Positions 1-64,000 of a DNA stretch of 64,000 nt are shown here, one piece after another. The DNA comes from Paraglaciecola polaris LMG 21857 (GTDB taxonomy: Bacteria; Pseudomonadota; Gammaproteobacteria; Enterobacterales; Alteromonadaceae), in NCBI RefSeq assembly GCF_000315055.1, contig NZ_BAER01000015.1, forward strand, positions 1 to 64,000, given 5' to 3'. Below the pieces are notes generated by a model, which saw nothing but the letters and a program-made list of their open reading frames with translations, did no database searches and was not told the DNA's origin. Numbering within the stretch: position 1 is the first letter of the stretch; each line of letters opens with the position of its first letter. Position numbers and translations under genes: made by a program.

Positions 1-763
1 TTAAGTAATCTGAATTTGTCTTCCATGATCTGACTAACCGTGATGTTAGAAAGTTAAAACGCTGTAGTTTTTTTATATACTTGAAATAAGTATGATCCCA
101 AGGCTCGAGGATATTTATCCAATCAAACGAACGTTTGTGTATTTTGATTTCTGCTGAGACTTTTTCAACATCGACTCGCCGCAAATTTATAATTTTAGGC
201 GTGTTTATCTCTAACGACTCTACTTCAGAACTATCAATTAATGGGTGCAAACTATGCGCCATATCAGGCATTAGTGACGAGTTATGTGAAAACGCCTTGG
301 CAATTTCATGGCTCTTTTTATCACGAAGATAAATATACAGATCTGGGTGGCGTGCAAAGACTTCACTACTTTTCGTTTTTTCAGCTTCGCTTGAAAAGTG
401 TATTGTCTGTGGAAGAATGATGATCCGCTTACTAGGGTACTTTTCAATCAGGGATTCACGTAATCTCTGGTGTCTAGGGTAGATATCACCAAAATTGCCA
501 CCGCCATGAAACATAATTAAGTCACATTTTTCGATTTTTTTTACATCCACATTTATATCAAAAGCGCGATAAACGACATTTATCTTATGGTTTTTGATAA
601 ATGCTTCCGTTCCGGCATAGATAAGCTGATCACCTACATTAAAATGTAAGGGGATATCGATATACGCGACTTTTTTATGCTCACAGAGGGATGCAATATC
701 ACGGTGCATTGCTTTAAGTTCATTTAGCTTGTTGTACCAGTTTGTCTTATAATTTAATTCCAT
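1..763 (-). CDS. Polysaccharide pyruvyl transferase family protein (3' end beyond window)
   Basis: The reading frame opens with ATG at 763 and stays open to the left edge (254 codons read), so its C-terminus is missing. The N-terminal half has the pattern of polysaccharide pyruvyl transferases of the CsaB/ExoV type: a 'HFNVGDQLIYAGTEAFI' segment near residue 40, the glycine-rich 'MFHGGGNFGDIYP' segment near residue 85, and 'RIIILPQTIHF' soon after. Members transfer pyruvate from phosphoenolpyruvate to a sugar to form a ketal on exopolysaccharide or cell-wall glycan in the cytoplasm. It is the first of several glycan-modifying genes on this strand and is followed upstream by an O-acyltransferase, which fits an exopolysaccharide decoration role. 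The acceptor sugar cannot be told. The family call is fairly sure; pyruvyl transfer itself is inferred. Confidence 0.8.
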   Translation of the reverse strand, partial: MELNYKTNWYNKLNELKAMHRDIASLCEHKKVAYIDIPLHFNVGDQLIYAGTEAFIKNHKINVVYRAFDINVDVKKIEKCDLIMFHGGGNFGDIYPRHQRLRESLIEKYPSKRIIILPQTIHFSSEAEKTKSSEVFARHPDLYIYLRDKKSHEIAKAFSHNSSLMPDMAHSLHPLIDSSEVESLEINTPKIINLRRVDVEKVSAEIKIHKRSFDWINILEPWDHTYFKYIKKLQRFNFLTSRLVRSWKTNSDYL

Positions 764-920
764 AAAATATCCAGTTTTTAATTTAAAAAATGAGAGAGAA
801 AAGTTAGGTGAAAATTTATTACGTCATAAAATTACAAAGTTTCGCTCAAAATATTTCTGTTAAAAAAATAGTTTTAATCTTATCGGCTTCAACACGTAAC
901 TAAACCTATATCTATACAAT

Positions 921-2798
921 TTAGAGCTCGTTCCATTGTTTGGCTACTTCCAAAGCACCTTGGTGAGTGTAATGACCATAATCAAATGCGATTGGTAGAT
1001 TTTCCTTGGTTAAAGTTTGGCAAGTAACACTCTCAGTTGCTTGACAAAGTATGTCGATCAAGGACACATAGAAGGCTTTATTGTTATTTTTGGTTACTTG
1101 TCTAAATTTCACGTCCATGTGTTTAAAATATGAATAGTCATATTGCTTTCCGCTCTCAATACCATCGGGTCCAGTAGTTGCCAACAATCTCGGTAAATCC
1201 TGTTTGTATTCTAAGGTTCGCCCAACAACGATAACCTTATCTGTGTAATCAGTGAGATAATTTACTGTTTGACTCAATTCATTAAAATCTGAGTCTTTCC
1301 ACCTTCCGGCAATGATTATTTTATCGAAATTGACCGAGCGTACTAATTCATTAAACCCAAATGACATAATTTCTATACACCCAGCTTGACCTTTGAGTGG
1401 TAGGACTGGTCGACAACCTGAAGACGTCAACTGAGTTAAAGTTTGGTTTTTTAAGAGTAATTCAGTTATCGCACTATTCCATTGGGCCGTATGGCTATCA
1501 CCAATAAGTAAGATGTTATATTTATTATCATCGAAATTGATACATTCTTTTTTGTCATAAAAGCTTAAATTCTCGTCAGTTCCTCGCAGAAAACAACTGC
1601 CCCTTCGATATCCAATGCGGTCATAATTCATATAGGATGAGTAGATAAGCTGCTGTTCATTGAATCGATTAGGTAGCCCGTCAAGGGAAAATGCCATTAC
1701 TAAAATAAGGGCACTGCTGAGGGCAAAAGAACTAATCAATGTTTTGCTTGTATTTTTGCCTTTGGATAGTGCGAGGCGCTTCGCGCTAAACGGTAACTCA
1801 ATAAACCGCCAACTCAGGTAACCCAAAACGACGGAAACCAACAGCAGAATGAGTTCGTGGGCTAACTTGGAGTACTCGTGGTTCATATTTAAGGTGTAAA
1901 ACACAATAACTGGCCAGTGCCACAGGTATAATGAGTAGGAAATATTGCCAAAGAATTTGTTAATAGGTAGCGCCATTAACTTGGAAAAGACACCCGTCAC
2001 GCTGCCAGCCCATATCACGCACAAGGTAGCCAAGGTCGGCACGATAGCACTTATCCCCGGAAACAAGGTTGCCTCGTCATACCTAAATAAACAAATAATA
2101 AGAGCGGCTAACCCTCCAAAACCAATGACATTACTCAGGGTTTTAGACAGCCCCATTTTATGCAAATTAAGCGCTAATAACCCCCCAACGATAAATTGCC
2201 AGAATCGGGTAGGGGAGATAAAGAATGATAATGATGGGTCTGTGCGCACCAGATACTCACTGAGCACAAAACTCAGCACCGCGATAACCCCTAAGAATAA
2301 CTGCAGTGCCTTAGGCTTATACTTCATAATCCCAATGAGCAATATGGGAAATAAAATATAAAATTGCTCTTCTACAGACAGTGACCAGGTATGCAATAAT
2401 GGGGCAAATTTTAAATCAGCTGCAAAGTAGTCTGATTGGGTGTAAAAAAACATATTCGAAACGTAAAGTAGTGTTGAAATTACGCTTTTAGCGAATAGTG
2501 TCATTTCTTCTGGGAGCAAATAACAATACGCAGCGATCATCGTTGCGATAACCGTTGCCAACAAAGCAGGGAATAGACGTCTTATACGTTTAAGGTAAAA
2601 GTCAGATAGGCTAAACTTTTCCGCCCTAAGATCCCGGCAGATAAAGCCAATAATCAAATAGCCAGAGATAACAAAAAATATATCAACCCCTAAATAGCCG
2701 CCGGGTAGTCTATTGGGTGATATATGGAATATCACCACAGCCATTACTGCTAAAGCGCGTAAGCCTTGAATATCCCAGCGATAATTTTTTGTCGACAT
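921..2798 (-). CDS. OafA/YrhL-type membrane O-acyltransferase with C-terminal SGNH domain
   Basis: This 625-residue protein has the acyltransferase-3 fold: an N-terminal 'DIQGLRALAVMAVVIFH' motif with its conserved His, then 'GGYLGVDIFFVISGYLI', about ten membrane segments, and the family signature 'LLHTWSLSVEEQFYILFP' near residue 140. The last 230 residues form a periplasmic SGNH domain with 'LLIGDSHTAQW' (nucleophile Ser) and a C-terminal 'DYGHYTHQGA' that supplies Asp and His. Such proteins move acyl groups (usually acetyl) onto lipopolysaccharide, peptidoglycan or exopolysaccharide. I chose the ATG at 2798, which follows an AGGGAAAAG ribosome site; the frame can be extended to a TTG at 2825 but that adds residues outside the family pattern. 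Paralogous to the gene at 11142-13079. Confidence 0.9.
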   Translation of the reverse strand: MSTKNYRWDIQGLRALAVMAVVIFHISPNRLPGGYLGVDIFFVISGYLIIGFICRDLRAEKFSLSDFYLKRIRRLFPALLATVIATMIAAYCYLLPEEMTLFAKSVISTLLYVSNMFFYTQSDYFAADLKFAPLLHTWSLSVEEQFYILFPILLIGIMKYKPKALQLFLGVIAVLSFVLSEYLVRTDPSLSFFISPTRFWQFIVGGLLALNLHKMGLSKTLSNVIGFGGLAALIICLFRYDEATLFPGISAIVPTLATLCVIWAGSVTGVFSKLMALPINKFFGNISYSLYLWHWPVIVFYTLNMNHEYSKLAHELILLLVSVVLGYLSWRFIELPFSAKRLALSKGKNTSKTLISSFALSSALILVMAFSLDGLPNRFNEQQLIYSSYMNYDRIGYRRGSCFLRGTDENLSFYDKKECINFDDNKYNILLIGDSHTAQWNSAITELLLKNQTLTQLTSSGCRPVLPLKGQAGCIEIMSFGFNELVRSVNFDKIIIAGRWKDSDFNELSQTVNYLTDYTDKVIVVGRTLEYKQDLPRLLATTGPDGIESGKQYDYSYFKHMDVKFRQVTKNNNKAFYVSLIDILCQATESVTCQTLTKENLPIAFDYGHYTHQGALEVAKQWNEL

Positions 2799-2846
2799 AT
2801 ACTTTTCCCTAAATCCTTGTATCAAATTCTGACTGCAATATTTATA

Positions 2847-3971
2847 TTAATTTATTATCGGTTGCATCGACTCTTTTGCGGCCGCCGGATTTAACTGCTG
2901 CCAATCAGCTAGCTGTCGCAATTGCAGGCCAATATGCTGATCGATATTTTGCGGTGTTAAGCTAACGCCAATTGACGCGTCCCGTCCGTTTTCGGGGGTA
3001 TTTAACCAGTCAACCAGCCTATCACCCAGAGCCTTTTTATAGTGCGACGATTCCCACCAATATTTTGGCTCAGTGTTACTCACTAAATCAAACGGCTCAG
3101 TGGTATACTGATTGATCAAATTGAAATCGTAAATAGGGAAAGGTTTGGTATTGAGATTTGCAGCCACCGCCGCATTAATACTTACAATGGCTCTTTTCAT
3201 TTTTAAATGGCTATTCACTGGGGTACTATTATTCGCATTAATATTGATGAGACGTGCGTGCGTTGGATTTAAAATTAAACTAATATCAATGTCAGTGTCG
3301 TAAGCGTTGCTAAGTAGACGTTCAAATACTTCTGTATTGCACTCTCTACTGTTTCTCTCCCTCGAAAGTGCGTAGCCTTCACGTATTTTCACGCGCTCCG
3401 ATAAAGTTTCCCCCGACCCCTTGCCAAAGATAAAACTAATTCTTCGGCCATAATAATCGTAAAATTCAGGCTTTGACAAGGAGTCCAAACTCGCTTTTAG
3501 CGTATCTACAGAAATAAGATATTTTGCTCTCAGAAACTCGGCTTTGAGCCATTCAATATCATGACTAAACATTGTGGAGAGCTCTCGCGATGATTGTCCC
3601 GATGAGCATATGTCGTCAGCCACTAGGTATACGGTTTTGGCTTGCGTTAAATATTGCATATTTTTAAATTGTTTCTCGACCTCTTCGATAATGGGGCCTG
3701 GGTAAGAGTAATTAAAAGGTTTGCTGCCTTCTAAACTACTTACGTCAAAGCCGTATAGAGTGCGCGAATTACCCAAAACTAAGGTCTCAGGCTTTTGCAT
3801 CTGTACTTGCCATACTTTGTGGTTTTGCTCGAAACCGGTTAACACACGGGTACCCGGTGCTAGGTGATAATATTTTTAAGGGTCGATGGCATAGTTAACC
3901 CCTCCGAGCACAAGAGCGAACAATAATGTAGATAATATCCATATCGTTAAGTACGTTTTAGTGAGTTTCAT
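2847..3971 (-). pseudogene. AlgJ/AlgX-like SGNH partner of the MBOAT acyltransferase, interrupted by an in-frame TAA
   Basis: Reading from ATG 3971, 18 bases after the MBOAT stop, gives a good membrane anchor or signal segment (MKLTKTYLTIWILSTLLF followed by ALVLGGVNYAIDP). A TAA at 3876-3878 (codon 32) then stops the frame, but it continues open without a shift for another 342 codons. The body carries a 'LVLGNSRTLYGFD' motif like the SGNH Ser block of AlgJ/AlgX proteins and a C-terminal 'WWESSHYKKALGD' with a candidate catalytic His. These proteins work in the periplasm with an MBOAT protein to acetylate a polysaccharide. Either the gene is a recent nonsense pseudogene, or the base is a sequence error in an A/T run, or translation restarts at the GTG at 3845, giving a 332-residue protein without an export signal. 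The first two seem likelier. Confidence 0.65.
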
Positions 3972-3989
3972 AAAAATTGATACGGCCCG

Positions 3990-5456
3990 TTAAAAATTGA
4001 AATACAAAAATTCAGATAACTGACCAATCAGGCCCACTGAGATGACAAAACCAACCGCTGAGACCATAGCCGGGCCAAATATTAACCAAAGTTTATCGAC
4101 CGATGGTTGGGTAAGTCGCTTCTCTACGTACCGTGTGAGCTGCCCCGAATTTGGACAGAAAATAGCAATGATCAAAAGTAGAGTACAAATTACAAACGCT
4201 TTTTTTGTATAAAACAACGTACCTTTAAAAGGCTCGTTCAAATCGACCGCAGCCATTGCATTAAATATGTTAAAGGCTCCTTCGGTCGTTTCGGCTCTAA
4301 AAAATACCCATGCCACCATGACCGCTAACATAGTAAGTGCCCAATAGGCCGCATTTTCAATTTTTCCGATCGGCGAGGCAACAAAGCGCGCCCTAGTGGC
4401 AGTCCACCAGTGATTTATAATTAAATAGCTACCGTGTAAAAAGCCCCAGATCATGAAGTTCCAGCCTGCGCCGTGCCAAATGCCACCCAGCACCATGGTG
4501 GCCATTAAGTTGACGTAGCGGCGACTCTTGCCCTTACGGTTGCCGCCTAAGGCAATGTACAAGTAGTCTCGCAAAAAGCGGCTTAGGGTGATATGCCAGC
4601 GACGCCAAAAATCCACAATACTGTGAGATTTGTAGGGGGAATTAAAGTTATCTGGCAAACGAATACCAAACAGCATGGCTAAGCCCAATGCCATGTCGGT
4701 GTAACCAGAAAAATCAAAATACAGTTGTAATGTATAAGCCGAGGTGCCCAACCAGGCTTCAACGAAGGTAATACTGGCCCCTGCATCTGCGGCATTAAAT
4801 ACAGGCGTGGCAAAGACTGCGGCATTGTCAGCAAATACCACTTTTTTGAATATACCAATGCTGAATAGGGTCAAACCAAGAGCAAAATTAAGGGAATGGG
4901 GTTTGAAGGTTTCGTTGCGCTCAAATTGCGGCAGCATTTCTTTATGGTGCACTATGGGGCCGGCAATCAATTGGGGGAAAAAGGTCACGAATAGGCAGTA
5001 ACGCAAGAAGCTATGTTCGTTTATTTCTTTGCGATAGGTATCTACTAAGTAGGCAATTTGCTGAAAGGTAAAAAAGGAAATGGCCAAGGGCAAGGCGATT
5101 TTAGCAATAAAATAGTCTGTGTTGGCTAGCCAGTTGAGTTGGTCGACTAAGAAATTAGTGTATTTGTAATAACCTAGGGCGAGCAAGTTTAGCGCAACGC
5201 CTATGCCTAGAGTGAACTTCGCCCACGGTTGATGGCGCTGATTAACCGTTTCGATGCATCTTGCCCAAGCGAAATTAAATACGATGGATATGATGATAAG
5301 TACGAGGTATTCGGTTTTCCACCAAGCATAGAAGCCCAGCGATGCCAACACTAGAAAGCTGATAGCTGCTCTGGCACCCAGTTTAGAAATTAAAAAATAT
5401 CCGCACAGGCAAAGCGGTAGGAACAATAAAATAAATTCGTGTGAATTGAACAGCAT
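3990..5456 (-). CDS. MBOAT family O-acyltransferase (AlgI/DltB-like)
   Basis: This 488-residue multi-pass inner-membrane protein matches the AlgI branch of the MBOAT family. Visible marks are 'FPQLIAGPIVH' near residue 160, 'LQLYFDFSGYTDMALG' near 243, 'VDFWRRWHITLSRFLRDYLYI' near 281 with His288, and the catalytic region 'LGGIWHGAGWNFMIWGFLHG' with His328 and His341. AlgI-type proteins pass an acyl group across the membrane to a periplasmic partner that acetylates the polymer. The partner gene directly follows (18-base gap) but carries a stop codon. The start ATG at 5456 begins 'MLFNSHEFILLFLPL', typical for the family. Which polymer is modified is not shown; the exopolysaccharide genes around it suggest a secreted glycan. 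Confidence 0.9.
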   Translation of the reverse strand: MLFNSHEFILLFLPLCLCGYFLISKLGARAAISFLVLASLGFYAWWKTEYLVLIIISIVFNFAWARCIETVNQRHQPWAKFTLGIGVALNLLALGYYKYTNFLVDQLNWLANTDYFIAKIALPLAISFFTFQQIAYLVDTYRKEINEHSFLRYCLFVTFFPQLIAGPIVHHKEMLPQFERNETFKPHSLNFALGLTLFSIGIFKKVVFADNAAVFATPVFNAADAGASITFVEAWLGTSAYTLQLYFDFSGYTDMALGLAMLFGIRLPDNFNSPYKSHSIVDFWRRWHITLSRFLRDYLYIALGGNRKGKSRRYVNLMATMVLGGIWHGAGWNFMIWGFLHGSYLIINHWWTATRARFVASPIGKIENAAYWALTMLAVMVAWVFFRAETTEGAFNIFNAMAAVDLNEPFKGTLFYTKKAFVICTLLLIIAIFCPNSGQLTRYVEKRLTQPSVDKLWLIFGPAMVSAVGFVISVGLIGQLSEFLYFNF

Positions 5457-5703
5457 AGTGCGTATTAGTCCCTTAACGTTACAACGATTTTAGCGCGGGG
5501 CATTGTAACCTGTTTAACTTCCCCAGCCTACGGATAGGCAAAGTTTATGCCGTAGAAATATTGGCGGTGACTAGATACATTATTTTTGTCGTCGTGAGAG
5601 AGCAAAATTCCAATCAAGCATTTAGCCCAACCATTTACAAAAAAGACGGGGTTAAATGCGTGATACGGTAGTGGGTTAGCGATTGTTGAGTAGAAGTACG
5701 GTG

Positions 5704-8304
5704 TTAATGGTTTATGCCGATCGTGATGACACTGCTCGGATTTTCATTGCTGGCTGAGCGCACTGGGGCTGTATTTTTTTCTGTGCTGGGTTCATAGATT
5801 TTTATATTCCCAAACGTGGCATGCGGCACTTTTGAACCATGGGCGTCATCGTAATCCAAAACAAACACCAAACGGTTTATTGGGCCGCTAACGTATTGTC
5901 CCAAATTGAAGGTTAAGGTTTCTGTGCCGTTAACGAGCGTCGTTTTAGGCCCATTTTCATGCCATTTCTGGCTACCATAAAATTTAAACAGGCGAGAGTA
6001 GGTGAGTTTGTTGTCTGTTTCAAACGCCATACCAATTATTTCACCCCGGCCAGTATGGCTGACATCTACCTCTAGAACGGTGTCAGGTAAGATTATGTCA
6101 GTGTAGGCAAGGCTTTTCCAGGTATTGCCCGATAGTGTAATTTGCTGACCATCATCGCTAATTTCATAGCGTTTCTGGCGATCTTGTACATCAAAAGATG
6201 ACAGGTTGGCTTCGTCAAATTGGATGTAGGTTGAGGTCGATTCTTCGATCGCAGGCGATAACGCGCTGGCATGATGTTGCTTGAGCGAAAAATTGGGAAT
6301 GACAAAACGTGAATCAATGGGGAGCGCATAAGCACTGCCAGCGTCGAGCGCTGATGCTATATTGTCTGGTTGCTCAGACATAGGATGATAGAAATCATCG
6401 CCTATGGTTGCCCTTACCACTGGAATACCGACATCCGTATTGTAAATGACATTATTTTTAAAGCTTGATTGTGCATAAAGTTGTTTGTCGTAAATGCCAT
6501 ACCCTACTTGGCTGGCATAATCCCGATTGATAAATATATTGTTTATGGCGTTGACCCAAAACGTATCATCGTTATCCACTTTTGAGGCGGAAATACCATT
6601 GCGGTTGGTGATAATTAAGTTTTCAAATACATTGGTGATACCGGCTGGGCGAGTCATGATGCCGCCCATTTTAATGGCTGCCCATTCTTTACCGCGCTCG
6701 TCGCCTAAGTCGTGTATATAATTGTGGAATATGTAGCTTGGTCCTATCATATTAGGCGCCGTGCTGATGCCACAGTAGCCTTGGGTCATTTCGTTGTTGT
6801 ACACCAGTACGTTGGCTTGGCCGCCGTCTATCTCAATTAAGTCATCGTTGGCATAGGCAAGGTAATTATTATAAATCGCTGAGTCACGCACAAATGCCCC
6901 TGAACGCCTAAAGTTCGAACGGCCTTCTATTACATCATTGAAACGGTGTTCCGCTGTGCCGTAAAAGCGGTTGTTACGCACGATATACTGGCCGCGATAG
7001 GCTTCGGTGTCATGGTATCCCCATATTTGAAAGGCATTGGGGCCATTGGGGTGGCCATATTCCCAACTGTTGGCCTTGCCGTTTGGTGAGTGGATCTCTG
7101 AGTCTTCAATGACCACTATGCCGCTGCGCTCTAGGTAGATACCCGAATCGTAATTAATTAAACCGGTACTCTTGATTGTTTCGTAGCCTTTGCCTTTGCG
7201 ATATTCAGTGGCTACTCGGCCAAACTCTGATATATCGGCACCTTTTATCCATATATGATGGGCTTTATAACCATGTATGCCGTAACGAAATCCACCTTTG
7301 CTGGTGATATTTTCAAGCATAACGTAATTTTGTCTCCCGATATAAATGGCAGAATTATCATCAGGGTCAGCTTGTACGGTAACACCGTCACCGATAATTT
7401 TTGCCCAGCCACCTTCGCTGCCTTCAATGCCTAAGGCTTCTAGGTTGAGTTGACCGCCTTGATATATATCGCTTAGGTAATAGATTTTTTCTGGGTCGAT
7501 GGGTGGCGATTCAGCACGGGTTTTAAAGGTATATTCTTGCTCAGACAAGGGCACGTTGTTTTCAGTCAGCATCACGTTAACGACGTAATGGGTGTCAGGC
7601 TGCAGATGTACGATCGAGCCAGATAAGGCACCTTGTATTGGCTCCCACTGCAAGGCTAAACCGGGTTGCCACTCGTTATCCCCTTGTGCTTTGAATTGTA
7701 TTGTAGCCTGGGTGTTTTGTGTTTGGTTATACAAAGTAATACTGGCTGATTCCATCAGCGGAACGATACGATAATCTTGCTCGTTGGCAGCGGTCGCTGG
7801 GAATATGAGGGCCGGATCAAAGCCTGCTCGTAAGCTTGCCGTAGTAATCACATCACTTTCTATATTATCACTGGCCGCGAGTTTTTCAGCGAGTCGGTAG
7901 CCGTCCACAGGGAATAGAGTCAGAGCAACATAAATATAATGGCTTTGGTTTTTTCTCTGACGCTCTATTAATTGAATCGCGGCTTGCTGTGGGTTTACGC
8001 CTTTATGCATTGCTAACAATAAATTAGCCGTAATTTCAGGATGTTTTTTGACTGCTTTTCTGGCTTGTTTGGGCAACGAATTTAAGGTTTTTTGGTCTTT
8101 GATAAAGGGTAATAGTTGCACTGTTGATGCAAGTTGTTGTTTATCCATCTCTTGCAACAAGTACTGCGCTGCTTGTTGCGCAGGTTCTTTTACTGGCCCG
8201 TGAAAAATTGAACAGCCGGTTAAGCCGATGAATAATAGCGTGAGGGCTGATGTACGAATAAGCTGGCGATAATATTGAGATAAATGAAATAGCTGAGCCT
8301 GCAT
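5704..8304 (-). CDS. Large right-handed beta-helix lipoprotein, possible polysaccharide-active enzyme
   Basis: The 866-residue product has a lipoprotein signal ending in LTGC (Cys31), so it is probably anchored to a membrane. About residues 35-140 are an alpha-helical region, then a short beta-sandwich or FnIII-like stretch (about 180-265). From about 280 to 640 many short strands and Asn-rich turns ('NYVMLENITSKGGF', 'FQIWGYHDTEAYRGQYIVRNN', 'NVLVYNNEM', 'YIFHNYIHDLG') mark a right-handed parallel beta-helix, as in PL6 lyases, pectate lyases and NosD/mannuronan epimerases. The last 150 residues look like a jelly-roll or carbohydrate-binding module. Start ATG 8304 follows AAAGGAG. It lies next to acyltransferase and glycosyltransferase genes, so trimming or modifying the exported glycan is plausible, but I cannot assign catalytic residues or a substrate. 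Confidence 0.7.
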   Translation of the reverse strand: MQAQLFHLSQYYRQLIRTSALTLLFIGLTGCSIFHGPVKEPAQQAAQYLLQEMDKQQLASTVQLLPFIKDQKTLNSLPKQARKAVKKHPEITANLLLAMHKGVNPQQAAIQLIERQRKNQSHYIYVALTLFPVDGYRLAEKLAASDNIESDVITTASLRAGFDPALIFPATAANEQDYRIVPLMESASITLYNQTQNTQATIQFKAQGDNEWQPGLALQWEPIQGALSGSIVHLQPDTHYVVNVMLTENNVPLSEQEYTFKTRAESPPIDPEKIYYLSDIYQGGQLNLEALGIEGSEGGWAKIIGDGVTVQADPDDNSAIYIGRQNYVMLENITSKGGFRYGIHGYKAHHIWIKGADISEFGRVATEYRKGKGYETIKSTGLINYDSGIYLERSGIVVIEDSEIHSPNGKANSWEYGHPNGPNAFQIWGYHDTEAYRGQYIVRNNRFYGTAEHRFNDVIEGRSNFRRSGAFVRDSAIYNNYLAYANDDLIEIDGGQANVLVYNNEMTQGYCGISTAPNMIGPSYIFHNYIHDLGDERGKEWAAIKMGGIMTRPAGITNVFENLIITNRNGISASKVDNDDTFWVNAINNIFINRDYASQVGYGIYDKQLYAQSSFKNNVIYNTDVGIPVVRATIGDDFYHPMSEQPDNIASALDAGSAYALPIDSRFVIPNFSLKQHHASALSPAIEESTSTYIQFDEANLSSFDVQDRQKRYEISDDGQQITLSGNTWKSLAYTDIILPDTVLEVDVSHTGRGEIIGMAFETDNKLTYSRLFKFYGSQKWHENGPKTTLVNGTETLTFNLGQYVSGPINRLVFVLDYDDAHGSKVPHATFGNIKIYEPSTEKNTAPVRSASNENPSSVITIGINH

Positions 8305-8719
8305 AAGTACTCCTTTGGGTTACTTAAAAACTGCGACAGATTGAGTGTGACAAGGGGCGTTTAATAATGCAACGTTCAGTCAGAAAATCGCATGGGTCTA
8401 TTATAAGCGAATAAATCTTGATGGTCATAAAATTTACCTTTTTTTGCGCCGAGAGTAAAAATTCTGTGGATATGTTGGCAGTATTCTGCTCATTTCTGTT
8501 TCGGTAAGCCATTGAGTCTACGCGGTAATCCATATAGTTCGTGGAATAATAAAGTCTGGGAATTTATTTTTCATTCCTTTGGCGATAAACCGCATAAAAA
8601 GTGCACCTTGCTGATATCATGTTGCTGTTTTTATTATTTCCATCTCTCATTCTCTTGCTGGTTTAATAATAAGGCTTAAATAATGATGGTGTTTTCGCAG
8701 TAACGGAGTACTACCAGAA
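8305..8719. other. Divergent intergenic region between beta-helix lipoprotein and glycosyltransferase
   Basis: This 415-base AT-rich gap separates two divergent genes and should contain promoters for both. I see ribosome sites at each end (AAAGGAG for the lipoprotein, ACGGAG for the glycosyltransferase) but no clear -35/-10 pair, operator or hairpin. A 69-codon minus-strand frame inside it has no recognisable features and is left out. Confidence 0.5.
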
Positions 8720-9826
8720 ATGGGGACAGTGTGTATTATCGGGGCAAGGAATGTTCCAAACTTCATTGGCGGAATTGAGACGGTTTGTGCTCAGCTTTAC
8801 CCTCAATTAAAAGGTATAACGCCCGAGTATTCTTACACTCTATTTACGCGTGTTAAGCCAATCAATAAGGCTGATCAGCAATATGCTGGCCTCACCTTAA
8901 AATATATTCCTACCATTGATATTTCCGGTATGGAAACCTTACTGCATACACTGTTTGCGATTATCTACGCGCGTCTATTTGTGCACCCTCAAATTATGCA
9001 TCTACACGGTATCGGCCCCGGTTTTTTTGCGCCTTTGTCACGGCTGTTTGGTTTTAAAACGGTTGTGACGCATCACGCAGTTGACTATGAGCGACCCAAA
9101 TGGGGACGCTTGGGTCGAGCCTTTTTAATTCAGGGCGAACGCAATGCCTGTCGTTATGCCCATAGGGTTATATGTGTTAGCCAAGCGTTAAAAAACGATT
9201 TAGATAAGCGCTTTGCAAAAAATAGCCAGCGTTATGTCACGATCCGAAATGGTGGCTCGTTAGATTTTACCCAACATCTTGATGAGCGAAATATTTTAGC
9301 GGAGTTTTCCCTTACCTCGGCTGGTTATATTCTCGCGGTAGGCCGTCTTGAACAAACCAAGGCCTTTCATGAATTGATTGCGGCCTATCTGCAGATTGAA
9401 CAGCCGGTCAAAAAATTGGTGATATGTGGGGTAGGGATCCACGCTGAACAATATGTGAAGGATTTAACCAAAAACGCCTCAGAGAATATCATTTTTGCAG
9501 GTTTTCAAAGCGGTGAGCGACTTAAAACCTTGTACGCCAATGCCGCACTATTTATGCATCCCTCGCACATGGAAGGTTTTTGCTTAGTGGTCTCTGAAGC
9601 ACTTTCTGCCGGTGTGCCTATTGCCCTGTCTGATATTCCCCCGCACCGGGAATTCAAACTACCGGAGCAATGCTTTTTCAACATTGGTGACATAGCAGCA
9701 ATGAAAGATATTTTGCAGCAGGATGATTTTAGCGCTTATCAATCGCCACAGGCGTTCGAACACCAGAGCTTAAATACCTGGCTGGTCAGTGCAGAAAAAC
9801 ATAAAGCCTTGTATCAGGCTTTATAG
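8720..9826 (+). CDS. GT4 family glycosyltransferase
   Basis: This 368-residue protein has the two-domain GT-B layout of glycosyltransferase family 4. The N-terminal domain begins 'VCIIGARNVPNFIGGIETVCAQL', where the GGIE loop is typical of the acceptor/donor binding start, and the middle has 'GIGPGFFAPLSRLFGFKTVVTHHAVDYE'-like elements split over residues 95-125. The C-terminal domain has 'ILAVGRLEQTKAFHELIAAY' near 202 and the nucleotide-sugar signature around 'MHPSHMEGFCLVVSEAL', containing the E-x7-E pair, near 285. It should transfer one sugar from an activated donor during glycan assembly at the inner face of the membrane. The neighbouring glycosyltransferase on the other strand converges with it. 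Donor and linkage cannot be told. ATG 8720 follows an ACGGAG ribosome site at slightly long spacing. Confidence 0.9.
   Translation: MGTVCIIGARNVPNFIGGIETVCAQLYPQLKGITPEYSYTLFTRVKPINKADQQYAGLTLKYIPTIDISGMETLLHTLFAIIYARLFVHPQIMHLHGIGPGFFAPLSRLFGFKTVVTHHAVDYERPKWGRLGRAFLIQGERNACRYAHRVICVSQALKNDLDKRFAKNSQRYVTIRNGGSLDFTQHLDERNILAEFSLTSAGYILAVGRLEQTKAFHELIAAYLQIEQPVKKLVICGVGIHAEQYVKDLTKNASENIIFAGFQSGERLKTLYANAALFMHPSHMEGFCLVVSEALSAGVPIALSDIPPHREFKLPEQCFFNIGDIAAMKDILQQDDFSAYQSPQAFEHQSLNTWLVSAEKHKALYQAL
9794..9823 (-). terminator. Rho-independent terminator of the minus-strand glycosyltransferase, inside the end of the convergent gene
   Basis: ATAAAGCC (9800-9807) and GGCTTTAT (9816-9823) form a perfect 8-bp stem with an 8-base loop. 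Read on the minus strand it is followed by GTTTTTC, so it can stop transcription coming from the gene ending at 9858. It overlaps the last codons of the plus-strand glycosyltransferase. Confidence 0.6.
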
Positions 9827-9857
9827 CCTCAATTTGCTTGTTGTAAGCCCAGTGAGG

Positions 9858-11003
9858 TTATAAAAATGTTCGAAAATTCTGCCAATACTGGTTAGCAATC
9901 TTGTGAATTTCAAAGTCTAGGCTGCGCTGCAGCGACATTTGCCTATAGTGTTCTAGGGTGTCTGTTTGACTCATTGCATTAATTGCTTGGGTTAAGCTGT
10001 CAATGGATAGCGTTGGTACGAGTATGCCGTATTTGGCCGGATACATAGCGTCAATTGCTAGGGTATCATCATTGGCCAATATTTCTGCTGGCCCAGACTC
10101 ACAATTCGATGCGACCACGGGCAGGCCTAACACCATGGCTTCTAACATCGCATTGGGAAATCCTTCATTGAGGGAGGCGGATATATAAAATACTGCGTTT
10201 TTCATCACTGAAAAGGGGTTGTTAGCGTAACCGGCTAAATGCACCTTCTCACTTAGGTTTTTTGCGTCGATAAGCGCTTGAAGCTTGTTACGCTCTTGGC
10301 TATCTCCGTCGCCTAATATGACCAGATCATAGGGGCAGTCCGCAGCATCATACGCTTTGATAAGCATGCCGAAGTTTTTACTTTTGGTTAGACGTCCCAC
10401 TGCCGCTATATATTGTCGTGACAGGGCAAACTCGTTGGTTTGCTTGCCGTCGTGGCAAATTTGCTTATGGTCATAGGGATTGAAGATGGTCAGGGTACGC
10501 GCCTTGGGCATATTAAAATTCTGCACCAGATCGTTTGTCACCCCTGTTGACACACCAAGTGCCTGGCTGGCAAATGGATAAACCACCCTGGGTACCATTT
10601 TACTTAAGACGAGTTTTAAACCACTAAATTGCAGCGCCAAATGCGAGCTGAGGTGCATGCGTTCGCAGATTATGGCCGGGCGGCGGTGCAGTATTCGATT
10701 GACGATAACGTTCGCTACATTTGAGCGAACTAACAGGCTCACACATAAACTGGGTTTAAGTGCTGACAGTTTTTGGGCTAGCAAATAAACGCTGCGTATT
10801 AACGAGCGGCGGCTATCTAGCCTGTGCATAGTAACGAATTCAGGCATGATCCTGTGTTCTTTTTCGCGGTCGAGTAATATCAGGTGAATATTGAATTGTT
10901 CGTGCTGTGGCGTGGCTTGCAATATGTTATTTAGGGCGCGCTCAGCGCCGCCTAGCCCTAACGAATTAATAATAAAGACCACCACTGGCTTGTTATCGCG
11001 CAT
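9858..11003 (-). CDS. GT4 family glycosyltransferase
   Basis: A second GT4 enzyme, 381 residues. The N-terminus 'VVFIINSLGLGGAERALNNIL' has the GGAER loop common to GT4 enzymes of O-antigen and capsule synthesis. The C-terminal Rossmann domain shows 'YIAAVGRLTKSKNFGMLIKAY' near 208 and the donor-binding segment 'SASLNEGFPNAMLEAMVLG' near 288, with both Glu of the E-x7-E motif. It is most likely a cytoplasmic transferase that adds a hexose or similar sugar to a lipid-linked glycan. It is on the same strand as the upstream acyltransferase at 11142-13079 with a 138-base gap, so co-transcription is possible. It is not a close paralogue of the plus-strand glycosyltransferase. Specific donor and acceptor are unknown. 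Confidence 0.9.
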   Translation of the reverse strand: MRDNKPVVVFIINSLGLGGAERALNNILQATPQHEQFNIHLILLDREKEHRIMPEFVTMHRLDSRRSLIRSVYLLAQKLSALKPSLCVSLLVRSNVANVIVNRILHRRPAIICERMHLSSHLALQFSGLKLVLSKMVPRVVYPFASQALGVSTGVTNDLVQNFNMPKARTLTIFNPYDHKQICHDGKQTNEFALSRQYIAAVGRLTKSKNFGMLIKAYDAADCPYDLVILGDGDSQERNKLQALIDAKNLSEKVHLAGYANNPFSVMKNAVFYISASLNEGFPNAMLEAMVLGLPVVASNCESGPAEILANDDTLAIDAMYPAKYGILVPTLSIDSLTQAINAMSQTDTLEHYRQMSLQRSLDFEIHKIANQYWQNFRTFL

Positions 11004-11141
11004 TCATCCCTCTGCTTGGTATTTCATTTGAATGTGACAGGTCACATTTTCTAAGCCTATGGTAGCAAGGTAATAAGCGATTGCGTTACGTTTATACCGT
11101 AATAGGAACAAACCCGTGCGCTTATTTACCTCACCAGCTGA

Positions 11142-13079
11142 TTACTCAGCGGATGCTTCGAGCGTTTTGCCGGTCCCTTCAATTGCGTTTACAATTTCGC
11201 CTTCAAGGTAATAGCTTATCGTTTGCCCAGCTGTTACAGATATGTGATGGGCGTCTTTATACATAATTTCGCCGTTCTGGCTGCCACCACACTTTTCGTC
11301 ATCACAGAAGAAGCTGTCTAGGGCAATCATGTTTTTGCTTGGGTAAAGCATTTCTTCGAAGCGTTTGAGCTTGATGTCGTAGTCACTTCGTAGCACATAC
11401 TCTTCTTGATCATTCAGGCCTAACTGGTGCCTGAAAAAAGCGCGGGGGATATTGGTTTTTTGTCTGGGAATTTGCGGTACAAATGCATATTTTAAGTGAT
11501 TAACTTCAAAAAATGCGATGGTTCTTTGTAAAGCGGCGTGCATTTCCTCAACCTGTGAAACGTCTGTTTCAAGTAGCCCATACTCAATGTAATTATCCCA
11601 GGCGCTGACGTCTAAGATAAGATCATAGCGATCAGTCTGACTGAGTAAATGTGATTGCATAAATTGGTTATGAAAATAGCAGTCTTCGGCCCCTTTGCGT
11701 CTTGTTTCTACTAGGCTTGGGCAACCTGAGGTATTCATCGCATGTATGGTAAACCGGTCGGAAAAATTATCTAACGCTGACATTAAGGCCGATGCGTGAG
11801 AATCTCCCCACAGCAGGATAGAGTACTGGGCGTCAACCCCTTCTTTGACGGTACATATTGAGAATTGCCCTTTTAGCCTTTTGGTATCGGTACAACGATC
11901 GCGATAGGGTTCACTGACTAATGAATTATTATAGGCGCTGAGGCCCGTTGCATTCATCTGCAAAAAACGGTTATTAGATTGTAAGGTAAAGAAAGAAACA
12001 CTCGCCACCAGCAGCGCAGCGAACCCCAGCAGGCTGGGCTTGGTGTAGGCGCTTTGATAAAACGAAGCTAATCTAAGTGGCTGCTCGATTACGCGATAAG
12101 ACAAATAAGCAATCAAAAAGGTAACCGTAAAATAGGCTGCCATGTTGAGGGCTGAAGTGTTGTCAATTAGCCACTCGAAGCCGACCCATATTGGCCAATG
12201 CCATAAGTACAATGAGTAAGATAACAAGCCGATAAATACCACGGGTTTTGCACTTAATACCCGGTATAAAAATCCTGTGGTACTGCGGTCGATAAGCATC
12301 AACAGCGTACCTAAAACGGGTAAAACAGCATAAAAACTAGGGAAAGCGAGATAACGATCATATTGAACAGCCGCGATAGCGACGCAGATAAAGCCGATTT
12401 CACGTAGGTATTTAATCTTGCTAAACGCGTCGGGCTTGTGGGTGAGATGAACAGCAAATAATGCGCCCAATCCCATTTCATAAAACCGTGTCGGCAGCAC
12501 ATAAAAACTGACGAAACTCAAGCTGTTAGGGGCGTATATGTATGCCAATACGAGTGATATTGAACAAGCAAATCCCACAGTTAATAAAACGACGTTTTTC
12601 TTAAATTTGAGCAGCGTCAGAATAAATAGCGCTAAGGGGAACAGAAAATAAAACTGCTCTTCAACGCTTAGGCTCCATGTGTGCAGTAAAGGTTGAAGCT
12701 CTAAGTTTGGGCTGAAATAGCTAGAGGTTTGCCAGAAATATAAATTCGAAACAAATAATAATGAAGCCGTTGCAGATTTGGCCAACATTTGAAATAAATT
12801 CGGTGGATAGATAAAGGCAAAGACTAATAAGGTGATCAAAGTCATAAAAATACTAGCAGGTAGTAGTCGTCTTGCTCGCCTCTTATAGAAGTCCACAAAC
12901 GAAAAATTACCAGCCAACATTTTCGGATAAATAATAGAGGTGATCAGAAAACCGCTAATAGCGAAAAATATATCTACGCCTATGTAGCCACCAGGAAATA
13001 ATGTGATTTTCGAATGAAATAGAATGACTAATATAACGGCTATGGCCCGTAGACCATCGATGTCTGCTCTATATTTCAT
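11142..13079 (-). CDS. OafA/YrhL-type membrane O-acyltransferase with C-terminal SGNH domain
   Basis: This 645-residue protein repeats the architecture of the gene at 921-2798. It begins 'MKYRADIDGLRAIAVILVILFH', has 'GGYIGVDIFFAISGFLIT', the signature 'LLHTWSLSVEEQFYFLFP' near 137, and about ten membrane segments. The C-terminal SGNH domain has 'ILLWGDSHASALMSAL' with the nucleophile Ser and 'DAHHISVTAGQ' with the Asp/His pair. It should acylate an exported glycan. Having two enzymes of this type plus an MBOAT system within 13 kb suggests that the glycan carries more than one acyl decoration. The ATG at 13079 fits the family N-terminus. Convergence or divergence: its 3' side faces the glycosyltransferase at 9858; its 5' side is divergent from the VanZ protein. 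Confidence 0.9.
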   Translation of the reverse strand: MKYRADIDGLRAIAVILVILFHSKITLFPGGYIGVDIFFAISGFLITSIIYPKMLAGNFSFVDFYKRRARRLLPASIFMTLITLLVFAFIYPPNLFQMLAKSATASLLFVSNLYFWQTSSYFSPNLELQPLLHTWSLSVEEQFYFLFPLALFILTLLKFKKNVVLLTVGFACSISLVLAYIYAPNSLSFVSFYVLPTRFYEMGLGALFAVHLTHKPDAFSKIKYLREIGFICVAIAAVQYDRYLAFPSFYAVLPVLGTLLMLIDRSTTGFLYRVLSAKPVVFIGLLSYSLYLWHWPIWVGFEWLIDNTSALNMAAYFTVTFLIAYLSYRVIEQPLRLASFYQSAYTKPSLLGFAALLVASVSFFTLQSNNRFLQMNATGLSAYNNSLVSEPYRDRCTDTKRLKGQFSICTVKEGVDAQYSILLWGDSHASALMSALDNFSDRFTIHAMNTSGCPSLVETRRKGAEDCYFHNQFMQSHLLSQTDRYDLILDVSAWDNYIEYGLLETDVSQVEEMHAALQRTIAFFEVNHLKYAFVPQIPRQKTNIPRAFFRHQLGLNDQEEYVLRSDYDIKLKRFEEMLYPSKNMIALDSFFCDDEKCGGSQNGEIMYKDAHHISVTAGQTISYYLEGEIVNAIEGTGKTLEASAE

Positions 13080-13539
13080 GAATCACATCCTGTTTTTAGC
13101 AGGGCGCGAGTATGAGTTGGCCGTCTAGTGCTGTCGCCGTGAATGGCAGAATGTAGATAAGTGCGAGTTCGCCATGTGAAGCCGTTGCTTATAAAAATAT
13201 CCATATCAATTATTCATACACATCCATTTGTAGAGTTAGAGCAAAATAAACGCTGCTAACGGCTTATGCAAGCACTGTATGTGGCTCATCTGCGTTGTAT
13301 CGTTGATGTAGGGAGACAGTAATGTTAATTTCCTGACATGTAACGCATTGAATTCATGAGGTATAATGGTAGAAAGCTGCTTTTATCATGCTACTAAATT
13401 CAGCTGCTTATTGATGGATGAAAGTTGTACAATATTTTGCACGAATGCGTACCCTTGTTAGTGTTGATTCGTTCAACTGGACGTGAGATACACGTTAGCG
13501 GCATAAATAATCGCACATACCCAACCAATGTAAGGCGGA
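13080..13539. other. Divergent intergenic region upstream of the VanZ-like gene
   Basis: A 460-base gap between divergent genes. A -10-like TATAAT occurs at about 13362-13367 on the plus strand, but no -35 element at normal spacing is visible. No coding frame, tRNA or strong hairpin is seen. Confidence 0.4.
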
Positions 13540-15849
13540 TTGACATTGTTGATACGAGATAGAACAACGCTCATAAAAATAACAATATTTTACGCAATAT
13601 TTATTATATTCGGCAGCTTTGTACCCTTTAACGTTAATCAACTAACGTTCGGGGAAGCCGTGCAGGGGTTTAGCGATTTAAACAAATTTGATTTCGCTAT
13701 TGTCAATCGCTCGGATTGGTTCACTAATTTCCTGTTGTTCATGCCAATAACTTATTTGCTGCTGATGGTTATTCAGCGCAGTCATTCTCGGTTGATACGC
13801 ACGTTGCAGCTGATTTTCATTTGCGCTGCTTTACTGTGTATTTCTGCTGGCATTGAGTTTGTGCAGTTTTTTTTGAATGACAGAGTGTCGTCATTTAAAG
13901 ATGTTTTTGCCCAGTTTCTAGGCATGTTACTCAGTTTTATACTTTATCTTTTCACCCGGGTTAAATTTATCCGTCTCGTTAATAAACTGAATCGTTACGG
14001 GGGGAAAAATAAATGGATATCCTACGCTAATGGCACCTTAGCGGTATTGGTGATTTATAGCCTGATGCCCCTAGATTTATCTGTCAGTCCGGTTGAAATA
14101 TTCAAAAAATGGCAAGCGGGCAGGATAACCATCATTCCATTTGCGTCGTTTGAGTTTTCCATTAATGAAGGTGTGTTTGGCATAATGTCAGACATTTTTT
14201 TATGGGGCTTTATCACGTGGCTATATATTAAAAGTGCGAAGTATCAAGCTAACTATATTTTAAAATTGTGCTTAATGTACGCCCTAGGCATAGAGCTAGC
14301 ACAATTATTTGTATTAAGCCGATATACGGATGCAACCGATGTCGTCAGCGCTTTTATTGGCATTATGATCGCCTTAAAATTCTTTACTGCACAGCATGTT
14401 AGTACCCAGCGTAACGATGTACATACTACGCAAGTAAATAGGCGTTTCTCACTCTATGCTCAAGAAGCACTGTGCGTAGCATGGTGTGTTTTGTTGTTGT
14501 TTTTAGCTGTGTATCCATTTGAATTCATACAAAATAAAGCCGCATTGTTTAGTAATTTCCAAGGATTTTTTTCTGTCCCATTAGAAACCTATTGGCGAGA
14601 GGGGCCGTTGCAGGCGGTCACTCAGCTGCTCAGAAAAGTGTTATTGGTTGCGCCGTTAGGCATTCTGTTAGCGTCTATTGCGTTCAAACATCAGTTGCAC
14701 AAGCAATATCGCATTATGCTGGGGCTGGCTGGGATTGCTTTTTTATTCGTACTGGAATTGTTGCAGATATTTATTGTTAATAAGGTGGCTGTGGCCAGTG
14801 ACGTAGGGCTAAATTTGCTGGGATTATTTTTAGGGCAAAAAGTGTACTTAATGCACTCGAGTCAAAATAAAACACCTGAACGTCGATTTGATGTGCCGCA
14901 AAATTATAAAAAGTATTACCTGTTGGCGGTATTTGTCATGCTGGCTATTTCGTTGTATTTCATACAGGGCGATGATCGCACCCCATACAATGTTAAAGAG
15001 CTTTTTACGCAGGATTTTGTCTGGTTAAGCAGTATCATGATGTCATTATCTCTGATGGTCGCTTTTGCGCTTCCGCCTATTGCGCTTGATAAATTAACAG
15101 CCCGTAAAAAAACATCGGCGCTAACACTACTGGGGTTGTCAGTAGCCCATTGCCTCTTGGTCTTTAACCTGTTTTATATGACGTTCCCCAATGAAAGTTT
15201 ATTTGACATTTTGGGCTACCCTACCTGGCGTGATCAGTCTCATTACCTTGAACTAGGTTATCGATTTTTAGGCTTTTATCTTCCTATCTCGGCGGCATTT
15301 TTGCTTGTTTATTGTTGGCTGACGCCCACTAAATCGATTGGCTTCAAAGGCAATCGGCTGGCCTTCTCGTTGTTGTACGCTTTTTTCGTTTTACCCGTGT
15401 CATATTGGGTTGTGGTGGTGCAAGCGGGTACAGATAATATTATTGAATTACTGCCCAACAACGGCCATTCATTCAAGCTGCTGTATATTGTGGGCTACAT
15501 ACTTTTGCTCATATACGCGTCTGGTTGGTGGGTGAAAAAAGCTCCTTCGGCTAGTCGCATGAAGCGTGCGGCTTATTGTTTTGTAACGGTCGTGTCAGCA
15601 CCCCTTGGGTTTTATCTTATTCAGCACGGTATGCAAGACGTGATTATCAAATACGGTCGCGTGTTTTCAGGCCTGCAGTTTATTTTAAGTCCTTCCAGGG
15701 AAAGTTTGTTATCACAAGAACAGCTGTTTTTTAGATTTTCAATTTTGCATTTTATGCTGCTCATTATGTTCTTTATTAACGGATTCGCTGCAAAAACGCT
15801 CTCACCCAGACCTAGTACAGGGCACACATTAGCCGGTGCCGCCGGCTGA
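13540..15849 (+). CDS. Membrane protein with three tandem VanZ-like units
   Basis: This 769-residue polytopic membrane protein contains three successive VanZ-like units. Unit 1 (about 10-140) has 'IIFGSFVPF', 'DWFTNFLLFMPITYLLLMV' and 'SAGIEFVQFFLNDRVSSFKDV'. Unit 2 (about 160-285) has 'YSLMPLDLS', 'IMSDIFLWGFITW' and 'GIELAQLFVLSRYTDATDVV'. Unit 3 (about 305-445) has 'FLAVYPFEF', 'LRKVLLVAPLGILLA' and 'VLELLQIFIVNKVAVASDV'. The last 320 residues are another six or so membrane segments without recognised motifs. VanZ proteins are linked to glycopeptide resistance and cell-envelope glycans, but their activity is poorly known. No ATG is available: TTG at 13540 or 13546 follows AAGGCGG, and the second has the better spacing. 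Neighbouring glycan genes suggest an envelope role. Confidence 0.75.
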   Translation: MTLLIRDRTTLIKITIFYAIFIIFGSFVPFNVNQLTFGEAVQGFSDLNKFDFAIVNRSDWFTNFLLFMPITYLLLMVIQRSHSRLIRTLQLIFICAALLCISAGIEFVQFFLNDRVSSFKDVFAQFLGMLLSFILYLFTRVKFIRLVNKLNRYGGKNKWISYANGTLAVLVIYSLMPLDLSVSPVEIFKKWQAGRITIIPFASFEFSINEGVFGIMSDIFLWGFITWLYIKSAKYQANYILKLCLMYALGIELAQLFVLSRYTDATDVVSAFIGIMIALKFFTAQHVSTQRNDVHTTQVNRRFSLYAQEALCVAWCVLLLFLAVYPFEFIQNKAALFSNFQGFFSVPLETYWREGPLQAVTQLLRKVLLVAPLGILLASIAFKHQLHKQYRIMLGLAGIAFLFVLELLQIFIVNKVAVASDVGLNLLGLFLGQKVYLMHSSQNKTPERRFDVPQNYKKYYLLAVFVMLAISLYFIQGDDRTPYNVKELFTQDFVWLSSIMMSLSLMVAFALPPIALDKLTARKKTSALTLLGLSVAHCLLVFNLFYMTFPNESLFDILGYPTWRDQSHYLELGYRFLGFYLPISAAFLLVYCWLTPTKSIGFKGNRLAFSLLYAFFVLPVSYWVVVVQAGTDNIIELLPNNGHSFKLLYIVGYILLLIYASGWWVKKAPSASRMKRAAYCFVTVVSAPLGFYLIQHGMQDVIIKYGRVFSGLQFILSPSRESLLSQEQLFFRFSILHFMLLIMFFINGFAAKTLSPRPSTGHTLAGAAG

Positions 15850-16001
15850 AATCCTTGTTTAAAGATTGCCGAATGTTGCGACTTTAACGTTGTTAGCTGC
15901 CGGCGAACGCTAATTTTCCGGCATTGGTCAACTGGTGCTTTTGCCGAGCGCAAAAACTCGGTAAGGTGTTGTTCGCAATAAATATAAGCAAAGGAATACA
16001 G

Positions 16002-18407
16002 ATGTTGAAGTCAAAACAATGGGGAACACTGGCATTATTGTGCTGGGTGCTGAACGTGGCAAATGTGTCGGCTGAAACGGCAAAAGCGACCAGCATCAGT
16101 GAATTTACCCAAGGGATGGCGCATAAAACCGGTTTCTTTGACTTTTACTATGACGTACAAGGCGACAAAGTCTATTTGAGCATTGATAAACTCGATCAGC
16201 CATTTCTATTTCAAAGCAGTTTACCCCAAGGCATTGGCTCAAATGATATTGGCCTAGATCGCGGTCAGTTGGGGGAAACGCGTTTGGTTGAATTTCAGCG
16301 TTTTGGTAACAAGGTGATGCTAAATCAACTCAATACCGCCTATCGTGCAAGCTCGGCTAACCCTGCTGAGCAAGCCAGTATTGATGAAGCCTTTGCTGAC
16401 TCAGTGTTGGTCGGTTTACCCGTGGTGGCCACAGACAAAGACACTGTACTGGTGGACTACACGGATTTTTTGTTTTCTGATATTCACCAAATTAGCGATC
16501 GTTTAACTGCGACTAAGCAGGGCAGTTACAGCCCAGATGCCAGTCGCAGCGGTGTGTACCTCAAGCGCAGTAAGGCGTTTGCGGATAACACTGAACTTGA
16601 GTCATTAGTTACTTTTGGCGGCAGCCAGCCCGGTGAATATGTACAGCAAGTGACCCCAGCAGCCAAAAGCATTACCGTGCATTTGCATCATTCTTTAATT
16701 CGCTTGCCGGATGACAAATACCAAACGCGCACGTTTGTGCCTTTTTCTGGTTTTTGGGCCACAGGCTATGAAGATTATTCGGCGCCGCTTGGGCAAAGCA
16801 TGAGCAAACAGTTTATTCCTCGTCATCGCCTGACGAAGAAAAATCCCAAGGCTAAGATCAGCGAAGCGGTTGAACCCATTGTTTATTATCTAGACCCCGG
16901 GATCCCTGAACCGGTATTAGGGGCTTTACTTGACGGAGCGCGCTGGTGGAACCAAGCCTTTAGCGCCATTGGTTATAAAGATGCTTTTCAGGTGAAAGTT
17001 TTACCCGCAGGGGCTGACCCAATGGACGTGCGTTACAATGTGATCCAGTGGGTACACAGAGCCACAAGAGGTTGGTCTTATGGTAGTTCAGTGGTGGACC
17101 CTCGCACAGGCGAAATTATAAAAGGCCACGTGACGTTAGGCTCGCTGCGGGTGCGTCAAGATTATTTAATTGCCCTGGGTTTAACCAGTCCATTTAAAGA
17201 TGAAAATGTGAGCACCCAAGGGCAAAAAGAAATGGCGCTGGCACGTATTCGCCAATTGTCAGCCCATGAAGTGGGCCATACCTTAGGCATTGCCCACAAC
17301 TTCGCCGCCAGCGAATATGGCCGTGAGTCAGTGATGGATTATCCCCACCCAAAAATCACCTTAGACAATGGCCAAATTAGTCTAGAAGGTGCGTATGCCA
17401 CAGGCATGGGGGCATGGGATAATTATGTTATTGCTTACGGTTATCAGGATTACCCGAATGGCCAAGATGAAGTCAAAGGGCTTGATGCCTTAGTTACAAA
17501 AGCCCGGGCCAGTGGTATGGGTTATCAGTCTGATCCTGATGCGCGACCACTGCATGCTGCCAATCCTTCGGGGAATTTGTGGGACTCAGGCAGCGACGCA
17601 GTCGCAGAGCTGAAAAGGATCAGCGAAGTGCGCAAGGTTGCCCTTGAGCAATTTGGTATCAATAGCATTCCCACTGGCGATACGTTGTCTTCGTTAGAAG
17701 AACGCTTAGTGCCTATCTATTTGCTGCACAGATACCAGCTAGATGCCGTGGCGAAAGTCGTGGGTGGGGTAGCATATGAATATGAAAGTAAGGGCGATTA
17801 TGCACAAGCTAAAGGTGCACGGGTGGTCAGTGGCAAAGCACAGCAAAACGCACTAACAGCCTTGCTCGATACCCTTCAGCCTGATTATTTACGGATACCA
17901 GAGCATATTATCAAGCTGATCCCGCCAAAAGCTTATGGTGAGTCTCGTACTCGGGAGAGTTTTCAAGGTCGCACCGGATTAACCTTTGATCCCGTTTCAG
18001 CAGGGGAGTCAGCGGCTAACTATAGTTTAACCCTATTGTTACAACCCCAACGCTTGAATCGTTTGGCTCAGCAACACAGCATGGATAAAGACATTCCGGG
18101 AGTGAACAGTGTCATTTCCACTTTGCTGGCCCGTAGTCTTAAGCAACAAAGTGAAACACAGCTTTCCCAGCGTATCAATTATGTGGTGTTAGATGGTTTA
18201 GTTAAGGTGCTGTCAAACCCAGAACTGGCCCCTGAAGTGGAAGGGGCAATAGAATTACAGCTACGAGACTTAACCAAATGGTTAGACAGCTTGAAAAAAC
18301 GCGGGCAAAATCGTGTGTTGGCTGAGCAGTTAAATCAATTTTGGCAAACTGGGCAGTGGCCGGCACACTTTACAGCTAAGCCGTTACCACCTGGCTCACC
18401 GATTTAG
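16002..18407 (+). CDS. Exported zinc metalloprotease of the DUF5117/DUF4953 type
   Basis: The 801-residue protein starts at ATG 16002, eight bases after AAGGAA, with a signal peptide 'MLKSKQWGTLALLCWVLNV...SA'. The frame extends further upstream but without family-like sequence. A zincin motif HEVGHTLGIAH lies at residues 422-432, the extended metzincin form HExxHxxGxxH with ligands His422, His426, His432 and catalytic Glu423; a Met-turn-like 'ESVMDYP' follows. The N-terminal ~250 residues match the DUF5117 beta-rich region and the C-terminal part the DUF4953 helical region. Proteins of this kind are exported, mostly uncharacterised metalloproteases of marine bacteria and Bacteroidetes. It stands alone between the VanZ gene and hemN, with no operon partner. 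Confidence 0.85.
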   Translation: MLKSKQWGTLALLCWVLNVANVSAETAKATSISEFTQGMAHKTGFFDFYYDVQGDKVYLSIDKLDQPFLFQSSLPQGIGSNDIGLDRGQLGETRLVEFQRFGNKVMLNQLNTAYRASSANPAEQASIDEAFADSVLVGLPVVATDKDTVLVDYTDFLFSDIHQISDRLTATKQGSYSPDASRSGVYLKRSKAFADNTELESLVTFGGSQPGEYVQQVTPAAKSITVHLHHSLIRLPDDKYQTRTFVPFSGFWATGYEDYSAPLGQSMSKQFIPRHRLTKKNPKAKISEAVEPIVYYLDPGIPEPVLGALLDGARWWNQAFSAIGYKDAFQVKVLPAGADPMDVRYNVIQWVHRATRGWSYGSSVVDPRTGEIIKGHVTLGSLRVRQDYLIALGLTSPFKDENVSTQGQKEMALARIRQLSAHEVGHTLGIAHNFAASEYGRESVMDYPHPKITLDNGQISLEGAYATGMGAWDNYVIAYGYQDYPNGQDEVKGLDALVTKARASGMGYQSDPDARPLHAANPSGNLWDSGSDAVAELKRISEVRKVALEQFGINSIPTGDTLSSLEERLVPIYLLHRYQLDAVAKVVGGVAYEYESKGDYAQAKGARVVSGKAQQNALTALLDTLQPDYLRIPEHIIKLIPPKAYGESRTRESFQGRTGLTFDPVSAGESAANYSLTLLLQPQRLNRLAQQHSMDKDIPGVNSVISTLLARSLKQQSETQLSQRINYVVLDGLVKVLSNPELAPEVEGAIELQLRDLTKWLDSLKKRGQNRVLAEQLNQFWQTGQWPAHFTAKPLPPGSPI

Positions 18408-18433
18408 CACATTACCCCTTGATTTGACATGGA

Positions 18434-18454
18434 GCTCACTTAGATTAAGTGAGC
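18434..18454 (+). terminator. Hairpin after the metalloprotease gene, possible terminator
   Basis: GCTCACTTA (18434-18442) and TAAGTGAGC (18446-18454) form a perfect 9-bp stem with a 3-base loop, 27 bases after the stop codon. There is no T-run behind it, so it may be a weak terminator or an RNA-stabilising 3' end. Confidence 0.4.
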
Positions 18455-18511
18455 GTCATTGAACTTAGGCTACCTTCACCGAGTGGGATGAGATTAATGG
18501 CTCAGCCTAGG

Positions 18512-18934
18512 TTATATCGTCTCTTTTCGTCTAGTGACTTCTTGGCGAAGCCATTCTTTTGCTATCGATTCTTGCTCGAAAAAAGCATGTTTAAGCGTTG
18601 TGCGCTGATAAATACCTTCCCAAAACTGCTCCGAAATGGATTTATATTGCACATCAACAAACACCACAGCAGTAGCCACTAGATTCATATGTTCAGCTTG
18701 CTTGATTGATTCAACCATCATGCTTGAGGCTTCAGGTGGTAACAAGGGCTCGCCAGTTAACAGTATTAAACTGGCCCATGCATTTTCGCACAACTGCTCC
18801 CGATAGACTTGTACTTCGCGCTGATATTGCAACACCATTTCAGTATTGGCTGGACCTTGGGCACGAATAACCAGTAAATTGCCTTCTATTGTTATTTTTA
18901 ACGCCCCGTGAGCAGGGAAGTTTCTGTTTACCAT
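18512..18934 (-). CDS. Small STAS/SpoIIAA-like cytoplasmic protein
   Basis: A 140-residue protein starting at ATG 18934, nine bases after AAAGGA; earlier ATGs in the same frame (18943, 18982) lack such a site. It has a repeated strand-helix pattern, with 'ALKITIEGNLLVIRAQGPANTEMVLQY' split over residues 8-35, a central hydrophobic strand 'AWASLILLTGEPLL', and a helix-rich C-terminus. The layout is like SpoIIAA/STAS-related lyophobic-pocket proteins seen as hypothetical genes in marine gammaproteobacteria. There is no signal or membrane segment. It lies after hemN on the same strand but has its own ribosome site and an AT-rich gap of 91 bases. Function is unknown; the fold assignment is tentative. 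Confidence 0.6.
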   Translation of the reverse strand: MVNRNFPAHGALKITIEGNLLVIRAQGPANTEMVLQYQREVQVYREQLCENAWASLILLTGEPLLPPEASSMMVESIKQAEHMNLVATAVVFVDVQYKSISEQFWEGIYQRTTLKHAFFEQESIAKEWLRQEVTRRKETI

Positions 18935-19025
18935 TAAGTGCATTCCTTTGATTTGTATCAAATTACCCATTAGGTATAGCACACATTTTTATTTGGAATA
19001 TATAGTAGTTTAGTCTGGGGTGTTG

Positions 19026-20393
19026 TTAAATTGTCGCCGAAAATTTTTCTCCAGTATCAAGGCTTAGGTACTGGTCAAACACCATGCAAATGTTGCGTAG
19101 CAGCAGCTGCGCCTTACTCTCTATGCATATTACGTGGGGCCGATTTATCAGCAATTGATCATCTATAAATGTGCTGAGTCTTGATATTTCATCAGCAAAG
19201 TAAAGGTCAAATTCAATATCGAATGCCAGTGATATAGCCGTTTTATCCACCACTAGGTTACACATGATATCGCTGATGACTCGTTGACGAATAAGATCGT
19301 CTTTACTCAGTATCAATCCTTTTTCAAGGGCAAGTTGTTGGTGTTCAATGGCATAATAATAGCCAGCTAAGGTTTTATGATTTTGGCTATAACTGTTGCC
19401 TATTGCACTTATCGCTGACACACCAAGCCCGAGTAAATCCGTGTTGGTGTCTGTGGTGTAACCTTGAAAATTCCGACTTAAGGTTCTATTTTGCTGGGCT
19501 TTCGCCAATTCGTCACTGGGGAGCGCGAAATGATCAATGCCAATGAATTGGTAACCATAGCCACACAAGGTTTCAATCGCCTGGCGCATTAATACTAGCT
19601 TTTGCTCAGTATTGGGTAAGGTATCTACCGACAACTTGCGCTGTGCGGCAAAGCGTTCTGGTAAATGGGCATAGCTAAACAAGGATACCCGCTCTACTTG
19701 CATTTTATGTACTGCCGATAAGGTGTTGGCAAAACTTTGTGGCGTTTGAAAGGGCAGGCCGTATATGAGGTCAAGATTTACCGAGCGAAAGTTTCGCTGT
19801 TTAGCGCGCTCAACTAAGCGGGCAATTAATTCGGTCGGTTGTACCCGATTAATGGCTACTTGCACGTTAGGGTCGGTATCTTGTAAACCAATGCTCAAGC
19901 GATTAAAGCCCATGTCGGCCATGGCATCAATTCGTTGGCAACTCATATTGCGTGGGTCAATTTCAATACTGAGCTGGGCGTCATGGGTAAAGTAAAAGTG
20001 CGTATTTAGCCCCTCCATTAATCGTTGCAGTTGGCTGTCGTTTAAAAAGTTAGGTGTACCGCCGCCTAAATGCAGTTGGGTAACGGGTTTTTGGGTGAAA
20101 TGTTTGGCTTGTAATTCAATTTCTTTGAGTAAGTAATCGAGATACAAATCAGCTTTAGACTGCAAACGCGTAACCACTTTATTACAGCCACAGTAGTAAC
20201 AAAGACTATGGCAAAACGGAATGTGCACATACAAAGACAAGCTTTTGTTATGACTTTGCGCAACGGCCTTTAACAGATTAGGTTTTGTAAACCTTGGGCT
20301 AAAGTTCAGCGCGGTTGGATAAGAGGTATATCTGGGTCCTCGGGCGGGATATTTTTGCAGTAGTGCCGAGTCGAACATAACGCAGGAATGCAT
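19026..20393 (-). CDS. hemN: Oxygen-independent coproporphyrinogen III oxidase
   Basis: This radical-SAM enzyme decarboxylates coproporphyrinogen III to protoporphyrinogen IX in heme synthesis without oxygen. The motif 'YVHIPFCHSLCYYCGCNK' supplies the three Cys of the [4Fe-4S] cluster plus the extra Cys typical of true HemN. 'GPRYTSYPTALNF' near the N-terminus, 'HLGGGTPNFL' and 'GLPFQTPQSF' also match HemN, and the length (about 455) is right, separating it from HemW-like proteins. ATG 20393 gives an N-terminus of the usual length; a GTG at 20405 and an ATG at 20378 are alternatives and none has a good ribosome site. An FNR-type box lies 68 bases upstream, fitting induction at low oxygen. 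Confidence 0.93.
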   Translation of the reverse strand: MHSCVMFDSALLQKYPARGPRYTSYPTALNFSPRFTKPNLLKAVAQSHNKSLSLYVHIPFCHSLCYYCGCNKVVTRLQSKADLYLDYLLKEIELQAKHFTQKPVTQLHLGGGTPNFLNDSQLQRLMEGLNTHFYFTHDAQLSIEIDPRNMSCQRIDAMADMGFNRLSIGLQDTDPNVQVAINRVQPTELIARLVERAKQRNFRSVNLDLIYGLPFQTPQSFANTLSAVHKMQVERVSLFSYAHLPERFAAQRKLSVDTLPNTEQKLVLMRQAIETLCGYGYQFIGIDHFALPSDELAKAQQNRTLSRNFQGYTTDTNTDLLGLGVSAISAIGNSYSQNHKTLAGYYYAIEHQQLALEKGLILSKDDLIRQRVISDIMCNLVVDKTAISLAFDIEFDLYFADEISRLSTFIDDQLLINRPHVICIESKAQLLLRNICMVFDQYLSLDTGEKFSATI

Positions 20394-20460
20394 AGACGTG
20401 CTCACAAGTTAAAGGCAAAGGGTTAACGGGGGCAGCCTAATAGATAGTGAAAATATAACC

Positions 20461-20474
20461 TTGATCTGAAACAA
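20461..20474 (-). promoter_or_regulatory. Candidate FNR/Anr box upstream of hemN
   Basis: On the minus strand the sequence reads TTGTTTCAGATCAA, matching the FNR consensus TTGAT-N4-ATCAA at 9 of 10 fixed positions. A -10-like TATTAG lies at 20437-20442, which would put the box near -40, the usual place for activation. It also overlaps the region just after a terminator of the preceding gene. Confidence 0.55.
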
Positions 20475-20475
20475 G

Positions 20476-20509
20476 AAAAACCAAGACTGATGCAATCAAT
20501 CAGCCTTGG
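20476..20509 (-). terminator. Rho-independent terminator of the 20534-21946 gene
   Basis: CCAAGACTGAT (20481-20491) pairs with ATCAGCCTTGG (20499-20509) as an 11-bp stem with one mismatch and a 7-base loop. On the minus strand it is followed by TTTTTC. It separates the upstream conserved gene from hemN. Confidence 0.85.
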
Positions 20510-20533
20510 TAACCTGGCTTTTTACGGCAGGGG

Positions 20534-21946
20534 TTAGCCTTTAAAGCCGAAAAATTTATTTTTCATTATTTCGTCTGCAACCCCTTCTGGCAGGGCATTT
20601 TCCCATTCGCCATGACCATTGATTAGTTGTTTTAACACATCCCGGGAGAAAATTTTGAACAGGTGATGGTCGCTGCAATCAATACCCTGAATAAAGTTAT
20701 TTTCTAACAGATGTCGGTACAAGAAACGTAGGTGATCCGGGACTTTTACCGAGGTGAAATCATTTATCTCGCCGTCGCTATCAACCTCAGGGTAAACAAA
20801 CAAACGGGTATTATCTGGGAATAGTTTACCGAAACCTTCTAAAATTCCCCCTTCAACACCACGATAAGACTCTTCATCAAATATTTGCTTGATGTTGATC
20901 ATGCCAACAACTATGCCTATCTGTAACTTAGTGTACTGCCTGAAATAAGCGCGCAGAGAGAAATAACGAGTGTAATCAGACACCATCACGTTGTAGCCCA
21001 GGGAGTTGAGCAGTTGCACCCTGGCGATAATGTCTTTGGAAGGCATTTTTGCGTCATTGCCCCGGCTGTCATTTAGGGTAATCTCAGCAATGGCCATGGT
21101 GTTACTTGGCTCAACACCAGGTAGGCTGTTAAACGCCAACTGACCTTGCTCAATCATATCCACGTTCAGCTTAGTCACGGGTCTAAACGATCCTCGTATG
21201 GTGAGTACGTTCTTTTTGTAGAGCATCTCAGAAGGGACTGCCACACTACCGTCAGGCTTAAACATGATAGCCCGGGTTTTCCAGCTCCTAATCAGGTGAA
21301 TATTCTTTTCGCGATTATCAACATCTTCAAAATAAGGCCCGTGGAATTCTATCGAGTCGATTTCAATGCGATTGGCTTTGATGTTATCCGTTAACGAGTC
21401 GATGATTTTTTTCGGATTTTCGAAGTAATAATATGCGGCGTAAATCAGGTTAACCCCTATCACGCCTAGGGCTTGTTGCTGGGCTTCAGCATTATCGTCG
21501 AGCATGCGTACGTGCACTGTGATATCTGACGGCTCAGCCCCAGGATACATTTGCACCCGTATGCCACACCAAGCATGACATTCGCTAACGCGGTTAAAGC
21601 TTTTCGCCGCAACCGTGGCAGCATAGGCAAAATAACGGGAAGACTTAGAGCGTGTCTCGCCTACACGGTCAAGCACCAGATCAAATTCTTGCTGTACCAT
21701 GGCGTTTACCCGGGCTTTACTCACGTAGCGTCGGTCTTCTTGCACACCGTAAATGGCGTCGGAGAATTTCATATCATAGGCAGACATAGTTTTGGCGATC
21801 GTACCGGCTGCTGCGCCCGCTAAGAAAAACTGCCTCGCCACTTCTTGGCCTGCGCCAATTTCGACTATTGTTCCGTATTTTTTTTCATCAAGATTGAGGC
21901 GTAGTGCTTTGGCGCTGGTATTTCGCGAGCTGGTCTGTTTGTCCAT
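20534..21946 (-). CDS. Conserved cytoplasmic protein of unknown function
   Basis: A 470-residue soluble protein starting at ATG 21946 behind TTTGGAGAG; the longer frame to 21979 has no ribosome site. It has no signal peptide. Recognisable blocks are 'YGTIVEIGAGQEVARQFFLAG' at about 25-45, 'GTIAKTMSAYDMKFSDAIYG' at about 48, 'RGSFRPVTKLNVDMIEQG' near 260, 'RGVEGGILEGFGKLF' near 370 and 'DVLKQLINGHGEWENALPEGV' at the C-terminus. From memory the same blocks occur in proteins of Bacteroidetes and other marine bacteria, where they carry unreliable names such as nicotinate-nucleotide adenylyltransferase or TonB-dependent receptor. I see no nucleotidyltransferase HxGH motif and no outer-membrane pattern. 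It is a single gene with its own terminator. No function can be assigned. Confidence 0.8.
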   Translation of the reverse strand: MDKQTSSRNTSAKALRLNLDEKKYGTIVEIGAGQEVARQFFLAGAAAGTIAKTMSAYDMKFSDAIYGVQEDRRYVSKARVNAMVQQEFDLVLDRVGETRSKSSRYFAYAATVAAKSFNRVSECHAWCGIRVQMYPGAEPSDITVHVRMLDDNAEAQQQALGVIGVNLIYAAYYYFENPKKIIDSLTDNIKANRIEIDSIEFHGPYFEDVDNREKNIHLIRSWKTRAIMFKPDGSVAVPSEMLYKKNVLTIRGSFRPVTKLNVDMIEQGQLAFNSLPGVEPSNTMAIAEITLNDSRGNDAKMPSKDIIARVQLLNSLGYNVMVSDYTRYFSLRAYFRQYTKLQIGIVVGMINIKQIFDEESYRGVEGGILEGFGKLFPDNTRLFVYPEVDSDGEINDFTSVKVPDHLRFLYRHLLENNFIQGIDCSDHHLFKIFSRDVLKQLINGHGEWENALPEGVADEIMKNKFFGFKG

Positions 21947-22096
21947 GGTCTCTCCAAAAGAATGTATGGGATATACCAATGTGGTGATTGGTTTGTCTGT
22001 TACTTGGGCGCATTATACGCACTAAAACTGCCTGTTGCGCACAAGCAGCGGTCGTTTAATCGATTTTTCTGGGGTTTCCCGTCTTTTTTCGTTAGC

Positions 22097-23374
22097 CTAA
22101 TTAGTGAGGCATTTTTGATTATCAGCACTTAGTAGCTGGCCTACGTGGTGAATATCACCGTCATTTTTCACTGGTTTAACATCCAGTGCACAGGCGACAA
22201 GATTATATACTTCAATATTGTCAAACGTCGGCACAGGTTTGTGCGTAGCAAAAGCTGGACCGTCGGCGATAAAGCTTGCAGCCATTTCCGGAGCTTGATT
22301 ATCGTAGCCATGAGTCGCCGCTGAGCGACCACTGACAGCGATTGATTGAGGTTGACTACCATCTGCACTGGCGTAGACACTCCAACCCGGGTCGGCAAGA
22401 AGCATTAAATCAGGCCCGCGCTGGGGGTGATCAAAATGATAATTGGCCGGTAGTTCACCACGTCTAATGACACGTAAATGAGCAATCGGTTGTGTTGTTA
22501 AAGCTTCATATGCACGCTCTACGTGCGCTTTATCGCCATATAAGTTCAAATATGGCGCGTATACGGCATTCTTTTTTTTGTTCCAGTCTGGGATGGAAAA
22601 CTGTGACCAATCTACCCAGGTATCGAGATTGATAATTCTTTTGTCACTCACATCTGCCATACCGTGATCGGACACCACCACTAAGTTGGTCTGTGGGCGT
22701 AAACCGAGTTGCTCGATACCTGCTACTAAGTCCGCTATGTGACGGTCAACATTGGCAATGGCCTGCATTTCTTGGGTGCTATTCACACCATAGTCATGGG
22801 CCGCGCTGTCAATGGCAGAAAAATACAAGGTGATTAAGTGTGGACGCAGGGCTTCCGGTAACGCTAACCACTTTAGTACTTCGGTTACTCGCTCCCCGTA
22901 GTCTTTATCCTGTTGAAAAGGTTTCCAATAGGTAGGGCGTACGCCATCAATCGCCACTTCAGACCCGACCCAAAAATAGGTCGCTGCTTTCACGCCTTGT
23001 TTTTCGGCAGTGATCCAAATCGGTTCGCCACCCCACCAGTACGGATCCTCAATGTCGGTTTTGCGTGAAAAACCACGGTTAAGCTCACGATCAAAGGGAT
23101 AATTGGACGTGATCCCGTGATGCTCTGGGTTCAATCCCGTTGCCAAAGAATAGAAGTTAACGAAGGTTTTGCTTGGCATGGCGGGCCGCATACTTTTAGC
23201 ATTAACCCCTTGTTGCCCAAGCTGATACAAATAAGGCATGACTTGTTGGGTTATGGTGGCAGGACGTAGGCCGTCGACCCCAATCATGATTACGTAAGGC
23301 TGGTGGGTTTTAGCCAGCACGATCCCATGCAGCCCAAAGGTTAATACAGCGACAATACAGCGAAAAAATGTCAT
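22097..23374 (-). CDS. Exported ENPP-type phosphodiesterase / alkaline-phosphatase superfamily protein
   Basis: This 425-residue protein resembles nucleotide pyrophosphatase/phosphodiesterases. It begins with a signal peptide 'MTFFRCIVAVLTFGLHGIVLA', then 'YVIMIGVDGLRPATI' with a metal-binding Asp, 'MPSKTFVNFYSLATGLNPEHHGITSN' split near 65-90 with the Thr nucleophile, 'YFSAIDSAAHDYGV' and 'VVVSDHGMADV' with Asp/His metal ligands, and a late His in 'SAATHGYDN'. It should hydrolyse phosphodiester or pyrophosphate bonds using two zinc ions in the periplasm or on the surface. The start ATG 23374 was chosen over a TTG at 23386. The gene is single and divergent from the catalase. The substrate (nucleotides or phospholipid head groups) is not shown. 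Confidence 0.88.
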   Translation of the reverse strand: MTFFRCIVAVLTFGLHGIVLAKTHQPYVIMIGVDGLRPATITQQVMPYLYQLGQQGVNAKSMRPAMPSKTFVNFYSLATGLNPEHHGITSNYPFDRELNRGFSRKTDIEDPYWWGGEPIWITAEKQGVKAATYFWVGSEVAIDGVRPTYWKPFQQDKDYGERVTEVLKWLALPEALRPHLITLYFSAIDSAAHDYGVNSTQEMQAIANVDRHIADLVAGIEQLGLRPQTNLVVVSDHGMADVSDKRIINLDTWVDWSQFSIPDWNKKKNAVYAPYLNLYGDKAHVERAYEALTTQPIAHLRVIRRGELPANYHFDHPQRGPDLMLLADPGWSVYASADGSQPQSIAVSGRSAATHGYDNQAPEMAASFIADGPAFATHKPVPTFDNIEVYNLVACALDVKPVKNDGDIHHVGQLLSADNQKCLTN

Positions 23375-23841
23375 AGCACTACTCAAAAATTAATATTTAA
23401 CCTATTCAGGCGAATTTACGTTTGTGGATAAAACCTAGAAGAGTCGGTTTTTTACGCTGCTAACTATAACGAATATTTATGATGTTCAGTAGGCGGTTAT
23501 GTGAATTTTAACCCTGTGGCGCTTTTTATCACCGAACTTGGATAGCGGATTGACTCCATTGCAATGTTTGCTAATCGTACGTTACCGTCTTTCATCGTAA
23601 AATTAGATTGTCTAAATCTGTTTTAATCATTTTATTGATATCACCTATCTCAGCATACTTCATTTCAGCCACAGGAAAGGCCGTTGAGAGCAGCATGTAT
23701 GCCAGCTTACAACCCGTAACTATGATGGGCAGCACAAAGCGAAAATCCTATACGCTGCTCTGCATGTTGCACTGAAAACTAGATTGCGTCCCATACACAT
23801 AAATTCGCTTGGGACACCTGAGACTCTATTGGATAACTAAA
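23375..23841. other. Divergent intergenic region upstream of the catalase gene
   Basis: A 467-base gap. It holds a short dyad AGATT-N5-AATCT (23605-23619) and an inverted repeat GTCCCA/TGGGAC (23788-23793, 23810-23815) in the catalase leader. I could not match an OxyR site with confidence. No gene is seen. Confidence 0.4.
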
Positions 23842-25452
23842 ATGAAAATAAAAACTTCACTTCTTGTTGCTGCCACGCTTTTTAGCGTAGTAACTATGAC
23901 GAGCGCAGATACCCTTACACGCCAAAACGGCGCGCCTGTGGGCGACAACCAAAACTCACAAACCGCGGGCCCTTGGGGACCCGTGTTACTGCAAGATAGC
24001 CATTTGATTGAAAAACTGGCGGCGTTTGACCGGGAACGTGTGCCAGAGCGAGTAGTGCATGCTCGAGGTACAGGTGTGCATGGTTATTATGAAAACTATG
24101 TCGACTTATCAGACATAACCGTGGCTGCGCCTTTTCAAGGCGAAGACAAAAAAACTGACGTGTTTGTGCGCTTTTCAGCGGTCATTCACGGTCACCAATC
24201 ACCGGAAACATTGCGTGATCCACGTGGTTTCGCTGTTAAGTTTTATACTGAACAAGGTAACTGGGATTTAGTCGGTAACAACTTCCCTGTTTTCTTTATT
24301 CGCGACGCGATCAAATTTCCAGACATGGTGCACAGCTTGAAGCCGTCACCGGTCACCAATGCCCAAAGCGCTGCGCGTTTATTTGATTTCTTCTCACACG
24401 TACCTGAATCAACACACATGTTGACGCACTTGTTTTCAGATATGGGCACACCTAAAAGCTACTTAAACATGGATGGCTCAAGCGTTCACGCCTTCAAATT
24501 TGTAAATGACAAAGGCCAAGTAAAATATTTCAAATTGACCTGGAAAACCAAGCAAGGCCAACAGAACTTCACCGCTAAGGAAGCACAAGAAATGCAGGGG
24601 CGCGACTTTCAACCGTTAACGACTGATATTTATACCCGAATTGGGCAAAACGGTGAAACTGCATCATGGGATCTATATTTACAAACCATGGAGCCACAGC
24701 AATTAGATGATTTCGATTTCAATCCGTTAGATACCACTAAAATTTGGCCTGAGTCGCTTATTCCAGCCAAGAAAATAGGTAAGTTAACCTTGAACCGTGT
24801 ACCAGATAACTTTTTTGAAGAAACCGAACAAGCGGCATTTGCACCAAGTAACTTGATCCCTGGTATCGAGCCGTCAGAAGACAGAATGTTACAAGGTCGT
24901 TTGTTCTCGTATGCAGATACCCAACGTTACAGAATTGGCGTTAACGCCTACCGTTTACCGATTAATGCACCGCGTAACGCAAGCATTAACAATCATGAAC
25001 AACACGGTAAATTGCGTACCACTAATAGCTCACGTGATGTGAACTATCAGCCGAGCCGCCGCTTAGACCTAAACGACGACAATCAGTACAAATATGTGCA
25101 AACGCCTTTGGCGGGTACCACCCAGCAAGCACCGTTTTATAAGCAGCGTAACTTTGCACAAGCAGGAGAGAAGTTCCGTTCATTTAGCCAGGTTGAACAG
25201 CAGCACCTAATTGAGAATTTGGGCACCACATTAGCCGGAGTACCAGAAGAAGAAATTCGCGTCATCATCAGTGCTTATATGTACAACGCTGACAAAAACT
25301 ATGGAACCGGTGTGGCAAAATTTGCCAGCGCACCTATTAGTAAAGTCAAAGCCACTGCTAAGCAGCTACTTGACGTACAAGCTGAACGTGAAAAGCACGC
25401 CAAAAAAGTCGCTGAAGGGTTCAGCCGAATTCGATACAACGCTGATTTATAA
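23842..25452 (+). CDS. Exported heme catalase (small-subunit clade)
   Basis: This 536-residue monofunctional catalase converts hydrogen peroxide to water and oxygen. ATG 23842 starts a clear signal peptide (MKIKTSLLVAATLFSVVTMT followed by SA), so the enzyme acts in the periplasm, as KatB-type catalases do. The distal His is His73 in 'RVVHARGTGVHGYYE', the distal Asn lies in 'GNNFPVFFIRDAIKFPD', and the proximal heme-ligand Tyr in 'RLFSYADTQRYRIGVN'. There is no large C-terminal flavodoxin-like domain. The next gene encodes an exported ankyrin protein 91 bases downstream, the same pairing as katB-ankB of Pseudomonas aeruginosa, where the ankyrin protein supports catalase activity. A strong hairpin lies between them. 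Confidence 0.93.
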   Translation: MKIKTSLLVAATLFSVVTMTSADTLTRQNGAPVGDNQNSQTAGPWGPVLLQDSHLIEKLAAFDRERVPERVVHARGTGVHGYYENYVDLSDITVAAPFQGEDKKTDVFVRFSAVIHGHQSPETLRDPRGFAVKFYTEQGNWDLVGNNFPVFFIRDAIKFPDMVHSLKPSPVTNAQSAARLFDFFSHVPESTHMLTHLFSDMGTPKSYLNMDGSSVHAFKFVNDKGQVKYFKLTWKTKQGQQNFTAKEAQEMQGRDFQPLTTDIYTRIGQNGETASWDLYLQTMEPQQLDDFDFNPLDTTKIWPESLIPAKKIGKLTLNRVPDNFFEETEQAAFAPSNLIPGIEPSEDRMLQGRLFSYADTQRYRIGVNAYRLPINAPRNASINNHEQHGKLRTTNSSRDVNYQPSRRLDLNDDNQYKYVQTPLAGTTQQAPFYKQRNFAQAGEKFRSFSQVEQQHLIENLGTTLAGVPEEEIRVIISAYMYNADKNYGTGVAKFASAPISKVKATAKQLLDVQAEREKHAKKVAEGFSRIRYNADL

Positions 25453-25470
25453 ATACGATTTAACCAACAA

Positions 25471-25492
25471 GGCGCACATCTTTATGTGCGCC
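25471..25492 (+). other. Strong hairpin between catalase and ankyrin genes
   Basis: GGCGCACAT (25471-25479) and ATGTGCGCC (25484-25492) form a perfect 9-bp GC-rich stem with a CTTT loop. No T-run follows, so it is more likely an mRNA-processing or stability element, or a partial terminator, that sets the catalase:ankyrin ratio. Confidence 0.55.
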
Positions 25493-25543
25493 ACATGATC
25501 CTGAGCTATGCCCTGTTAACGGGCTGTAAATTGGAGAAACACA

Positions 25544-26134
25544 GTGAAACTAATTAATCACTCAATGCTCAAAAGCTGGTTTATACTCACATTGTTGACT
25601 TTGTCATCGTTAACTAGCGCACAGTCATCGTTAACTAGTGAACAAAAAATTGATACTGATCGCTTACAGACTTTATATTTTGACGCCGCTCGCCAAGGCG
25701 ACGTAATGACGCTGGGCGCATATTATGCTGCAGGACTTAGTCCAAACGTTGCCGATAAAAAAGGCTATACCGCGTTAATATTAACGGCCTACCACGGGCA
25801 AACCGACGCCGTTGAGTATTTACTCAATCAGGCGGGTACCAATGCGTGTCAGGAAGATGCTTCGGGTAACACTGCGTTAATGGGAGCCATATTCAAAGGC
25901 AACTTTGGTGCAATAAAAGCATTAATCAGTGCTGATTGTGATATCGACCAAACCAATGCTAACGGTCAAACCGCAGCTATGTTTGCTACTCTTTTTAACC
26001 GTACTGAAACCATTGATGCATTGACCAATGCAGGGGCTGATCTTAGCGCTAAAGATAGCTCAGGAAACAGCTTAATCGACATAGCATTAAGCCAAGGTAA
26101 TTATGCACTTGCAGAAGAACTGGCGAAAAAATAG
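25544..26134 (+). CDS. Exported ankyrin-repeat protein, AnkB-like partner of catalase
   Basis: The 196-residue protein starts at GTG 25544 behind TTGGAGAA and has a signal peptide ending near 'LSSLTSAQS'. The rest is four to five ankyrin repeats: 'LYFDAARQGDVMTLGAYYAAG', 'KGYTALILTAYHGQTDAVEYLL', 'SGNTALMGAIFKGNFGAIKAL', 'NGQTAAMFATLFNRTETIDAL' with the usual TALxxA and hydrophobic helix patterns. It is very likely co-transcribed with the periplasmic catalase. In Pseudomonas AnkB is needed for full KatB activity, so a chaperone, scaffold or heme-related role is inferred here. A 15-base direct repeat GTCATCGTTAACTAG (25603-25617 and 25624-25638, 21-base period) duplicates seven residues at the signal-peptide junction. 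Confidence 0.85.
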   Translation: MKLINHSMLKSWFILTLLTLSSLTSAQSSLTSEQKIDTDRLQTLYFDAARQGDVMTLGAYYAAGLSPNVADKKGYTALILTAYHGQTDAVEYLLNQAGTNACQEDASGNTALMGAIFKGNFGAIKALISADCDIDQTNANGQTAAMFATLFNRTETIDALTNAGADLSAKDSSGNSLIDIALSQGNYALAEELAKK

Positions 26135-26436
26135 CTAGCGCAATAAGTCAGGCTGTTTCTCTGTAGCCCATAAGCGGTGTAGATTTTGTCGAAACTAGGT
26201 CATGCCAGTATAGGTTTTGACTAATAGTTGTACATTAATGCAGGTTAGTGACATTTTCTTTAATCAGTCGTTATCAATTAGCCGTATTTTCCATTTTTTG
26301 TTGTGTACTAGTTTGTTACTATCGCGCTCTTAAATTAACGTTCTGTTAATTAATTAAACATATTCATGGAATGAAAGGCGGGGTGCGTTTGTCGCGCTCT
26401 ATTTTGCAACACCCCTGAACAGAGACTCGCGCCCTT
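26135..26436. other. Intergenic region upstream of cstA-like gene
   Basis: About 300 AT-rich bases between the ankyrin gene and the CstA-type gene. TTAATTAATTAA-like runs near 26346-26358 are visible but no firm promoter, CRP site or terminator. Confidence 0.4.
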
Positions 26437-27900
26437 ATGCTGATCTTTTTTATCTGTATCACTATCTTGATCCTTGGCTATAAGTTTTATAGTCCCTTTG
26501 TTGAAAAACAAGCCGGGATCGACCCCACAGTTGCCACCCCACAATCTCGTTTCAGCGAAGGTGTGGACTATGTTCCTATTCATCCCGTGCGAGCTTTTTT
26601 AATTCAGTTTTTAAACATAGCCGGTGTCGGCCCTATCTTCGGCCCTATTTTAGGTGCCTTATATGGCCCTATCGCGTTAGTTTGGATTGTGCTGGGTAAT
26701 GTTTTAGGCGGCGCCGTTCACGATTATTTTTCGGGTGTGATGAGTATTAAAGAAGACGGCAAGAGCTTGCCTGAAATCGCGGGGCATTATTACAACGTGG
26801 TTTTCAAAGGCTTCATGCTGATATTTACCGCCATGTTGCTGTTCTTCGTGGGTGTAGTATTTATCATGAGCCCGGCTGGGTTACTGAGTAATCTAGACTT
26901 TTTTAAAGACACTATTTTTGCTAATAACACCTTTTGGGTGCTGGTTATTCTGGGCTACTACTTTTTAGCCACCTTGTTGCCAATCGATAAAATCATTACC
27001 AAGTTTTATCCTATTTTTGGTTTATTGATGATCGTGATGACAACCATGATCGCCATTGCCTTGTTAATCGATGCGCCGCATTTGCCATTGACTGGGGATT
27101 TTATGGCCTACTTTGAGGCCGATCATGCCCATGATTTCCTTACACCCAATCCAGATGGTTTGCCCACTTGGCCATTATTGTTTGTCACCATTACCTGTGG
27201 AGCCATTAGTGGTTTTCACTCTACCCAAGCCCCTATTATCGCGCGTTGCTTAACCAATGAAAAATACGTGCGCCCAGTGTATTACGGTGCGATGGTGTGC
27301 GAAGGCATAGTGGCTTGTGTATGGGCGTTGGCGGGTATTGCTGCTTTCCCTGAAGGATACTCACAGCTCAAAGATATGCTAGACATCGGTGGTCCAGGGC
27401 TGGTGGTTAACCATGTGGCGAACAGCTATTTGGGCGTATTAGGCGGTATTATGGCGATTGTTGCTGTTGCGGTATTCCCTATTACGTCAGGTGATACAGC
27501 ATTTCGCTCGTTACGTTTAACTGTTGTTGACGCATTTAATATTCCGCAAAGCGTTCGCAACCGCTTATTGCTTGCTGTGCCTATTTTGACTATCGCTTAC
27601 TTTATGACAAAGCTCGACTTCACGGTCATTTGGCGTTACTTCGCGTTTTCAAACATGCTGTTATCGACCAGCGTGTTATGGCTAGCAACCAAGTACTTAT
27701 TTGACCGAGGTACGTTCCATTGGATTGCCAGTATTCCAGCGGTGATCACAACGGGTGTCACCGTTTCATATATCATGACAGCGGCCATCGGTTTTAACTT
27801 ATCGCCTGATTTAGGCAAGCCTATTGGTGCGGTCGTGGTGGCCATTGGTTTTATATTGTTGGCGCTAGCACACAACAAACACAAGCAAGCCGCTGCCTAG
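26437..27900 (+). CDS. CstA-family carbon starvation / peptide or pyruvate transporter
   Basis: This 487-residue inner-membrane protein has about 13 membrane segments. Family marks are 'VDYVPIHPVRAFLIQFLNIAG', 'GPIFGPILGALYGPIALVWIVLG', 'GGAVHDYFSGVMSI', 'GFHSTQAPIIARCLTNE' and 'PITSGDTAFRSLRLTV'. It is the short form of CstA (about 490 residues rather than about 700), common in marine gammaproteobacteria. Members take up peptides or pyruvate at carbon limitation. The N-terminus 'MLIFFICITILILGYKFYSPFVE' fits the family so ATG 26437 is accepted, though the ribosome site is poor. It is transcribed alone and ends at a clear terminator. The actual substrate is not shown by the sequence. Confidence 0.9.
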   Translation: MLIFFICITILILGYKFYSPFVEKQAGIDPTVATPQSRFSEGVDYVPIHPVRAFLIQFLNIAGVGPIFGPILGALYGPIALVWIVLGNVLGGAVHDYFSGVMSIKEDGKSLPEIAGHYYNVVFKGFMLIFTAMLLFFVGVVFIMSPAGLLSNLDFFKDTIFANNTFWVLVILGYYFLATLLPIDKIITKFYPIFGLLMIVMTTMIAIALLIDAPHLPLTGDFMAYFEADHAHDFLTPNPDGLPTWPLLFVTITCGAISGFHSTQAPIIARCLTNEKYVRPVYYGAMVCEGIVACVWALAGIAAFPEGYSQLKDMLDIGGPGLVVNHVANSYLGVLGGIMAIVAVAVFPITSGDTAFRSLRLTVVDAFNIPQSVRNRLLLAVPILTIAYFMTKLDFTVIWRYFAFSNMLLSTSVLWLATKYLFDRGTFHWIASIPAVITTGVTVSYIMTAAIGFNLSPDLGKPIGAVVVAIGFILLALAHNKHKQAAA

Positions 27901-27945
27901 AGCTTAAGCGACTGTTGAAAATGCGTTAAGGTGCAATGTGGTATC

Positions 27946-27976
27946 AAAAAGCTAACCCGAAACGGTTAGCTTTTTT
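27946..27976 (+). terminator. Rho-independent terminator after cstA-like gene
   Basis: GCTAACC (27951-27957) pairs with GGTTAGC (27964-27970) around the loop CGAAAC, with AAAAA before and TTTTTT after, so the stem extends into a T-run. It may act in both directions. Confidence 0.9.
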
Positions 27977-28035
27977 ATGAGTGGAATGTAATCAGCTAAC
28001 CGCGGGTTACCCAAAAAAGAGATGTGAATCTGACT

Positions 28036-28299
28036 TCATCCTATTTTTTGTGCGCAATAGGTGTTTTCTGGTCGGGTAGCACTTGAAAGTTTACCTAGGA
28101 AAATCACATCCGTACTTCGTTTCAGGTCGTAGTAAACATAATGCATGTCTGGGATTTGATAAGTATTAGGTGTTATTTCACCTGATGTCATACCCACAGC
28201 AGGGGGATTAAATAGGTTCTGCATGCTAGACAGGAGCACATCTTTAAATTTATCCCATGGCGTGTTGCCGTAAATAGCGGGAATAATTAACAGCTTCTT
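28036..28299 (-). pseudogene. Short open frame without a proper start, possible gene remnant
   Basis: The minus-strand frame is open from 28299 to a stop at 28036. It reads 'KKLLIIPAIYGNTPWDKFKDV' and continues '...TYQIPDMHYVYYDLKRSTDV', which looks more protein-like than chance. No ATG or good ribosome site begins it: an in-frame TAA lies just upstream of the first KK, and the only internal starts are GTG 28239 and ATG 28224. An ATG in another frame lies a few bases upstream, so one insertion would give a plausible start. No family is recognised. It could be a decayed small gene or chance. The rest of the stretch 27977-28355 shows nothing else. Confidence 0.25.
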
Positions 28300-28355
28300 T
28301 TACAAAGCATCTCAATGGTATGGATTTGAACGGCCTTGTGGTTAGTTATGGGCAC

Positions 28356-28379
28356 AAAAAAGGGATGCGAAGCATCCCT
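28356..28379 (-). terminator. Rho-independent terminator of the BtuB-type receptor gene
   Basis: AGGGATGC (28361-28368) and GCATCCCT (28372-28379) form a perfect 8-bp stem with a 3-base loop. On the minus strand it is followed by TTTTTTG. It lies 45 bases past the receptor stop codon. Confidence 0.88.
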
Positions 28380-28390
28380 AGGGGCAAAGT

Positions 28391-28419
28391 TAAGGTTTAA
28401 GCGTAACGCTTAAACCTTA
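28391..28419 (-). repeat. Perfect 13-bp inverted repeat just after btuB
   Basis: TAAGGTTTAAGCG (28391-28403) and CGCTTAAACCTTA (28407-28419) form a perfect palindrome with a 3-base centre between the receptor stop codon and its terminator. No T-run adjoins it. It gives a second stem at the 3' end of the transcript and could protect or help end it. Confidence 0.55.
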
Positions 28420-28423
28420 CCCC

Positions 28424-30301
28424 TTAAAACTGATATTGCACGCCCACATAAGCTGCGGCACCTGAGGTGTTATAGGCTGCTATGTCTTGGTAGTTTGCAT
28501 CGAAAGCGTTTTCGATACGGGCACTTAGGCTTAGGTCTTGATTCACCGCATAACGTGCGCTGACATCAAAAACTTCGTAACCTTTAAGCTGAATACCGTC
28601 TACGGCATCATGCAATGAACGTAATGTCGCGGCTAGTTTCCATGCGTCATTGTCGTAATACAAACTAACACTGCCGGCATTGCGCGGGCGGCGGCGACGT
28701 TGATCACCTGCTGTGTCTTCGGTGTCGTTATACGTGTAATTAGCGGTGACACCGACTGTGTCAGATATAACAAGATCGGCGATTAACTCGATACCTTTTG
28801 AGCTGCTTTCCCCTAAGTCTTGTAAGTAACCAGAGAAGGCGGCTAAATCAAAATAAATACTGTCTTGAATTTTCTGATCGAAATAGGTCGCTTCAAATTG
28901 TGAGCCAGACGCTAAGGTGTAGGTTAGGCCCACTTCAAATCCTTTCGTTGTTTCTTCTTTAAGCGCGGTTTCAGAGGCTGGAGCATTAGAGAAAGGGCCT
29001 GTGTTGTAAGCAATTTCACTTAAACTCGGTGCTCTAAAACCAGTACCGTAAGCACCTCGAAGTTTTAATTCGTTATCACCAACGGCCCATATATAGGCAC
29101 TGCTTAAACGATAACTGGTATGCTCACCAAAATCTTCATTGTCGTCATGGCGAACACCAGCAGTCACAAAGAGGTTACTTATCACTTCACTTTGGTATTC
29201 AAGGTAGTAGCCACGCTGAGTGCGGCTATCATCATCACTGGTGATTTTTTCTTGTTTCCAGTCGATGCCGTAGACTAAGTTGGCATTTTGATTTAACTCT
29301 GTAGTGCCAAGGTATTCAGCACGTTCAACGGTACCTTTGGTATCAAAGCTAGATAGGCCCTCGGTGATAAACTCCCGCTCAATGAAGCTTTTAGCGAGTG
29401 AAAATTGATGTTCTGAAGTGTTTGTGGAGTAGTTAGCGCTTACGCGTAAATCTGTTTGGTCAAACTTATTTTCACAATCATTTGTAGAGCCCGATGCACC
29501 AAAACACGAATCATATTCACCTTCGGCATTGGTGTTTCGTGCAACAAAATTTAGCTTTACCTGTTCATTTACTTGATAACCTAGGCGAGTGTGTAATGTA
29601 GTGTTGTCGTATCCGTCATCATCTTGGTTTTCAAGCGTGTTTACGCGAGAATTAAAGCCATCTGTTGAGAAGTCGGAAGCCGCTACATAGTAGTCAAATT
29701 TGTCACTCGAGCCCCCTACATCTGCGGCTAAGTTGGTCGCGTTGTAACGGCCATATTCGGCGGATACTTGACCTGAAGGTTCGCCCACGCCATTAGCGGT
29801 TTCGATATTGATCACGCCGCCAGCATCAGCACCATAAACTAAACCTTGGCTACCACGGAGTATTTCAACGCGGTTGATGTTGCTACTTTGTATTTGACCA
29901 AAGTTAGGGCCGACTTGTGTACCTGTTGGGTCTGACACCTCGACGCCATCGATACGAACTTGGGTGCGGTAGCCTTCTTCGCCACGAATTCGCAGGCTGG
30001 TTGTTGAACCCGCGCTACCATTGCTTGTAACAGTGATCGAGGGCTGAGTACGAAGTACATCCGCTAAATTTGCATAACCACGGGTTTCAATATCATCGCG
30101 AGTTAAAACTGATACAGAAGTCGCGATTTCGCGAATAGGCATGGCCACGCGGCTTGAAACAACAACCATGCGTTCAAGGTTGCTGTCGGGTTTGCTAGCA
30201 ACATCTGTTGAACTTGCTGGCTGTACATCAGTGGTTTGTGCGATAGCTGGGCTTGCAGCCAAGGCAAAAGAGATGGCGATAGCCATTGGACGGTGCTGCA
30301 T
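28424..30301 (-). CDS. btuB: TonB-dependent vitamin B12 receptor (BtuB-like)
   Basis: This 625-residue outer-membrane receptor starts at ATG 30301 behind GAGGAACACAC with a signal peptide ending at 'AIAQT'. A TonB-box-like 'ERMVVVSSRV' is followed by the plug domain ('ATSVSVLTRDDIETRGYANL', 'LRIRGEEGYRTQVRIDGVEV', 'NRVEILRGSQGLVYGADAGG') and a 22-strand barrel that ends in 'YVGVQYQF' with the terminal Phe needed for assembly. The size (about 600) and plug match BtuB. The leader contains a cobalamin riboswitch, so uptake of corrinoids powered by TonB is strongly supported. No BtuCDF genes are in the window. A terminator follows. Confidence 0.9.
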   Translation of the reverse strand: MQHRPMAIAISFALAASPAIAQTTDVQPASSTDVASKPDSNLERMVVVSSRVAMPIREIATSVSVLTRDDIETRGYANLADVLRTQPSITVTSNGSAGSTTSLRIRGEEGYRTQVRIDGVEVSDPTGTQVGPNFGQIQSSNINRVEILRGSQGLVYGADAGGVINIETANGVGEPSGQVSAEYGRYNATNLAADVGGSSDKFDYYVAASDFSTDGFNSRVNTLENQDDDGYDNTTLHTRLGYQVNEQVKLNFVARNTNAEGEYDSCFGASGSTNDCENKFDQTDLRVSANYSTNTSEHQFSLAKSFIEREFITEGLSSFDTKGTVERAEYLGTTELNQNANLVYGIDWKQEKITSDDDSRTQRGYYLEYQSEVISNLFVTAGVRHDDNEDFGEHTSYRLSSAYIWAVGDNELKLRGAYGTGFRAPSLSEIAYNTGPFSNAPASETALKEETTKGFEVGLTYTLASGSQFEATYFDQKIQDSIYFDLAAFSGYLQDLGESSSKGIELIADLVISDTVGVTANYTYNDTEDTAGDQRRRRPRNAGSVSLYYDNDAWKLAATLRSLHDAVDGIQLKGYEVFDVSARYAVNQDLSLSARIENAFDANYQDIAAYNTSGAAAYVGVQYQF

Positions 30302-30450
30302 GTGTGTTCCTCAATCTGAAAAAGTAAACGATCGAAGGAGGGGTAAAATGCGTGAATTATAATAATCTTGCAGCTATTTACAGCGAACTCTCATTAAGAA
30401 GAGTGTGAATGTATAAAAAAGTCAGCAAGTTAATTTGATAGGTGCATTCT

Positions 30451-30471
30451 AATGAAGCCCTCCGCTTCATT
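30451..30471 (-). other. Hairpin with a Shine-Dalgarno-like loop in the btuB leader
   Basis: AATGAAG and CTTCATT form a 7-bp stem; the RNA loop reads CGGAGGG. It lies about 20 bases after the riboswitch and about 150 bases before the btuB start. It may belong to the expression platform, or to a short leader frame, but this is a guess. Confidence 0.35.
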
Positions 30472-30484
30472 CGTAAATAACTAT

Positions 30485-30640
30485 TTCGTAGGCCGGTGTC
30501 GGGCTGGCATCTCTGAGTATGCGTACCGTTGCGGGGGCAGCGATGGATTAACCCAGACAAGCCGTGTTTTGTCTGGTGACACCATACTTCCCGTTTACCC
30601 TGTTCAGTTGAAATGGCTCACAACTAACAGGCACCTAGAA
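30485..30640 (-). promoter_or_regulatory. Cobalamin (AdoCbl) riboswitch in the btuB leader
   Basis: On the minus strand the leader holds the conserved cobalamin-riboswitch elements in order: GGTGCC at the 5' edge, an AACAGGG...GGGAAG...GGTG segment, the core GCTGCCCCCGCAACGGTA (plus-strand about 30526-30543), and a B12-box-like GCCAGCCCGACACCGGCC (30491-30508). Ligand binding normally lowers expression of the downstream gene, here the BtuB-type receptor. The box differs slightly from the AGCCAGGAGACCTGCC form but the stem GGCCGGTG/GCCAGCCC region is kept. The expression platform is unclear: no intrinsic terminator is obvious between it and btuB. Confidence 0.9.
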
Positions 30641-30651
30641 TAGCGGCGCAG

Positions 30652-30680
30652 ACATTACAAACACTTGCCGGTAAAGTCAA
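30652..30680 (-). promoter_or_regulatory. Promoter for the riboswitch-btuB transcript
   Basis: On the minus strand TTGACT (30680-30675), a 17-base spacer and TAATGT (30657-30652) make a good sigma-70 promoter. It would start transcription near 30645, a few bases before the riboswitch. Confidence 0.65.
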
Positions 30681-30820
30681 CGTATTAGACGATTAAAGCA
30701 TTCGATCTTGCTGTTAAATATCAAAAGGGAATAAATAAACCTATCGGCTGATTTTTTAAAAGCAAAGGCGGTGGGATATATGTGCTGCTCATCTTGAATG
30801 CCCTGCAAAAATAATATAAT

Positions 30821-32117
30821 GACACCCATAATAAAAATTGAATCAAAAACATACCAGATTCAAGATGAAGGACCCACCTTTACTATTCCGTTCGCTAAGA
30901 TAGAGACCGAACGGCATTTAATGTTCTTATCTATTTCATTTTGAGTCTTGTGGGGGTGTTAAATGAATGACTGGAAGGGCTCACACACATTAAGAATCAT
31001 CGAAAATGTACGTCGATATAGGAATTTTTTACAATAGGTTTTTAGTGAAAATTACGCGCGCTTGAGTAACACCTTTGCCTTACCCATTCCCCTAATACGT
31101 TGATGGTGCGTATGGCGTTTAAACACATTCATCATCAGTTCTGCACCAGCGGCACAATAAAAGTGTTTTTCGAACTCAGTGGTTAAGGTCAGCCATTGCG
31201 CTGAATTTAAGCCTAATCGATCTAGAATGGTGCTTTGGCAGTTATCGATATTTCCGACTTTGTCGTTAAGAATACAACGGCCTGTGGTTTGTACTAACTC
31301 GCAATAGTCTTCTAGCGAATAGACAATACCCTTAGGCATATTTTGTTTAAAATTACCCACAAAAGGCATTAAATTTTTTGGTTGTACTTGATTGTTTTTG
31401 ATTGCGTGAACGCGTTTTTTAATACTGGTATGTTTTGATGTTTCTGGTGTTTTTTCAACTTTTGCTCGAATGGGGTTCAAGTCGACATAGACCATACACG
31501 CGATCAACGCACTTTCGTCTAACAATGCTTGGGATTTAAAACGTCCTTCCCAGAATCGACCTGTGCAGCCGTCCTCTTTATTTGCTTCTCTTGCAATATA
31601 TTCATTGGTTTCACGCATGAACCAACTGATGTCATACAAACGTTTGCGGTACTGCTCAACCGTTTCATCAAAGGTAACTAGTTCGCCAGCGGTGAGTCTA
31701 TCGCCGGCCACGTATTTTTGGGTTAGCAATGACCCCTTATGTAACTTTAGGTAGCGGCGCAATACCTCCGTGGTAGGTAAACTTTCAGCTAACGCTTTGT
31801 CTACATGCAGCACTACATGAGTATGATTAGCCATTACTGCATAAGCACAAATATCTATCGTAAAGGCTGTGGATAGGAAGAGTAACCGCTTTTCTACCCA
31901 TTCTCGGCGATGTTCGTAACTTTGGCCGGAATATTTATCAACACCACATAAGAATGAACGGCGGACGCACCGTGAAATACAGTGATAGTAGGGAGTATCA
32001 ATTAAGCTGACTTGGCTTTTTCTAGGTTGAGGCATAACGCATATACCCGATTATAAATAAAACACCTTACAAGCTTAGGACAGATTAGAAAATGAGGTGA
32101 ATTTTATCATGGGTGTC
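30821..32117 (-). mobile_element. RAYT-type element with terminal inverted repeats
   Basis: The transposase gene is flanked by GACACCCATAATAAAAATT (30821-30839) and, in inverted orientation, a near copy (32100-32117: AATTTTATCATGGGTGTC). The arms match at 17 of about 19 positions allowing one base gap. They enclose about 1.3 kb holding only the transposase, a 200-base 3' region and a 7-bp hairpin (CCGTTCG 30888-30894, CGAACGG 30908-30914). No target-site duplication is evident, as expected for tyrosine HUH enzymes. The element lies just upstream of the btuB promoter and abuts the end of the gene at 32144. Confidence 0.6.
31052..32035 (-). CDS. REP-associated tyrosine transposase (RAYT, Y1_Tnp family)
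   Basis: This 327-residue protein is an IS200-like HUH-Y1 transposase of the RAYT group. It begins 'MPQPRKSQVSLIDTPYYHCISRCVRRSFLCG', followed by 'SYEHRREWVEKRLLFLSTAF', and has the metal-binding HUH motif 'NHTHVVLHV' near residue 70, the 'FMRETNEYIAREANKEDGCTG'-type segment with catalytic Tyr candidates and 'RFWEGRFKSQALLDESAL', all typical. Residues 190-327 form an extra basic domain. RAYTs cut and join single-stranded DNA at short palindromic repeats. Reading frame appears intact. It sits inside inverted repeats given in the separate element entry. Start ATG 32035 matches the family N-terminus; the ribosome site is weak. Confidence 0.88.
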   Translation of the reverse strand: MPQPRKSQVSLIDTPYYHCISRCVRRSFLCGVDKYSGQSYEHRREWVEKRLLFLSTAFTIDICAYAVMANHTHVVLHVDKALAESLPTTEVLRRYLKLHKGSLLTQKYVAGDRLTAGELVTFDETVEQYRKRLYDISWFMRETNEYIAREANKEDGCTGRFWEGRFKSQALLDESALIACMVYVDLNPIRAKVEKTPETSKHTSIKKRVHAIKNNQVQPKNLMPFVGNFKQNMPKGIVYSLEDYCELVQTTGRCILNDKVGNIDNCQSTILDRLGLNSAQWLTLTTEFEKHFYCAAGAELMMNVFKRHTHHQRIRGMGKAKVLLKRA

Positions 32118-32143
32118 CTGATTAGAAAATTTTTAAAGGTTTG

Positions 32144-33463
32144 TTAGGCTTTTTTCTTTGATAGTATGGCTTGCTCGATGACCCAAAGACGATCTTGGCC
32201 CCAGGTCACCGTGTCTTGATAATGAAAACAGGGGACCCCCCATAAGCCCAGATTGTTGAGTTCATTCATGTTGTCTTCAACTTCTTGGCGCCAAGGTTGG
32301 ACTGGGTTGTTTAGTTCTCTTTTTGCTTCATGCCAATTCAAACCGCTGCGCTGAACAATGACTTGCATGCCATTTTCATTGTCAGCTAATAATCCTTGGC
32401 TGTTAACGGCTCTAGCAAACTCCAGAAGGTAAGAAATTTCTTTGCCTTGGGATTTAGCCAGTGCGAACAAGGCGTAGCAATTTTCGACAGCTTTACCGAG
32501 GGGATCCGCAACAAAACCATAATCAATACCATGCTTTTTAGCTTCACGCTTTGTATCGTGAAATATATACATCTTCTTTGTTTGCGGAACGTTCATACCG
32601 CGCATCATCATGGGTAAAACGGGTTTGACGATAAGTGGGCAGCCATAGTGGTTGCATAGTTTAACCGCCAGCTCCAAACCCAAATAGGAATAGGGGCTAC
32701 GAGCCGAAAAATATAGAGTGACAGGATGAGCCGCGGTTTCTGGTGTCGCTGGATGTGTCAATAAATGCTTGGTTTGACGGTCATACTTTACTTGGCCGCC
32801 TGCTGATGAGGCCAGCAGGAGATTTAAGCGACTTTCAAGGTGATCTAGCCTATCGATGGCCCAATACCATTCCCCTGCATATTTGATAGTGGCAGGAAGA
32901 TAGTGCCCTTGTTTTACTTGGTATTCTTGGTTTTGAATGAGCATTTTGCAGCTAGCCAGCGGCATTAGCTCGGTTTCGGCTGTTTTTTGTGCCACTAATT
33001 CACTGGGGACGTTCTGCCAATATTGGGCAAAGATAGCCAGCATATCTGTCACAGAAAGGGCACATTTTTCCACATGCAGCATGGCGGCCCAGTAGGCGTC
33101 GAGAGCATTGTCATTTTTGCCTGCAAAATTGTCTAATTCAGGGAACGAGAGGGCATACAATTTGGCTAGCCGTGCACAATCAATTAGGCTGTTTTGTTGC
33201 CACTTCGCTAAATCGGGGAACATGTCTGTTTGTTTATCGCGCACTGTGTATAAGCGCACCTGGAGCCCATAGCGCTGCTGTATTTCGGGGATAACTTGCA
33301 ACAAGAGATAGCTGTACGGATCGGTGATGCAAACGAACACTTCTAGGGTATGTTCTTTTGAGGTAATAGAACGCTTTCCTTCGTGGTACAGGCGTTTGGT
33401 GCTTAGCACTGTGTCACTGGAAATTGCCTTGGTCATGTAACGCATGATGTGTTGTTTTAACAT
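32144..33463 (-). CDS. Tandem thioredoxin-fold protein related to DsbA / 2-hydroxychromene-2-carboxylate isomerase
   Basis: The 439-residue cytoplasmic protein has two copies of a DsbA-like fold. Copy 1 (about 38-215) starts 'LEVFVCITDPYSYLLLQVI'. Copy 2 (about 235-435) starts 'VTLYFSARSPYSYLGLELAV' and ends 'NNLGLWGVPCFHYQDTVTWGQDRLW', the typical cis-Pro and C-terminal pattern of HCCA isomerases and kappa-class glutathione transferases. Neither copy has a CxxC, so it is not a disulfide oxidoreductase; the SPYSYL Ser is the position that binds glutathione thiol in HCCA isomerases. It may be a glutathione-dependent isomerase or transferase of unknown substrate. ATG 33463 follows GAGGAAGCCCA. 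It is a single gene; the RAYT element abuts its 3' end. Confidence 0.8.
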   Translation of the reverse strand: MLKQHIMRYMTKAISSDTVLSTKRLYHEGKRSITSKEHTLEVFVCITDPYSYLLLQVIPEIQQRYGLQVRLYTVRDKQTDMFPDLAKWQQNSLIDCARLAKLYALSFPELDNFAGKNDNALDAYWAAMLHVEKCALSVTDMLAIFAQYWQNVPSELVAQKTAETELMPLASCKMLIQNQEYQVKQGHYLPATIKYAGEWYWAIDRLDHLESRLNLLLASSAGGQVKYDRQTKHLLTHPATPETAAHPVTLYFSARSPYSYLGLELAVKLCNHYGCPLIVKPVLPMMMRGMNVPQTKKMYIFHDTKREAKKHGIDYGFVADPLGKAVENCYALFALAKSQGKEISYLLEFARAVNSQGLLADNENGMQVIVQRSGLNWHEAKRELNNPVQPWRQEVEDNMNELNNLGLWGVPCFHYQDTVTWGQDRLWVIEQAILSKKKA

Positions 33464-33557
33464 TGGGCTTCCTCAATTATTTTTATCGTTATTGTATCGA
33501 TAGCGTCCACATATTCTGCCGTTTTTAACATCGCAGCGATAACTTCTTTTTTAGATT

Positions 33558-33584
33558 GATGCCGATGGCACATCGGCATCTTTT
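33558..33584 (+). terminator. Terminator-like hairpin with no gene upstream
   Basis: GATGCCGAT (33558-33566) and ATCGGCATC (33572-33580) make a perfect 9-bp stem with loop GGCAC, followed on the plus strand by TTTTA. No plus-strand gene ends here, since the gene to the left is divergent. It could end a small RNA starting after 33464, or a chance structure. Confidence 0.45.
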
Positions 33585-34075
33585 ACAAGGCACTCATGCA
33601 TTAAGGCCAAGAGAATCGGTCACATCAACTCAGTATTATTGGTCATTTTTGTGAGTATTCGCGTCTTGCTGATGAAGAGAGCCGTTATGTAAACGTTATC
33701 TAGACACCCATAACATTCAATGCAAAAGTGGAGGCTATAATAGGCATTACTTTGAGCGCGGCGCTACACAAATTGACTGGTACTTATTAAAAGCCGCTCG
33801 CTGCTATCCCTGGTGAGCAGCCCTTCGATTATCTGTGCAATACGGGGTATTTAGCATGCCAATACCGCAATAGGCACAACACCTTGCCTGATTGATCCAG
33901 CACTTTGCTTGGTAAATTTTCATCAATTAATTTATTTGCACATAGATATACCCACAACGCTATGGGAAAGCGCTTCCATATTGGGCATTGATTTAATGTT
34001 GTTCTTTTGATGGTTAAAAAAACGTTAAAAAAGGTTGTTTTTATGTTTAATTAACATTAGATTAACCAATAATAT
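33585..34075. other. Long leader/intergenic DNA upstream of the mannanase gene
   Basis: About 490 bases without a convincing gene. It contains a copy of GACACCCATAA (33703-33713) identical to the first 11 bases of the nearby RAYT element end, a small hairpin GGTATT/AATACC near 33846, and the palindromic site listed at 33962. No frame above 60 codons is seen. Confidence 0.45.
33962..33979. promoter_or_regulatory. Candidate second LacI-family-type operator
   Basis: ATGGGAAAGCGCTTCCAT is a near-palindrome with an AAGCGCTT centre, the form bound by LacI-family sugar regulators and CelR-like proteins. It differs from the AACCGGTT sites of this locus and is about 110 bases upstream of the first of them, so another regulator might act on the mannanase promoter. 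Confidence 0.35.
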
Positions 34076-34087
34076 GAAACCGGTTCA
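34076..34087. promoter_or_regulatory. LacI-family operator, upstream copy at the mannanase promoter
   Basis: GAAACCGGTTCA matches the locus consensus TGAACCGGTTCA at 10 of 12 bases, with the right half exact. Its centre is 54 bp from the second copy. Confidence 0.65.
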
Positions 34088-34129
34088 CTTTGCGCACTAT
34101 GTGATTCCGGTTTTTTTAGAGAAATAAAA

Positions 34130-34141
34130 TGAACCGGTTCA
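34130..34141. promoter_or_regulatory. LacI-family operator, exact copy at the mannanase promoter
   Basis: TGAACCGGTTCA, a perfect 12-base palindrome, 120 bases before the mannanase start. The same 12 bases recur at 44809 and 46035, next to and on both sides of the LacI gene at 44841-45845. Confidence 0.8.
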
Positions 34142-34260
34142 TTTTTGTTTGATGCGCAATTACCTAGTCAGGAAACATGCTTAACACACGGCATAGACGC
34201 AGTCGGTAATTCCTTTAATAGAACGAATAAATAAAAAGCAAAATTGAGGTAAGAGTCCTT

Positions 34261-37200
34261 ATGTTTAATCAAACTAATTCATTATCACGTTGCGTATTGG
34301 GCGTATCCGTCGCCCTTGGGTTAAGTGGTTGCTTAGGAGGCGAAAGCCTAAATACGGAATCGGCAACGTATGTACCTGAGTCGCGTCCACTTAACGTTAT
34401 TGCCCCGAGCGATATGGAAGTTAAGCCGGGTGATGATGTCACGCTTTCAGGCCGGTTAGTGGGCACCACTGATGGACAAACCATTGTTTGGAGTCAAGTC
34501 AGAGGCACAGCAGTCACCATTACTGACCCAACCGTTGCAACGTTAACTTTTTCAATCCCGGATTCCATTCGCTCAGACAAGCTGGTTTTTCAAATTAGTG
34601 CGTTAAACGCCGATGGTAGTGCCGCGACCGATGAGTCTGGCGCTGCGATTGTGGACACAGTTGAAATTACCGTGTTCGATCCAGATTCTGTGATTACCTT
34701 GGACGTAAGTGCAGACAGCGCTACCTTAAATGGCGCGACCCTGGTTGTTGAGGGCGATGATATGTTCGTCGCGGGTGCGAACAACAATACCCATACAGCA
34801 GATATCAATCCAGGTATGTCGGTGACTTTCAATATCGACGACCAAGTCGGCTTTTATACCTTAAATGTGCGTTATTTGATCCCCACCGACTACGGCGGAA
34901 AAATGGCTGCCGCTATCGTAAACGGCGTGACCTACGATTTTGAATTCAGTGCTACGGGCCAGTGGAAAGAGCTGCGCATTGGGGTAGTTAAACTAGCTGA
35001 AGGCAACAACACCATCGAAATAGGCGGTGGTTGGAATTACTACCGTATCGACGGCATTTCACTTATTCCTGCAGCGGCTCCGGCGGAGCCTTTAGCGGTC
35101 GCACCGACCTTAGTCAATGCCAATGCCAGTGACGAAGCGCTAGCGCTAATGACCTTGTTAACAGAGCACTATGCTAAGGCGACTTTGTCTGGGCAAACTG
35201 AGTTCCCGCGTAAAGTTGACGATGATTTTCCGCTTACTGAAACCAATAAGATAGTTCAAGCCACAGGTGACGATGCCCCAGCTATCGTGGCGTTCGATTT
35301 CATGAACTATTCCGCTTCGTATGCCGGTGTTGATGGCAGCGCTGACGGCTTAACTGAGGCTATGTTAGCAGCGCACAACAGTCGAAATGTTATCTTGTCT
35401 GGGTTATTTCATTGGCGAGCGCCTAGCGGTAATACGGGCACAGGGGATGGCAGCTTCTATACCGACAGTACGACTTTTGATTTTGCCGCCGCCTTAGCGG
35501 ATACAGATAGTAGCGAGTATGCCGCATTATTAGCCGATATCGACACAGTCGCCACTGAGCTTAAAAAGCTTGCTGATGCTGGGGTGCCAGTACTTTGGCG
35601 GCCATTGCATGAAGCCGAAGGTGGCTGGTTTTGGTGGGGCGCACAAGGTGCAACTGAATATAAAAAATTATGGACATTGATGTACCAACGTATGACCGAT
35701 GTGCATGGTTTAAATAACCTTATTTGGGTGTTTACCCACACGGATGGGCTATCAGAAGATTGGTACCCAGGGGATGAGTACGTCGATATTGTTGGGTTTG
35801 ACGGTTACGGCGAGCCAAAGAATGACGACACGTTAACGTTCACTAGTCAGTATTCCACGCTTAAAGGGCGATACGACGGCAAGAAGCTGGTGGCATTAAC
35901 AGAAACGGGCACCATTCCTGACGTGTCCTTGATGCACGAGCAAAATGCTTGGTGGTCATTTTTCATTACTTGGAATTCTGAAAGCTGGAACAGTGACTCA
36001 ATCATAGGCCCACAAGGTGCGGATGCCGCAGAAATTGATGCTAACTACGCCTACGACGGCCTGATCAATTTAGCTGATTTACCTGGTGGGCGCGAAAAAA
36101 TCAGTGGCACATTTGCCAACTTTGAAGCGGATGTATACGGCTGGGAAGCACAGTTAAACTGGGCACCCACTGATGGCATTAAAACCAGTACGGCATGGGC
36201 TGCTAGCGGACAAAACGCGCTTTCACTGACTAAGGATATGACCCAAGCTAGTGCCTTGGACAATGTCGTATTTCAAACCTACCCAACAAATGGCCTAGAT
36301 GTAACCGGCATTAGTGCATTAACTATCAAAGTGAATGCCCTTAACGCGGGGACAAACGTTAACGCACATATCTTTTTTAAAGCCCCGGATGGCGTTGAAA
36401 GCTGGCCTGATGCCGTGGCAGTCGCTGCTGGTGGCACTGAGCTAACGATTGACACATCAGAGATCGATTTGATTACAGGTTTAGGTGTGCGCTTTCAAGG
36501 ATTAGACGGCACCGCGACTGAGGCCCAGTACCTTATTGATGATATACGCCTCGATGGTCGCAGTATTTATGATTTTGAGCCTGAGTCCATGGGCTGGGCG
36601 GCGCAGGTGAATTGGAGTAATACGTCAGGTATTACCTTGTCTCGGGATTGGGCAGATGACGGCGCACAATCCTTGGTCTTTGTAAAAGATTTAGCCTCTT
36701 TGGGGGCGTCCGAAAATATCGTTATGCAAACGTATCCTCAAGGCGGCATCAATGTGGATGGGAACTCAACGCTGACGATGTATGCGTATACGCAAGATTC
36801 GGGGGTGGCTACCGATGCGCATATTTTCTTTAAAGCACCGGATGGTGTTGAAAGCTGGCCTGACGCAGTAGCGGTGGGCGAAGATGGGGTTGAACTCACA
36901 ATTGATGTGTCCGAAATAAACCGTATCGATGGCTTAGGTGTGCGTTTTAACTCGGTTGATAGCAGTGCAAGTGAAGCCAAATTTTATATTGATAATATTC
37001 AGGTGGACGGTGCCACAATCGCCAGCTTTGAGGACACTCAAGGCTTTGAATTACAAGTCAACTGGGCGCCGGTATCTGGTTTACAGCGTTCGACTGAGTG
37101 GATGGCGAGTGGTGATTACTCCTTGGCTGGTGTGGTGTCAATTTCCACTGGCGATGAGGTGGTCATGCAGGCGTATCCCGAAGGTGGCTTGCTGCTTGGC

Positions 37201-37452
37201 GATGATGTCAGCACATTAACCCTCACTGCGTATGTGCAAAATGCCAGTAGCACGGTGACGGCTAAGTTATGGGCGAAAGATAAAGATGGCGCATGGCGAG
37301 ATGCAGGTGCGGTGCCCATGACTGCCCAAGGTGTGCAACTGAGTTTGGAGATTGCCGATTTGACTGAAATTCAGGGATTTGGCGTGCAGTTTCAAGGATT
37401 AAGCGAAACTGACGGGCCGTTCTTTATCGATGATGTCGCGTTTAACGAGTAA
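34261..37452 (+). CDS. GH26 endo-beta-1,4-mannanase lipoprotein with CBM35-like and three C-terminal binding modules
   Basis: The 1063-residue enzyme starts at ATG 34261 behind GAGGTAAGAG. A lipobox LSGC puts the anchored Cys at 24. Residues 40-140 are an Ig-like stretch, 140-272 a CBM35-like domain, and about 285-605 the GH26 catalytic domain. Here 'PVLWRPLHEAEGGWFWWG' has the acid/base Glu451 and 'LVALTETG' the nucleophile Glu548. Three similar modules of about 145 residues follow (615-765, 766-915, 916-1063), each with an FE..GWE/FE..QVNW start and an IDD/IDN end; they resemble CBM27-type mannan-binding jelly rolls. The enzyme would cut beta-mannan at the cell surface. Two LacI-type operators precede it and the TonB receptor follows 132 bases on, forming an outer-membrane capture unit. 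Confidence 0.9.
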   Translation: MFNQTNSLSRCVLGVSVALGLSGCLGGESLNTESATYVPESRPLNVIAPSDMEVKPGDDVTLSGRLVGTTDGQTIVWSQVRGTAVTITDPTVATLTFSIPDSIRSDKLVFQISALNADGSAATDESGAAIVDTVEITVFDPDSVITLDVSADSATLNGATLVVEGDDMFVAGANNNTHTADINPGMSVTFNIDDQVGFYTLNVRYLIPTDYGGKMAAAIVNGVTYDFEFSATGQWKELRIGVVKLAEGNNTIEIGGGWNYYRIDGISLIPAAAPAEPLAVAPTLVNANASDEALALMTLLTEHYAKATLSGQTEFPRKVDDDFPLTETNKIVQATGDDAPAIVAFDFMNYSASYAGVDGSADGLTEAMLAAHNSRNVILSGLFHWRAPSGNTGTGDGSFYTDSTTFDFAAALADTDSSEYAALLADIDTVATELKKLADAGVPVLWRPLHEAEGGWFWWGAQGATEYKKLWTLMYQRMTDVHGLNNLIWVFTHTDGLSEDWYPGDEYVDIVGFDGYGEPKNDDTLTFTSQYSTLKGRYDGKKLVALTETGTIPDVSLMHEQNAWWSFFITWNSESWNSDSIIGPQGADAAEIDANYAYDGLINLADLPGGREKISGTFANFEADVYGWEAQLNWAPTDGIKTSTAWAASGQNALSLTKDMTQASALDNVVFQTYPTNGLDVTGISALTIKVNALNAGTNVNAHIFFKAPDGVESWPDAVAVAAGGTELTIDTSEIDLITGLGVRFQGLDGTATEAQYLIDDIRLDGRSIYDFEPESMGWAAQVNWSNTSGITLSRDWADDGAQSLVFVKDLASLGASENIVMQTYPQGGINVDGNSTLTMYAYTQDSGVATDAHIFFKAPDGVESWPDAVAVGEDGVELTIDVSEINRIDGLGVRFNSVDSSASEAKFYIDNIQVDGATIASFEDTQGFELQVNWAPVSGLQRSTEWMASGDYSLAGVVSISTGDEVVMQAYPEGGLLLGDDVSTLTLTAYVQNASSTVTAKLWAKDKDGAWRDAGAVPMTAQGVQLSLEIADLTEIQGFGVQFQGLSETDGPFFIDDVAFNE

Positions 37453-37460
37453 GCACGAAT

Positions 37461-37489
37461 ACCGCTGACGGATCGGCTTCCGTAGCGGT
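37461..37489 (+). other. Intercistronic hairpin between mannanase and TonB receptor
   Basis: ACCGCT-G-ACGG and CCGT-AGCGGT pair as a 10-bp stem with one bulge and an 8-base loop, just after the mannanase stop. There is no T-run. It may stabilise or partly end the mannanase mRNA. Confidence 0.5.
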
Positions 37490-37584
37490 GTAGAGATAAC
37501 AGTAGGCGCGCCTTAGTACACGAGGCGTGTTGATTTGCACAGCCAACGGGTGTGCCTATGAATTCAGATGTTTAAGGATCTTTT

Positions 37585-40500
37585 ATGAAACACATAAACC
37601 ACACAAAACGCGGTTTCTCAAAGCAAAAATTAGCCATATGCGTGGGGTTAGGCTTGTTAAATTCGTCATTTTCTTTGTATGCACAAAGCGTGGATGCCAC
37701 TGACGGCCAAGAAGGGGATTCCCTTGAAGTGATTGAAGTACGTGGCTTAAAAAGCTCATTAATTCAGTCAATGAACAACAAGCGGTTTTCCAATACGATT
37801 ACTGATTCGATTACGGCAACGGATATCGGTAAATTACCCGATGTTACCATAGCCGATTCACTGCAACGCATAACAGGTGTGCAGATAAACCGCTCCGGCG
37901 GAGAAGGCACATCAGTTAATATCCGTGGTGTAGGGCAGGTCGGCACAACCTTAAATGGCGAGCAAATGTTGTCAGCGAGTGCTGTGACCACAGTACAGCC
38001 TAATTTTACCGATATACCGTCCACTATGGTGTCGGGCTTAGATGTGTATAAATCTCGTGAGGCGAAACAGATTTCATCGGGTACGTCGGGTGTGATCGAT
38101 CTTAAAACTTATCGTCCATTCAAACTTGACGAAGGTTTGACCGTTAATGCCAAAGCCGAGATCACTGATGGCTCCATGGGGTCTGAAACTGATGAGCTGG
38201 TATCTGCCTTTTTTGGCTATAACAAAGATAGCGATTTTGGTTTTACCTTAAACGTCTCTGTATCGAATAAAAATCTAGCGGACTATGTTATTGGCTCAAC
38301 TGGCAGTGACTGGGGGTTTGCCGCGACCGAAGCATCAACCTTTGCCCAAGATAATGTGGATGCCAACAGTAATGGCAGCACGGACGATGTGTTTTATGCG
38401 TTTCAGGGGCATCAAGCGACCAATCAGTATATTGCCCGGGATCGGGTGGGGGTCAACAGTTCATTTCAATGGCAAGTCGCAGATCGTGTGGAGCTAGTAG
38501 CCGATGTTTTTTACACCCAAATGGATGAGCTGCAAACCCAAGCTGGTTTTATCGCAGCGCAAGCATGGCAAGGGGTAACCGGCTGGTTTACGCCAAGCGC
38601 TAACGGTTTTACCGAACACCCAAATCAAAGCAAAAACCCAGACGGCACTGTGACTACCCTACCTGGGAGTTTCAATTCATTCAGTGCCGGAGTGCTGCAA
38701 TCCAGACGTAATATGGCGCACTCTGAAGCAAACGCTATCGACCGTGAAGCACTCAATAGCAATTTAGAAGTGAATTTTGAACTAACGGATAACCTGTCGG
38801 GCTCGGTTCGTTGGGTGCATGGTAAAGCCACTGACGACAATGCGTTAAGTGTGGTGGACTCTTATATCAACAGTGGCTCTCAAGTCGGTGCGACCTATAA
38901 AGGTCAAGGCGGTGTCGCATTAAGTGATGTGAACCCTTGGGGTTATGATGGGCAGTTTGCGCAATTACCAGATGGCACTGAAGTGCAGGACTTCACTATG
39001 ATCCCCATTGGTATTGCGTACACTGGCTCTGAACAGGTTTGGGATTTGCCCACAACACAAATCATTGACGGGCAAGAGGTCAATGAAGTCTTTGGCAGTA
39101 ATATTTCGCGCTACGCAGCGACCTCAGCGAACTTAACAGGGGCTCAAAAAGAAGCGGAGCTAGATGTGCTGCGTGTCGACGGTAAGTATGCGTTTGATGA
39201 TCTGGGCCCGATTATTTCGACCGAGTTTGGCCTTCGTTACGGTAAGCGTGATGTGAGTCAGCTATCCTGGATTGGCGGAGTTGCACGGACTAATCAATAC
39301 GGTGATGCATTTTTATCACGCTGGAAAGACAGCGCAAGCCAGGCACCTGAAACACTAGAATCCTTCATCGATCCTATTTCGTTCGAATCGTTGGATCAAA
39401 TGGGATTGATCACCCAGATCAGCGATTTTCAAGGCGCTAGCGGTTTAGGCTCATTATACTTTGTTGATCCTGACAAAATGTCTGACCCATTAGCGTGGCA
39501 CAATCAGGTTTATGGGCAGAATATCCAGTCTCCCGATGGTGCTAATTCTTACGATTTAGAGGAAAAAAATAGCGAAGCCTACGTGCAGTTAAATCTAGAT
39601 GGCGAAATTGCCGAAATGTCTTATCGCGGCAATGTGGGATTGCGTTACGTTAAAACTGAATTAGACATTAATCAGTCAGAATTAGGCACAAGTGGCAGCG
39701 CTACGTATAACGGGGTGTCGTATATTTTATCCGGAGCCTTGGGTATGGTGCCGCCGACGTCAGCGTTACTTAATACTCAGCGTGAATATTCGGATGTATT
39801 GCCGTCGGTTAACTTATCGTTGAATTTGACGGACGAGCAAATCTTACGTTTCTCGTACAGTAAAACCGTTACCCCTCATGATACCAACAACCTTGCTGGT
39901 GGCATCAATGTGACTCGGGTTTTGGCCTGCGATCTACAACAGCCTGATGGCACCAGTATATTCTGTGCCACCCAAGCGACGCAGCAGGGGAATCCTCAAC
40001 TCAATCCTTGGCGTTCGACTAATTATGACGTGTCGTACGAGTGGTATTTTAGTGAATCCGGTATGTTAAGCGTGGCGGCATTCTACATCGACATTGAATC
40101 TTTCATCGGCAATACCACAGTGCAACTTGCTCTTGAAGATAGCGATGGTGTGGTGCGCGGTTATAACCTTGAAACAGGCGAATTTACTGGTCTGGTGCCT
40201 ACGTCGACTAAGGGTAATGTTGATGGTGGAAGTGTGAAAGGGATCGAGATTGGTTATCAACAAGGTTTTGATTTTCTTGACGGTGTTTGGCAGAACTTCG
40301 GCGTAACAGCCAATTATACTTTTTCGCCAAGTGAAAGCGGTGAAACTGATTACTACGGCGAAAGCACACCTATGTTAGATAACTCAGAGCATCAAGCGAA
40401 CGTGGCGTTATGGTATGAAGACGAAGGTCTGCAAGCACGTATTGCCGCAAATTACCGCAGTAAAACCTTTGTATCGGTTCGTCGTTTGGGTAGTTATGAA

Positions 40501-40698
40501 CTGGCTAAATTTATCGAGCCAACCTTGTATCTTGATGCGTCAGTGAGTTACGACTTCAATGAACATTTGTCTGTGTCATTACAAGGCACCAATTTAACGG
40601 AAGAAACCCGCGATACCTACCTGCAATGGGAGGATTTAATTGATAAGCGTTTTATCAATGAGCGTCGCTTTACTTTGGGTGCGCAATACCGTTTTTAA
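37585..40698 (+). CDS. TonB-dependent receptor, probable manno-oligosaccharide uptake
   Basis: This 1037-residue receptor has a signal peptide ending near 'SLYAQ', a TonB-box region 'LEVIEVRGLKSSLIQSMNNK', a plug ('TATDIGKLPDVTIADSLQRI', 'TSVNIRGVG', 'SGLDVYKSREAKQISSGTSG') and a long barrel closing with 'RRFTLGAQYRF'. The form, with RGLKSSL and SLQRITGVQI, is that of the large carbohydrate-linked TonB receptors of Xanthomonas, Caulobacter and Alteromonas (TonB-Xanth-Caul type). The mannanase gene lies immediately upstream and the LacI-type operators control the pair, so the ligand is probably beta-manno-oligosaccharides. ATG 37585 follows AAGGATC. No SusD-like partner is present, as usual outside Bacteroidetes. 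A strong terminator follows. Confidence 0.9.
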   Translation: MKHINHTKRGFSKQKLAICVGLGLLNSSFSLYAQSVDATDGQEGDSLEVIEVRGLKSSLIQSMNNKRFSNTITDSITATDIGKLPDVTIADSLQRITGVQINRSGGEGTSVNIRGVGQVGTTLNGEQMLSASAVTTVQPNFTDIPSTMVSGLDVYKSREAKQISSGTSGVIDLKTYRPFKLDEGLTVNAKAEITDGSMGSETDELVSAFFGYNKDSDFGFTLNVSVSNKNLADYVIGSTGSDWGFAATEASTFAQDNVDANSNGSTDDVFYAFQGHQATNQYIARDRVGVNSSFQWQVADRVELVADVFYTQMDELQTQAGFIAAQAWQGVTGWFTPSANGFTEHPNQSKNPDGTVTTLPGSFNSFSAGVLQSRRNMAHSEANAIDREALNSNLEVNFELTDNLSGSVRWVHGKATDDNALSVVDSYINSGSQVGATYKGQGGVALSDVNPWGYDGQFAQLPDGTEVQDFTMIPIGIAYTGSEQVWDLPTTQIIDGQEVNEVFGSNISRYAATSANLTGAQKEAELDVLRVDGKYAFDDLGPIISTEFGLRYGKRDVSQLSWIGGVARTNQYGDAFLSRWKDSASQAPETLESFIDPISFESLDQMGLITQISDFQGASGLGSLYFVDPDKMSDPLAWHNQVYGQNIQSPDGANSYDLEEKNSEAYVQLNLDGEIAEMSYRGNVGLRYVKTELDINQSELGTSGSATYNGVSYILSGALGMVPPTSALLNTQREYSDVLPSVNLSLNLTDEQILRFSYSKTVTPHDTNNLAGGINVTRVLACDLQQPDGTSIFCATQATQQGNPQLNPWRSTNYDVSYEWYFSESGMLSVAAFYIDIESFIGNTTVQLALEDSDGVVRGYNLETGEFTGLVPTSTKGNVDGGSVKGIEIGYQQGFDFLDGVWQNFGVTANYTFSPSESGETDYYGESTPMLDNSEHQANVALWYEDEGLQARIAANYRSKTFVSVRRLGSYELAKFIEPTLYLDASVSYDFNEHLSVSLQGTNLTEETRDTYLQWEDLIDKRFINERRFTLGAQYRF

Positions 40699-40726
40699 CT
40701 CTGTGCCATAGCGCCAATACGGTGCT

Positions 40727-40764
40727 AAGCCCCTTTTGACCTTAGGTTAAAAGGGGCTTTTTTA
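40727..40764 (+). terminator. Rho-independent terminator after the TonB receptor
   Basis: AAGCCCCTTTT (40727-40737) pairs with AAAAGGGGCTT (40749-40759) as a perfect 11-bp stem, followed by TTTTT. Confidence 0.92.
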
Positions 40765-41021
40765 TATACTCAATTTATGCATCGTCAGGGGGACAACATC
40801 ATGCACCGCTGTTAATCGGCGCACTTAACCGGTTCGGCTTTTATCATTGTTTGTTCGTGGTTACAGCCTAGGCCACACCGCACAAACTGCTAATTCACGA
40901 TGGCTTTAGCCTCGTGGTCACGCTAACGAAGGCGTGCAGGTTATTCACATACACAGCAAAGGGTATTGTCATGAGTGTGGGCGCCACGGGTTTCAATGGT
41001 TAACAGACTATTCTGACAGGA
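40765..41021. other. Intergenic DNA with one operator-like sequence
   Basis: No gene is seen. TTAACCGGTTCG at 40825-40836 matches the locus operator at 10 of 12 bases but lies between two 3' gene ends and has no promoter next to it, so it may be inert. Confidence 0.35.
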
Positions 41022-41552
41022 TTAACGCGCTGTTTGTGCAATGAATTGCTCAACCGCAGTGCGCAGGGACGCGAAAGCTATTTTGCCTGATGGCACTTGA
41101 TGTAAGGGCCAAAATTCAGCACCGGCAATTTCATTTTTTTGTAACTTGAGGATGGGTTTGTGCGCCAAGGTGGCGACAAAAATCGTATCACAGGTGTGGT
41201 AATTGATATTTTTGTACAGATATTGATTGGGCTGTGAGGTGAAGTATTGCCAATTTTCGATATGAATATCGAGCTCTTCAAGAATTTCCCGGCTAAGGGC
41301 TTGCTCTAAACTTTCACCGTGGTCCACAAAGCCACCGGGTAAATCTAATTGTCCTTTACCCGGTGCATTACCTCGCTTGGTAAGCAGTATCTCATCGTCA
41401 ACCACTATGATGGCTGCTACAGCGGTTGCTGTGTTATGAAAGTAAGTAAATTGGCAATCGGTGCAGTAAAAGCGCGCACCGTCGATAAGCGTGATTGTCG
41501 CGCTTTGGCAATTCGGACAATGACGAAATATATCATGGCAAGGGGACAGCAT
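41022..41552 (-). CDS. NUDIX hydrolase with N-terminal zinc ribbon
   Basis: A 176-residue protein with two CxxC pairs at the N-terminus ('CPNCQS...YCTDCQF') forming a zinc ribbon, then the NUDIX box 'GGFVDHGESLEQALSREILEEL' at about 77-98. The box fits GX5EX7REUXEEXGU except that the final Gly is Asp. NUDIX enzymes hydrolyse nucleoside-diphosphate-linked compounds, with magnesium held by the REXXEE Glu. The zinc-ribbon type resembles NudC-related enzymes but is shorter and lacks the SQPWPFPxS NADH signature, so the substrate is open. It is a single gene not preceded by the LacI-type operator and is probably not part of the mannan regulon. Confidence 0.88.
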   Translation of the reverse strand: MLSPCHDIFRHCPNCQSATITLIDGARFYCTDCQFTYFHNTATAVAAIIVVDDEILLTKRGNAPGKGQLDLPGGFVDHGESLEQALSREILEELDIHIENWQYFTSQPNQYLYKNINYHTCDTIFVATLAHKPILKLQKNEIAGAEFWPLHQVPSGKIAFASLRTAVEQFIAQTAR

Positions 41553-41668
41553 ATAGACTCGCTCTGTGAACTGAAATTAAGGTAAAGGTTGCTGGATAAT
41601 ATACAGAATATTGGGCTTAAGTGCGGTTAACATAACCGTTACGGTGGCATCTAACACCTTGCCCCATG

Positions 41669-41706
41669 AAATGACCTAGCCTGATGAGAGTCAGGCTAGG
41701 TCATTT
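41669..41706 (-). terminator. Long hairpin, terminator of the sulfatase operon
   Basis: AAATGACCTAGCCTGA (41669-41684) and TCAGGCTAGGTCATTT (41691-41706) form a perfect 16-bp stem with a 6-base loop, 8 bases after the sulfatase stop. The T-run is better on the plus strand, so it may stop transcription both ways. Confidence 0.8.
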
Positions 41707-41714
41707 TTCTGAGA

Positions 41715-43559
41715 CTAATAGGGGTTGGAAAACGTCGCCAGCGAAGTCGAATCAGCTTGAGGTACGAATAAAAATCGACGTAAGCCGCTGATGCTAGTCC
41801 ATGGTTTGATACTGTGATTCGCCAATACTTTAAGCGTAAATTCACTATCGTTAGCCGTCAGATTAACACTGCCGATAAGTTGATTTTGTTGACCATTTAA
41901 AATAGTCGTTATGCGCTGCTGACCAATCTCTACGGCGATTTCTAGACCGGCGCTGTCGGTATTATCCTGTTGAATATAAAGCTGAAATTGACCCGGCTGT
42001 GTGACATTTATAGCGTAACGGGCAAAATCATTGATCTGCTTCAAGTTCGTCAAGTGATGTGGCTTGCTGAGCACATTGCTAGACGTTGCTGCGGGTCCAA
42101 AACCATTGACTAAGCTGGATGTCTGGCCAATGGTATAAATGGGCACGGTGAAGCTATGGGGATCATTTATTATCTGATTAAATTTTTGTGTTAGTTTGTT
42201 GATCATATCCTTAGCGACGACGGGTTTTTCGGACATTATATTGTGGCTTTCCAGCGGATCCCGCTGCATATCAAATAACGCATAGCCGTGTTCTGCCTGA
42301 GGGTACTGGGGCTGATCCTGCGCTGGGTTAAGCAACAGCTTATATTTCTCGGTGCGTAAACCAATAATTTGCTCAGAATAAGTCATGGCAGCTTTGGCTT
42401 TTTTGTCCAGCGGTGTCCATTGGTTGAAGTGATCTAAGGCGACTTTGACATCATGGGAGGCAATATAGGTTTCCCGGCTATTGTCACCTGACATATCCCC
42501 TTGTAAATAATCTAAAAATGGCTGCCCGTCAAAACCCTTGTGTTGGGCCGGCACAGAGGCTTGGGTTAGGGCGATTAAGGTCGGTAATATATCTTTTACA
42601 TCCACATAGCGTTGCACATCATGACTTTGCCAATGTCCTTGCCAACGAATAAAAAGTGGTGACTTGATGCCATTTTGCCAAGACTGGCCTTTATTGCCTT
42701 TTAACTGTGATGGATTGCGCTCTTGCCACTCGCTCTTGAGCATGGCGCCAGCATTACTTGAGTCCCACCAAGGCCCGTTGTCGCTGAGAAAAATAACCAT
42801 GGTGTTGTCGGCTAGATCCAACGTATCTACACGGGCGAGTAGTCGACCGATTTGCTCGTCCATTTCGTTAACCATGCCGTAAAGGTTGGCGATAGCTGGG
42901 CGTAACCCTTGTTTCATCAAGGGCTCGGTAAAGCGCTTGGGGGCTATCCAGGGTTCGTGGGGAGCTAAATAACTCAGATAGGCAAAAAATGGTTGTGACT
43001 GATTGCGCTCAATGAAATCGATGGCGTAATCGGTGACCACTTCTGATACCCATTTGTCGTGGGAGACTTTTTTGCCGTTCAGCCAGCCAAAACTGTTTTG
43101 ATGTTGATACAGTTCTGCATAGTAGCCCTCATCAAAGCCTCGATCCCAGGGGAAATATCCCGCAGTTTTACCTACGTGCCACTTGCCCCAGGTGCCGGTT
43201 TTATAACCAGCATTTTGCAGAATATTAGACATTAAGATTTCATCTTTGGCCATAAAGTCACGGCCGCCATGAACGCCTGATACCCCAGTTTTGTAGGGAT
43301 CCCTGCCACTGAGTAAGGCGGCGCGAGTGGTAGCGCAAACAGGCGTGACGGTAAAGTCATTGAAGCGCACAGCTTGCTCTGCAAGCCGATCAATATTGGG
43401 CGTGCTGATATAAGGATGACCATGGCGAGATAGATCGTCGAAACCGAGATCATCCGCAGTGATCAGAATAATGTTTGGTCGCTGGCCTGAGGTTTCACTG
43501 TGCACTAAGTGACTGAACAGCAAAACACCGATAGCTAAAAAAGGCAGTAACTGTTTCAT
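41715..43559 (-). CDS. Exported sulfatase (S1 family) in the mannan locus
   Basis: The 614-residue protein has a signal peptide (cut near 'LVHSE'), then 'PNIILITADDLGFDDLSRHGHP' with the calcium-binding Asp pair at 36-37. The modified-Cys motif is 'PVCATTRAALLSGRDP' with Cys75 and Arg79; the usual core is C-x-P-x-R or C-x-A-x-R, so Thr at the third place is unusual. 'MVIFLSDNGPWWDSS' supplies further metal ligands. Beyond about residue 480 is an extra beta-rich domain ending 'IKPWTSISGLRRFLFVP', perhaps sugar-binding. It should remove sulfate esters from a polysaccharide in the periplasm or on the surface. ATG 43559 follows AGGAGC. It lies 25 bases after the AGE isomerase gene, in the same operator-controlled unit. 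Confidence 0.88.
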   Translation of the reverse strand: MKQLLPFLAIGVLLFSHLVHSETSGQRPNIILITADDLGFDDLSRHGHPYISTPNIDRLAEQAVRFNDFTVTPVCATTRAALLSGRDPYKTGVSGVHGGRDFMAKDEILMSNILQNAGYKTGTWGKWHVGKTAGYFPWDRGFDEGYYAELYQHQNSFGWLNGKKVSHDKWVSEVVTDYAIDFIERNQSQPFFAYLSYLAPHEPWIAPKRFTEPLMKQGLRPAIANLYGMVNEMDEQIGRLLARVDTLDLADNTMVIFLSDNGPWWDSSNAGAMLKSEWQERNPSQLKGNKGQSWQNGIKSPLFIRWQGHWQSHDVQRYVDVKDILPTLIALTQASVPAQHKGFDGQPFLDYLQGDMSGDNSRETYIASHDVKVALDHFNQWTPLDKKAKAAMTYSEQIIGLRTEKYKLLLNPAQDQPQYPQAEHGYALFDMQRDPLESHNIMSEKPVVAKDMINKLTQKFNQIINDPHSFTVPIYTIGQTSSLVNGFGPAATSSNVLSKPHHLTNLKQINDFARYAINVTQPGQFQLYIQQDNTDSAGLEIAVEIGQQRITTILNGQQNQLIGSVNLTANDSEFTLKVLANHSIKPWTSISGLRRFLFVPQADSTSLATFSNPY

Positions 43560-43584
43560 CTTTGCGCTCCTATTTTGAGGTTAT

Positions 43585-44751
43585 TTACAGATATTGTATG
43601 GCTTCAGCGTGGGCCATGAGCAGATGATAAAGCGTACTGGCAGGGGCTGAGGCGTTAATGACTTGATTGTCACTGTTTAATTGGTCCACGTACAATGCAG
43701 GATGTTGCGGGTTCACAAAATGCGTGAGTAAATTTTCGATAGCGATGCGAGCATCATCTAAATAAGGCTCGGGATTGGGTTGGGTTCGTGCCATCGCGAG
43801 ACTGGCTTTTATCCATTCGGTCATTGGCCAGCAACGTTTTGTTTGCGCAGATTGTCCACTTTTCAGATCGACCTGATCAAATAACAAGCGCTGGTTGCCA
43901 TTGGTCGTCGACAGACCTAATGCCAGAGCTTGGCGGTAAAGTGTTAGGCAATAGTGGGCCACAGGTTTGTTGGTATACCTATGATACTCTTGCAGTAACC
44001 ATACCCATTCCATCATGTGACCGGGCTCTACAATATCCCCTTTGGTTTTGGATAACTGCCAATCATGGGTGAAAAACTCGCGTAATACGCCGTGCTCATG
44101 ATCGTAAAATACATTTTCAAACAGGCCGAAAATCTCTCCAGCATAACCCAACCATTTTGCGTCCCGAGTGGCTTGATAAAGGGCTAAAAAAGCTTCAAAT
44201 AAATGCATGTGGGGATTTTGACGACGCCATGGATATTCATAGCTTCCCTCTAACCAGCCTGCAGACGAGCCCTTGAGCTTGGCCTCTATGCTGTCAATAA
44301 GTTGGTTGGCTTTAAACAGGGCATGCAGGTCGTTAAATACCGCGTAGCGCCATGCATAAGCGAGCAGGAAAAAAGCGCAGTCGTACAGATCGACACTGGG
44401 ATCGGCAACCTTGTCTTGGTTATCGAGGATATGACTGAACATGCCGCTATCGTCAATTTGGGCGTGCTGTTGCACAAAGTTGTCTAGTTGATTCACCTTG
44501 TGCATGGCGTCTTTTAGCCAGCCTTGTTTACTCGCATAGGCGCAACAGAACATTTGCCGTGCTTGAACGCGAATACGTTTATTGGCACTAACGTCAGCTT
44601 GTCCATTGGCAAGAAACCCTTCAATGGCACTGCCATTAAGCATAAAACCGTTTTCAGCCCAATAGGGCAGGGTGTGCTTACCCAACCAATTGTCTAATCG
44701 GTGAATGGCAACCTGCAGCGGGCTATTTGAAAATTCAATGGCGTATGACAT
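43585..44751 (-). CDS. AGE-family sugar isomerase, probable D-mannose isomerase
   Basis: The 388-residue (alpha/alpha)6-barrel protein belongs to the N-acylglucosamine 2-epimerase superfamily. Segments 'RIRVQARQMFCCAYAS', 'YPWRRQNPHMHLFEAFLALY', 'IVEPGHMMEWVWLLQEY' and 'KRCWPMTEWIKA' match the mannose isomerase / YihS side of the family rather than the cellobiose epimerase side. It would convert mannose to fructose in the cytoplasm, the exit of free mannose into glycolysis. ATG 44751 was chosen; a GTG at 44769 lies within the operator. Neither has a ribosome site, and the operator ends three bases before the ATG, so the message may have a very short leader or be weakly translated. The sulfatase gene follows. 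Confidence 0.8.
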   Translation of the reverse strand: MSYAIEFSNSPLQVAIHRLDNWLGKHTLPYWAENGFMLNGSAIEGFLANGQADVSANKRIRVQARQMFCCAYASKQGWLKDAMHKVNQLDNFVQQHAQIDDSGMFSHILDNQDKVADPSVDLYDCAFFLLAYAWRYAVFNDLHALFKANQLIDSIEAKLKGSSAGWLEGSYEYPWRRQNPHMHLFEAFLALYQATRDAKWLGYAGEIFGLFENVFYDHEHGVLREFFTHDWQLSKTKGDIVEPGHMMEWVWLLQEYHRYTNKPVAHYCLTLYRQALALGLSTTNGNQRLLFDQVDLKSGQSAQTKRCWPMTEWIKASLAMARTQPNPEPYLDDARIAIENLLTHFVNPQHPALYVDQLNSDNQVINASAPASTLYHLLMAHAEAIQYL

Positions 44752-44754
44752 ATA

Positions 44755-44766
44755 TGAACCGGTTAA
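44755..44766. promoter_or_regulatory. LacI-family operator at the isomerase-sulfatase start
   Basis: TGAACCGGTTAA matches the consensus at 11 of 12 bases and directly abuts the isomerase start codon. Centre-to-centre distance to the next copy is 54 bp, as at the mannanase promoter. Confidence 0.72.
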
Positions 44767-44808
44767 CACTGTTTATATTAATCTGTGAGGTAAATATCAC
44801 ACAAAAAA

Positions 44809-44820
44809 TGAACCGGTTCA
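44809..44820. promoter_or_regulatory. LacI-family operator, exact copy between lacI-type gene and isomerase
   Basis: TGAACCGGTTCA, exact 12-base palindrome, 21 bases past the regulator stop codon and upstream of the isomerase-sulfatase unit. Confidence 0.8.
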
Positions 44821-44840
44821 ATTTTTACTTTGTAATTTTA

Positions 44841-45845
44841 TTATTTTGTCTTTTCTGTAAAGGCAGAGGTGCTTTCACGAATGATGAATTCATAAGGAAA
44901 AACGTATTCTTTATTTTCTGTGACCTTGCCTTGGATCATATCAAGCAACATTTCTGCTGACTTTTCGCCGATTTTTTCCGCTGGTTGGGCAACGGTGGTA
45001 AGCGTTGGCACGACATATTTAGACACGTCCATGTCATCAAAACCAGTGATTGAGATATCTTGAGGAATACGTAAACCCTTGTCGATAAAGCCTTTCATCG
45101 CCGCTATCGCCATTTCATCGTTCATACAAAAAACCGCACTAGGACGATTTTCCATATGATAAAACTGCTCGGCAGCGCTGATACCCGACCAATAGTTAAA
45201 GTCACCTTCAATCACCAATGATTCATCAAACTCAATACCTTGTGACTCAAGTGCTTGTAAATAACCTTTCATTCGATCCCGAGTATGGGGATTTGTTTTT
45301 AATCCCGAGATAACACCAATGCGTTTATGACCCTGCTGAATCAGGTGCCGTACCACTTTATTGGCTGCGCCGGCGTTATCGATACGTACTGAGCTGTAGG
45401 GCGTACCTTCGCAGCTACTGGCACTGACGGCAAATACACCCGCCTTGGGCAACAGTGAATCATTTTCTTTGTAAGGACGTAGATTGATTACGCCATCGGC
45501 TAGACGAGTTTCAACCATACGAATGAAGTCTTTTTCTTTATTCGATGAATCACGCGTATCCCCCAGTAAAACGTTGTATCCGGCGCGTTGAGCCACGGAT
45601 TCAATGCCGCTAATAACCTTGGCAAAAAACAAGTTGGCTATGTCGGGTACCATGACCACTATGGTGTTGGCCGTGTTGCTGCGAAACTTTTGTGCAAGCA
45701 TGTTGGGCTTGTAATTGAGTTTTAGAATGGCCGCTTCGACCTTTTCTAGATTCTTTTTCGAAACACGCTCTGGATGGCTCAGTGCTTTTGATATTGTGCC
45801 AGTGGATAACCCTGCTTCTTTTGCCACGTCTCTGATGGTTGTCAC
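44841..45845 (-). CDS. LacI-family transcription regulator of the mannan locus
   Basis: The 334-residue protein starts 'MTTIRDVAKEAGLSTGTISKALSHPERVSKKN' with the LacI helix-turn-helix (residues 3-24) and the hinge helix 'MLAQKFRSNTANTIVV' near 49-64. The rest is a periplasmic-binding-protein-like sensor domain ('FFAKVISGIESVAQRAGYNVLLGDT', 'FCMNDEMAIAAMKGF', 'SITGFDDMDVSKYVVPTLTTV'). Such proteins repress and are released by a sugar. The three exact TGAACCGGTTCA palindromes of the window all lie in intergenic DNA of this locus, two of them on either side of this gene, which makes this the likely binding protein. The inducer is probably mannose, mannobiose or a phosphate derivative. Autoregulation is likely because an operator lies in its divergent promoter region. 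Confidence 0.92.
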   Translation of the reverse strand: MTTIRDVAKEAGLSTGTISKALSHPERVSKKNLEKVEAAILKLNYKPNMLAQKFRSNTANTIVVMVPDIANLFFAKVISGIESVAQRAGYNVLLGDTRDSSNKEKDFIRMVETRLADGVINLRPYKENDSLLPKAGVFAVSASSCEGTPYSSVRIDNAGAANKVVRHLIQQGHKRIGVISGLKTNPHTRDRMKGYLQALESQGIEFDESLVIEGDFNYWSGISAAEQFYHMENRPSAVFCMNDEMAIAAMKGFIDKGLRIPQDISITGFDDMDVSKYVVPTLTTVAQPAEKIGEKSAEMLLDMIQGKVTENKEYVFPYEFIIRESTSAFTEKTK

Positions 45846-46034
45846 TATGCTGCCTTTCTAACTGAATAACGGGAAGTTGTTGACCCCTGAGCGCTAAACT
45901 ATCGGCGCTAAGAACATCGCTAACTAATATGGGTTCAGTTTACTTAATCTAGCGTTTAACGCCAGTAAATCCCGTTATTAAAGTCATTTGATATTGGCTA
46001 GTGGTTAATAAAATGGAAAATTTAACTTGATAAA

Positions 46035-46046
46035 TGAACCGGTTCA
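46035..46046. promoter_or_regulatory. LacI-family operator in the divergent regulator/symporter promoter
   Basis: TGAACCGGTTCA, exact copy, 73 bases before the symporter start. A half-matching AATATGGGTTCA (45926-45937) lies 109 bp away, twice the 54-bp spacing, but only its right half fits. Confidence 0.8.
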
Positions 46047-46118
46047 TTTTATGTTGGTGTTATCTGACCACCATCACTAAAAACGTTGTTGCTGTAACGA
46101 CAACAGGAATGCAGATCC

Positions 46119-47984
46119 ATGATCTTATCCGTACTCGATATCTCGATTATTGCCGCTTATTTACTCGCCATTGTGGCGTTGGGGTTATACATCTCTAAAT
46201 CTGCAGGCAAAAACGTGCAAAGCTATTTTTTAGGTGGCAATCAACTCAGATGGCAGTTACTTGGTTTATCCAATGCATCCGGCATGTTCGATATCAGCGG
46301 CACCATGTGGATGGTGTACTTGCTGTTTATTTATGGCCTTAAAAGTGTCTACATACCTTGGTTGTGGCCGAGTTTTAACCAAATATTTCTGATGGTTTTT
46401 CTGTCCATCTGGTTACGTCGCTCGGGTGTGATGACGGGGGCAGAATGGATCCGCTTCCGCTTTGGTGAAAGTAGGGGGGCGACCTTAAGCCATTTTGTGG
46501 TGGTGCTGTTTGCGCTGCTTAGTGTGTTGGGCTTTTTAGCCTATGGTTTTATCGGTATTGGCAAATTTGCCGCCGCTTTTTTACCTTGGGAATTGTCGTT
46601 AGACCCGCGTACCAATGAAATTTATTACGGTTTAATTATGACCGCATTGACCTCAGTTTATGTGGTCAAAGGCGGCATGGTCAGTGTGGTATTCACGGAA
46701 GTACTGCAATTTGTGATCATGACCGTTGCTTGTATCGCCATTGGCATTGTAGCAATGATGAAAGTTTCTCCGCAGATGTTGGCTCAAGTTACGCCAAATG
46801 GCTGGGACAGCCTCGCGTTCGGTTGGAATTTAAGTTTAGACTGGAGTGCCATTCTGGCTCAGGCTAATCAACGCATAATCGAAGATGGTTGGTCGCTGTT
46901 TTCCGTATTTATCATGTTGGTTTTGTTCAAAGGCATACTGCAAAGCATGGCGGGGCCGGCTCCGAATTTTGATATGCAGCGGGTGTTGTCCGCCCGAACC
47001 CCAAGCGAAGCGGCGAAGATGAGCGGCTTTGTGAGCCTAGTGTTATTAGTGCCTCGCTACATGATGATCACAGGTTTGGCGGTCTTGGCCTTGGTCTACT
47101 TTATGCCAGCGTTGAACGCCATGGGACCGGATGTCGACTTCGAGCAAATCTTACCTTTCACCCTAGCTAACTTTATCCCCAGCGGATTGCTGGGTTTGAT
47201 TATCGCCGGTTTGTTAGCCACCTTTATGTCGACCTTTGCGGCGACCACCAACGCCGCACCTGCCTACGTGGTTAATGACATATACCGTCGTTATATCAAT
47301 CCCGATGCGTCTGCCCGAACTTATGTACGAATGAGCTACTTAGTGTCCGTGGTGTTTATTGTGCTTGGTACCGCAATCGGTTTATTTATTCCGTCGCTGA
47401 ACGCCATAGTGTTGTGGTTAGTATCGGCACTTTACGGCGGTTATACCGCGTCTAACTTACTTAAATGGTATTGGTGGCGTTTTAACGGCATGGCGTATTT
47501 CGCCGGAATGTCCGCGGGTATTTTGGCCGCGATACCTATGATGTTCACCGATATATCACCGCTGTATGGCTTCCCATTTATGTTCGCGGCATGTCTAGCA
47601 ACCTGCATTGTGGTCAGTTATATCAGTGCACCGGATGATATTGAAGTCGTTAAGCACTTCTATTTAAAGACACGCCCTTGGGGAATATGGGGACCCATCA
47701 TTGCTGCGGTACAAAAAGACAACCCGAATATCCGTCCAAATACCGAATTCAAGAAAGACTTGGGTAATGTGGTTGTCGGTATTATCTGGCATACCAGCCT
47801 GACCGCGGCACCGATTTTTCTGGTTATTCAACATTGGGGTGGCCTGACCATCGCCACGGGCGTCGCAATTATATCCAGTATTTTACTGAAATATTTCTGG
47901 TGGGATACGTTAAGCGACGAACCGCAAGAGCAACACACTTTGCATCAACCTTCTGTCTATTCTCCTGCTCAGCAGGGGAAGTAA
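46119..47984 (+). CDS. Sodium:solute symporter (SSS family), probable manno-oligosaccharide or mannose importer
   Basis: This 621-residue inner-membrane protein has about 14 membrane segments and the SSS fold: 'YLLAIVALGLYISKSAGKNVQSYFLGGNQLRWQLLGLSNASG' spread over 14-60, 'LAYGFIGIGKFAAAF', 'VKGGMVSVVFTEVLQFVIM', and 'LLATFMSTFAATTNAAPAYVVNDIYRRY' split near 370-395, matching the sodium-site Ser/Thr region. It is related to SGLT-like sugar carriers. It is the first gene of a symporter-GH130-epimerase-GH5 unit: gap 26 bases, then a 4-base overlap, then 62 bases. The LacI-type operator precedes it. It probably moves manno-oligosaccharides from periplasm to cytoplasm, since the two following enzymes act on disaccharides inside the cell. 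Confidence 0.9.
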   Translation: MILSVLDISIIAAYLLAIVALGLYISKSAGKNVQSYFLGGNQLRWQLLGLSNASGMFDISGTMWMVYLLFIYGLKSVYIPWLWPSFNQIFLMVFLSIWLRRSGVMTGAEWIRFRFGESRGATLSHFVVVLFALLSVLGFLAYGFIGIGKFAAAFLPWELSLDPRTNEIYYGLIMTALTSVYVVKGGMVSVVFTEVLQFVIMTVACIAIGIVAMMKVSPQMLAQVTPNGWDSLAFGWNLSLDWSAILAQANQRIIEDGWSLFSVFIMLVLFKGILQSMAGPAPNFDMQRVLSARTPSEAAKMSGFVSLVLLVPRYMMITGLAVLALVYFMPALNAMGPDVDFEQILPFTLANFIPSGLLGLIIAGLLATFMSTFAATTNAAPAYVVNDIYRRYINPDASARTYVRMSYLVSVVFIVLGTAIGLFIPSLNAIVLWLVSALYGGYTASNLLKWYWWRFNGMAYFAGMSAGILAAIPMMFTDISPLYGFPFMFAACLATCIVVSYISAPDDIEVVKHFYLKTRPWGIWGPIIAAVQKDNPNIRPNTEFKKDLGNVVVGIIWHTSLTAAPIFLVIQHWGGLTIATGVAIISSILLKYFWWDTLSDEPQEQHTLHQPSVYSPAQQGK

Positions 47985-48010
47985 CATTATTGCGAACAAG
48001 AGTACTATTT

Positions 48011-49189
48011 ATGAATAATGACACCTTATTTCATACCCGCGTTAAAGACGTCAAGTCCCAGCACGGGGCATTACTGAGCACGAAAAATCAGCCAATTGAA
48101 TTGAGCAACGGCGTATTTCAACGTTGGCAGCATCCCATTTTAACGGCTGCGCATGCGCCGTTAAGCTGGCGTTATGATTTTAGTCCGGCGCGAAATCCGT
48201 TTTTCATGGAGCGTATCGGGATCAATGCCACGCTCAACGCTGGAGCGATATACTTCAAGGGCAAATATACAGTGGTTGCCCGGGTTGAAGGCAACGATCG
48301 CAAATCGTTTTTCGCCGTGGCGCAAAGTGATAACGGGGTCGATGATTTTACTTTCTGGCCGCGTCCCATACGTATGCCTGAAACCGAAGTACCTGATACC
48401 AACATATATGACATGCGCCTTACCGAACATGAAGACGGCTATATATACGGTTTATTTTGCACCGAACGTAAAGACCATACCGTACCCGAAGATACTTCGG
48501 CAGCGGTCGCTCAGTGCGGTATTGCACGTACCAAAGATTTACTTAATTGGGAGCGTTTAGCTGATTTAATTACCTACAGTGGCCAGCAGCGTAATGTGGT
48601 TTTGCACAGCGAATTTGTCGACGGCAAGTACGCTTTGTACACCCGTCCTCAAGATGGCTTTATCAGTGTCGGCGGTGGTGGTGGGATTGGTTGGGGGTTG
48701 TGTGATTCAATGGAAAACGCCAAGATTGCGCAAGAAACCATCATAGATCAGAAGGTTTATCACACCATTTCAGAGGTGAAAAACGGCCAAGGACCCGCAC
48801 CGATTAAAACCGACAAAGGTTGGTTACATTTGGCCCATGGGGTACGTAACACCGCAGCGGGTCTACGTTATGTGCTGTATATGTTTGTGACTGATTTACA
48901 GCAACCTTGGGTTATCACCCATAAACCGGCGGGTTATTTACTGGCACCTGAAGGCGAAGAACGCATTGGTGATGTATCTAACGTGGTATTTAGTAATGGC
49001 TGGGTCGTTGACGAACAAGAGCAAGTCTTTATTTATTACGGCTCAAGCGATACCCGCTTACATGTCGCCACTTCAAGCATTGCACAGTTATTAGATTATT
49101 GTCTTAATTCCCCCCAAGACGGCTTTAGCTCGCATACATCAGTCGAGGCCATTTATGATTTGGTCGCCCTAAATGAGGGATTGATATGA
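48011..49189 (+). CDS. GH130 beta-mannoside phosphorylase (probable mannosyl-glucose phosphorylase)
   Basis: The 392-residue cytoplasmic enzyme starts at ATG 48011 behind AAGAG; the frame runs further upstream inside the symporter gene and is not used. GH130 marks are 'NPFFMERIGINATLNAGAIY', 'GKYTVVARVEG', 'VPDTNIYDMRLTEHEDGYIYG' with the catalytic Asp134, 'FVDGKYALYTRPQDGF' and 'GPAPIKTDKGWLHLAHG'. The YDMRLT form and length place it with GH130_1, the 4-O-beta-D-mannosyl-D-glucose phosphorylases, giving alpha-mannose-1-phosphate and glucose from inorganic phosphate and the disaccharide. The next gene, the 2-epimerase, overlaps its stop (ATGA), which pairs the two steps as in known mannan pathways. 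Confidence 0.9.
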   Translation: MNNDTLFHTRVKDVKSQHGALLSTKNQPIELSNGVFQRWQHPILTAAHAPLSWRYDFSPARNPFFMERIGINATLNAGAIYFKGKYTVVARVEGNDRKSFFAVAQSDNGVDDFTFWPRPIRMPETEVPDTNIYDMRLTEHEDGYIYGLFCTERKDHTVPEDTSAAVAQCGIARTKDLLNWERLADLITYSGQQRNVVLHSEFVDGKYALYTRPQDGFISVGGGGGIGWGLCDSMENAKIAQETIIDQKVYHTISEVKNGQGPAPIKTDKGWLHLAHGVRNTAAGLRYVLYMFVTDLQQPWVITHKPAGYLLAPEGEERIGDVSNVVFSNGWVVDEQEQVFIYYGSSDTRLHVATSSIAQLLDYCLNSPQDGFSSHTSVEAIYDLVALNEGLI

Positions 49190-50406
49190 GCCTCGCGGCA
49201 ACCCATGCTATTTTGACCACGCCGCTGAATCGCCAATCGGTGGAGGGGGAATTGACCCATATCGCCGATTGGTGGGTCAAGCACAGTGTGGATCATGTAA
49301 ATGGTGGCTTTTATGGGGAAATTGATTTTGTTGCCCAGCCGCTAAGCGACGCGAATAAGGGGGTCATTTTAAATAGCCGCATATTGTGGTTCTTCAGTGA
49401 AATGGCACTAAAAGATGACAGTGCTCAGTACAAGACCCTTGCTATCCGTGCTTTTGAGTACTTGTTAGCGCATTTTGACGATAAAGAGCATGGTGGCGCG
49501 TATTGGGAAGTGGCGTTTGATGGCCGTTTACTCCAGGGTAAAAAGCAAACATACGCCCAATGTTTCTGTATTTATGCCCTGTGCAGCTATTTCCGTTTAA
49601 CAGCTGATCCGTTGGCACTTGAAAAGGCGGTCAGCTATTTTAATTTGGTCGAGCAAAATGCCAGAGACGTCAAGTGTGGCGGGTATATTGAAGCGTGTAG
49701 TGAAGATTGGTCAAGCATAAGTGATTATCGCTTGAGTGATAAAGATCTTAATTTCCCCAAATCAATGAACACCCATTTGCATGTGTTAGAAGCCTACAGT
49801 GCGTTATATCAAGTGCATAAAACCGCCCAGACCGAAGAAGCCCTACGCCACATCATTGATGTATTTCAATTTCATATTATTTGCCATAAAAGTGCACACC
49901 TTAAGTTATTTTTCGATATGCAATGGCGGGATCAGTCACAAACCTATTCATTTGGGCACGACATTGAAGCCAGTTGGTTATTGTGGGAGTCAGCATGTGT
50001 ACTAGGTGATAAGCGTGTCATGGGCAAACTTAAACCGATCATTATCGACCTTGCCCGAGCTTGTTTAGATGAAGCCATAGGAGATGCGGGACAAGTATGT
50101 GATGAATTTATTTTTAGCTCGCGAAAGCGGGTATCTACTAGCTATTGGTGGGTACAAGCGGAAGCTTTAGTGGGCTTTATGAACGCCTTTGCATTAACTA
50201 AAGATGAAAAATACAAAGCGGCTTGTCAGCCTATTTGGGCTTTTATTCAGCAATATCACATCGACTCTGTCCATGGTGAGTGGCATTGGCTAGCCAGCCA
50301 AGATCAAGATACTGACAGTCGGATCTATAAAGCAGGGTTTTGGAAAGCCCCTTATCACAATGGTCGAGCAATGATGGAATTGCAGCGTTTGCTTGGGCAG
50401 TCATAA
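49186..50406 (+). CDS. Cellobiose/mannobiose 2-epimerase (AGE family)
   Basis: The 406-residue (alpha/alpha)6-barrel enzyme epimerises the reducing sugar of a beta-1,4 disaccharide, here probably mannobiose to mannosyl-glucose. 'HSVDHVNGGFYGEID' at about 33-47, 'LNSRILWFFSEMAL' near 62, 'MNTHLHVLEAYSALYQV' with His197/His199, 'YSFGHDIEASWLLWESA' with His258 and 'KAPYHNGRAMMELQRLL' with His391 fit the cellobiose 2-epimerase branch with its catalytic His pair. It overlaps the GH130 stop codon by 4 bases, so the two are translationally coupled. It is only distantly related to the AGE protein at 43585-44751, which acts on a monosaccharide. Confidence 0.9.
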   Translation: MSLAATHAILTTPLNRQSVEGELTHIADWWVKHSVDHVNGGFYGEIDFVAQPLSDANKGVILNSRILWFFSEMALKDDSAQYKTLAIRAFEYLLAHFDDKEHGGAYWEVAFDGRLLQGKKQTYAQCFCIYALCSYFRLTADPLALEKAVSYFNLVEQNARDVKCGGYIEACSEDWSSISDYRLSDKDLNFPKSMNTHLHVLEAYSALYQVHKTAQTEEALRHIIDVFQFHIICHKSAHLKLFFDMQWRDQSQTYSFGHDIEASWLLWESACVLGDKRVMGKLKPIIIDLARACLDEAIGDAGQVCDEFIFSSRKRVSTSYWWVQAEALVGFMNAFALTKDEKYKAACQPIWAFIQQYHIDSVHGEWHWLASQDQDTDSRIYKAGFWKAPYHNGRAMMELQRLLGQS

Positions 50407-50468
50407 ACGACTTACTCACAAAGACCGCGTTTATGCCCATCGTTACTATAAAATTTGAGCGGATCATA

Positions 50469-51959
50469 ATGTTGAAACATATTCTTTTTTGGGGTTTTTT
50501 ACTGCTCACTAGTTCGCGCGCCCACAGTGAGTTTAGTCACTTTATTACTCGTGAGGGTAGTCAATTACTGGACGGTGATAAGGTGCTGCGCTTTGCTGGC
50601 TTACATGCGCCTGAATTACATCGTATTGAAGATGATGAGCGGGGCGTATGTAAGGCTGACAGGCGAGGTTGGGGGCAATATTTCAAATGGCCTACTTCCG
50701 ATGAGCAGCAAAACTGGATCCGCTCACTGGTGCGCTCAGGGCAAAAGGTGACGCGTATTTACGTACTTTCGGTGGCGCAATCTGATGATGTCCTGTGTGA
50801 ACGGCAAGTCCATATATTGCCGCCGATTGATGCCAGTCACATGCCGCGTCTAAATGAAACGGCTATGCAGGTATTCGACAATATGATTGCTCTGGCAGAC
50901 CAAGAGGGTTTACGTTTGATCGTGCCGTTTATCGATCATTGGAGTTGGTGGGGAGGGCGTGCTGAGCTTGCGGCATTTTACGCTGAAAGTGCGGACGACT
51001 TTTATGATCCTAACAGCAAAACCTATCAGGCCTACCAGTCCATTATTCAACAAGTGATTACTCGCACAAATAGCATTACGGGTCGAAAGTACTTTGAAGA
51101 AAAGGCCATCATGGCTTGGGAAACCGGTAACGAATTAAAAGACAGTACCCCTGAATTTGTGACCCCAACCAGCGCACTAATAAAGCGCTTGGCACCCCAG
51201 CAGCTTGTTGTTGATGGAATTTATTTAACGGTATTGAGTACGTCCTTGGATGATCCTAATGTGGATATTATTAGCAATCATTTTTACTCGAGCAATCACA
51301 ACAACAAGCCGCAAACCATTGTGGATAATCTGACGGCGATCCAGGGTAAAAAAGCGTACATAGTGGGCGAGTTTGGTCTGCTGCCTCTGGATCAAATCCA
51401 ACGTATTCTGCAAGGCGCGGTCAATGTCGATGTCAATGGTGCACAAACATCTGGGGCATTGGTATGGGGCTTTCGTGGCAGACGTCACAATGGTGGATTT
51501 TACTGGCACAGGGAAGGCAATTCAGATTACTACAGTTACCATTTACCTGGCTTTGTTGAAGGGGCAGCCAACGACGAACAGGCGGTTATTAATGCGCTAA
51601 GGCAGGCTCAAGCCGGTATGTTAGGCGAGCTCAATGCTCCCCCACTGCCTATTCCACTGGCACCCAAGTTACGTCCTATTTCCCAAAACCGAGATATCAA
51701 TTGGCTGGGCTCGCCAGTTGGACGGCAGTATCGCATTGAACGCAAAGCGTTGAATGACAATCAATGGCAAGTTATCGTCAGTGGCATTACAGACGGTAAA
51801 AATCAATATGACTCTCGGGTCGATAACCTGTTTACCGATACCCAAGCGCTCAGCCCCGGAAAAACCTACGTTTACCGAGTCATCGCCAGCAACGAAAGTG
51901 GCGAATCACCACCTTCAAACGAGCAACTGTTAATTGTGGCTGATGTTGCAAAGCCCTAA
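50469..51959 (+). CDS. Exported GH5-like glycoside hydrolase with C-terminal FnIII domain, probable beta-mannanase
   Basis: The 496-residue protein starts at ATG 50469 behind GAGCGG, with a signal peptide 'MLKHILFWGFLLLTSSRAHS'. The clan-A barrel shows 'LRFAGLHAPELHRIEDDERG', 'VTRIYVLS', 'FIDHWSWWGGRAEL', the acid/base Glu222 in 'MAWETGNEL' and the nucleophile Glu301 in 'YIVGEFGL'. This order fits GH5 endo-mannanases with the 'SWWGG' loop (possibly GH5_7), though the subfamily is not certain. About 405-496 is a fibronectin type III domain. It is the last gene of the symporter operon, and would act outside the cytoplasm, complementing the surface GH26. It ends four bases from a convergent gene. 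Confidence 0.82.
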   Translation: MLKHILFWGFLLLTSSRAHSEFSHFITREGSQLLDGDKVLRFAGLHAPELHRIEDDERGVCKADRRGWGQYFKWPTSDEQQNWIRSLVRSGQKVTRIYVLSVAQSDDVLCERQVHILPPIDASHMPRLNETAMQVFDNMIALADQEGLRLIVPFIDHWSWWGGRAELAAFYAESADDFYDPNSKTYQAYQSIIQQVITRTNSITGRKYFEEKAIMAWETGNELKDSTPEFVTPTSALIKRLAPQQLVVDGIYLTVLSTSLDDPNVDIISNHFYSSNHNNKPQTIVDNLTAIQGKKAYIVGEFGLLPLDQIQRILQGAVNVDVNGAQTSGALVWGFRGRRHNGGFYWHREGNSDYYSYHLPGFVEGAANDEQAVINALRQAQAGMLGELNAPPLPIPLAPKLRPISQNRDINWLGSPVGRQYRIERKALNDNQWQVIVSGITDGKNQYDSRVDNLFTDTQALSPGKTYVYRVIASNESGESPPSNEQLLIVADVAKP

Positions 51960-51963
51960 TAAG

Positions 51964-52431
51964 TTACAAGCCCAGTTCTGATAACCCAGGATGGTTATCG
52001 GGACGGCGGCCTTGTGGCCAATGGAACTTGCGCTCTGATGCTGCAATGGGTAAATCATTAATGCAGGCGAAGCGATTTTTCATTAATCCGTTTTCATCGA
52101 ACTCCCAGTTTTCATTGCCGTAAGAACGAAACCAGTTACCGCTGTCGTCATGCCATTCATAAGCGTAACGCACCGCAATACGATTATCGGTGAAAGCCCA
52201 TAGCTCTTTGATCAAGCGATATTCTAGTTCCTTGTTCCATTTTGCGGTTAAGAAAGCGGCAGCTTCTTCGCGATTATGGATAAAGGTGCTGCGGTTACGC
52301 CATTGGGTATCCACTGTATAAGCGAGGGCGACCTTTTCTGGATTGCGACTGTTCCAGCCGTCTTCTGCTAAACGCACTTTTTCACAGGCGCTGTGTTCAT
52401 TAAAAGGGGGTAAAGGGGGGCGTGTACTCAT
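51964..52431 (-). CDS. DUF1348 / NTF2-like protein
   Basis: A 155-residue protein with the whole DUF1348 pattern: '[32 protein letters not shown]', '[22 protein letters not shown]', '[23 protein letters not shown]' and '[19 protein letters not shown]' (each within a single domain of about 140). The NTF2 fold forms a cone-shaped pocket, but the natural ligand of this family is unknown. ATG 52431 follows AAGGATATCAAC. It is the last gene of the GST-oxidoreductase unit, with a 67-base gap, under the divergent LysR gene. A role in handling small organic compounds is inferred from these neighbours only. Confidence 0.88.
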
Positions 52432-52498
52432 GTTGATATCCTTTTTTTTAATACGGTTAATGTTAGTTCGTGGGTAATATTGCGAACTTGTGCTGGGT

Positions 52499-54649
52499 TT
52501 ACAAGGCAATGTCTAATCTAGAACAACCTTTGGCTGGCACCGCGCAGCAAATCAGTACTTCGTTGTCTTCTATCGGAGCGCTAGGTGTACTGCGATAGGT
52601 CACTGCACCCGATGTTAATTTCACTGTACAGGAACCGCAACTGCCACTTCTGCAGCTAAAATCGGGTGCTAGGCCATGTGCTTCAGCTACCTCTAAAATA
52701 GTGGGCTCGCCTTTGTGCCATGGTTGTTCGAATTTGCTTTCGGTGAAGCTGATTATCGTGCTCTGGGCTTCGTTTTCTGCGCTATTTTCTATTGTGTTTT
52801 TAGGCTTAGACATTATTTTACGACTGTGTTCTATCCTATGCTCCGCTTCGGCTGCTTGGCGTATTAAAGTAGACGGGCCAAAGGTTTCTGCATGTATATT
52901 GTCATCAGCGATGTTAAGTGAGATTAATGTGTCGTACATGGCCTGCATAAAACCTTGAGGCCCACACAAATAAATGTCACATGCCTTATGGGCGGTATTT
53001 AAATCGAGTATTGGCTGCAGTAACTCGGCAGTAATACGGCCTTTGGCATGATAATCAATAGCTGATTGCCCATCGTCAGGTACAGAACTAAGCACTGAGT
53101 AATAGCGTATTTGCTTGGCGCTTTTGCTCTCTAAGTCTTTGAAGGCGGCGCTAAACGCCCGCTGTGCATTATTTTTGGCCGAATGAATGATGGTCATTGG
53201 CCGTGTGTAGCGGGTACGCAGCCCTTCATTTAGGGCATCTTGGGCCATGGCAATCATAGGCGTAATGCCGACCCCAGCACCAATTAATACGGCTGGGCGC
53301 TTAGCGTGGTTATCAATGTGAAATTCACCCTGTGGAGCTTTGATATCCACTAAACTACCAATCGATAAAGTATCATGCAGTGCTTTTGACACGAGTCCAT
53401 GGGGCTCTCGTTTAACCGATATACGATAGTGGTCAGCGCCCGGGGCTGATGAAACCGTGTAGTTGCGTATTTTTTGTTTTTGCTCAGGCCCCGTAGGAAT
53501 ACGCAGGGTTAAATGCTGCCCAGGGTTAAACGGCAGTACTGCACTTGCATCATTGGGCGTTAGGTAGAATGAGCGTATCGTAGTGCTCTCATCGACTATT
53601 TTTCCGACCTTGAATGTCTGCCAACGGTTGCGGGTTTCTTGGGCTTTGCGCACGGCATCAGCGTGCTGCCAAGTGCCAGTTTGCATGGTGTTTGGGGAGT
53701 AATCGCTAAAGCTAGCGCGAAACGGTAGGGCATTTTTTAGGCGTATGCCTTTAGATAAGGTAAACTGCCAGCCACGCTGTGCGCCTTTAAACGTAACAAT
53801 GCGGGGATCGTCCTCAAGTAACACCTCTACCGTGCCGGTTAACATCAGCAAGTCACCTGTGGTGAAGTCCGTAAATATCAATCCTGCTTTTGGGTTGACC
53901 AAAAAATTACCCATGGTATTAAAGAAGTTGTTACCCGCGTAATCAGGGATCCTCAGTATATCAGCGGGCACGTTATCGTTATTTACCCCCACAAAGCCTG
54001 GCATGCCACCTCGATGGGAGACATCGACTCCTAATGTGTGTTGATGACTCTTTTTTGCTGTTGTGCCCGCTGAACTGGCGACAAAAAAGGTATCGGCCTG
54101 ATTGATAACGTTTTTGGCTGATGTATCCAAACGCTTAAAATACTCAGGGGCGGGGGCAGCAAACGTTTCGTCTACAGAGCGAATAAAACGAATATCCCGA
54201 GTCTGAATATATTGCGGGCAATTGCCAAAAGACTGTTCGATTTCTAAGGTTAACTGTTGTCCTGCTATATGGCTTATCCTGGCATTAACGCGATTTCGAC
54301 GTCGCGTTGGCACTTCAATACCCAATAACCCAAGACGTGCGCCCGTGGTGAGCGAACCGAGTAGTGGATCCCCCTTTAACACCTTGCTGTTTAGGGATAG
54401 CTCAGTTGGCGTAGGTGATTGAATAAAGCCGGGCGAACCAGGCAGAATCGATGCCCAAAGTTGCTGGTTCTCATCAGTGCTACCGACGACGACAAAGGGT
54501 AATTGCTTAAAAAATTCACGGTGTTGATCTGGCATAAAAGAGCGGATAGCACGGCGACCAATGGCGTCCATATGCTCAAGTTTACCAGCACGGTTTTGCA
54601 TTTGCTGCTCACCGATATGGAAAGGGGCTTGGCGGTCGTTGGGGATCAT
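52499..54649 (-). CDS. Fusion of PNPOx-like flavin domain, flavoreductase and [2Fe-2S] ferredoxin
   Basis: The 716-residue protein has three parts. Residues 1-320 form a split-barrel pyridoxamine-phosphate-oxidase-like domain ('[24 protein letters not shown]', '[17 protein letters not shown]'). About 330-590 is a ferredoxin-reductase module with the FAD site 'RNYTVSSAP' and NAD site '[17 protein letters not shown]'. The last 85 residues are a plant-type ferredoxin with '[15 protein letters not shown]' and a distant fourth Cys in 'EVLICCAV'. Electrons should flow from NAD(P)H through FAD and iron-sulfur cluster to the flavin or an acceptor. ATG 54649 follows GGAGCACCCT. It is between the GST and DUF1348 genes in one orientation. 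The substrate is unknown; detoxification or redox stress is an inference. Confidence 0.88.
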
Positions 54650-54747
54650 AGGGTGCTCCGCTGTATTCAAAGCTGCGTTATGCTTAACGCTTGGGGATCG
54701 GGCCGCGTACACCGGCCCCGTTATGTTTTTAAAGCGACTAACTGTGT

Positions 54748-55368
54748 TTAAGCAAGCAGGCCAGCTTTGGTCGTGGCCATGGGTTTGAAACCATCAAGTG
54801 CTTCAACGTTGGCTAAAAAGCGGCGCACGTTAGGATAAGCAGCTAAGGATACATTGCCCTCTGGGGCGTGAGCTGTGTAGGTATATATAGCCACATCGGC
54901 GATGGTGACACTATCGCCGACTAAAAATTCGCGACCAACTAAATGCGCCTCAAGTTTCGTGAACACGCTGTCGGCAGTCGCCTGAGCGAAATCCGCATCT
55001 AACGGGGCGTTGAATACCGTGATTAGGCGCGCCGCACAAGGGCCAAAGGCAATTTCACCTGCAGCCAAGCTTAAGAATTTTTGTACTTGGGCTTCTAGCA
55101 CGGGATCCGAAGGTAAAAAAGCGGGAGCGTACTTACGTGCTAAGTAGACCAAAATAGCGTTTGAGTCTGAAATAACCACATCGCCATCTTCAAGAACGGG
55201 TACTTGACCAGCCGGGTTTAGCGCTAGAAACGGTGCCTTTTTGTGTTCACCACGGGCTAAATCAACATTGATAACGTCATGGGCGATACCAGCTAAGTTA
55301 GCAAAAAGTTCTGCACGCTGCGCGTGGCCTGAAAGAGGAAACGAATGGATACGTATGGCATTTGACAT
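54748..55368 (-). CDS. Glutathione S-transferase
   Basis: A 206-residue cytosolic GST starting at ATG 55368 behind AAGAAGG. The thioredoxin-fold N-domain has 'IHSFPLSGHAQRAELFANL' (a Ser in the catalytic position), the cis-Pro region 'LNPAGQVPVLEDGDVVISDSNAIL' and 'YLARKYAPAFLPSD'. The all-helical C-domain has 'VGDSVTIADVAIYTYTAHAPEG', the N-capping motif of GSTs. It would conjugate glutathione to electrophiles or reduce peroxides. It is the first gene of the GST-oxidoreductase-DUF1348 unit and divergent from a LysR regulator with an inverted repeat in the gap, so induction by a LysR-type effector is likely. Confidence 0.92.
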   Translation of the reverse strand: MSNAIRIHSFPLSGHAQRAELFANLAGIAHDVINVDLARGEHKKAPFLALNPAGQVPVLEDGDVVISDSNAILVYLARKYAPAFLPSDPVLEAQVQKFLSLAAGEIAFGPCAARLITVFNAPLDADFAQATADSVFTKLEAHLVGREFLVGDSVTIADVAIYTYTAHAPEGNVSLAAYPNVRRFLANVEALDGFKPMATTKAGLLA

Positions 55369-55488
55369 AAAATTAACCTTCTTTGGTTGTATTACATTAT
55401 CGCTTTGCAAAGAGATGGTGCCAGCTTACTTTGCCGGTGGCGGTTTCTCTTGCGTCGTGTTGCACAAATAATAGGCATGAAATACTCT

Positions 55489-55535
55489 ATGAACAATATG
55501 TTGATTTGTGGAATAACTATGTACAATTTGTTCAT
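55489..55535. promoter_or_regulatory. Candidate LysR binding region between GST and LysR genes
   Basis: ATGAACAA (55489-55496) and TTGTTCAT (55528-55535) are perfect inverted copies 31 bases apart in the divergent gap. Overlapping short dyads such as AACA-ATA-TGTT are also present, as in LysR T-N11-A sites. Confidence 0.5.
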
Positions 55536-55566
55536 AAATGAAGTTGGTCGATAATAGGAAACTGGG

Positions 55567-56451
55567 ATGGATACGTTAGATGGCATGCGAACGTTGGTAG
55601 CCGTTGCGCGGCAAAAATCTTTTACGGGCGGGGCTAAACAGCTGGGTATCAGTACCAAGTTGGCCAGCAAGTATATTGGGCAATTGGAGTCAAAACATGC
55701 CGCGCTATTGTTTCACCGCACAACGAGAAGCGTGACACTCACTGACACAGGGCGTGCGTATTTTGAACGGTGTTTGCCATTGTTAGAGCAAATTGATGAG
55801 TTAGATGATGTTATCCAACATAGACAAGCCTCGCTATCAGGTACGATCCGTTTAACTGCCCCGACTGCGTTCGGTAGCACTAAGTTAGTGGATGCACTGG
55901 CGCCTTTTTTACAGTTACATCCCAATATTAGGGTAGAGCTGAGCTTGTCTGATCAGCACGTCGCCATTATCGATGAAGGCGTAGATGTAGCCATACGCTT
56001 TGGGCAATTACAGGATTCGACCCTTATTGCCAAGAGACTCATGCGAATGCGTATCGTGGCATTTGCCTCGCCTGAATATTTAGCTCGCCACGGCAAACCA
56101 AGCCATCCGAGTGCGCTGGCGACGCACAATTGTTTATTGCAAAAGTCCCAAGTTGATCCGGACAATTGGAAATTCAAAGTGGATGGTCAGCTCGTGATCG
56201 TCAATGTTCAGGGTACGTTTGCCTCTAATTCGCCAAGGGCAGTAACGCAAATGGCCAGCCAAGGATTAGGGATAGGTATGGGCCCCAAGTACGTAACCGA
56301 GCCCTATGTAAAAGACGGCAGCTTGCAGCTGTTATTTGAAGATTACGAAGCGAATGAACTCATTTTAAATGCGGTGTATGCCTCCAATCGACATATACCG
56401 GCACGCATAAGAGCGTTACTTGAGCACCTAGCGGTGACATTTAAACAGTAA
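55567..56451 (+). CDS. LysR-family transcription regulator
   Basis: The 294-residue regulator begins 'MDTLDGMRTLVAVARQKSFTGGAKQLGISTKLASKYIGQLE', the winged helix-turn-helix of LysR proteins with 'LFHRTTRSVTLTDTGRAYFERC' as the wing. The C-terminal part is a type 2 periplasmic-binding-like effector domain ('IRLTAPTAFGSTKLVDALAPF', 'VDVAIRFGQLQDSTLIAKRL'). It belongs to the group that often controls divergent GST, quinone oxidoreductase or efflux genes. The target is most likely the adjacent GST-oxidoreductase-DUF1348 unit, since a dyad lies between them. ATG 55567 follows AATAGGAAAC. Its 3' end overlaps the convergent Mur-ligase gene by 11 bases. Confidence 0.92.
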   Translation: MDTLDGMRTLVAVARQKSFTGGAKQLGISTKLASKYIGQLESKHAALLFHRTTRSVTLTDTGRAYFERCLPLLEQIDELDDVIQHRQASLSGTIRLTAPTAFGSTKLVDALAPFLQLHPNIRVELSLSDQHVAIIDEGVDVAIRFGQLQDSTLIAKRLMRMRIVAFASPEYLARHGKPSHPSALATHNCLLQKSQVDPDNWKFKVDGQLVIVNVQGTFASNSPRAVTQMASQGLGIGMGPKYVTEPYVKDGSLQLLFEDYEANELILNAVYASNRHIPARIRALLEHLAVTFKQ

Positions 56452-58150
56452 CACTCGGTTCACTTTGGCTGAGCAACCATTCATGTATTTCCTGGCGCTG
56501 TTCAAGTACAAACAACAAGACGACATCGCCGTGTTCGGCTGCCGCCACTGCTTTTTGCGCGCCTTGTAAAGGTGAGTCTGCGGTGAGAATTCCTTGGTCG
56601 TCAACGCCCATTTCGAGCAGAAATTGGCGGGACAGGGCAGGGACTTCATGAGGGGCGCGACCGCGTAAGTATTTGTCTAATTCAGCGATAACATACACAG
56701 CGGCATCAAGCTCTCTTACGGCCGAAGTTAGGTTATGCATATCGTCGTTACTACGATCGCCAGCGTGGCTAAACATGCTTATGTAGCGGCTAGCGTTAAG
56801 TTGCTTGGCCATATTCACCACGGCTCGCATGCCGTGCTCATTATGGGCGAAATCAACAATTACCTGTCGGCCGTTTATGTGATAAACGTTCCCTCTGCCT
56901 GGGTTGTCTTGGCTGTCGCTGCCAAACTGCTGTAACCCTTGCATTATGGCAGCTTGGGGTAAATGTAAGGCTTTGGCTAAGCCCACCACTCCTAATGCAT
57001 TTTGCACATTATGCACTGCTGCCCCATTTAACGTCATGGGTACGCGGTTCACATGGCAGATGGCATCATATTGGCCTTGGTGGTGGTAAACTATCTCACC
57101 TTGGCGAATGAAAACCGCTGGGGCGCCTAACTGTAATTGCTGCTGGATAAGCGGATTGAATTCATCACAACTGAACCAGCATATGCTTGCTTTGACGTGC
57201 TTGGATTGGCTGATCACTAGTTGGTCATCGGCATTGAGTACTAATACATTGCTCTCGTCTAAGGCTTTGGCCACCACAAATTTTGTTTGTGCCAGTTCTG
57301 CTACCGTGTTGATACCGTATTGACCCAAATGGTCGCTAGCAACATTGGTGATAAGGGCAGCATTGACTTTTTTGACGGGTAACCCTCGGCGCAATATTCC
57401 GCCTCGGGCCACTTCTAACACGGCTAATTCACAGCGGGTGTCGCGCAGTAACATGCGTGCGCCGCCCGGGCCTGAGTAATCACCGTAATCAATGATTTCG
57501 TCTCCCACACGAATAAAGTCTGTGGAGGTAACACCCACACAAATACCAGCGGCTTTGGCCATTTGTGCGGCTAACCTGACACTGGTTGATTTACCATTGG
57601 TGCCAGTGATCAAGGCGCTGGGTATATCTTTATATTGCACCCAAGGGATGGATTCAAGGTCGGGAATTTCCCGCACCGGCCATGTGCTGGTTGTCGCGCC
57701 CATACCCAAACTAATGTGATCATCATCCAATAAACAGCTGACCTGGTGCTGCTCAGCGGCATGCATAAGTGCAAGCATCGCTGGATTTTTTTCCTGTTTT
57801 AGCTCAGCCGCTATAACGTGTAAACGTGCTGACCAGTCAGGAAGTGCGCTGTGTTGCAACTCGCTAACCGTGCAATCCCAGGCCAGTTCGAGCACATCAC
57901 AGGCGCTATACAATGAATCTAGCGGCGCGCTAAGGGCAAAGTTAAGGCCGAACTGATGCAGCCTATGGGTATAAGACTCTTGCTTCCAGTCAAATTCTGA
58001 CAGTAGATGCTCAACCCATTTTTGTAAGCAGCTCAGTACTGACTGTTGCTCTATTCCTTCGAACAACACGTCAATAATTGCGCCGGATTTATCCCACAGT
58101 AGGCTTGGTCCTGTTAGCCGGCGTACCTCGTCTAATTGCAAAGTAAGCAT
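56441..58150 (-). CDS. Mur-ligase protein similar to the C-terminal half of cyanophycin synthetase
   Basis: The 569-residue cytoplasmic protein has an N-terminal region of about 165 residues with no recognised domain, then a Mur-ligase module: 'ALITGTNGKSTSVRLAAQMA' (ATP P-loop) near 174, 'DYSGPGGARMLLRD', 'AVLEVARGGILRRGL', 'ALITNVASDHLGQYGINT', 'VHNVQNALGVVGLAKAL' and 'VIVDFAHNEHGMRAVVNMA'. These mirror the same blocks of CphA next door, but the ATP-grasp domain is absent. In CphA this module adds Arg to the aspartate side chain. The gene begins 6 bases after cphA, so they are surely co-transcribed. It may be a CphA' partner or help assemble or recycle beta-Asp-Arg units. Function is inferred only from position and homology. 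Confidence 0.82.
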   Translation of the reverse strand: MLTLQLDEVRRLTGPSLLWDKSGAIIDVLFEGIEQQSVLSCLQKWVEHLLSEFDWKQESYTHRLHQFGLNFALSAPLDSLYSACDVLELAWDCTVSELQHSALPDWSARLHVIAAELKQEKNPAMLALMHAAEQHQVSCLLDDDHISLGMGATTSTWPVREIPDLESIPWVQYKDIPSALITGTNGKSTSVRLAAQMAKAAGICVGVTSTDFIRVGDEIIDYGDYSGPGGARMLLRDTRCELAVLEVARGGILRRGLPVKKVNAALITNVASDHLGQYGINTVAELAQTKFVVAKALDESNVLVLNADDQLVISQSKHVKASICWFSCDEFNPLIQQQLQLGAPAVFIRQGEIVYHHQGQYDAICHVNRVPMTLNGAAVHNVQNALGVVGLAKALHLPQAAIMQGLQQFGSDSQDNPGRGNVYHINGRQVIVDFAHNEHGMRAVVNMAKQLNASRYISMFSHAGDRSNDDMHNLTSAVRELDAAVYVIAELDKYLRGRAPHEVPALSRQFLLEMGVDDQGILTADSPLQGAQKAVAAAEHGDVVLLFVLEQRQEIHEWLLSQSEPSVTV

Positions 58151-58156
58151 TTTACG

Positions 58157-60973
58157 TTAATCAGCCTCTTCGTCGTGTTCAACCACTAAGCGTACGCCGC
58201 GTTCGTCCTGCACAAGGCGTTGACCGGATGTGAGCTCAAACTTATGTTCAACGGGTTCAAACAGCTTATCTGGGTAGTTATTTGAAGGAGCAATATCGGC
58301 AGGTTTGACTTCTACAGCACCGTTAAAGTGCACGATTTGTTTCCAGCTACGGGTAATGTCATCCCCTAAAATAATCAGCAAGTCACCCTCATGGCAATCC
58401 GTTAGCGCCTGTTCGATTGCATCTAGCTCCGAAGGGATAACTTGAATTGCTTGTTCGTTGACACCGGCCTCAAGCAATGTCTTTTTCAATAACAAAGGCA
58501 CTTCATCATGCCCTCGGCCACGACGGCTATCGTCGGCTTTACAAATGAAACTATCGAAATGTTGAGCGACGATTTGTGCCGCCTCAATAATATCTTCGTC
58601 TCGTCTGTCGCCGGGCATCGCCAAGACCAATCGGCGCTTACCGCTAACATCTAAACGGGTGGCAAGATCGGTAATTGACTGGATGGCAGCTGGATTGTGA
58701 GCGTAATCAAGAATGACTTTAAACGGATGCTCGTCATAAATATTTAGACGGCCAGGTGCTTGATAGAAAGAGGTACTAAAAATTCGTAATCCTTGGCGTA
58801 TGTCTTCCAAAGGAATGTCAAAACTGTAAGCCATCGCAGCAGCAAACATGGCATTTTGCACGTTATGCATTGCCTTACCTTCGATGGTTGCCGGGATCAA
58901 GTGGGTCCACAGCAGTGGAATATGCGCGCCTTTGTCGTACAAGGTGATCATGTCACCATTGATGCCTTTTTCCAGTACCGCTGCCATACCACCACTGCGG
59001 ATATGTTCGCGTACTAGGCCATGGCCTGGATCCATAGTGACGTAGCAAATACGTTCAGCGTCGCAATAATCTGCCATTTGTAAACACAGCATGTCATCGG
59101 CGTTGAGCACGACGCAGTCTTTGGCCACTTCGACCACAACGCGCTTAATTTGTGCTAGCTGTTCGACTGTGTCGATGCCACGTAGTCCTAAATGGTCTGC
59201 GGTGACATTTAAACAAGCGCTCACATTCGATTGAGTGTATCCCAAGCCGCGCTTAAGTATGCCGCCTCGCGCCGTTTCTAATATGGCAAAATCCACATTA
59301 GGGTCTCGCAGTACGATCTGCGCTGAAGTGGGGCCAGTCATATCTCCTTTGACCGAAAGATGGCCATCAATATACACCCCATCAGTGGATGTCATGCCGG
59401 TGGTAAAGCCAGCACTTTTGACTATGCTGGCGAGCATTCGGCTGGTGGTAGTTTTACCATTGGTGCCTGTGATAGCCGCCACTGGAATACGCGCTTTACT
59501 GCCCGCTGGGAACAGCATATCGAGTACTTTGCCTGCCACGTCTCTTGGTTTGCCTTCACTGGGGGCAACATGCATACGAAAGCCTGGCGCAGCGTTGCAT
59601 TCACAAATTCCGCCACCTATCTCTTTATACGACTTACTGATGTCGTCGGTGAGAAAATCGACGCCACCAATGTCTAAACCAATGGCTTTAATGGCGCGTA
59701 TGGCCATATTGCGGTTATCTGGATGCACTATGTCTGTTACATCAATTGACGTGCCACCCGTGGATAAATTGGCAGTCGAACGTAAATAAAATAACTGATC
59801 TTTTGCAAGTACTGTATCTGAATTGTATCCCGCTTCTTCTAGCAGACGCTCTGCTTGGTTGTCTAAATCGAGACGGGTTAACACTTTTTCATGACCGATA
59901 CCACGGCGCGGATCCAGATTCACGGTATCGATTAATTCACTGATTGTGGCACTGCCATCGCCAATAACATGACCGGGCACGCGCTTAGCGACAGCCACTA
60001 GTTCATCGTTCACCACTAACATACGATGGTCAAAACCGGTTAAATAGCTCTCAACCAAGACCGCTTTGCCAGTACCAAACTGCAAGGCTTCATGGAATGC
60101 GGCACGCACTTGTTCATCATCAAGCAAGTTAATGCTGACGCCGCGGCCATGGTTGGCATTGAGTGGTTTTACGACAACGGGATAACCGATTTTACGGGCG
60201 GCGCGCACAGCTTGTTCTGCACCATAGATCATGATTTGCTGGGGAACCGGTAAACCTAAATCGTTCAGTAGGTTGTGGGTGTCCTCTTTATCGCAGGAAA
60301 TTTCCACTGCAATATGCTTGGTTTCACTGGTGATCGTGGCTTGAATACGGCGTTGATATTTACCATGACCAAATTGCACCAAACTATAATTATTTAAGCG
60401 TAACCATGGTATTTCACGGTCTTCAGCCGCTTTTACGAGCGAGCCCGTGCTCGGGCCGAATTCTTTGCGCTGAGCCATGCGCACAAAATCGTGCAGCTCG
60501 GTAGAGAAGTCAAAGTCATCGGCAACTTTAGGTTCAAGTTGAGCTTGTATTTCTTTAGGCATGAGGTGAATGAGCAGCAACATGCCTAGCTTACCGGCTT
60601 CTAAGCCGACATCGCGCTGATGATATTGATAAACGACATCATAACACCCCACTTTTCCGCTGCTACGGGTTCTGCCGAAGGTCACATCTGCGCCCGCCAG
60701 TTCTTGCAACTCTAGGGCGACATGTTCCCAAATATGGCCTATCCAGGTTCCTTCATCTTCTTTCAAACGACGAATGAATCCTCCTTCTTCGCGATACGAG
60801 CAACCGTGATTTTGTAACGAGGGCAGTGCCGCAATCAGCCCATCAATAAAATTTTGGCCGAGTTTAACTGACGGCCAATTCTCCAGTTCACCAATGTCAA
60901 TCTGATGACGAATGACCGGGAAGTTGGCATAAATGTTAGGACCTACATAAACATTGGTACTGAGTATTTTCAT
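58157..60973 (-). CDS. cphA: Cyanophycin synthetase
   Basis: The 938-residue enzyme makes cyanophycin, an aspartate backbone with arginine side groups, using ATP, Asp and Arg. The N-domain (about 1-160) has 'GTWIGHIWEHVALELQELAG' and 'FGRTRSSGKVGCYDVV'. An ATP-grasp domain (about 215-475) has 'IGYPVVVKPLNANHGRGVS' and 'GGGICECNAAPGFRMH', and a Mur-ligase domain has 'VAAITGTNGKTTTSRMLAS' near 497-503, 'ETARGGILKRGLGY', 'NVTADHLGLRGIDT' and 'MHNVQNAMFAAAMAY'. All three parts and length fit the bacterial CphA1 type. It lies between the Mur-ligase paralogue and the cyanophycinase, after a terminator, so it probably has its own promoter. Confidence 0.95.
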   Translation of the reverse strand: MKILSTNVYVGPNIYANFPVIRHQIDIGELENWPSVKLGQNFIDGLIAALPSLQNHGCSYREEGGFIRRLKEDEGTWIGHIWEHVALELQELAGADVTFGRTRSSGKVGCYDVVYQYHQRDVGLEAGKLGMLLLIHLMPKEIQAQLEPKVADDFDFSTELHDFVRMAQRKEFGPSTGSLVKAAEDREIPWLRLNNYSLVQFGHGKYQRRIQATITSETKHIAVEISCDKEDTHNLLNDLGLPVPQQIMIYGAEQAVRAARKIGYPVVVKPLNANHGRGVSINLLDDEQVRAAFHEALQFGTGKAVLVESYLTGFDHRMLVVNDELVAVAKRVPGHVIGDGSATISELIDTVNLDPRRGIGHEKVLTRLDLDNQAERLLEEAGYNSDTVLAKDQLFYLRSTANLSTGGTSIDVTDIVHPDNRNMAIRAIKAIGLDIGGVDFLTDDISKSYKEIGGGICECNAAPGFRMHVAPSEGKPRDVAGKVLDMLFPAGSKARIPVAAITGTNGKTTTSRMLASIVKSAGFTTGMTSTDGVYIDGHLSVKGDMTGPTSAQIVLRDPNVDFAILETARGGILKRGLGYTQSNVSACLNVTADHLGLRGIDTVEQLAQIKRVVVEVAKDCVVLNADDMLCLQMADYCDAERICYVTMDPGHGLVREHIRSGGMAAVLEKGINGDMITLYDKGAHIPLLWTHLIPATIEGKAMHNVQNAMFAAAMAYSFDIPLEDIRQGLRIFSTSFYQAPGRLNIYDEHPFKVILDYAHNPAAIQSITDLATRLDVSGKRRLVLAMPGDRRDEDIIEAAQIVAQHFDSFICKADDSRRGRGHDEVPLLLKKTLLEAGVNEQAIQVIPSELDAIEQALTDCHEGDLLIILGDDITRSWKQIVHFNGAVEVKPADIAPSNNYPDKLFEPVEHKFELTSGQRLVQDERGVRLVVEHDEEAD

Positions 60974-61114
60974 CGCTGAGTCTTTCCTTGAGTGATTATT
61001 ATCGATGCCACATTGAAGCGAAAATCTAGTCGTTCGCTTAGCGTAAGCGACCAGTGCCGGGCATAAAGAAAGCCTTTAAGAGGATCTCTGAAGGGATCCA
61101 TTCTGCTAAAGTAT

Positions 61115-61141
61115 AAAAAAAAAGCAGCCTAAGCTACTTTT
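61115..61141 (-). terminator. Rho-independent terminator between cphB and cphA
   Basis: On the minus strand AAAAGTAGC pairs with GCTGCTTTT (one G-U pair) around a 4-base loop and runs into more T's (plus strand A-run 61115-61123). It ends the iadA-cphB message 37 bases after cphB and separates it from cphA. Confidence 0.85.
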
Positions 61142-61177
61142 ATTATCGGTTATGATCTAAAGCCTGAAAATAAGGCG

Positions 61178-61996
61178 CTATTTAACGTACGCTTGTTTGC
61201 TGTTTAAGTCAAAACGACTGCCAGCAGACAATATATGCACCTTTAAATTAAGCAAGGTTAGGGCTTCGCCTCTATTGGCTTCAGCCATAGATGAATATTC
61301 TATGTTCGACGGGTCGATAACGGTAATCGCACCACTGCCTACCACGGTGAACTCGTTATTTTCATTGATGAATGCGGCAGTGTCTTCGTCCAAGCCTAAG
61401 CCAATCAAAAATGGATTGTATGACACGGCACTTAGCAAGCGTGCTAAGCGGTTACGTTGGTTGAAATGCTGATCAATCACAGCCGTATTAACCAAGCCTA
61501 ACCCCGGGGCTAAACTGACGCCATTTTCAGTGGGTACAATACCTGTGCTGCCAGCTGTGATCATGTGCTGTGACACAATCGCAGCACCAGCAGAAGTACC
61601 CGCATAATGTACGCCTTGAGCGTTTAGCTGTCTGATGGCTTTGGCTATTGGCGTGCCGCCTAAAATAGTCGATAAACGCAGTTGATTACCACCGGTCACA
61701 AAAATGGCGGTGCTTTGCTCTAAGATTTCGACATATTCTTGTTTTTGCGCGTCTGAGCGCTCAGTAATAGGCAGTACATGGGTCGTACCTGCTCCCAATT
61801 CATTAAATAGGGTTTGGTAGCGATCACCTGTGTCATCTAACTGAGACGCAGTTGGAATGACAGTGATTACGGCATCTGCGCCGCCGGCCAGTTCCACAAA
61901 TTTTTGTAGGATTTCTGGGTTGTGTAACTTGTCTTCAGCGCCACCGATAGGGATAACATAACCCCGGTGAGTACCTGCAATATCAGGAGAGGGCAT
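61178..61996 (-). CDS. cphB: Cyanophycinase
   Basis: This 272-residue serine exopeptidase of the S51 type breaks cyanophycin down to beta-Asp-Arg dipeptides. The nucleophile Ser135 is in 'YAGTSAGAAIVSQHM', and 'GYVIPIGGAEDKL', 'FVTGGNQLRLSTIL' and 'LGLDEDTAAFI' are the other family blocks. No signal peptide is visible, so it acts in the cytoplasm on stored granules. It starts at ATG 61996, 2 bases after the isoaspartyl dipeptidase stop, so the two are one operon and form the degradation branch. Confidence 0.94.
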   Translation of the reverse strand: MPSPDIAGTHRGYVIPIGGAEDKLHNPEILQKFVELAGGADAVITVIPTASQLDDTGDRYQTLFNELGAGTTHVLPITERSDAQKQEYVEILEQSTAIFVTGGNQLRLSTILGGTPIAKAIRQLNAQGVHYAGTSAGAAIVSQHMITAGSTGIVPTENGVSLAPGLGLVNTAVIDQHFNQRNRLARLLSAVSYNPFLIGLGLDEDTAAFINENNEFTVVGSGAITVIDPSNIEYSSMAEANRGEALTLLNLKVHILSAGSRFDLNSKQAYVK

Positions 61997-61998
61997 AA

Positions 61999-63171
61999 TT
62001 AATTCTCAAAAGAGCCTTTTTTTATTATTTCGTTAGCAAAAATATGCCATTGCCCTTGGGCCATGACGTGGTTAATACGGTTTGCTTGATCTAACACGAT
62101 CAAGTCAGCATCACTGCCTATGTTTAAGTTGCCTTTGTGGGCAAAATTCAGTAACGCTGCCACGTTACTGGTGAAAAAGGGCAAAAAGCGTTCAAGGTTA
62201 ATGCCGTCGTCAAGTAACTGATAAAACACCTCTGTCATTGACGTTGAGCTGGCGAAGTCCATTTTGGTCATGTGACCGTGATGATCGAAACAAGGCAGGC
62301 AGCCGCCGCCATCAGAACTAATTGTTAGCTTATCTTGGGGGAAATCCCCTTGCATATAACGCAGTAACGCCGCGGCGGGTTCGTAACCTACATCGCCGGT
62401 TTCAAAGGCAGTTACGTCTATCCAACAACCTAATTTTGTGAGCTCACATGCTTCATCAAAGAGTTCTCGACGACGATTTACATGAGTCGGATTGTACGTT
62501 CTGGCTGGGATTTCAGCACTGGCAATCGCTTCTCGAACCAAGGATAAACCTCGTTCACCATCACCGAGATGCAAATGTATTATCCCTGCTTTCCCTGTCA
62601 TTAAACGGGCGACATGGGCTTCAGATGCGATTTTAAGTAATTCATTTAAAGTCGGTTGACTAGAGCGATGGTCACTAATAGCCAACTCACCCACGCCTAT
62701 AATTGGGTCGATAAAGACAATATCAGATTTCACTGATCCGGTTAGCGTGGTCGGAGGTAAATGATAACCACCAGTATAACAATACGCAGACAGACCTTCT
62801 TCCCGTAAGGCATAAACTTGTGCCAACAAGGAGGCCGTAGTACGGGTGAGGTCGTCGGTACCCAATAAACCTAAAACGGTGGTCACACCTGCTCGAGTGA
62901 ATTGGCTCAGTGGCACAGGCGGCACACGTGTTGCAAAACCAGCCTCGCCGCCACCACCTGTAATGTGGGTATGGGCATCGATAAAGCCTGGGATCACGGT
63001 TTGACCTTCAACGTCTATGACTTGCACGTTTAACTCTGCGCTTAATACCGGCACAGTATCACCGACGTATACGACTTTTCCGCCAGCAAGCAGCAAGTGT
63101 TTTCGCCCCTTGGCCTCAGGAGCGAATAACATGGCATTTTTAATCAGTGTGATGGCAGGGGATTGATTCAC
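61999..63171 (-). CDS. iadA: Isoaspartyl dipeptidase
   Basis: The 390-residue metal-dependent amidohydrolase cleaves beta-aspartyl dipeptides. The metal-binding 'GFIDAHTHITGGGGEAGFATR' puts His67 and His69 as ligands and the GGGGE loop is typical of IadA. Later His residues lie in 'IHLHLGDGERGL' and 'YNPTHVNRRRELF', and an Asp in 'TISSDGGGCLP'. In this setting it would split the beta-Asp-Arg released by cyanophycinase into aspartate and arginine. It is the first gene of the unit with cphB, starting at ATG 63171. Degradation and synthesis genes are next to each other but separated by a terminator. Confidence 0.94.
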   Translation of the reverse strand: MNQSPAITLIKNAMLFAPEAKGRKHLLLAGGKVVYVGDTVPVLSAELNVQVIDVEGQTVIPGFIDAHTHITGGGGEAGFATRVPPVPLSQFTRAGVTTVLGLLGTDDLTRTTASLLAQVYALREEGLSAYCYTGGYHLPPTTLTGSVKSDIVFIDPIIGVGELAISDHRSSQPTLNELLKIASEAHVARLMTGKAGIIHLHLGDGERGLSLVREAIASAEIPARTYNPTHVNRRRELFDEACELTKLGCWIDVTAFETGDVGYEPAAALLRYMQGDFPQDKLTISSDGGGCLPCFDHHGHMTKMDFASSTSMTEVFYQLLDDGINLERFLPFFTSNVAALLNFAHKGNLNIGSDADLIVLDQANRINHVMAQGQWHIFANEIIKKGSFEN

Positions 63172-63355
63172 CGGAACTCTTAATGGGGATACCTGAATAA
63201 TCGTGATCCTAAAGCACCCGCTCTGGATAACAAAGACATTTGTGTGAGTTTAGTGACAAATAGCGTAATCAGCCAAAATTGACCCTAGCAACCGCTATAC
63301 TTCACTGGTTCAGGCTAGGCTATTAGCGGCGTAACGCTAAGTTGCGCAGACGCTT

Positions 63356-64000
63356 CTATTTCATCGCATCACGTATGTTTTTTGTGCCCAGCGCCTTGCG
63401 CAAACGTTCAATGCCTTGTTCGTCAGGTATACCAAAACGCAGAGCATTTCCTTCGTCGCATAGGCGCACGTATATTCCCTGCTTACATAGGGCGTCAAAT
63501 AGCGCTGGAGCGTGGGCAGTTAACAAGGTTTTAAATAAAGTAGTGCCCTGCACCGGGACGTTAAATATGGTGGTTAATACATTATGCAATACTTCGCTTA
63601 AGTTATTTAATACCTCCCGCTGTGCGTGCTGCCAATGTTTATCAGCTAAGGCTTGTGCGCCAACGTATTGTGCTGGGCCATTGACAGACCACGGACCTAG
63701 GGCATGCATAATGAGCGTTAGCCAATCGTCGCTGGCTATCACAAACCCGAGTCTTATCCCTGCTAAGCCAAAGAACTTGCCGACTGAGCGTAAGATAAGC
63801 AGTGCGTCTTGATTTATTTGCTTATGCGTGGTGTTTGCGCTTAATAATGGGGCCATTGAATGTTCTGGCGTGGCATCCATAAAGGCTTCGTCAATAATCA
63901 ACAGGCCATTTTTAACACTTATCATCTGAAGCAAGTTGGTTAATTGGGCGCTTGTGTGCAGTTTTCCAGAAGGATTATTGGGGTTAATAATAAGTACTAT
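63356..64000 (-). CDS. cobD: CobD/CobC-type L-threonine-O-3-phosphate decarboxylase (5' part beyond window)
   Basis: The frame is open to the right edge, so its N-terminus is outside the window; 214 C-terminal residues are read. 'VLIINPNNPSGKLHT' at the edge and 'LLIIDEAFMD' are PLP aminotransferase blocks, 'ILRSVGKFFGLAGIRLGFVIA' holds the Schiff-base Lys, and 'HALGPWSVNGPAQYVG' is the mark that separates CobD/CobC from histidinol-phosphate aminotransferase. It makes aminopropanol phosphate for the nucleotide loop of cobalamin. It is probably part of a cobalamin assembly cluster to the right and matches the BtuB-riboswitch evidence of corrinoid salvage in this organism. Confidence 0.82.
   Translation of the reverse strand: MVLIINPNNPSGKLHTSAQLTNLLQMISVKNGLLIIDEAFMDATPEHSMAPLLSANTTHKQINQDALLILRSVGKFFGLAGIRLGFVIASDDWLTLIMHALGPWSVNGPAQYVGAQALADKHWQHAQREVLNNLSEVLHNVLTTIFNVPVQGTTLFKTLLTAHAPALFDALCKQGIYVRLCDEGNALRFGIPDEQGIERLRKALGTKNIRDAMK

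Follow-up and report, generated by a model that had tools for sequence, protein, structure and literature searches.

A LacI-family repressor encoded in a beta-mannan cluster of Paraglaciecola polaris probably controls three units, namely mannanase-receptor, isomerase-sulfatase, and symporter, through the palindrome TGAACCGGTTCA, and we give this explanation as a whole a probability of about 0.8. Sequence comparison shows the operators, the pairing of the factor with its operator, a promoter-like word, a hairpin, and a fixed spacing, from which we infer binding, repression, the effector, termination, and a roadblock. LacI would repress each unit by occupying the CG-centred palindrome, and a sugar derived from mannan (mannobiose, mannosylglucose, or mannose) would presumably release it. 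The window, i.e. the whole stretch of 64,000 nucleotides analysed, holds the following genes of the cluster:

34261..37452, plus strand, GH26 endo-mannanase with CBM35 and mannanase galactose-binding-like domains (Pfam, PDB)
37585..40698, plus strand, TonB-dependent receptor (Pfam)
41022..41552, minus strand, Nudix hydrolase (Pfam)
41715..43559, minus strand, sulfatase (Pfam)
43585..44769, minus strand, AGE/GlcNAc 2-epimerase-family isomerase 1, with a GTG start at 44769 or an ATG at 44754
44841..45845, minus strand, LacI-family repressor of 334 aa with recognition helix STGTISK (Pfam, PDB, alignment)
46119..47984, plus strand, sodium:solute symporter (Pfam)
48005..49189, plus strand, GH130 mannosylglucose phosphorylase (E 7e-172 to 4-O-beta-D-mannosyl-D-glucose phosphorylase)
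49186..50406, plus strand, cellobiose/mannobiose 2-epimerase-like protein (E 1.5e-91 to cellobiose 2-epimerase)
50460..51959, plus strand, GH5 mannanase-like protein (Pfam plus further search)

The repressor joins an N-terminal LacI HTH to a Peripla_BP effector domain (Pfam LacI, Peripla_BP_3, and Peripla_BP_1) and, at E<=1e-20, matched 57 different sequences in the PDB. Near its own gene lies an even palindrome with a CG centre, in the context (A-rich)TGAACCGGTTCA(T-rich). The three perfect copies reported by the first-pass annotation, at 34130, 44809, and 46035, were confirmed, and a scan of 5,239,503 bases showed that they are the only ones in the genome, versus one perfect copy of the reversed control pattern. 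With up to two mismatches, eight matches were found in the window versus 2.1 expected. The same annotation had listed variants at 34076 and 44755, with 10-11 of 12 bases and all intergenic. Both are real (GAAACCGGTTCA with two mismatches and TGAACCGGTTAA with one, respectively), but the site at 44755 lies inside the isomerase ORF. A further site with two mismatches, at 40825, was considered as an operator and taken as chance, as it sits between two converging 3' ends. The genome-wide scan suggested earlier was also run for one-mismatch forms; while perfect copies were exclusive to the cluster, matches with up to one mismatch showed no excess in the whole genome (19 versus 18 for the reversed control). 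Of the 15 one-mismatch sites outside the contig of the window, 14 fall in ORFs and were dropped as regulon members. The sole intergenic site (C124:114614) is the same variant as that at 44755 and is flanked by an alpha-amylase gene on one side and an MFS transporter gene on the other.

We compared the recognition helix with the operator class in relatives; a locus collection limited to the 80 top-ranking of 118 relatives comprised 78 loci. Proteins with the helix STGT[IV]SK were termed TGK, and sister proteins with S[TIV]ATVSR were termed AR; operators were of the TGAACC type (TGAACCGGTTCA) or the TGTAACC type (TGTAACCGGTTACA). All 81 rows of the comparison were kept, and "none" denotes no match with <=1 mismatch within 450 bp either side of lacI. 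Beside lacI, TGAACCGGTTCA was present in 16 of the 18 TGK proteins and none in 2, while the 63 AR proteins had TGTAACCGGTTACA in 40, none in 22, and both types in 1. No crossed pair of helix and operator occurred among all 81 rows, which are not independent, since the switch would be a single event. Twelve of the 22 AR rows with none are titled Sphingomonas, and three of the 22 (L152, L153, and L166) have TGTAACC-type sites within 10 kb. Among TGK loci, every site within 10 kb of the paralogue L126 is of the TGTAACC type, with an AR LacI about 30 kb away on the same contig, and L130 has no operator site near lacI.

AR loci with TGTAACCGGTTACA often belong to the same gene cluster as TGK loci, and operators occupy matching promoter positions across loci of the same cluster. 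On a tree built with the first 60 residues left out, one helix change and one operator change suffice, and the TGK clade has SH-aLRT support of 98. The recognition helix (T, G, K for T/I/V, A, R) and the operators (TGAACC for TGTAACC half-sites) thus seem to have changed in concert in a single event; both the older and the newer type are present in P. arctica A3R16, two Neiella, and BrNp21-10. Across 196 relatives (own genome included), the 11 with a TGK LacI held 35 perfect copies of TGAACCGGTTCA and the other 185 held 30, spread over 23 genomes, with TGK status taken from fetched proteins and not from every LacI per genome. Comparison of relatives therefore supports the tie between TGAACCGGTTCA and the adjacent LacI. 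That the palindromes belong to another regulator, or to chance, is the least probable of all the alternatives, given that operator class agrees with the recognition helix of the adjacent LacI and that perfect copies are exclusive to the cluster genome-wide; nothing was found in its favour. The earlier proposal that a LacI operator placed before the three units defines the mannan regulon was upheld on this basis.

The sites at the isomerase-sulfatase and symporter promoters are as follows:

44755..44766, minus strand, one-mismatch operator-like site, covering codons 2-5 of isomerase 1 if the start is GTG
44809..44820, minus strand, perfect operator of the isomerase-sulfatase unit
46027..46055, plus strand, symporter promoter TTGATA-N17-TATGTT (one match in 44700-46150; 3.7 expected by chance)
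46035..46046, plus strand, perfect operator, contained entirely in the 17-bp spacer of that promoter

At the symporter the operator takes up the -35/-10 spacer, and at the isomerase it overlaps a -35-like word, where the left half of the operator at 44809 supplies TTGAAC (-35 reading by eye). Read from GTG, the isomerase begins VLTGS here and MLTGS in P. chathamensis, and the in-gene site at 44755 was found only in the two closest relatives among the loci compared. A CRP site near 44788 (TGTGA-N8-TCACA, by eye) was rejected, for its spacing is 8 instead of 6 and its right half is altered in P. chathamensis.

The mannanase-receptor promoter has a different layout:

34035..34063, plus strand, candidate mannanase promoter P1, TTGTTT-N17-TAGATT, with a predicted start near 34070 (comparison of 18 promoters)
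34076..34087, plus strand, distal operator-like site with two mismatches, whose AAACCGG (34077-34083) doubles as the 5' arm of a hairpin
34107..34117, plus strand, CCGGTTTTTTT, the hairpin 3' arm and U-tract, a proposed intrinsic terminator
34130..34141, plus strand, perfect proximal operator, 27 bp downstream of the 3' CCGG of the hairpin, the proposed roadblock site

Transcription would start upstream, the leader would open with the hairpin and U-tract, and the perfect operator follows 27 bp on. Eighteen mannanase promoters were compared; the TGK loci L126 and L130, which have no GH26 promoter of their own, were left out, and L203, a fragment of a P. arctica GH26 gene cut off by the end of its contig, was not added to L125 in the count. 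All 18 carry TTGnnn-N17-TAnnnT at the corresponding place, although the word was picked after 15 of them had been viewed and two of the three new ones are near-identical; TTG-N17-TA controls gave a mean of 0.8 and a maximum of 5 for base-shuffles, and 0-4 for other spacers. In a PWM scan of 15 promoters, P1 was the top candidate in 6 and among the top three in 13. The copy in the window fell outside the top three of that scan, and a strict scan of 33900-34300 (loops 3-8 only) returned no promoter and no terminator, so P1 is weak in this genome taken by itself. A sigma-70 -10 between the U-tract and the operator (TAAAAT-like, by eye) was discarded because it has no matching -35 and is absent in several promoters. 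The predicted start lies 47-71 bp upstream of the proximal operator in the 18 promoters.

A leader hairpin ending in a T-run was found in 18/18 mannanase promoters, and five T columns are invariant across 15 aligned promoters. The 3' arm pairs with an upstream CCGG in all 18 (mean z -3.1, folded from the predicted start; z -1.3 to -4.7 in an earlier folding of 9). The distance from the CCGG/TCGG arm to the perfect operator is 27 bp in 17 promoters and 28 bp in one, a spacing first noticed in 9 promoters that held in 6 more and then in two of three more. The distal site is often degenerate as an operator, yet conserved as the hairpin 5' arm. It departs from the operator by TGAA to TAAA or GAAA, and this departure lengthens the stem by three or four extra outer pairs in 12 of the 18 promoters. 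Seven of 395 family genomes have the arrangement, one copy apiece, against 0 for the reversed control. No Rfam family was assigned to these promoters at gathering scores. Of three AR mannanase promoters, one (L215) combines a hairpin and a CCGG at 27 bp with no more than four Ts; the 27-bp spacing may therefore be older than the U-tract.

We tentatively read the mannanase promoter as a repressor-gated intrinsic terminator, at somewhat less than even odds. Bound LacI, a positioned roadblock, would hold polymerase at the U-tract and thereby let the leader terminator act, making tight what would otherwise be a leaky stop; release by the inducer would restore read-through, and the arms would derive from operator sequence. 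The distal half-operator, as a hairpin arm, may additionally hinder initiation. The hairpin and U-tract could instead form a plain leader terminator or attenuator that acts constitutively and reduces mannanase expression, with the spacing inherited without function. The stem, the U-tract, and the promoter word are each conserved as such, which suits this explanation, but the spacing is kept at 27-28 bp in 18/18 despite poorly conserved A-rich bases between hairpin and operator, whereas the nearest upstream ACCGG arm is found at anything from 20 to 32 bp. We consider it unlikely. More doubtful still is that CCGGTTTTTTT is a third, weak operator, bound cooperatively with the proximal operator at a constant spacing of 27 bp, with no terminator involved. 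Besides the fixed spacing, this draws on L132, where the element reads TGAACCGGTT, and on L215, where it resembles an operator more closely (two mismatches to the 14-mer) and the T-run is short. However, its left arm matches the operator at 20/72 positions, near chance, the T-run occupies the place where an operator would have CA, and 27 bp is about 2.6 turns, not among the peaks of 13, 22, and 32 bp reported for LacI-family operator pairs in the available portion of PMC4052901.

The first-pass annotation had also proposed that the two members of each 54-bp pair are contacted by one LacI tetramer, either on the same face of the helix or through a DNA loop. The 54-bp distance (5.1 turns) holds for both pairs in the window, as is the mannanase pair in two close relatives, but the isomerase pair is 67 bp apart in those same two closest relatives, and mannanase pairs range over 46-73 bp in the 16 of 18 promoters having a distal site with <=4 mismatches (counted at the hairpin arm, except in BrNp21-10, where it is upstream of the arm). 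In 5 of the 18, the distal site carries 3-4 mismatches. The alignment of the cluster LacI with E. coli LacI stops at residue 332 of the latter (329 of 334 in the query), leaving 5 residues, and the C-terminal tetramerisation helix, at about 340-357 in LacI, is absent. As pair spacing varies and this helix is missing, a looping tetramer is unsupported; same-face 54-bp pairing was rejected on the spacing in relatives, the tetramer is very improbable, and the repressor is probably dimeric.

Together, these results suggest that a marine beta-mannan regulon can be defined from sequence alone, and offer what may be a natural case in which the reading helix of a repressor and the operators at several promoters were rewritten together. 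If binding is confirmed, repressor and operator would make an orthogonal pair ready for use, one that lies beyond the group analysed for the published LacI code. Should the roadblock-terminator reading be true, a DNA-bound repressor can be spaced so as to gate an intrinsic terminator, and we know of no description of such gating for LacI proteins.

The Bacteroides fragilis-type mannobiose epimerase/mannosylglucose phosphorylase pathway groups GH26, mannobiose 2-epimerase, and GH130 genes. The cluster likewise has GH26, mannobiose 2-epimerase-like, and GH130 mannosylglucose phosphorylase genes together, and differs in its sodium symporter, TonB receptor, sulfatase, and LacI control. In the available portions of reports on ManR-type local LacI sugar regulons (Ravcheev et al. 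2014, PMC4052901; Shewanella manR-I/II, PMC2996990), a local regulator likewise lies beside its targets, with an even CG-centred palindrome, sites mostly upstream of starts, and mannoside genes. Neither the 12-mer nor the 14-mer operator word was found in the text of the papers searched. For the TVSR group (T-V-S-R at AA-17 to AA-20), Camas et al. 2010 (PMC2978694, in its available portion) set AA-15, AA-16, and AA-20 against NT-5, NT-4, and NT-6. The AR sister clade fits this code, with R20 and G at NT-6, while the TGK clade falls outside the group analysed there: the window LacI has T-I-S-K, K20 is paired with T at NT-6, and the residues T,G at 15,16 with G,A at NT-5,NT-4. A LacI repressor downstream of the start is reported to stall polymerase as a roadblock, with release in E. 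coli mainly by Mfd (Hao et al. 2014, PMC4132739; PMC10310618). Terminator-operator coupling was not found in the available text of these two papers, and unlike the roadblocks they describe, the operator of the mannanase promoter is preceded, at a constant distance, by a hairpin and U-tract that resemble a terminator.

The proposed target of the window's LacI is a CG-centred 12-base palindrome, and the lacI gene lies in a cluster that encodes, besides the regulator, a GH26 mannanase with a TonB receptor, a Nudix protein with a sulfatase and an AGE-family isomerase, and a symporter, GH130, second AGE protein and GH5. The regulatory features are as follows.

34035-34063 (+), putative mannanase promoter P1
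34076, operator near-copy, two mismatches
34130, perfect operator
44755, operator near-copy, one mismatch
44809, perfect operator
44841-45845 (-), lacI
46035, perfect operator

A window scan confirmed these three perfect and two variant copies, as claimed in the first-pass annotation, and gave 8 matches at up to two mismatches versus 2.1 expected. As a check, that annotation had also suggested a genome-wide scan for the motif and its one-mismatch forms. The window's three were indeed the sole perfect copies in the genome (5,239,503 bases, 146 contigs), but matches with at most one mismatch were at background, 19 versus 18 for the reversed pattern. Fourteen of the 15 one-mismatch matches off this contig lay inside ORFs of at least 212 codons, and the other between an amylase gene and a transporter gene.

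By PDB match, GH130 was named mannosylglucose phosphorylase (E 7e-172) and the second AGE protein matched cellobiose 2-epimerase, identities that fit the mannobiose epimerisation-phosphorolysis pathway; the first AGE protein had no PDB relative at 1e-10. A sulfatase match (in the window, 41715-43559, -) recurred in 11 of the 44 loci listed, weakly (31-37%) in L126, hinting that sulfated mannan is perhaps among the substrates. A cobalamin riboswitch (30474-30653, -; Rfam RF00174, 52.6 bits) lay just upstream of a TonB-dependent receptor (28424-30301) that is probably BtuB-like. A 327-aa protein (31052-32035, -) without a Pfam match at 1e-5 resembles, to our eye, a REP-associated transposase. 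The imperfect palindrome GGGAAAGCGCTTCC (33960-33980), upstream of the mannanase promoter, resembles operators of other LacI proteins; in the two closest relatives in the collection, no copy of the word AAGCGCTT was found around the mannanase promoter.

Of 196 genomes searched, the window's own among them, 150 had some LacI match at 1e-40. A scan of 84,980 species genomes gave 118 relatives, of which the best 80 were taken as 78 loci; the closest among these 80 was Paraglaciecola chathamensis S18K6 (94%). Among the LacI proteins read, those at ≥~53% identity fell into two recognition-helix classes, STGT[IV]SK (TGK, the window's) and S[TIV]ATVSR (AR), and a palindrome search around AR genes found TGTAACCGGTTACA-like words in place of the window's TGAACCGGTTCA. 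The gene order GH5-AGE-GH130-symporter-lacI-AGE-sulfatase was repeated in several of the 78 loci, with one operator type in, for example, L120, L121, L125 and L132 and the other in L136 and L137, either type standing at the symporter and isomerase promoters. When operators with at most one mismatch were typed in the 450 bp flanking lacI on each side, the 18 TGK rows gave TGAACC-type 16 times, none twice and TGTAACC-type never, and the 63 AR rows gave TGTAACC-type in 40, none in 22 (12 titled Sphingomonas), both in one and TGAACC-type only in zero. In a quick tree from residue 61 onwards, with several long branches and an outgroup not on one side of a branch, all 18 TGK rows fell on one side of a single branch (SH-aLRT 98) amid AR rows. 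Since the tree requires one helix change and, among the rows assigned to either operator type, one operator change, the switch counts as one event, not 56 independent cases. L177, from a record titled Bacillus sp. 2B10, grouped inside Sphingomonas; this record is possibly a misnamed or contaminated one.

A TGK LacI was among the proteins read in 11 of 196 genomes, which held 35 perfect copies; the other 185 held 30, spread over 23 genomes. Exceptions to the helix-operator pairing were L126 and L130. L126 is the additional TGK protein of P. arctica (A3R16); sites within 10 kb of it were all TGTAACC-type, but the AR protein L142 lay about 30 kb off on its contig. At 1650-2350 of this locus, four TGTAACC-like sites (up to two mismatches) and zero TGK-type preceded a receptor gene lying 8 kb off. 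No mannan cluster was seen in the 21 kb of L130, where a single perfect site stood 4 kb distant. The promoter beside the AR gene L143 (9855-9892) carried one site of each type, each with one mismatch, 26 bp apart; its genome also encodes a TGK protein, L127, and dual control is possible.

We compared 18 TGK mannanase promoters, the window's and 17 others (Paraglaciecola, Alteromonas, Aestuariibacter, Thalassotalea, Pseudoalteromonas, Neiella, Colwellia, Psychrosphaera, two unclassified Alteromonadaceae and two further genomes; the P. arctica contig ends inside the operator). All 18 carried a leader hairpin (dG -8.6 to -21.1; mean z -3.1 versus dinucleotide shuffles), whose 3' arm CCGG (TCGG in two) pairs with an upstream CCGG, followed by a T-run of 5-8, with an A between CGG and T-run in two. 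The hairpin arm lay 27 bp from the perfect operator in 17 promoters (28 bp in the Psychrosphaera one), and the nearest upstream ACCGG stood at a variable 20-32 bp. The pattern CGGTTTTT-N12-15-operator occurred once each in 7 of 395 family genomes, all with a TGK LacI, and the reversed control gave 0. Upstream, TTGnnn-N17-TAnnnT, a word picked after inspection of 15 of the promoters, was present in 18/18 (base-shuffle mean 0.8; other spacer lengths 0-4). A strict scan of 33900-34300 found neither promoter nor terminator; a PWM scan of 15 promoters placed P1 top in 6 and among the top three in 13, the window's own P1 falling outside its top three. The case for this candidate promoter is comparative.

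The mannanase arrangement may have originated from tandem operators: among three AR mannanase promoters, two were without such a hairpin and the third, L215, combined a hairpin with a CCGG at 27 bp upstream and no more than four Ts. Judged by sequence, the element adjoining the T-run makes a poor operator, its left arm agreeing with the operator at 20/72 positions. In BrNp21-10 the 5' arm was a second ACCGG, separate from the perfect distal operator.

Sites had been described as all intergenic, with two pairs 54 bp apart. However, 44755 falls in codons 2-5 of the isomerase ORF, the same isomerase words stood 67 bp apart in P. chathamensis, and the six other TGK loci listed had a single site, so that the window's two 54-bp spacings are not one rule. 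Two sites were present in 16 of the 18 mannanase promoters, 46-73 bp apart (54-57 bp in 13), the distal one having 3-4 mismatches in three; no distal site below 4 mismatches was found in the two Neiella promoters.

The window's LacI stops 5 residues beyond the position aligned with LacI 332. TTGATA-N17-TATGTT, with the operator inside its spacer, was the sole promoter match in 44700-46150 (3.7 expected by chance), and at the symporter and isomerase promoters a LacI dimer would block sterically. At the mannanase promoter, polymerase roadblocked by LacI would halt near the U-tract, provided that polymerase extends ~18-20 bp in front of its active site and that a LacI-family dimer occupies ~12 bp to either side of its centre. 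We infer that this roadblock would be coupled to the leader hairpin, a coupling for which no report was recognised among titles and abstract openings of the papers listed. That LacI can act as a roadblock, and that the stalled polymerase can be released, is established (PMC4132739; PMC10310618).

Camas et al. (PMC2978694), whose analysis concerned the TVSR group, tied AA-15/AA-16 to NT-5/NT-4 and AA-20 to NT-6. The operator switch can alternatively be viewed as one T lost per half-site; in the Camas numbering, AR T/I/V-A-R with G-6 T-5 A-4 becomes TGK T-G-K with T-6 G-5 A-4.
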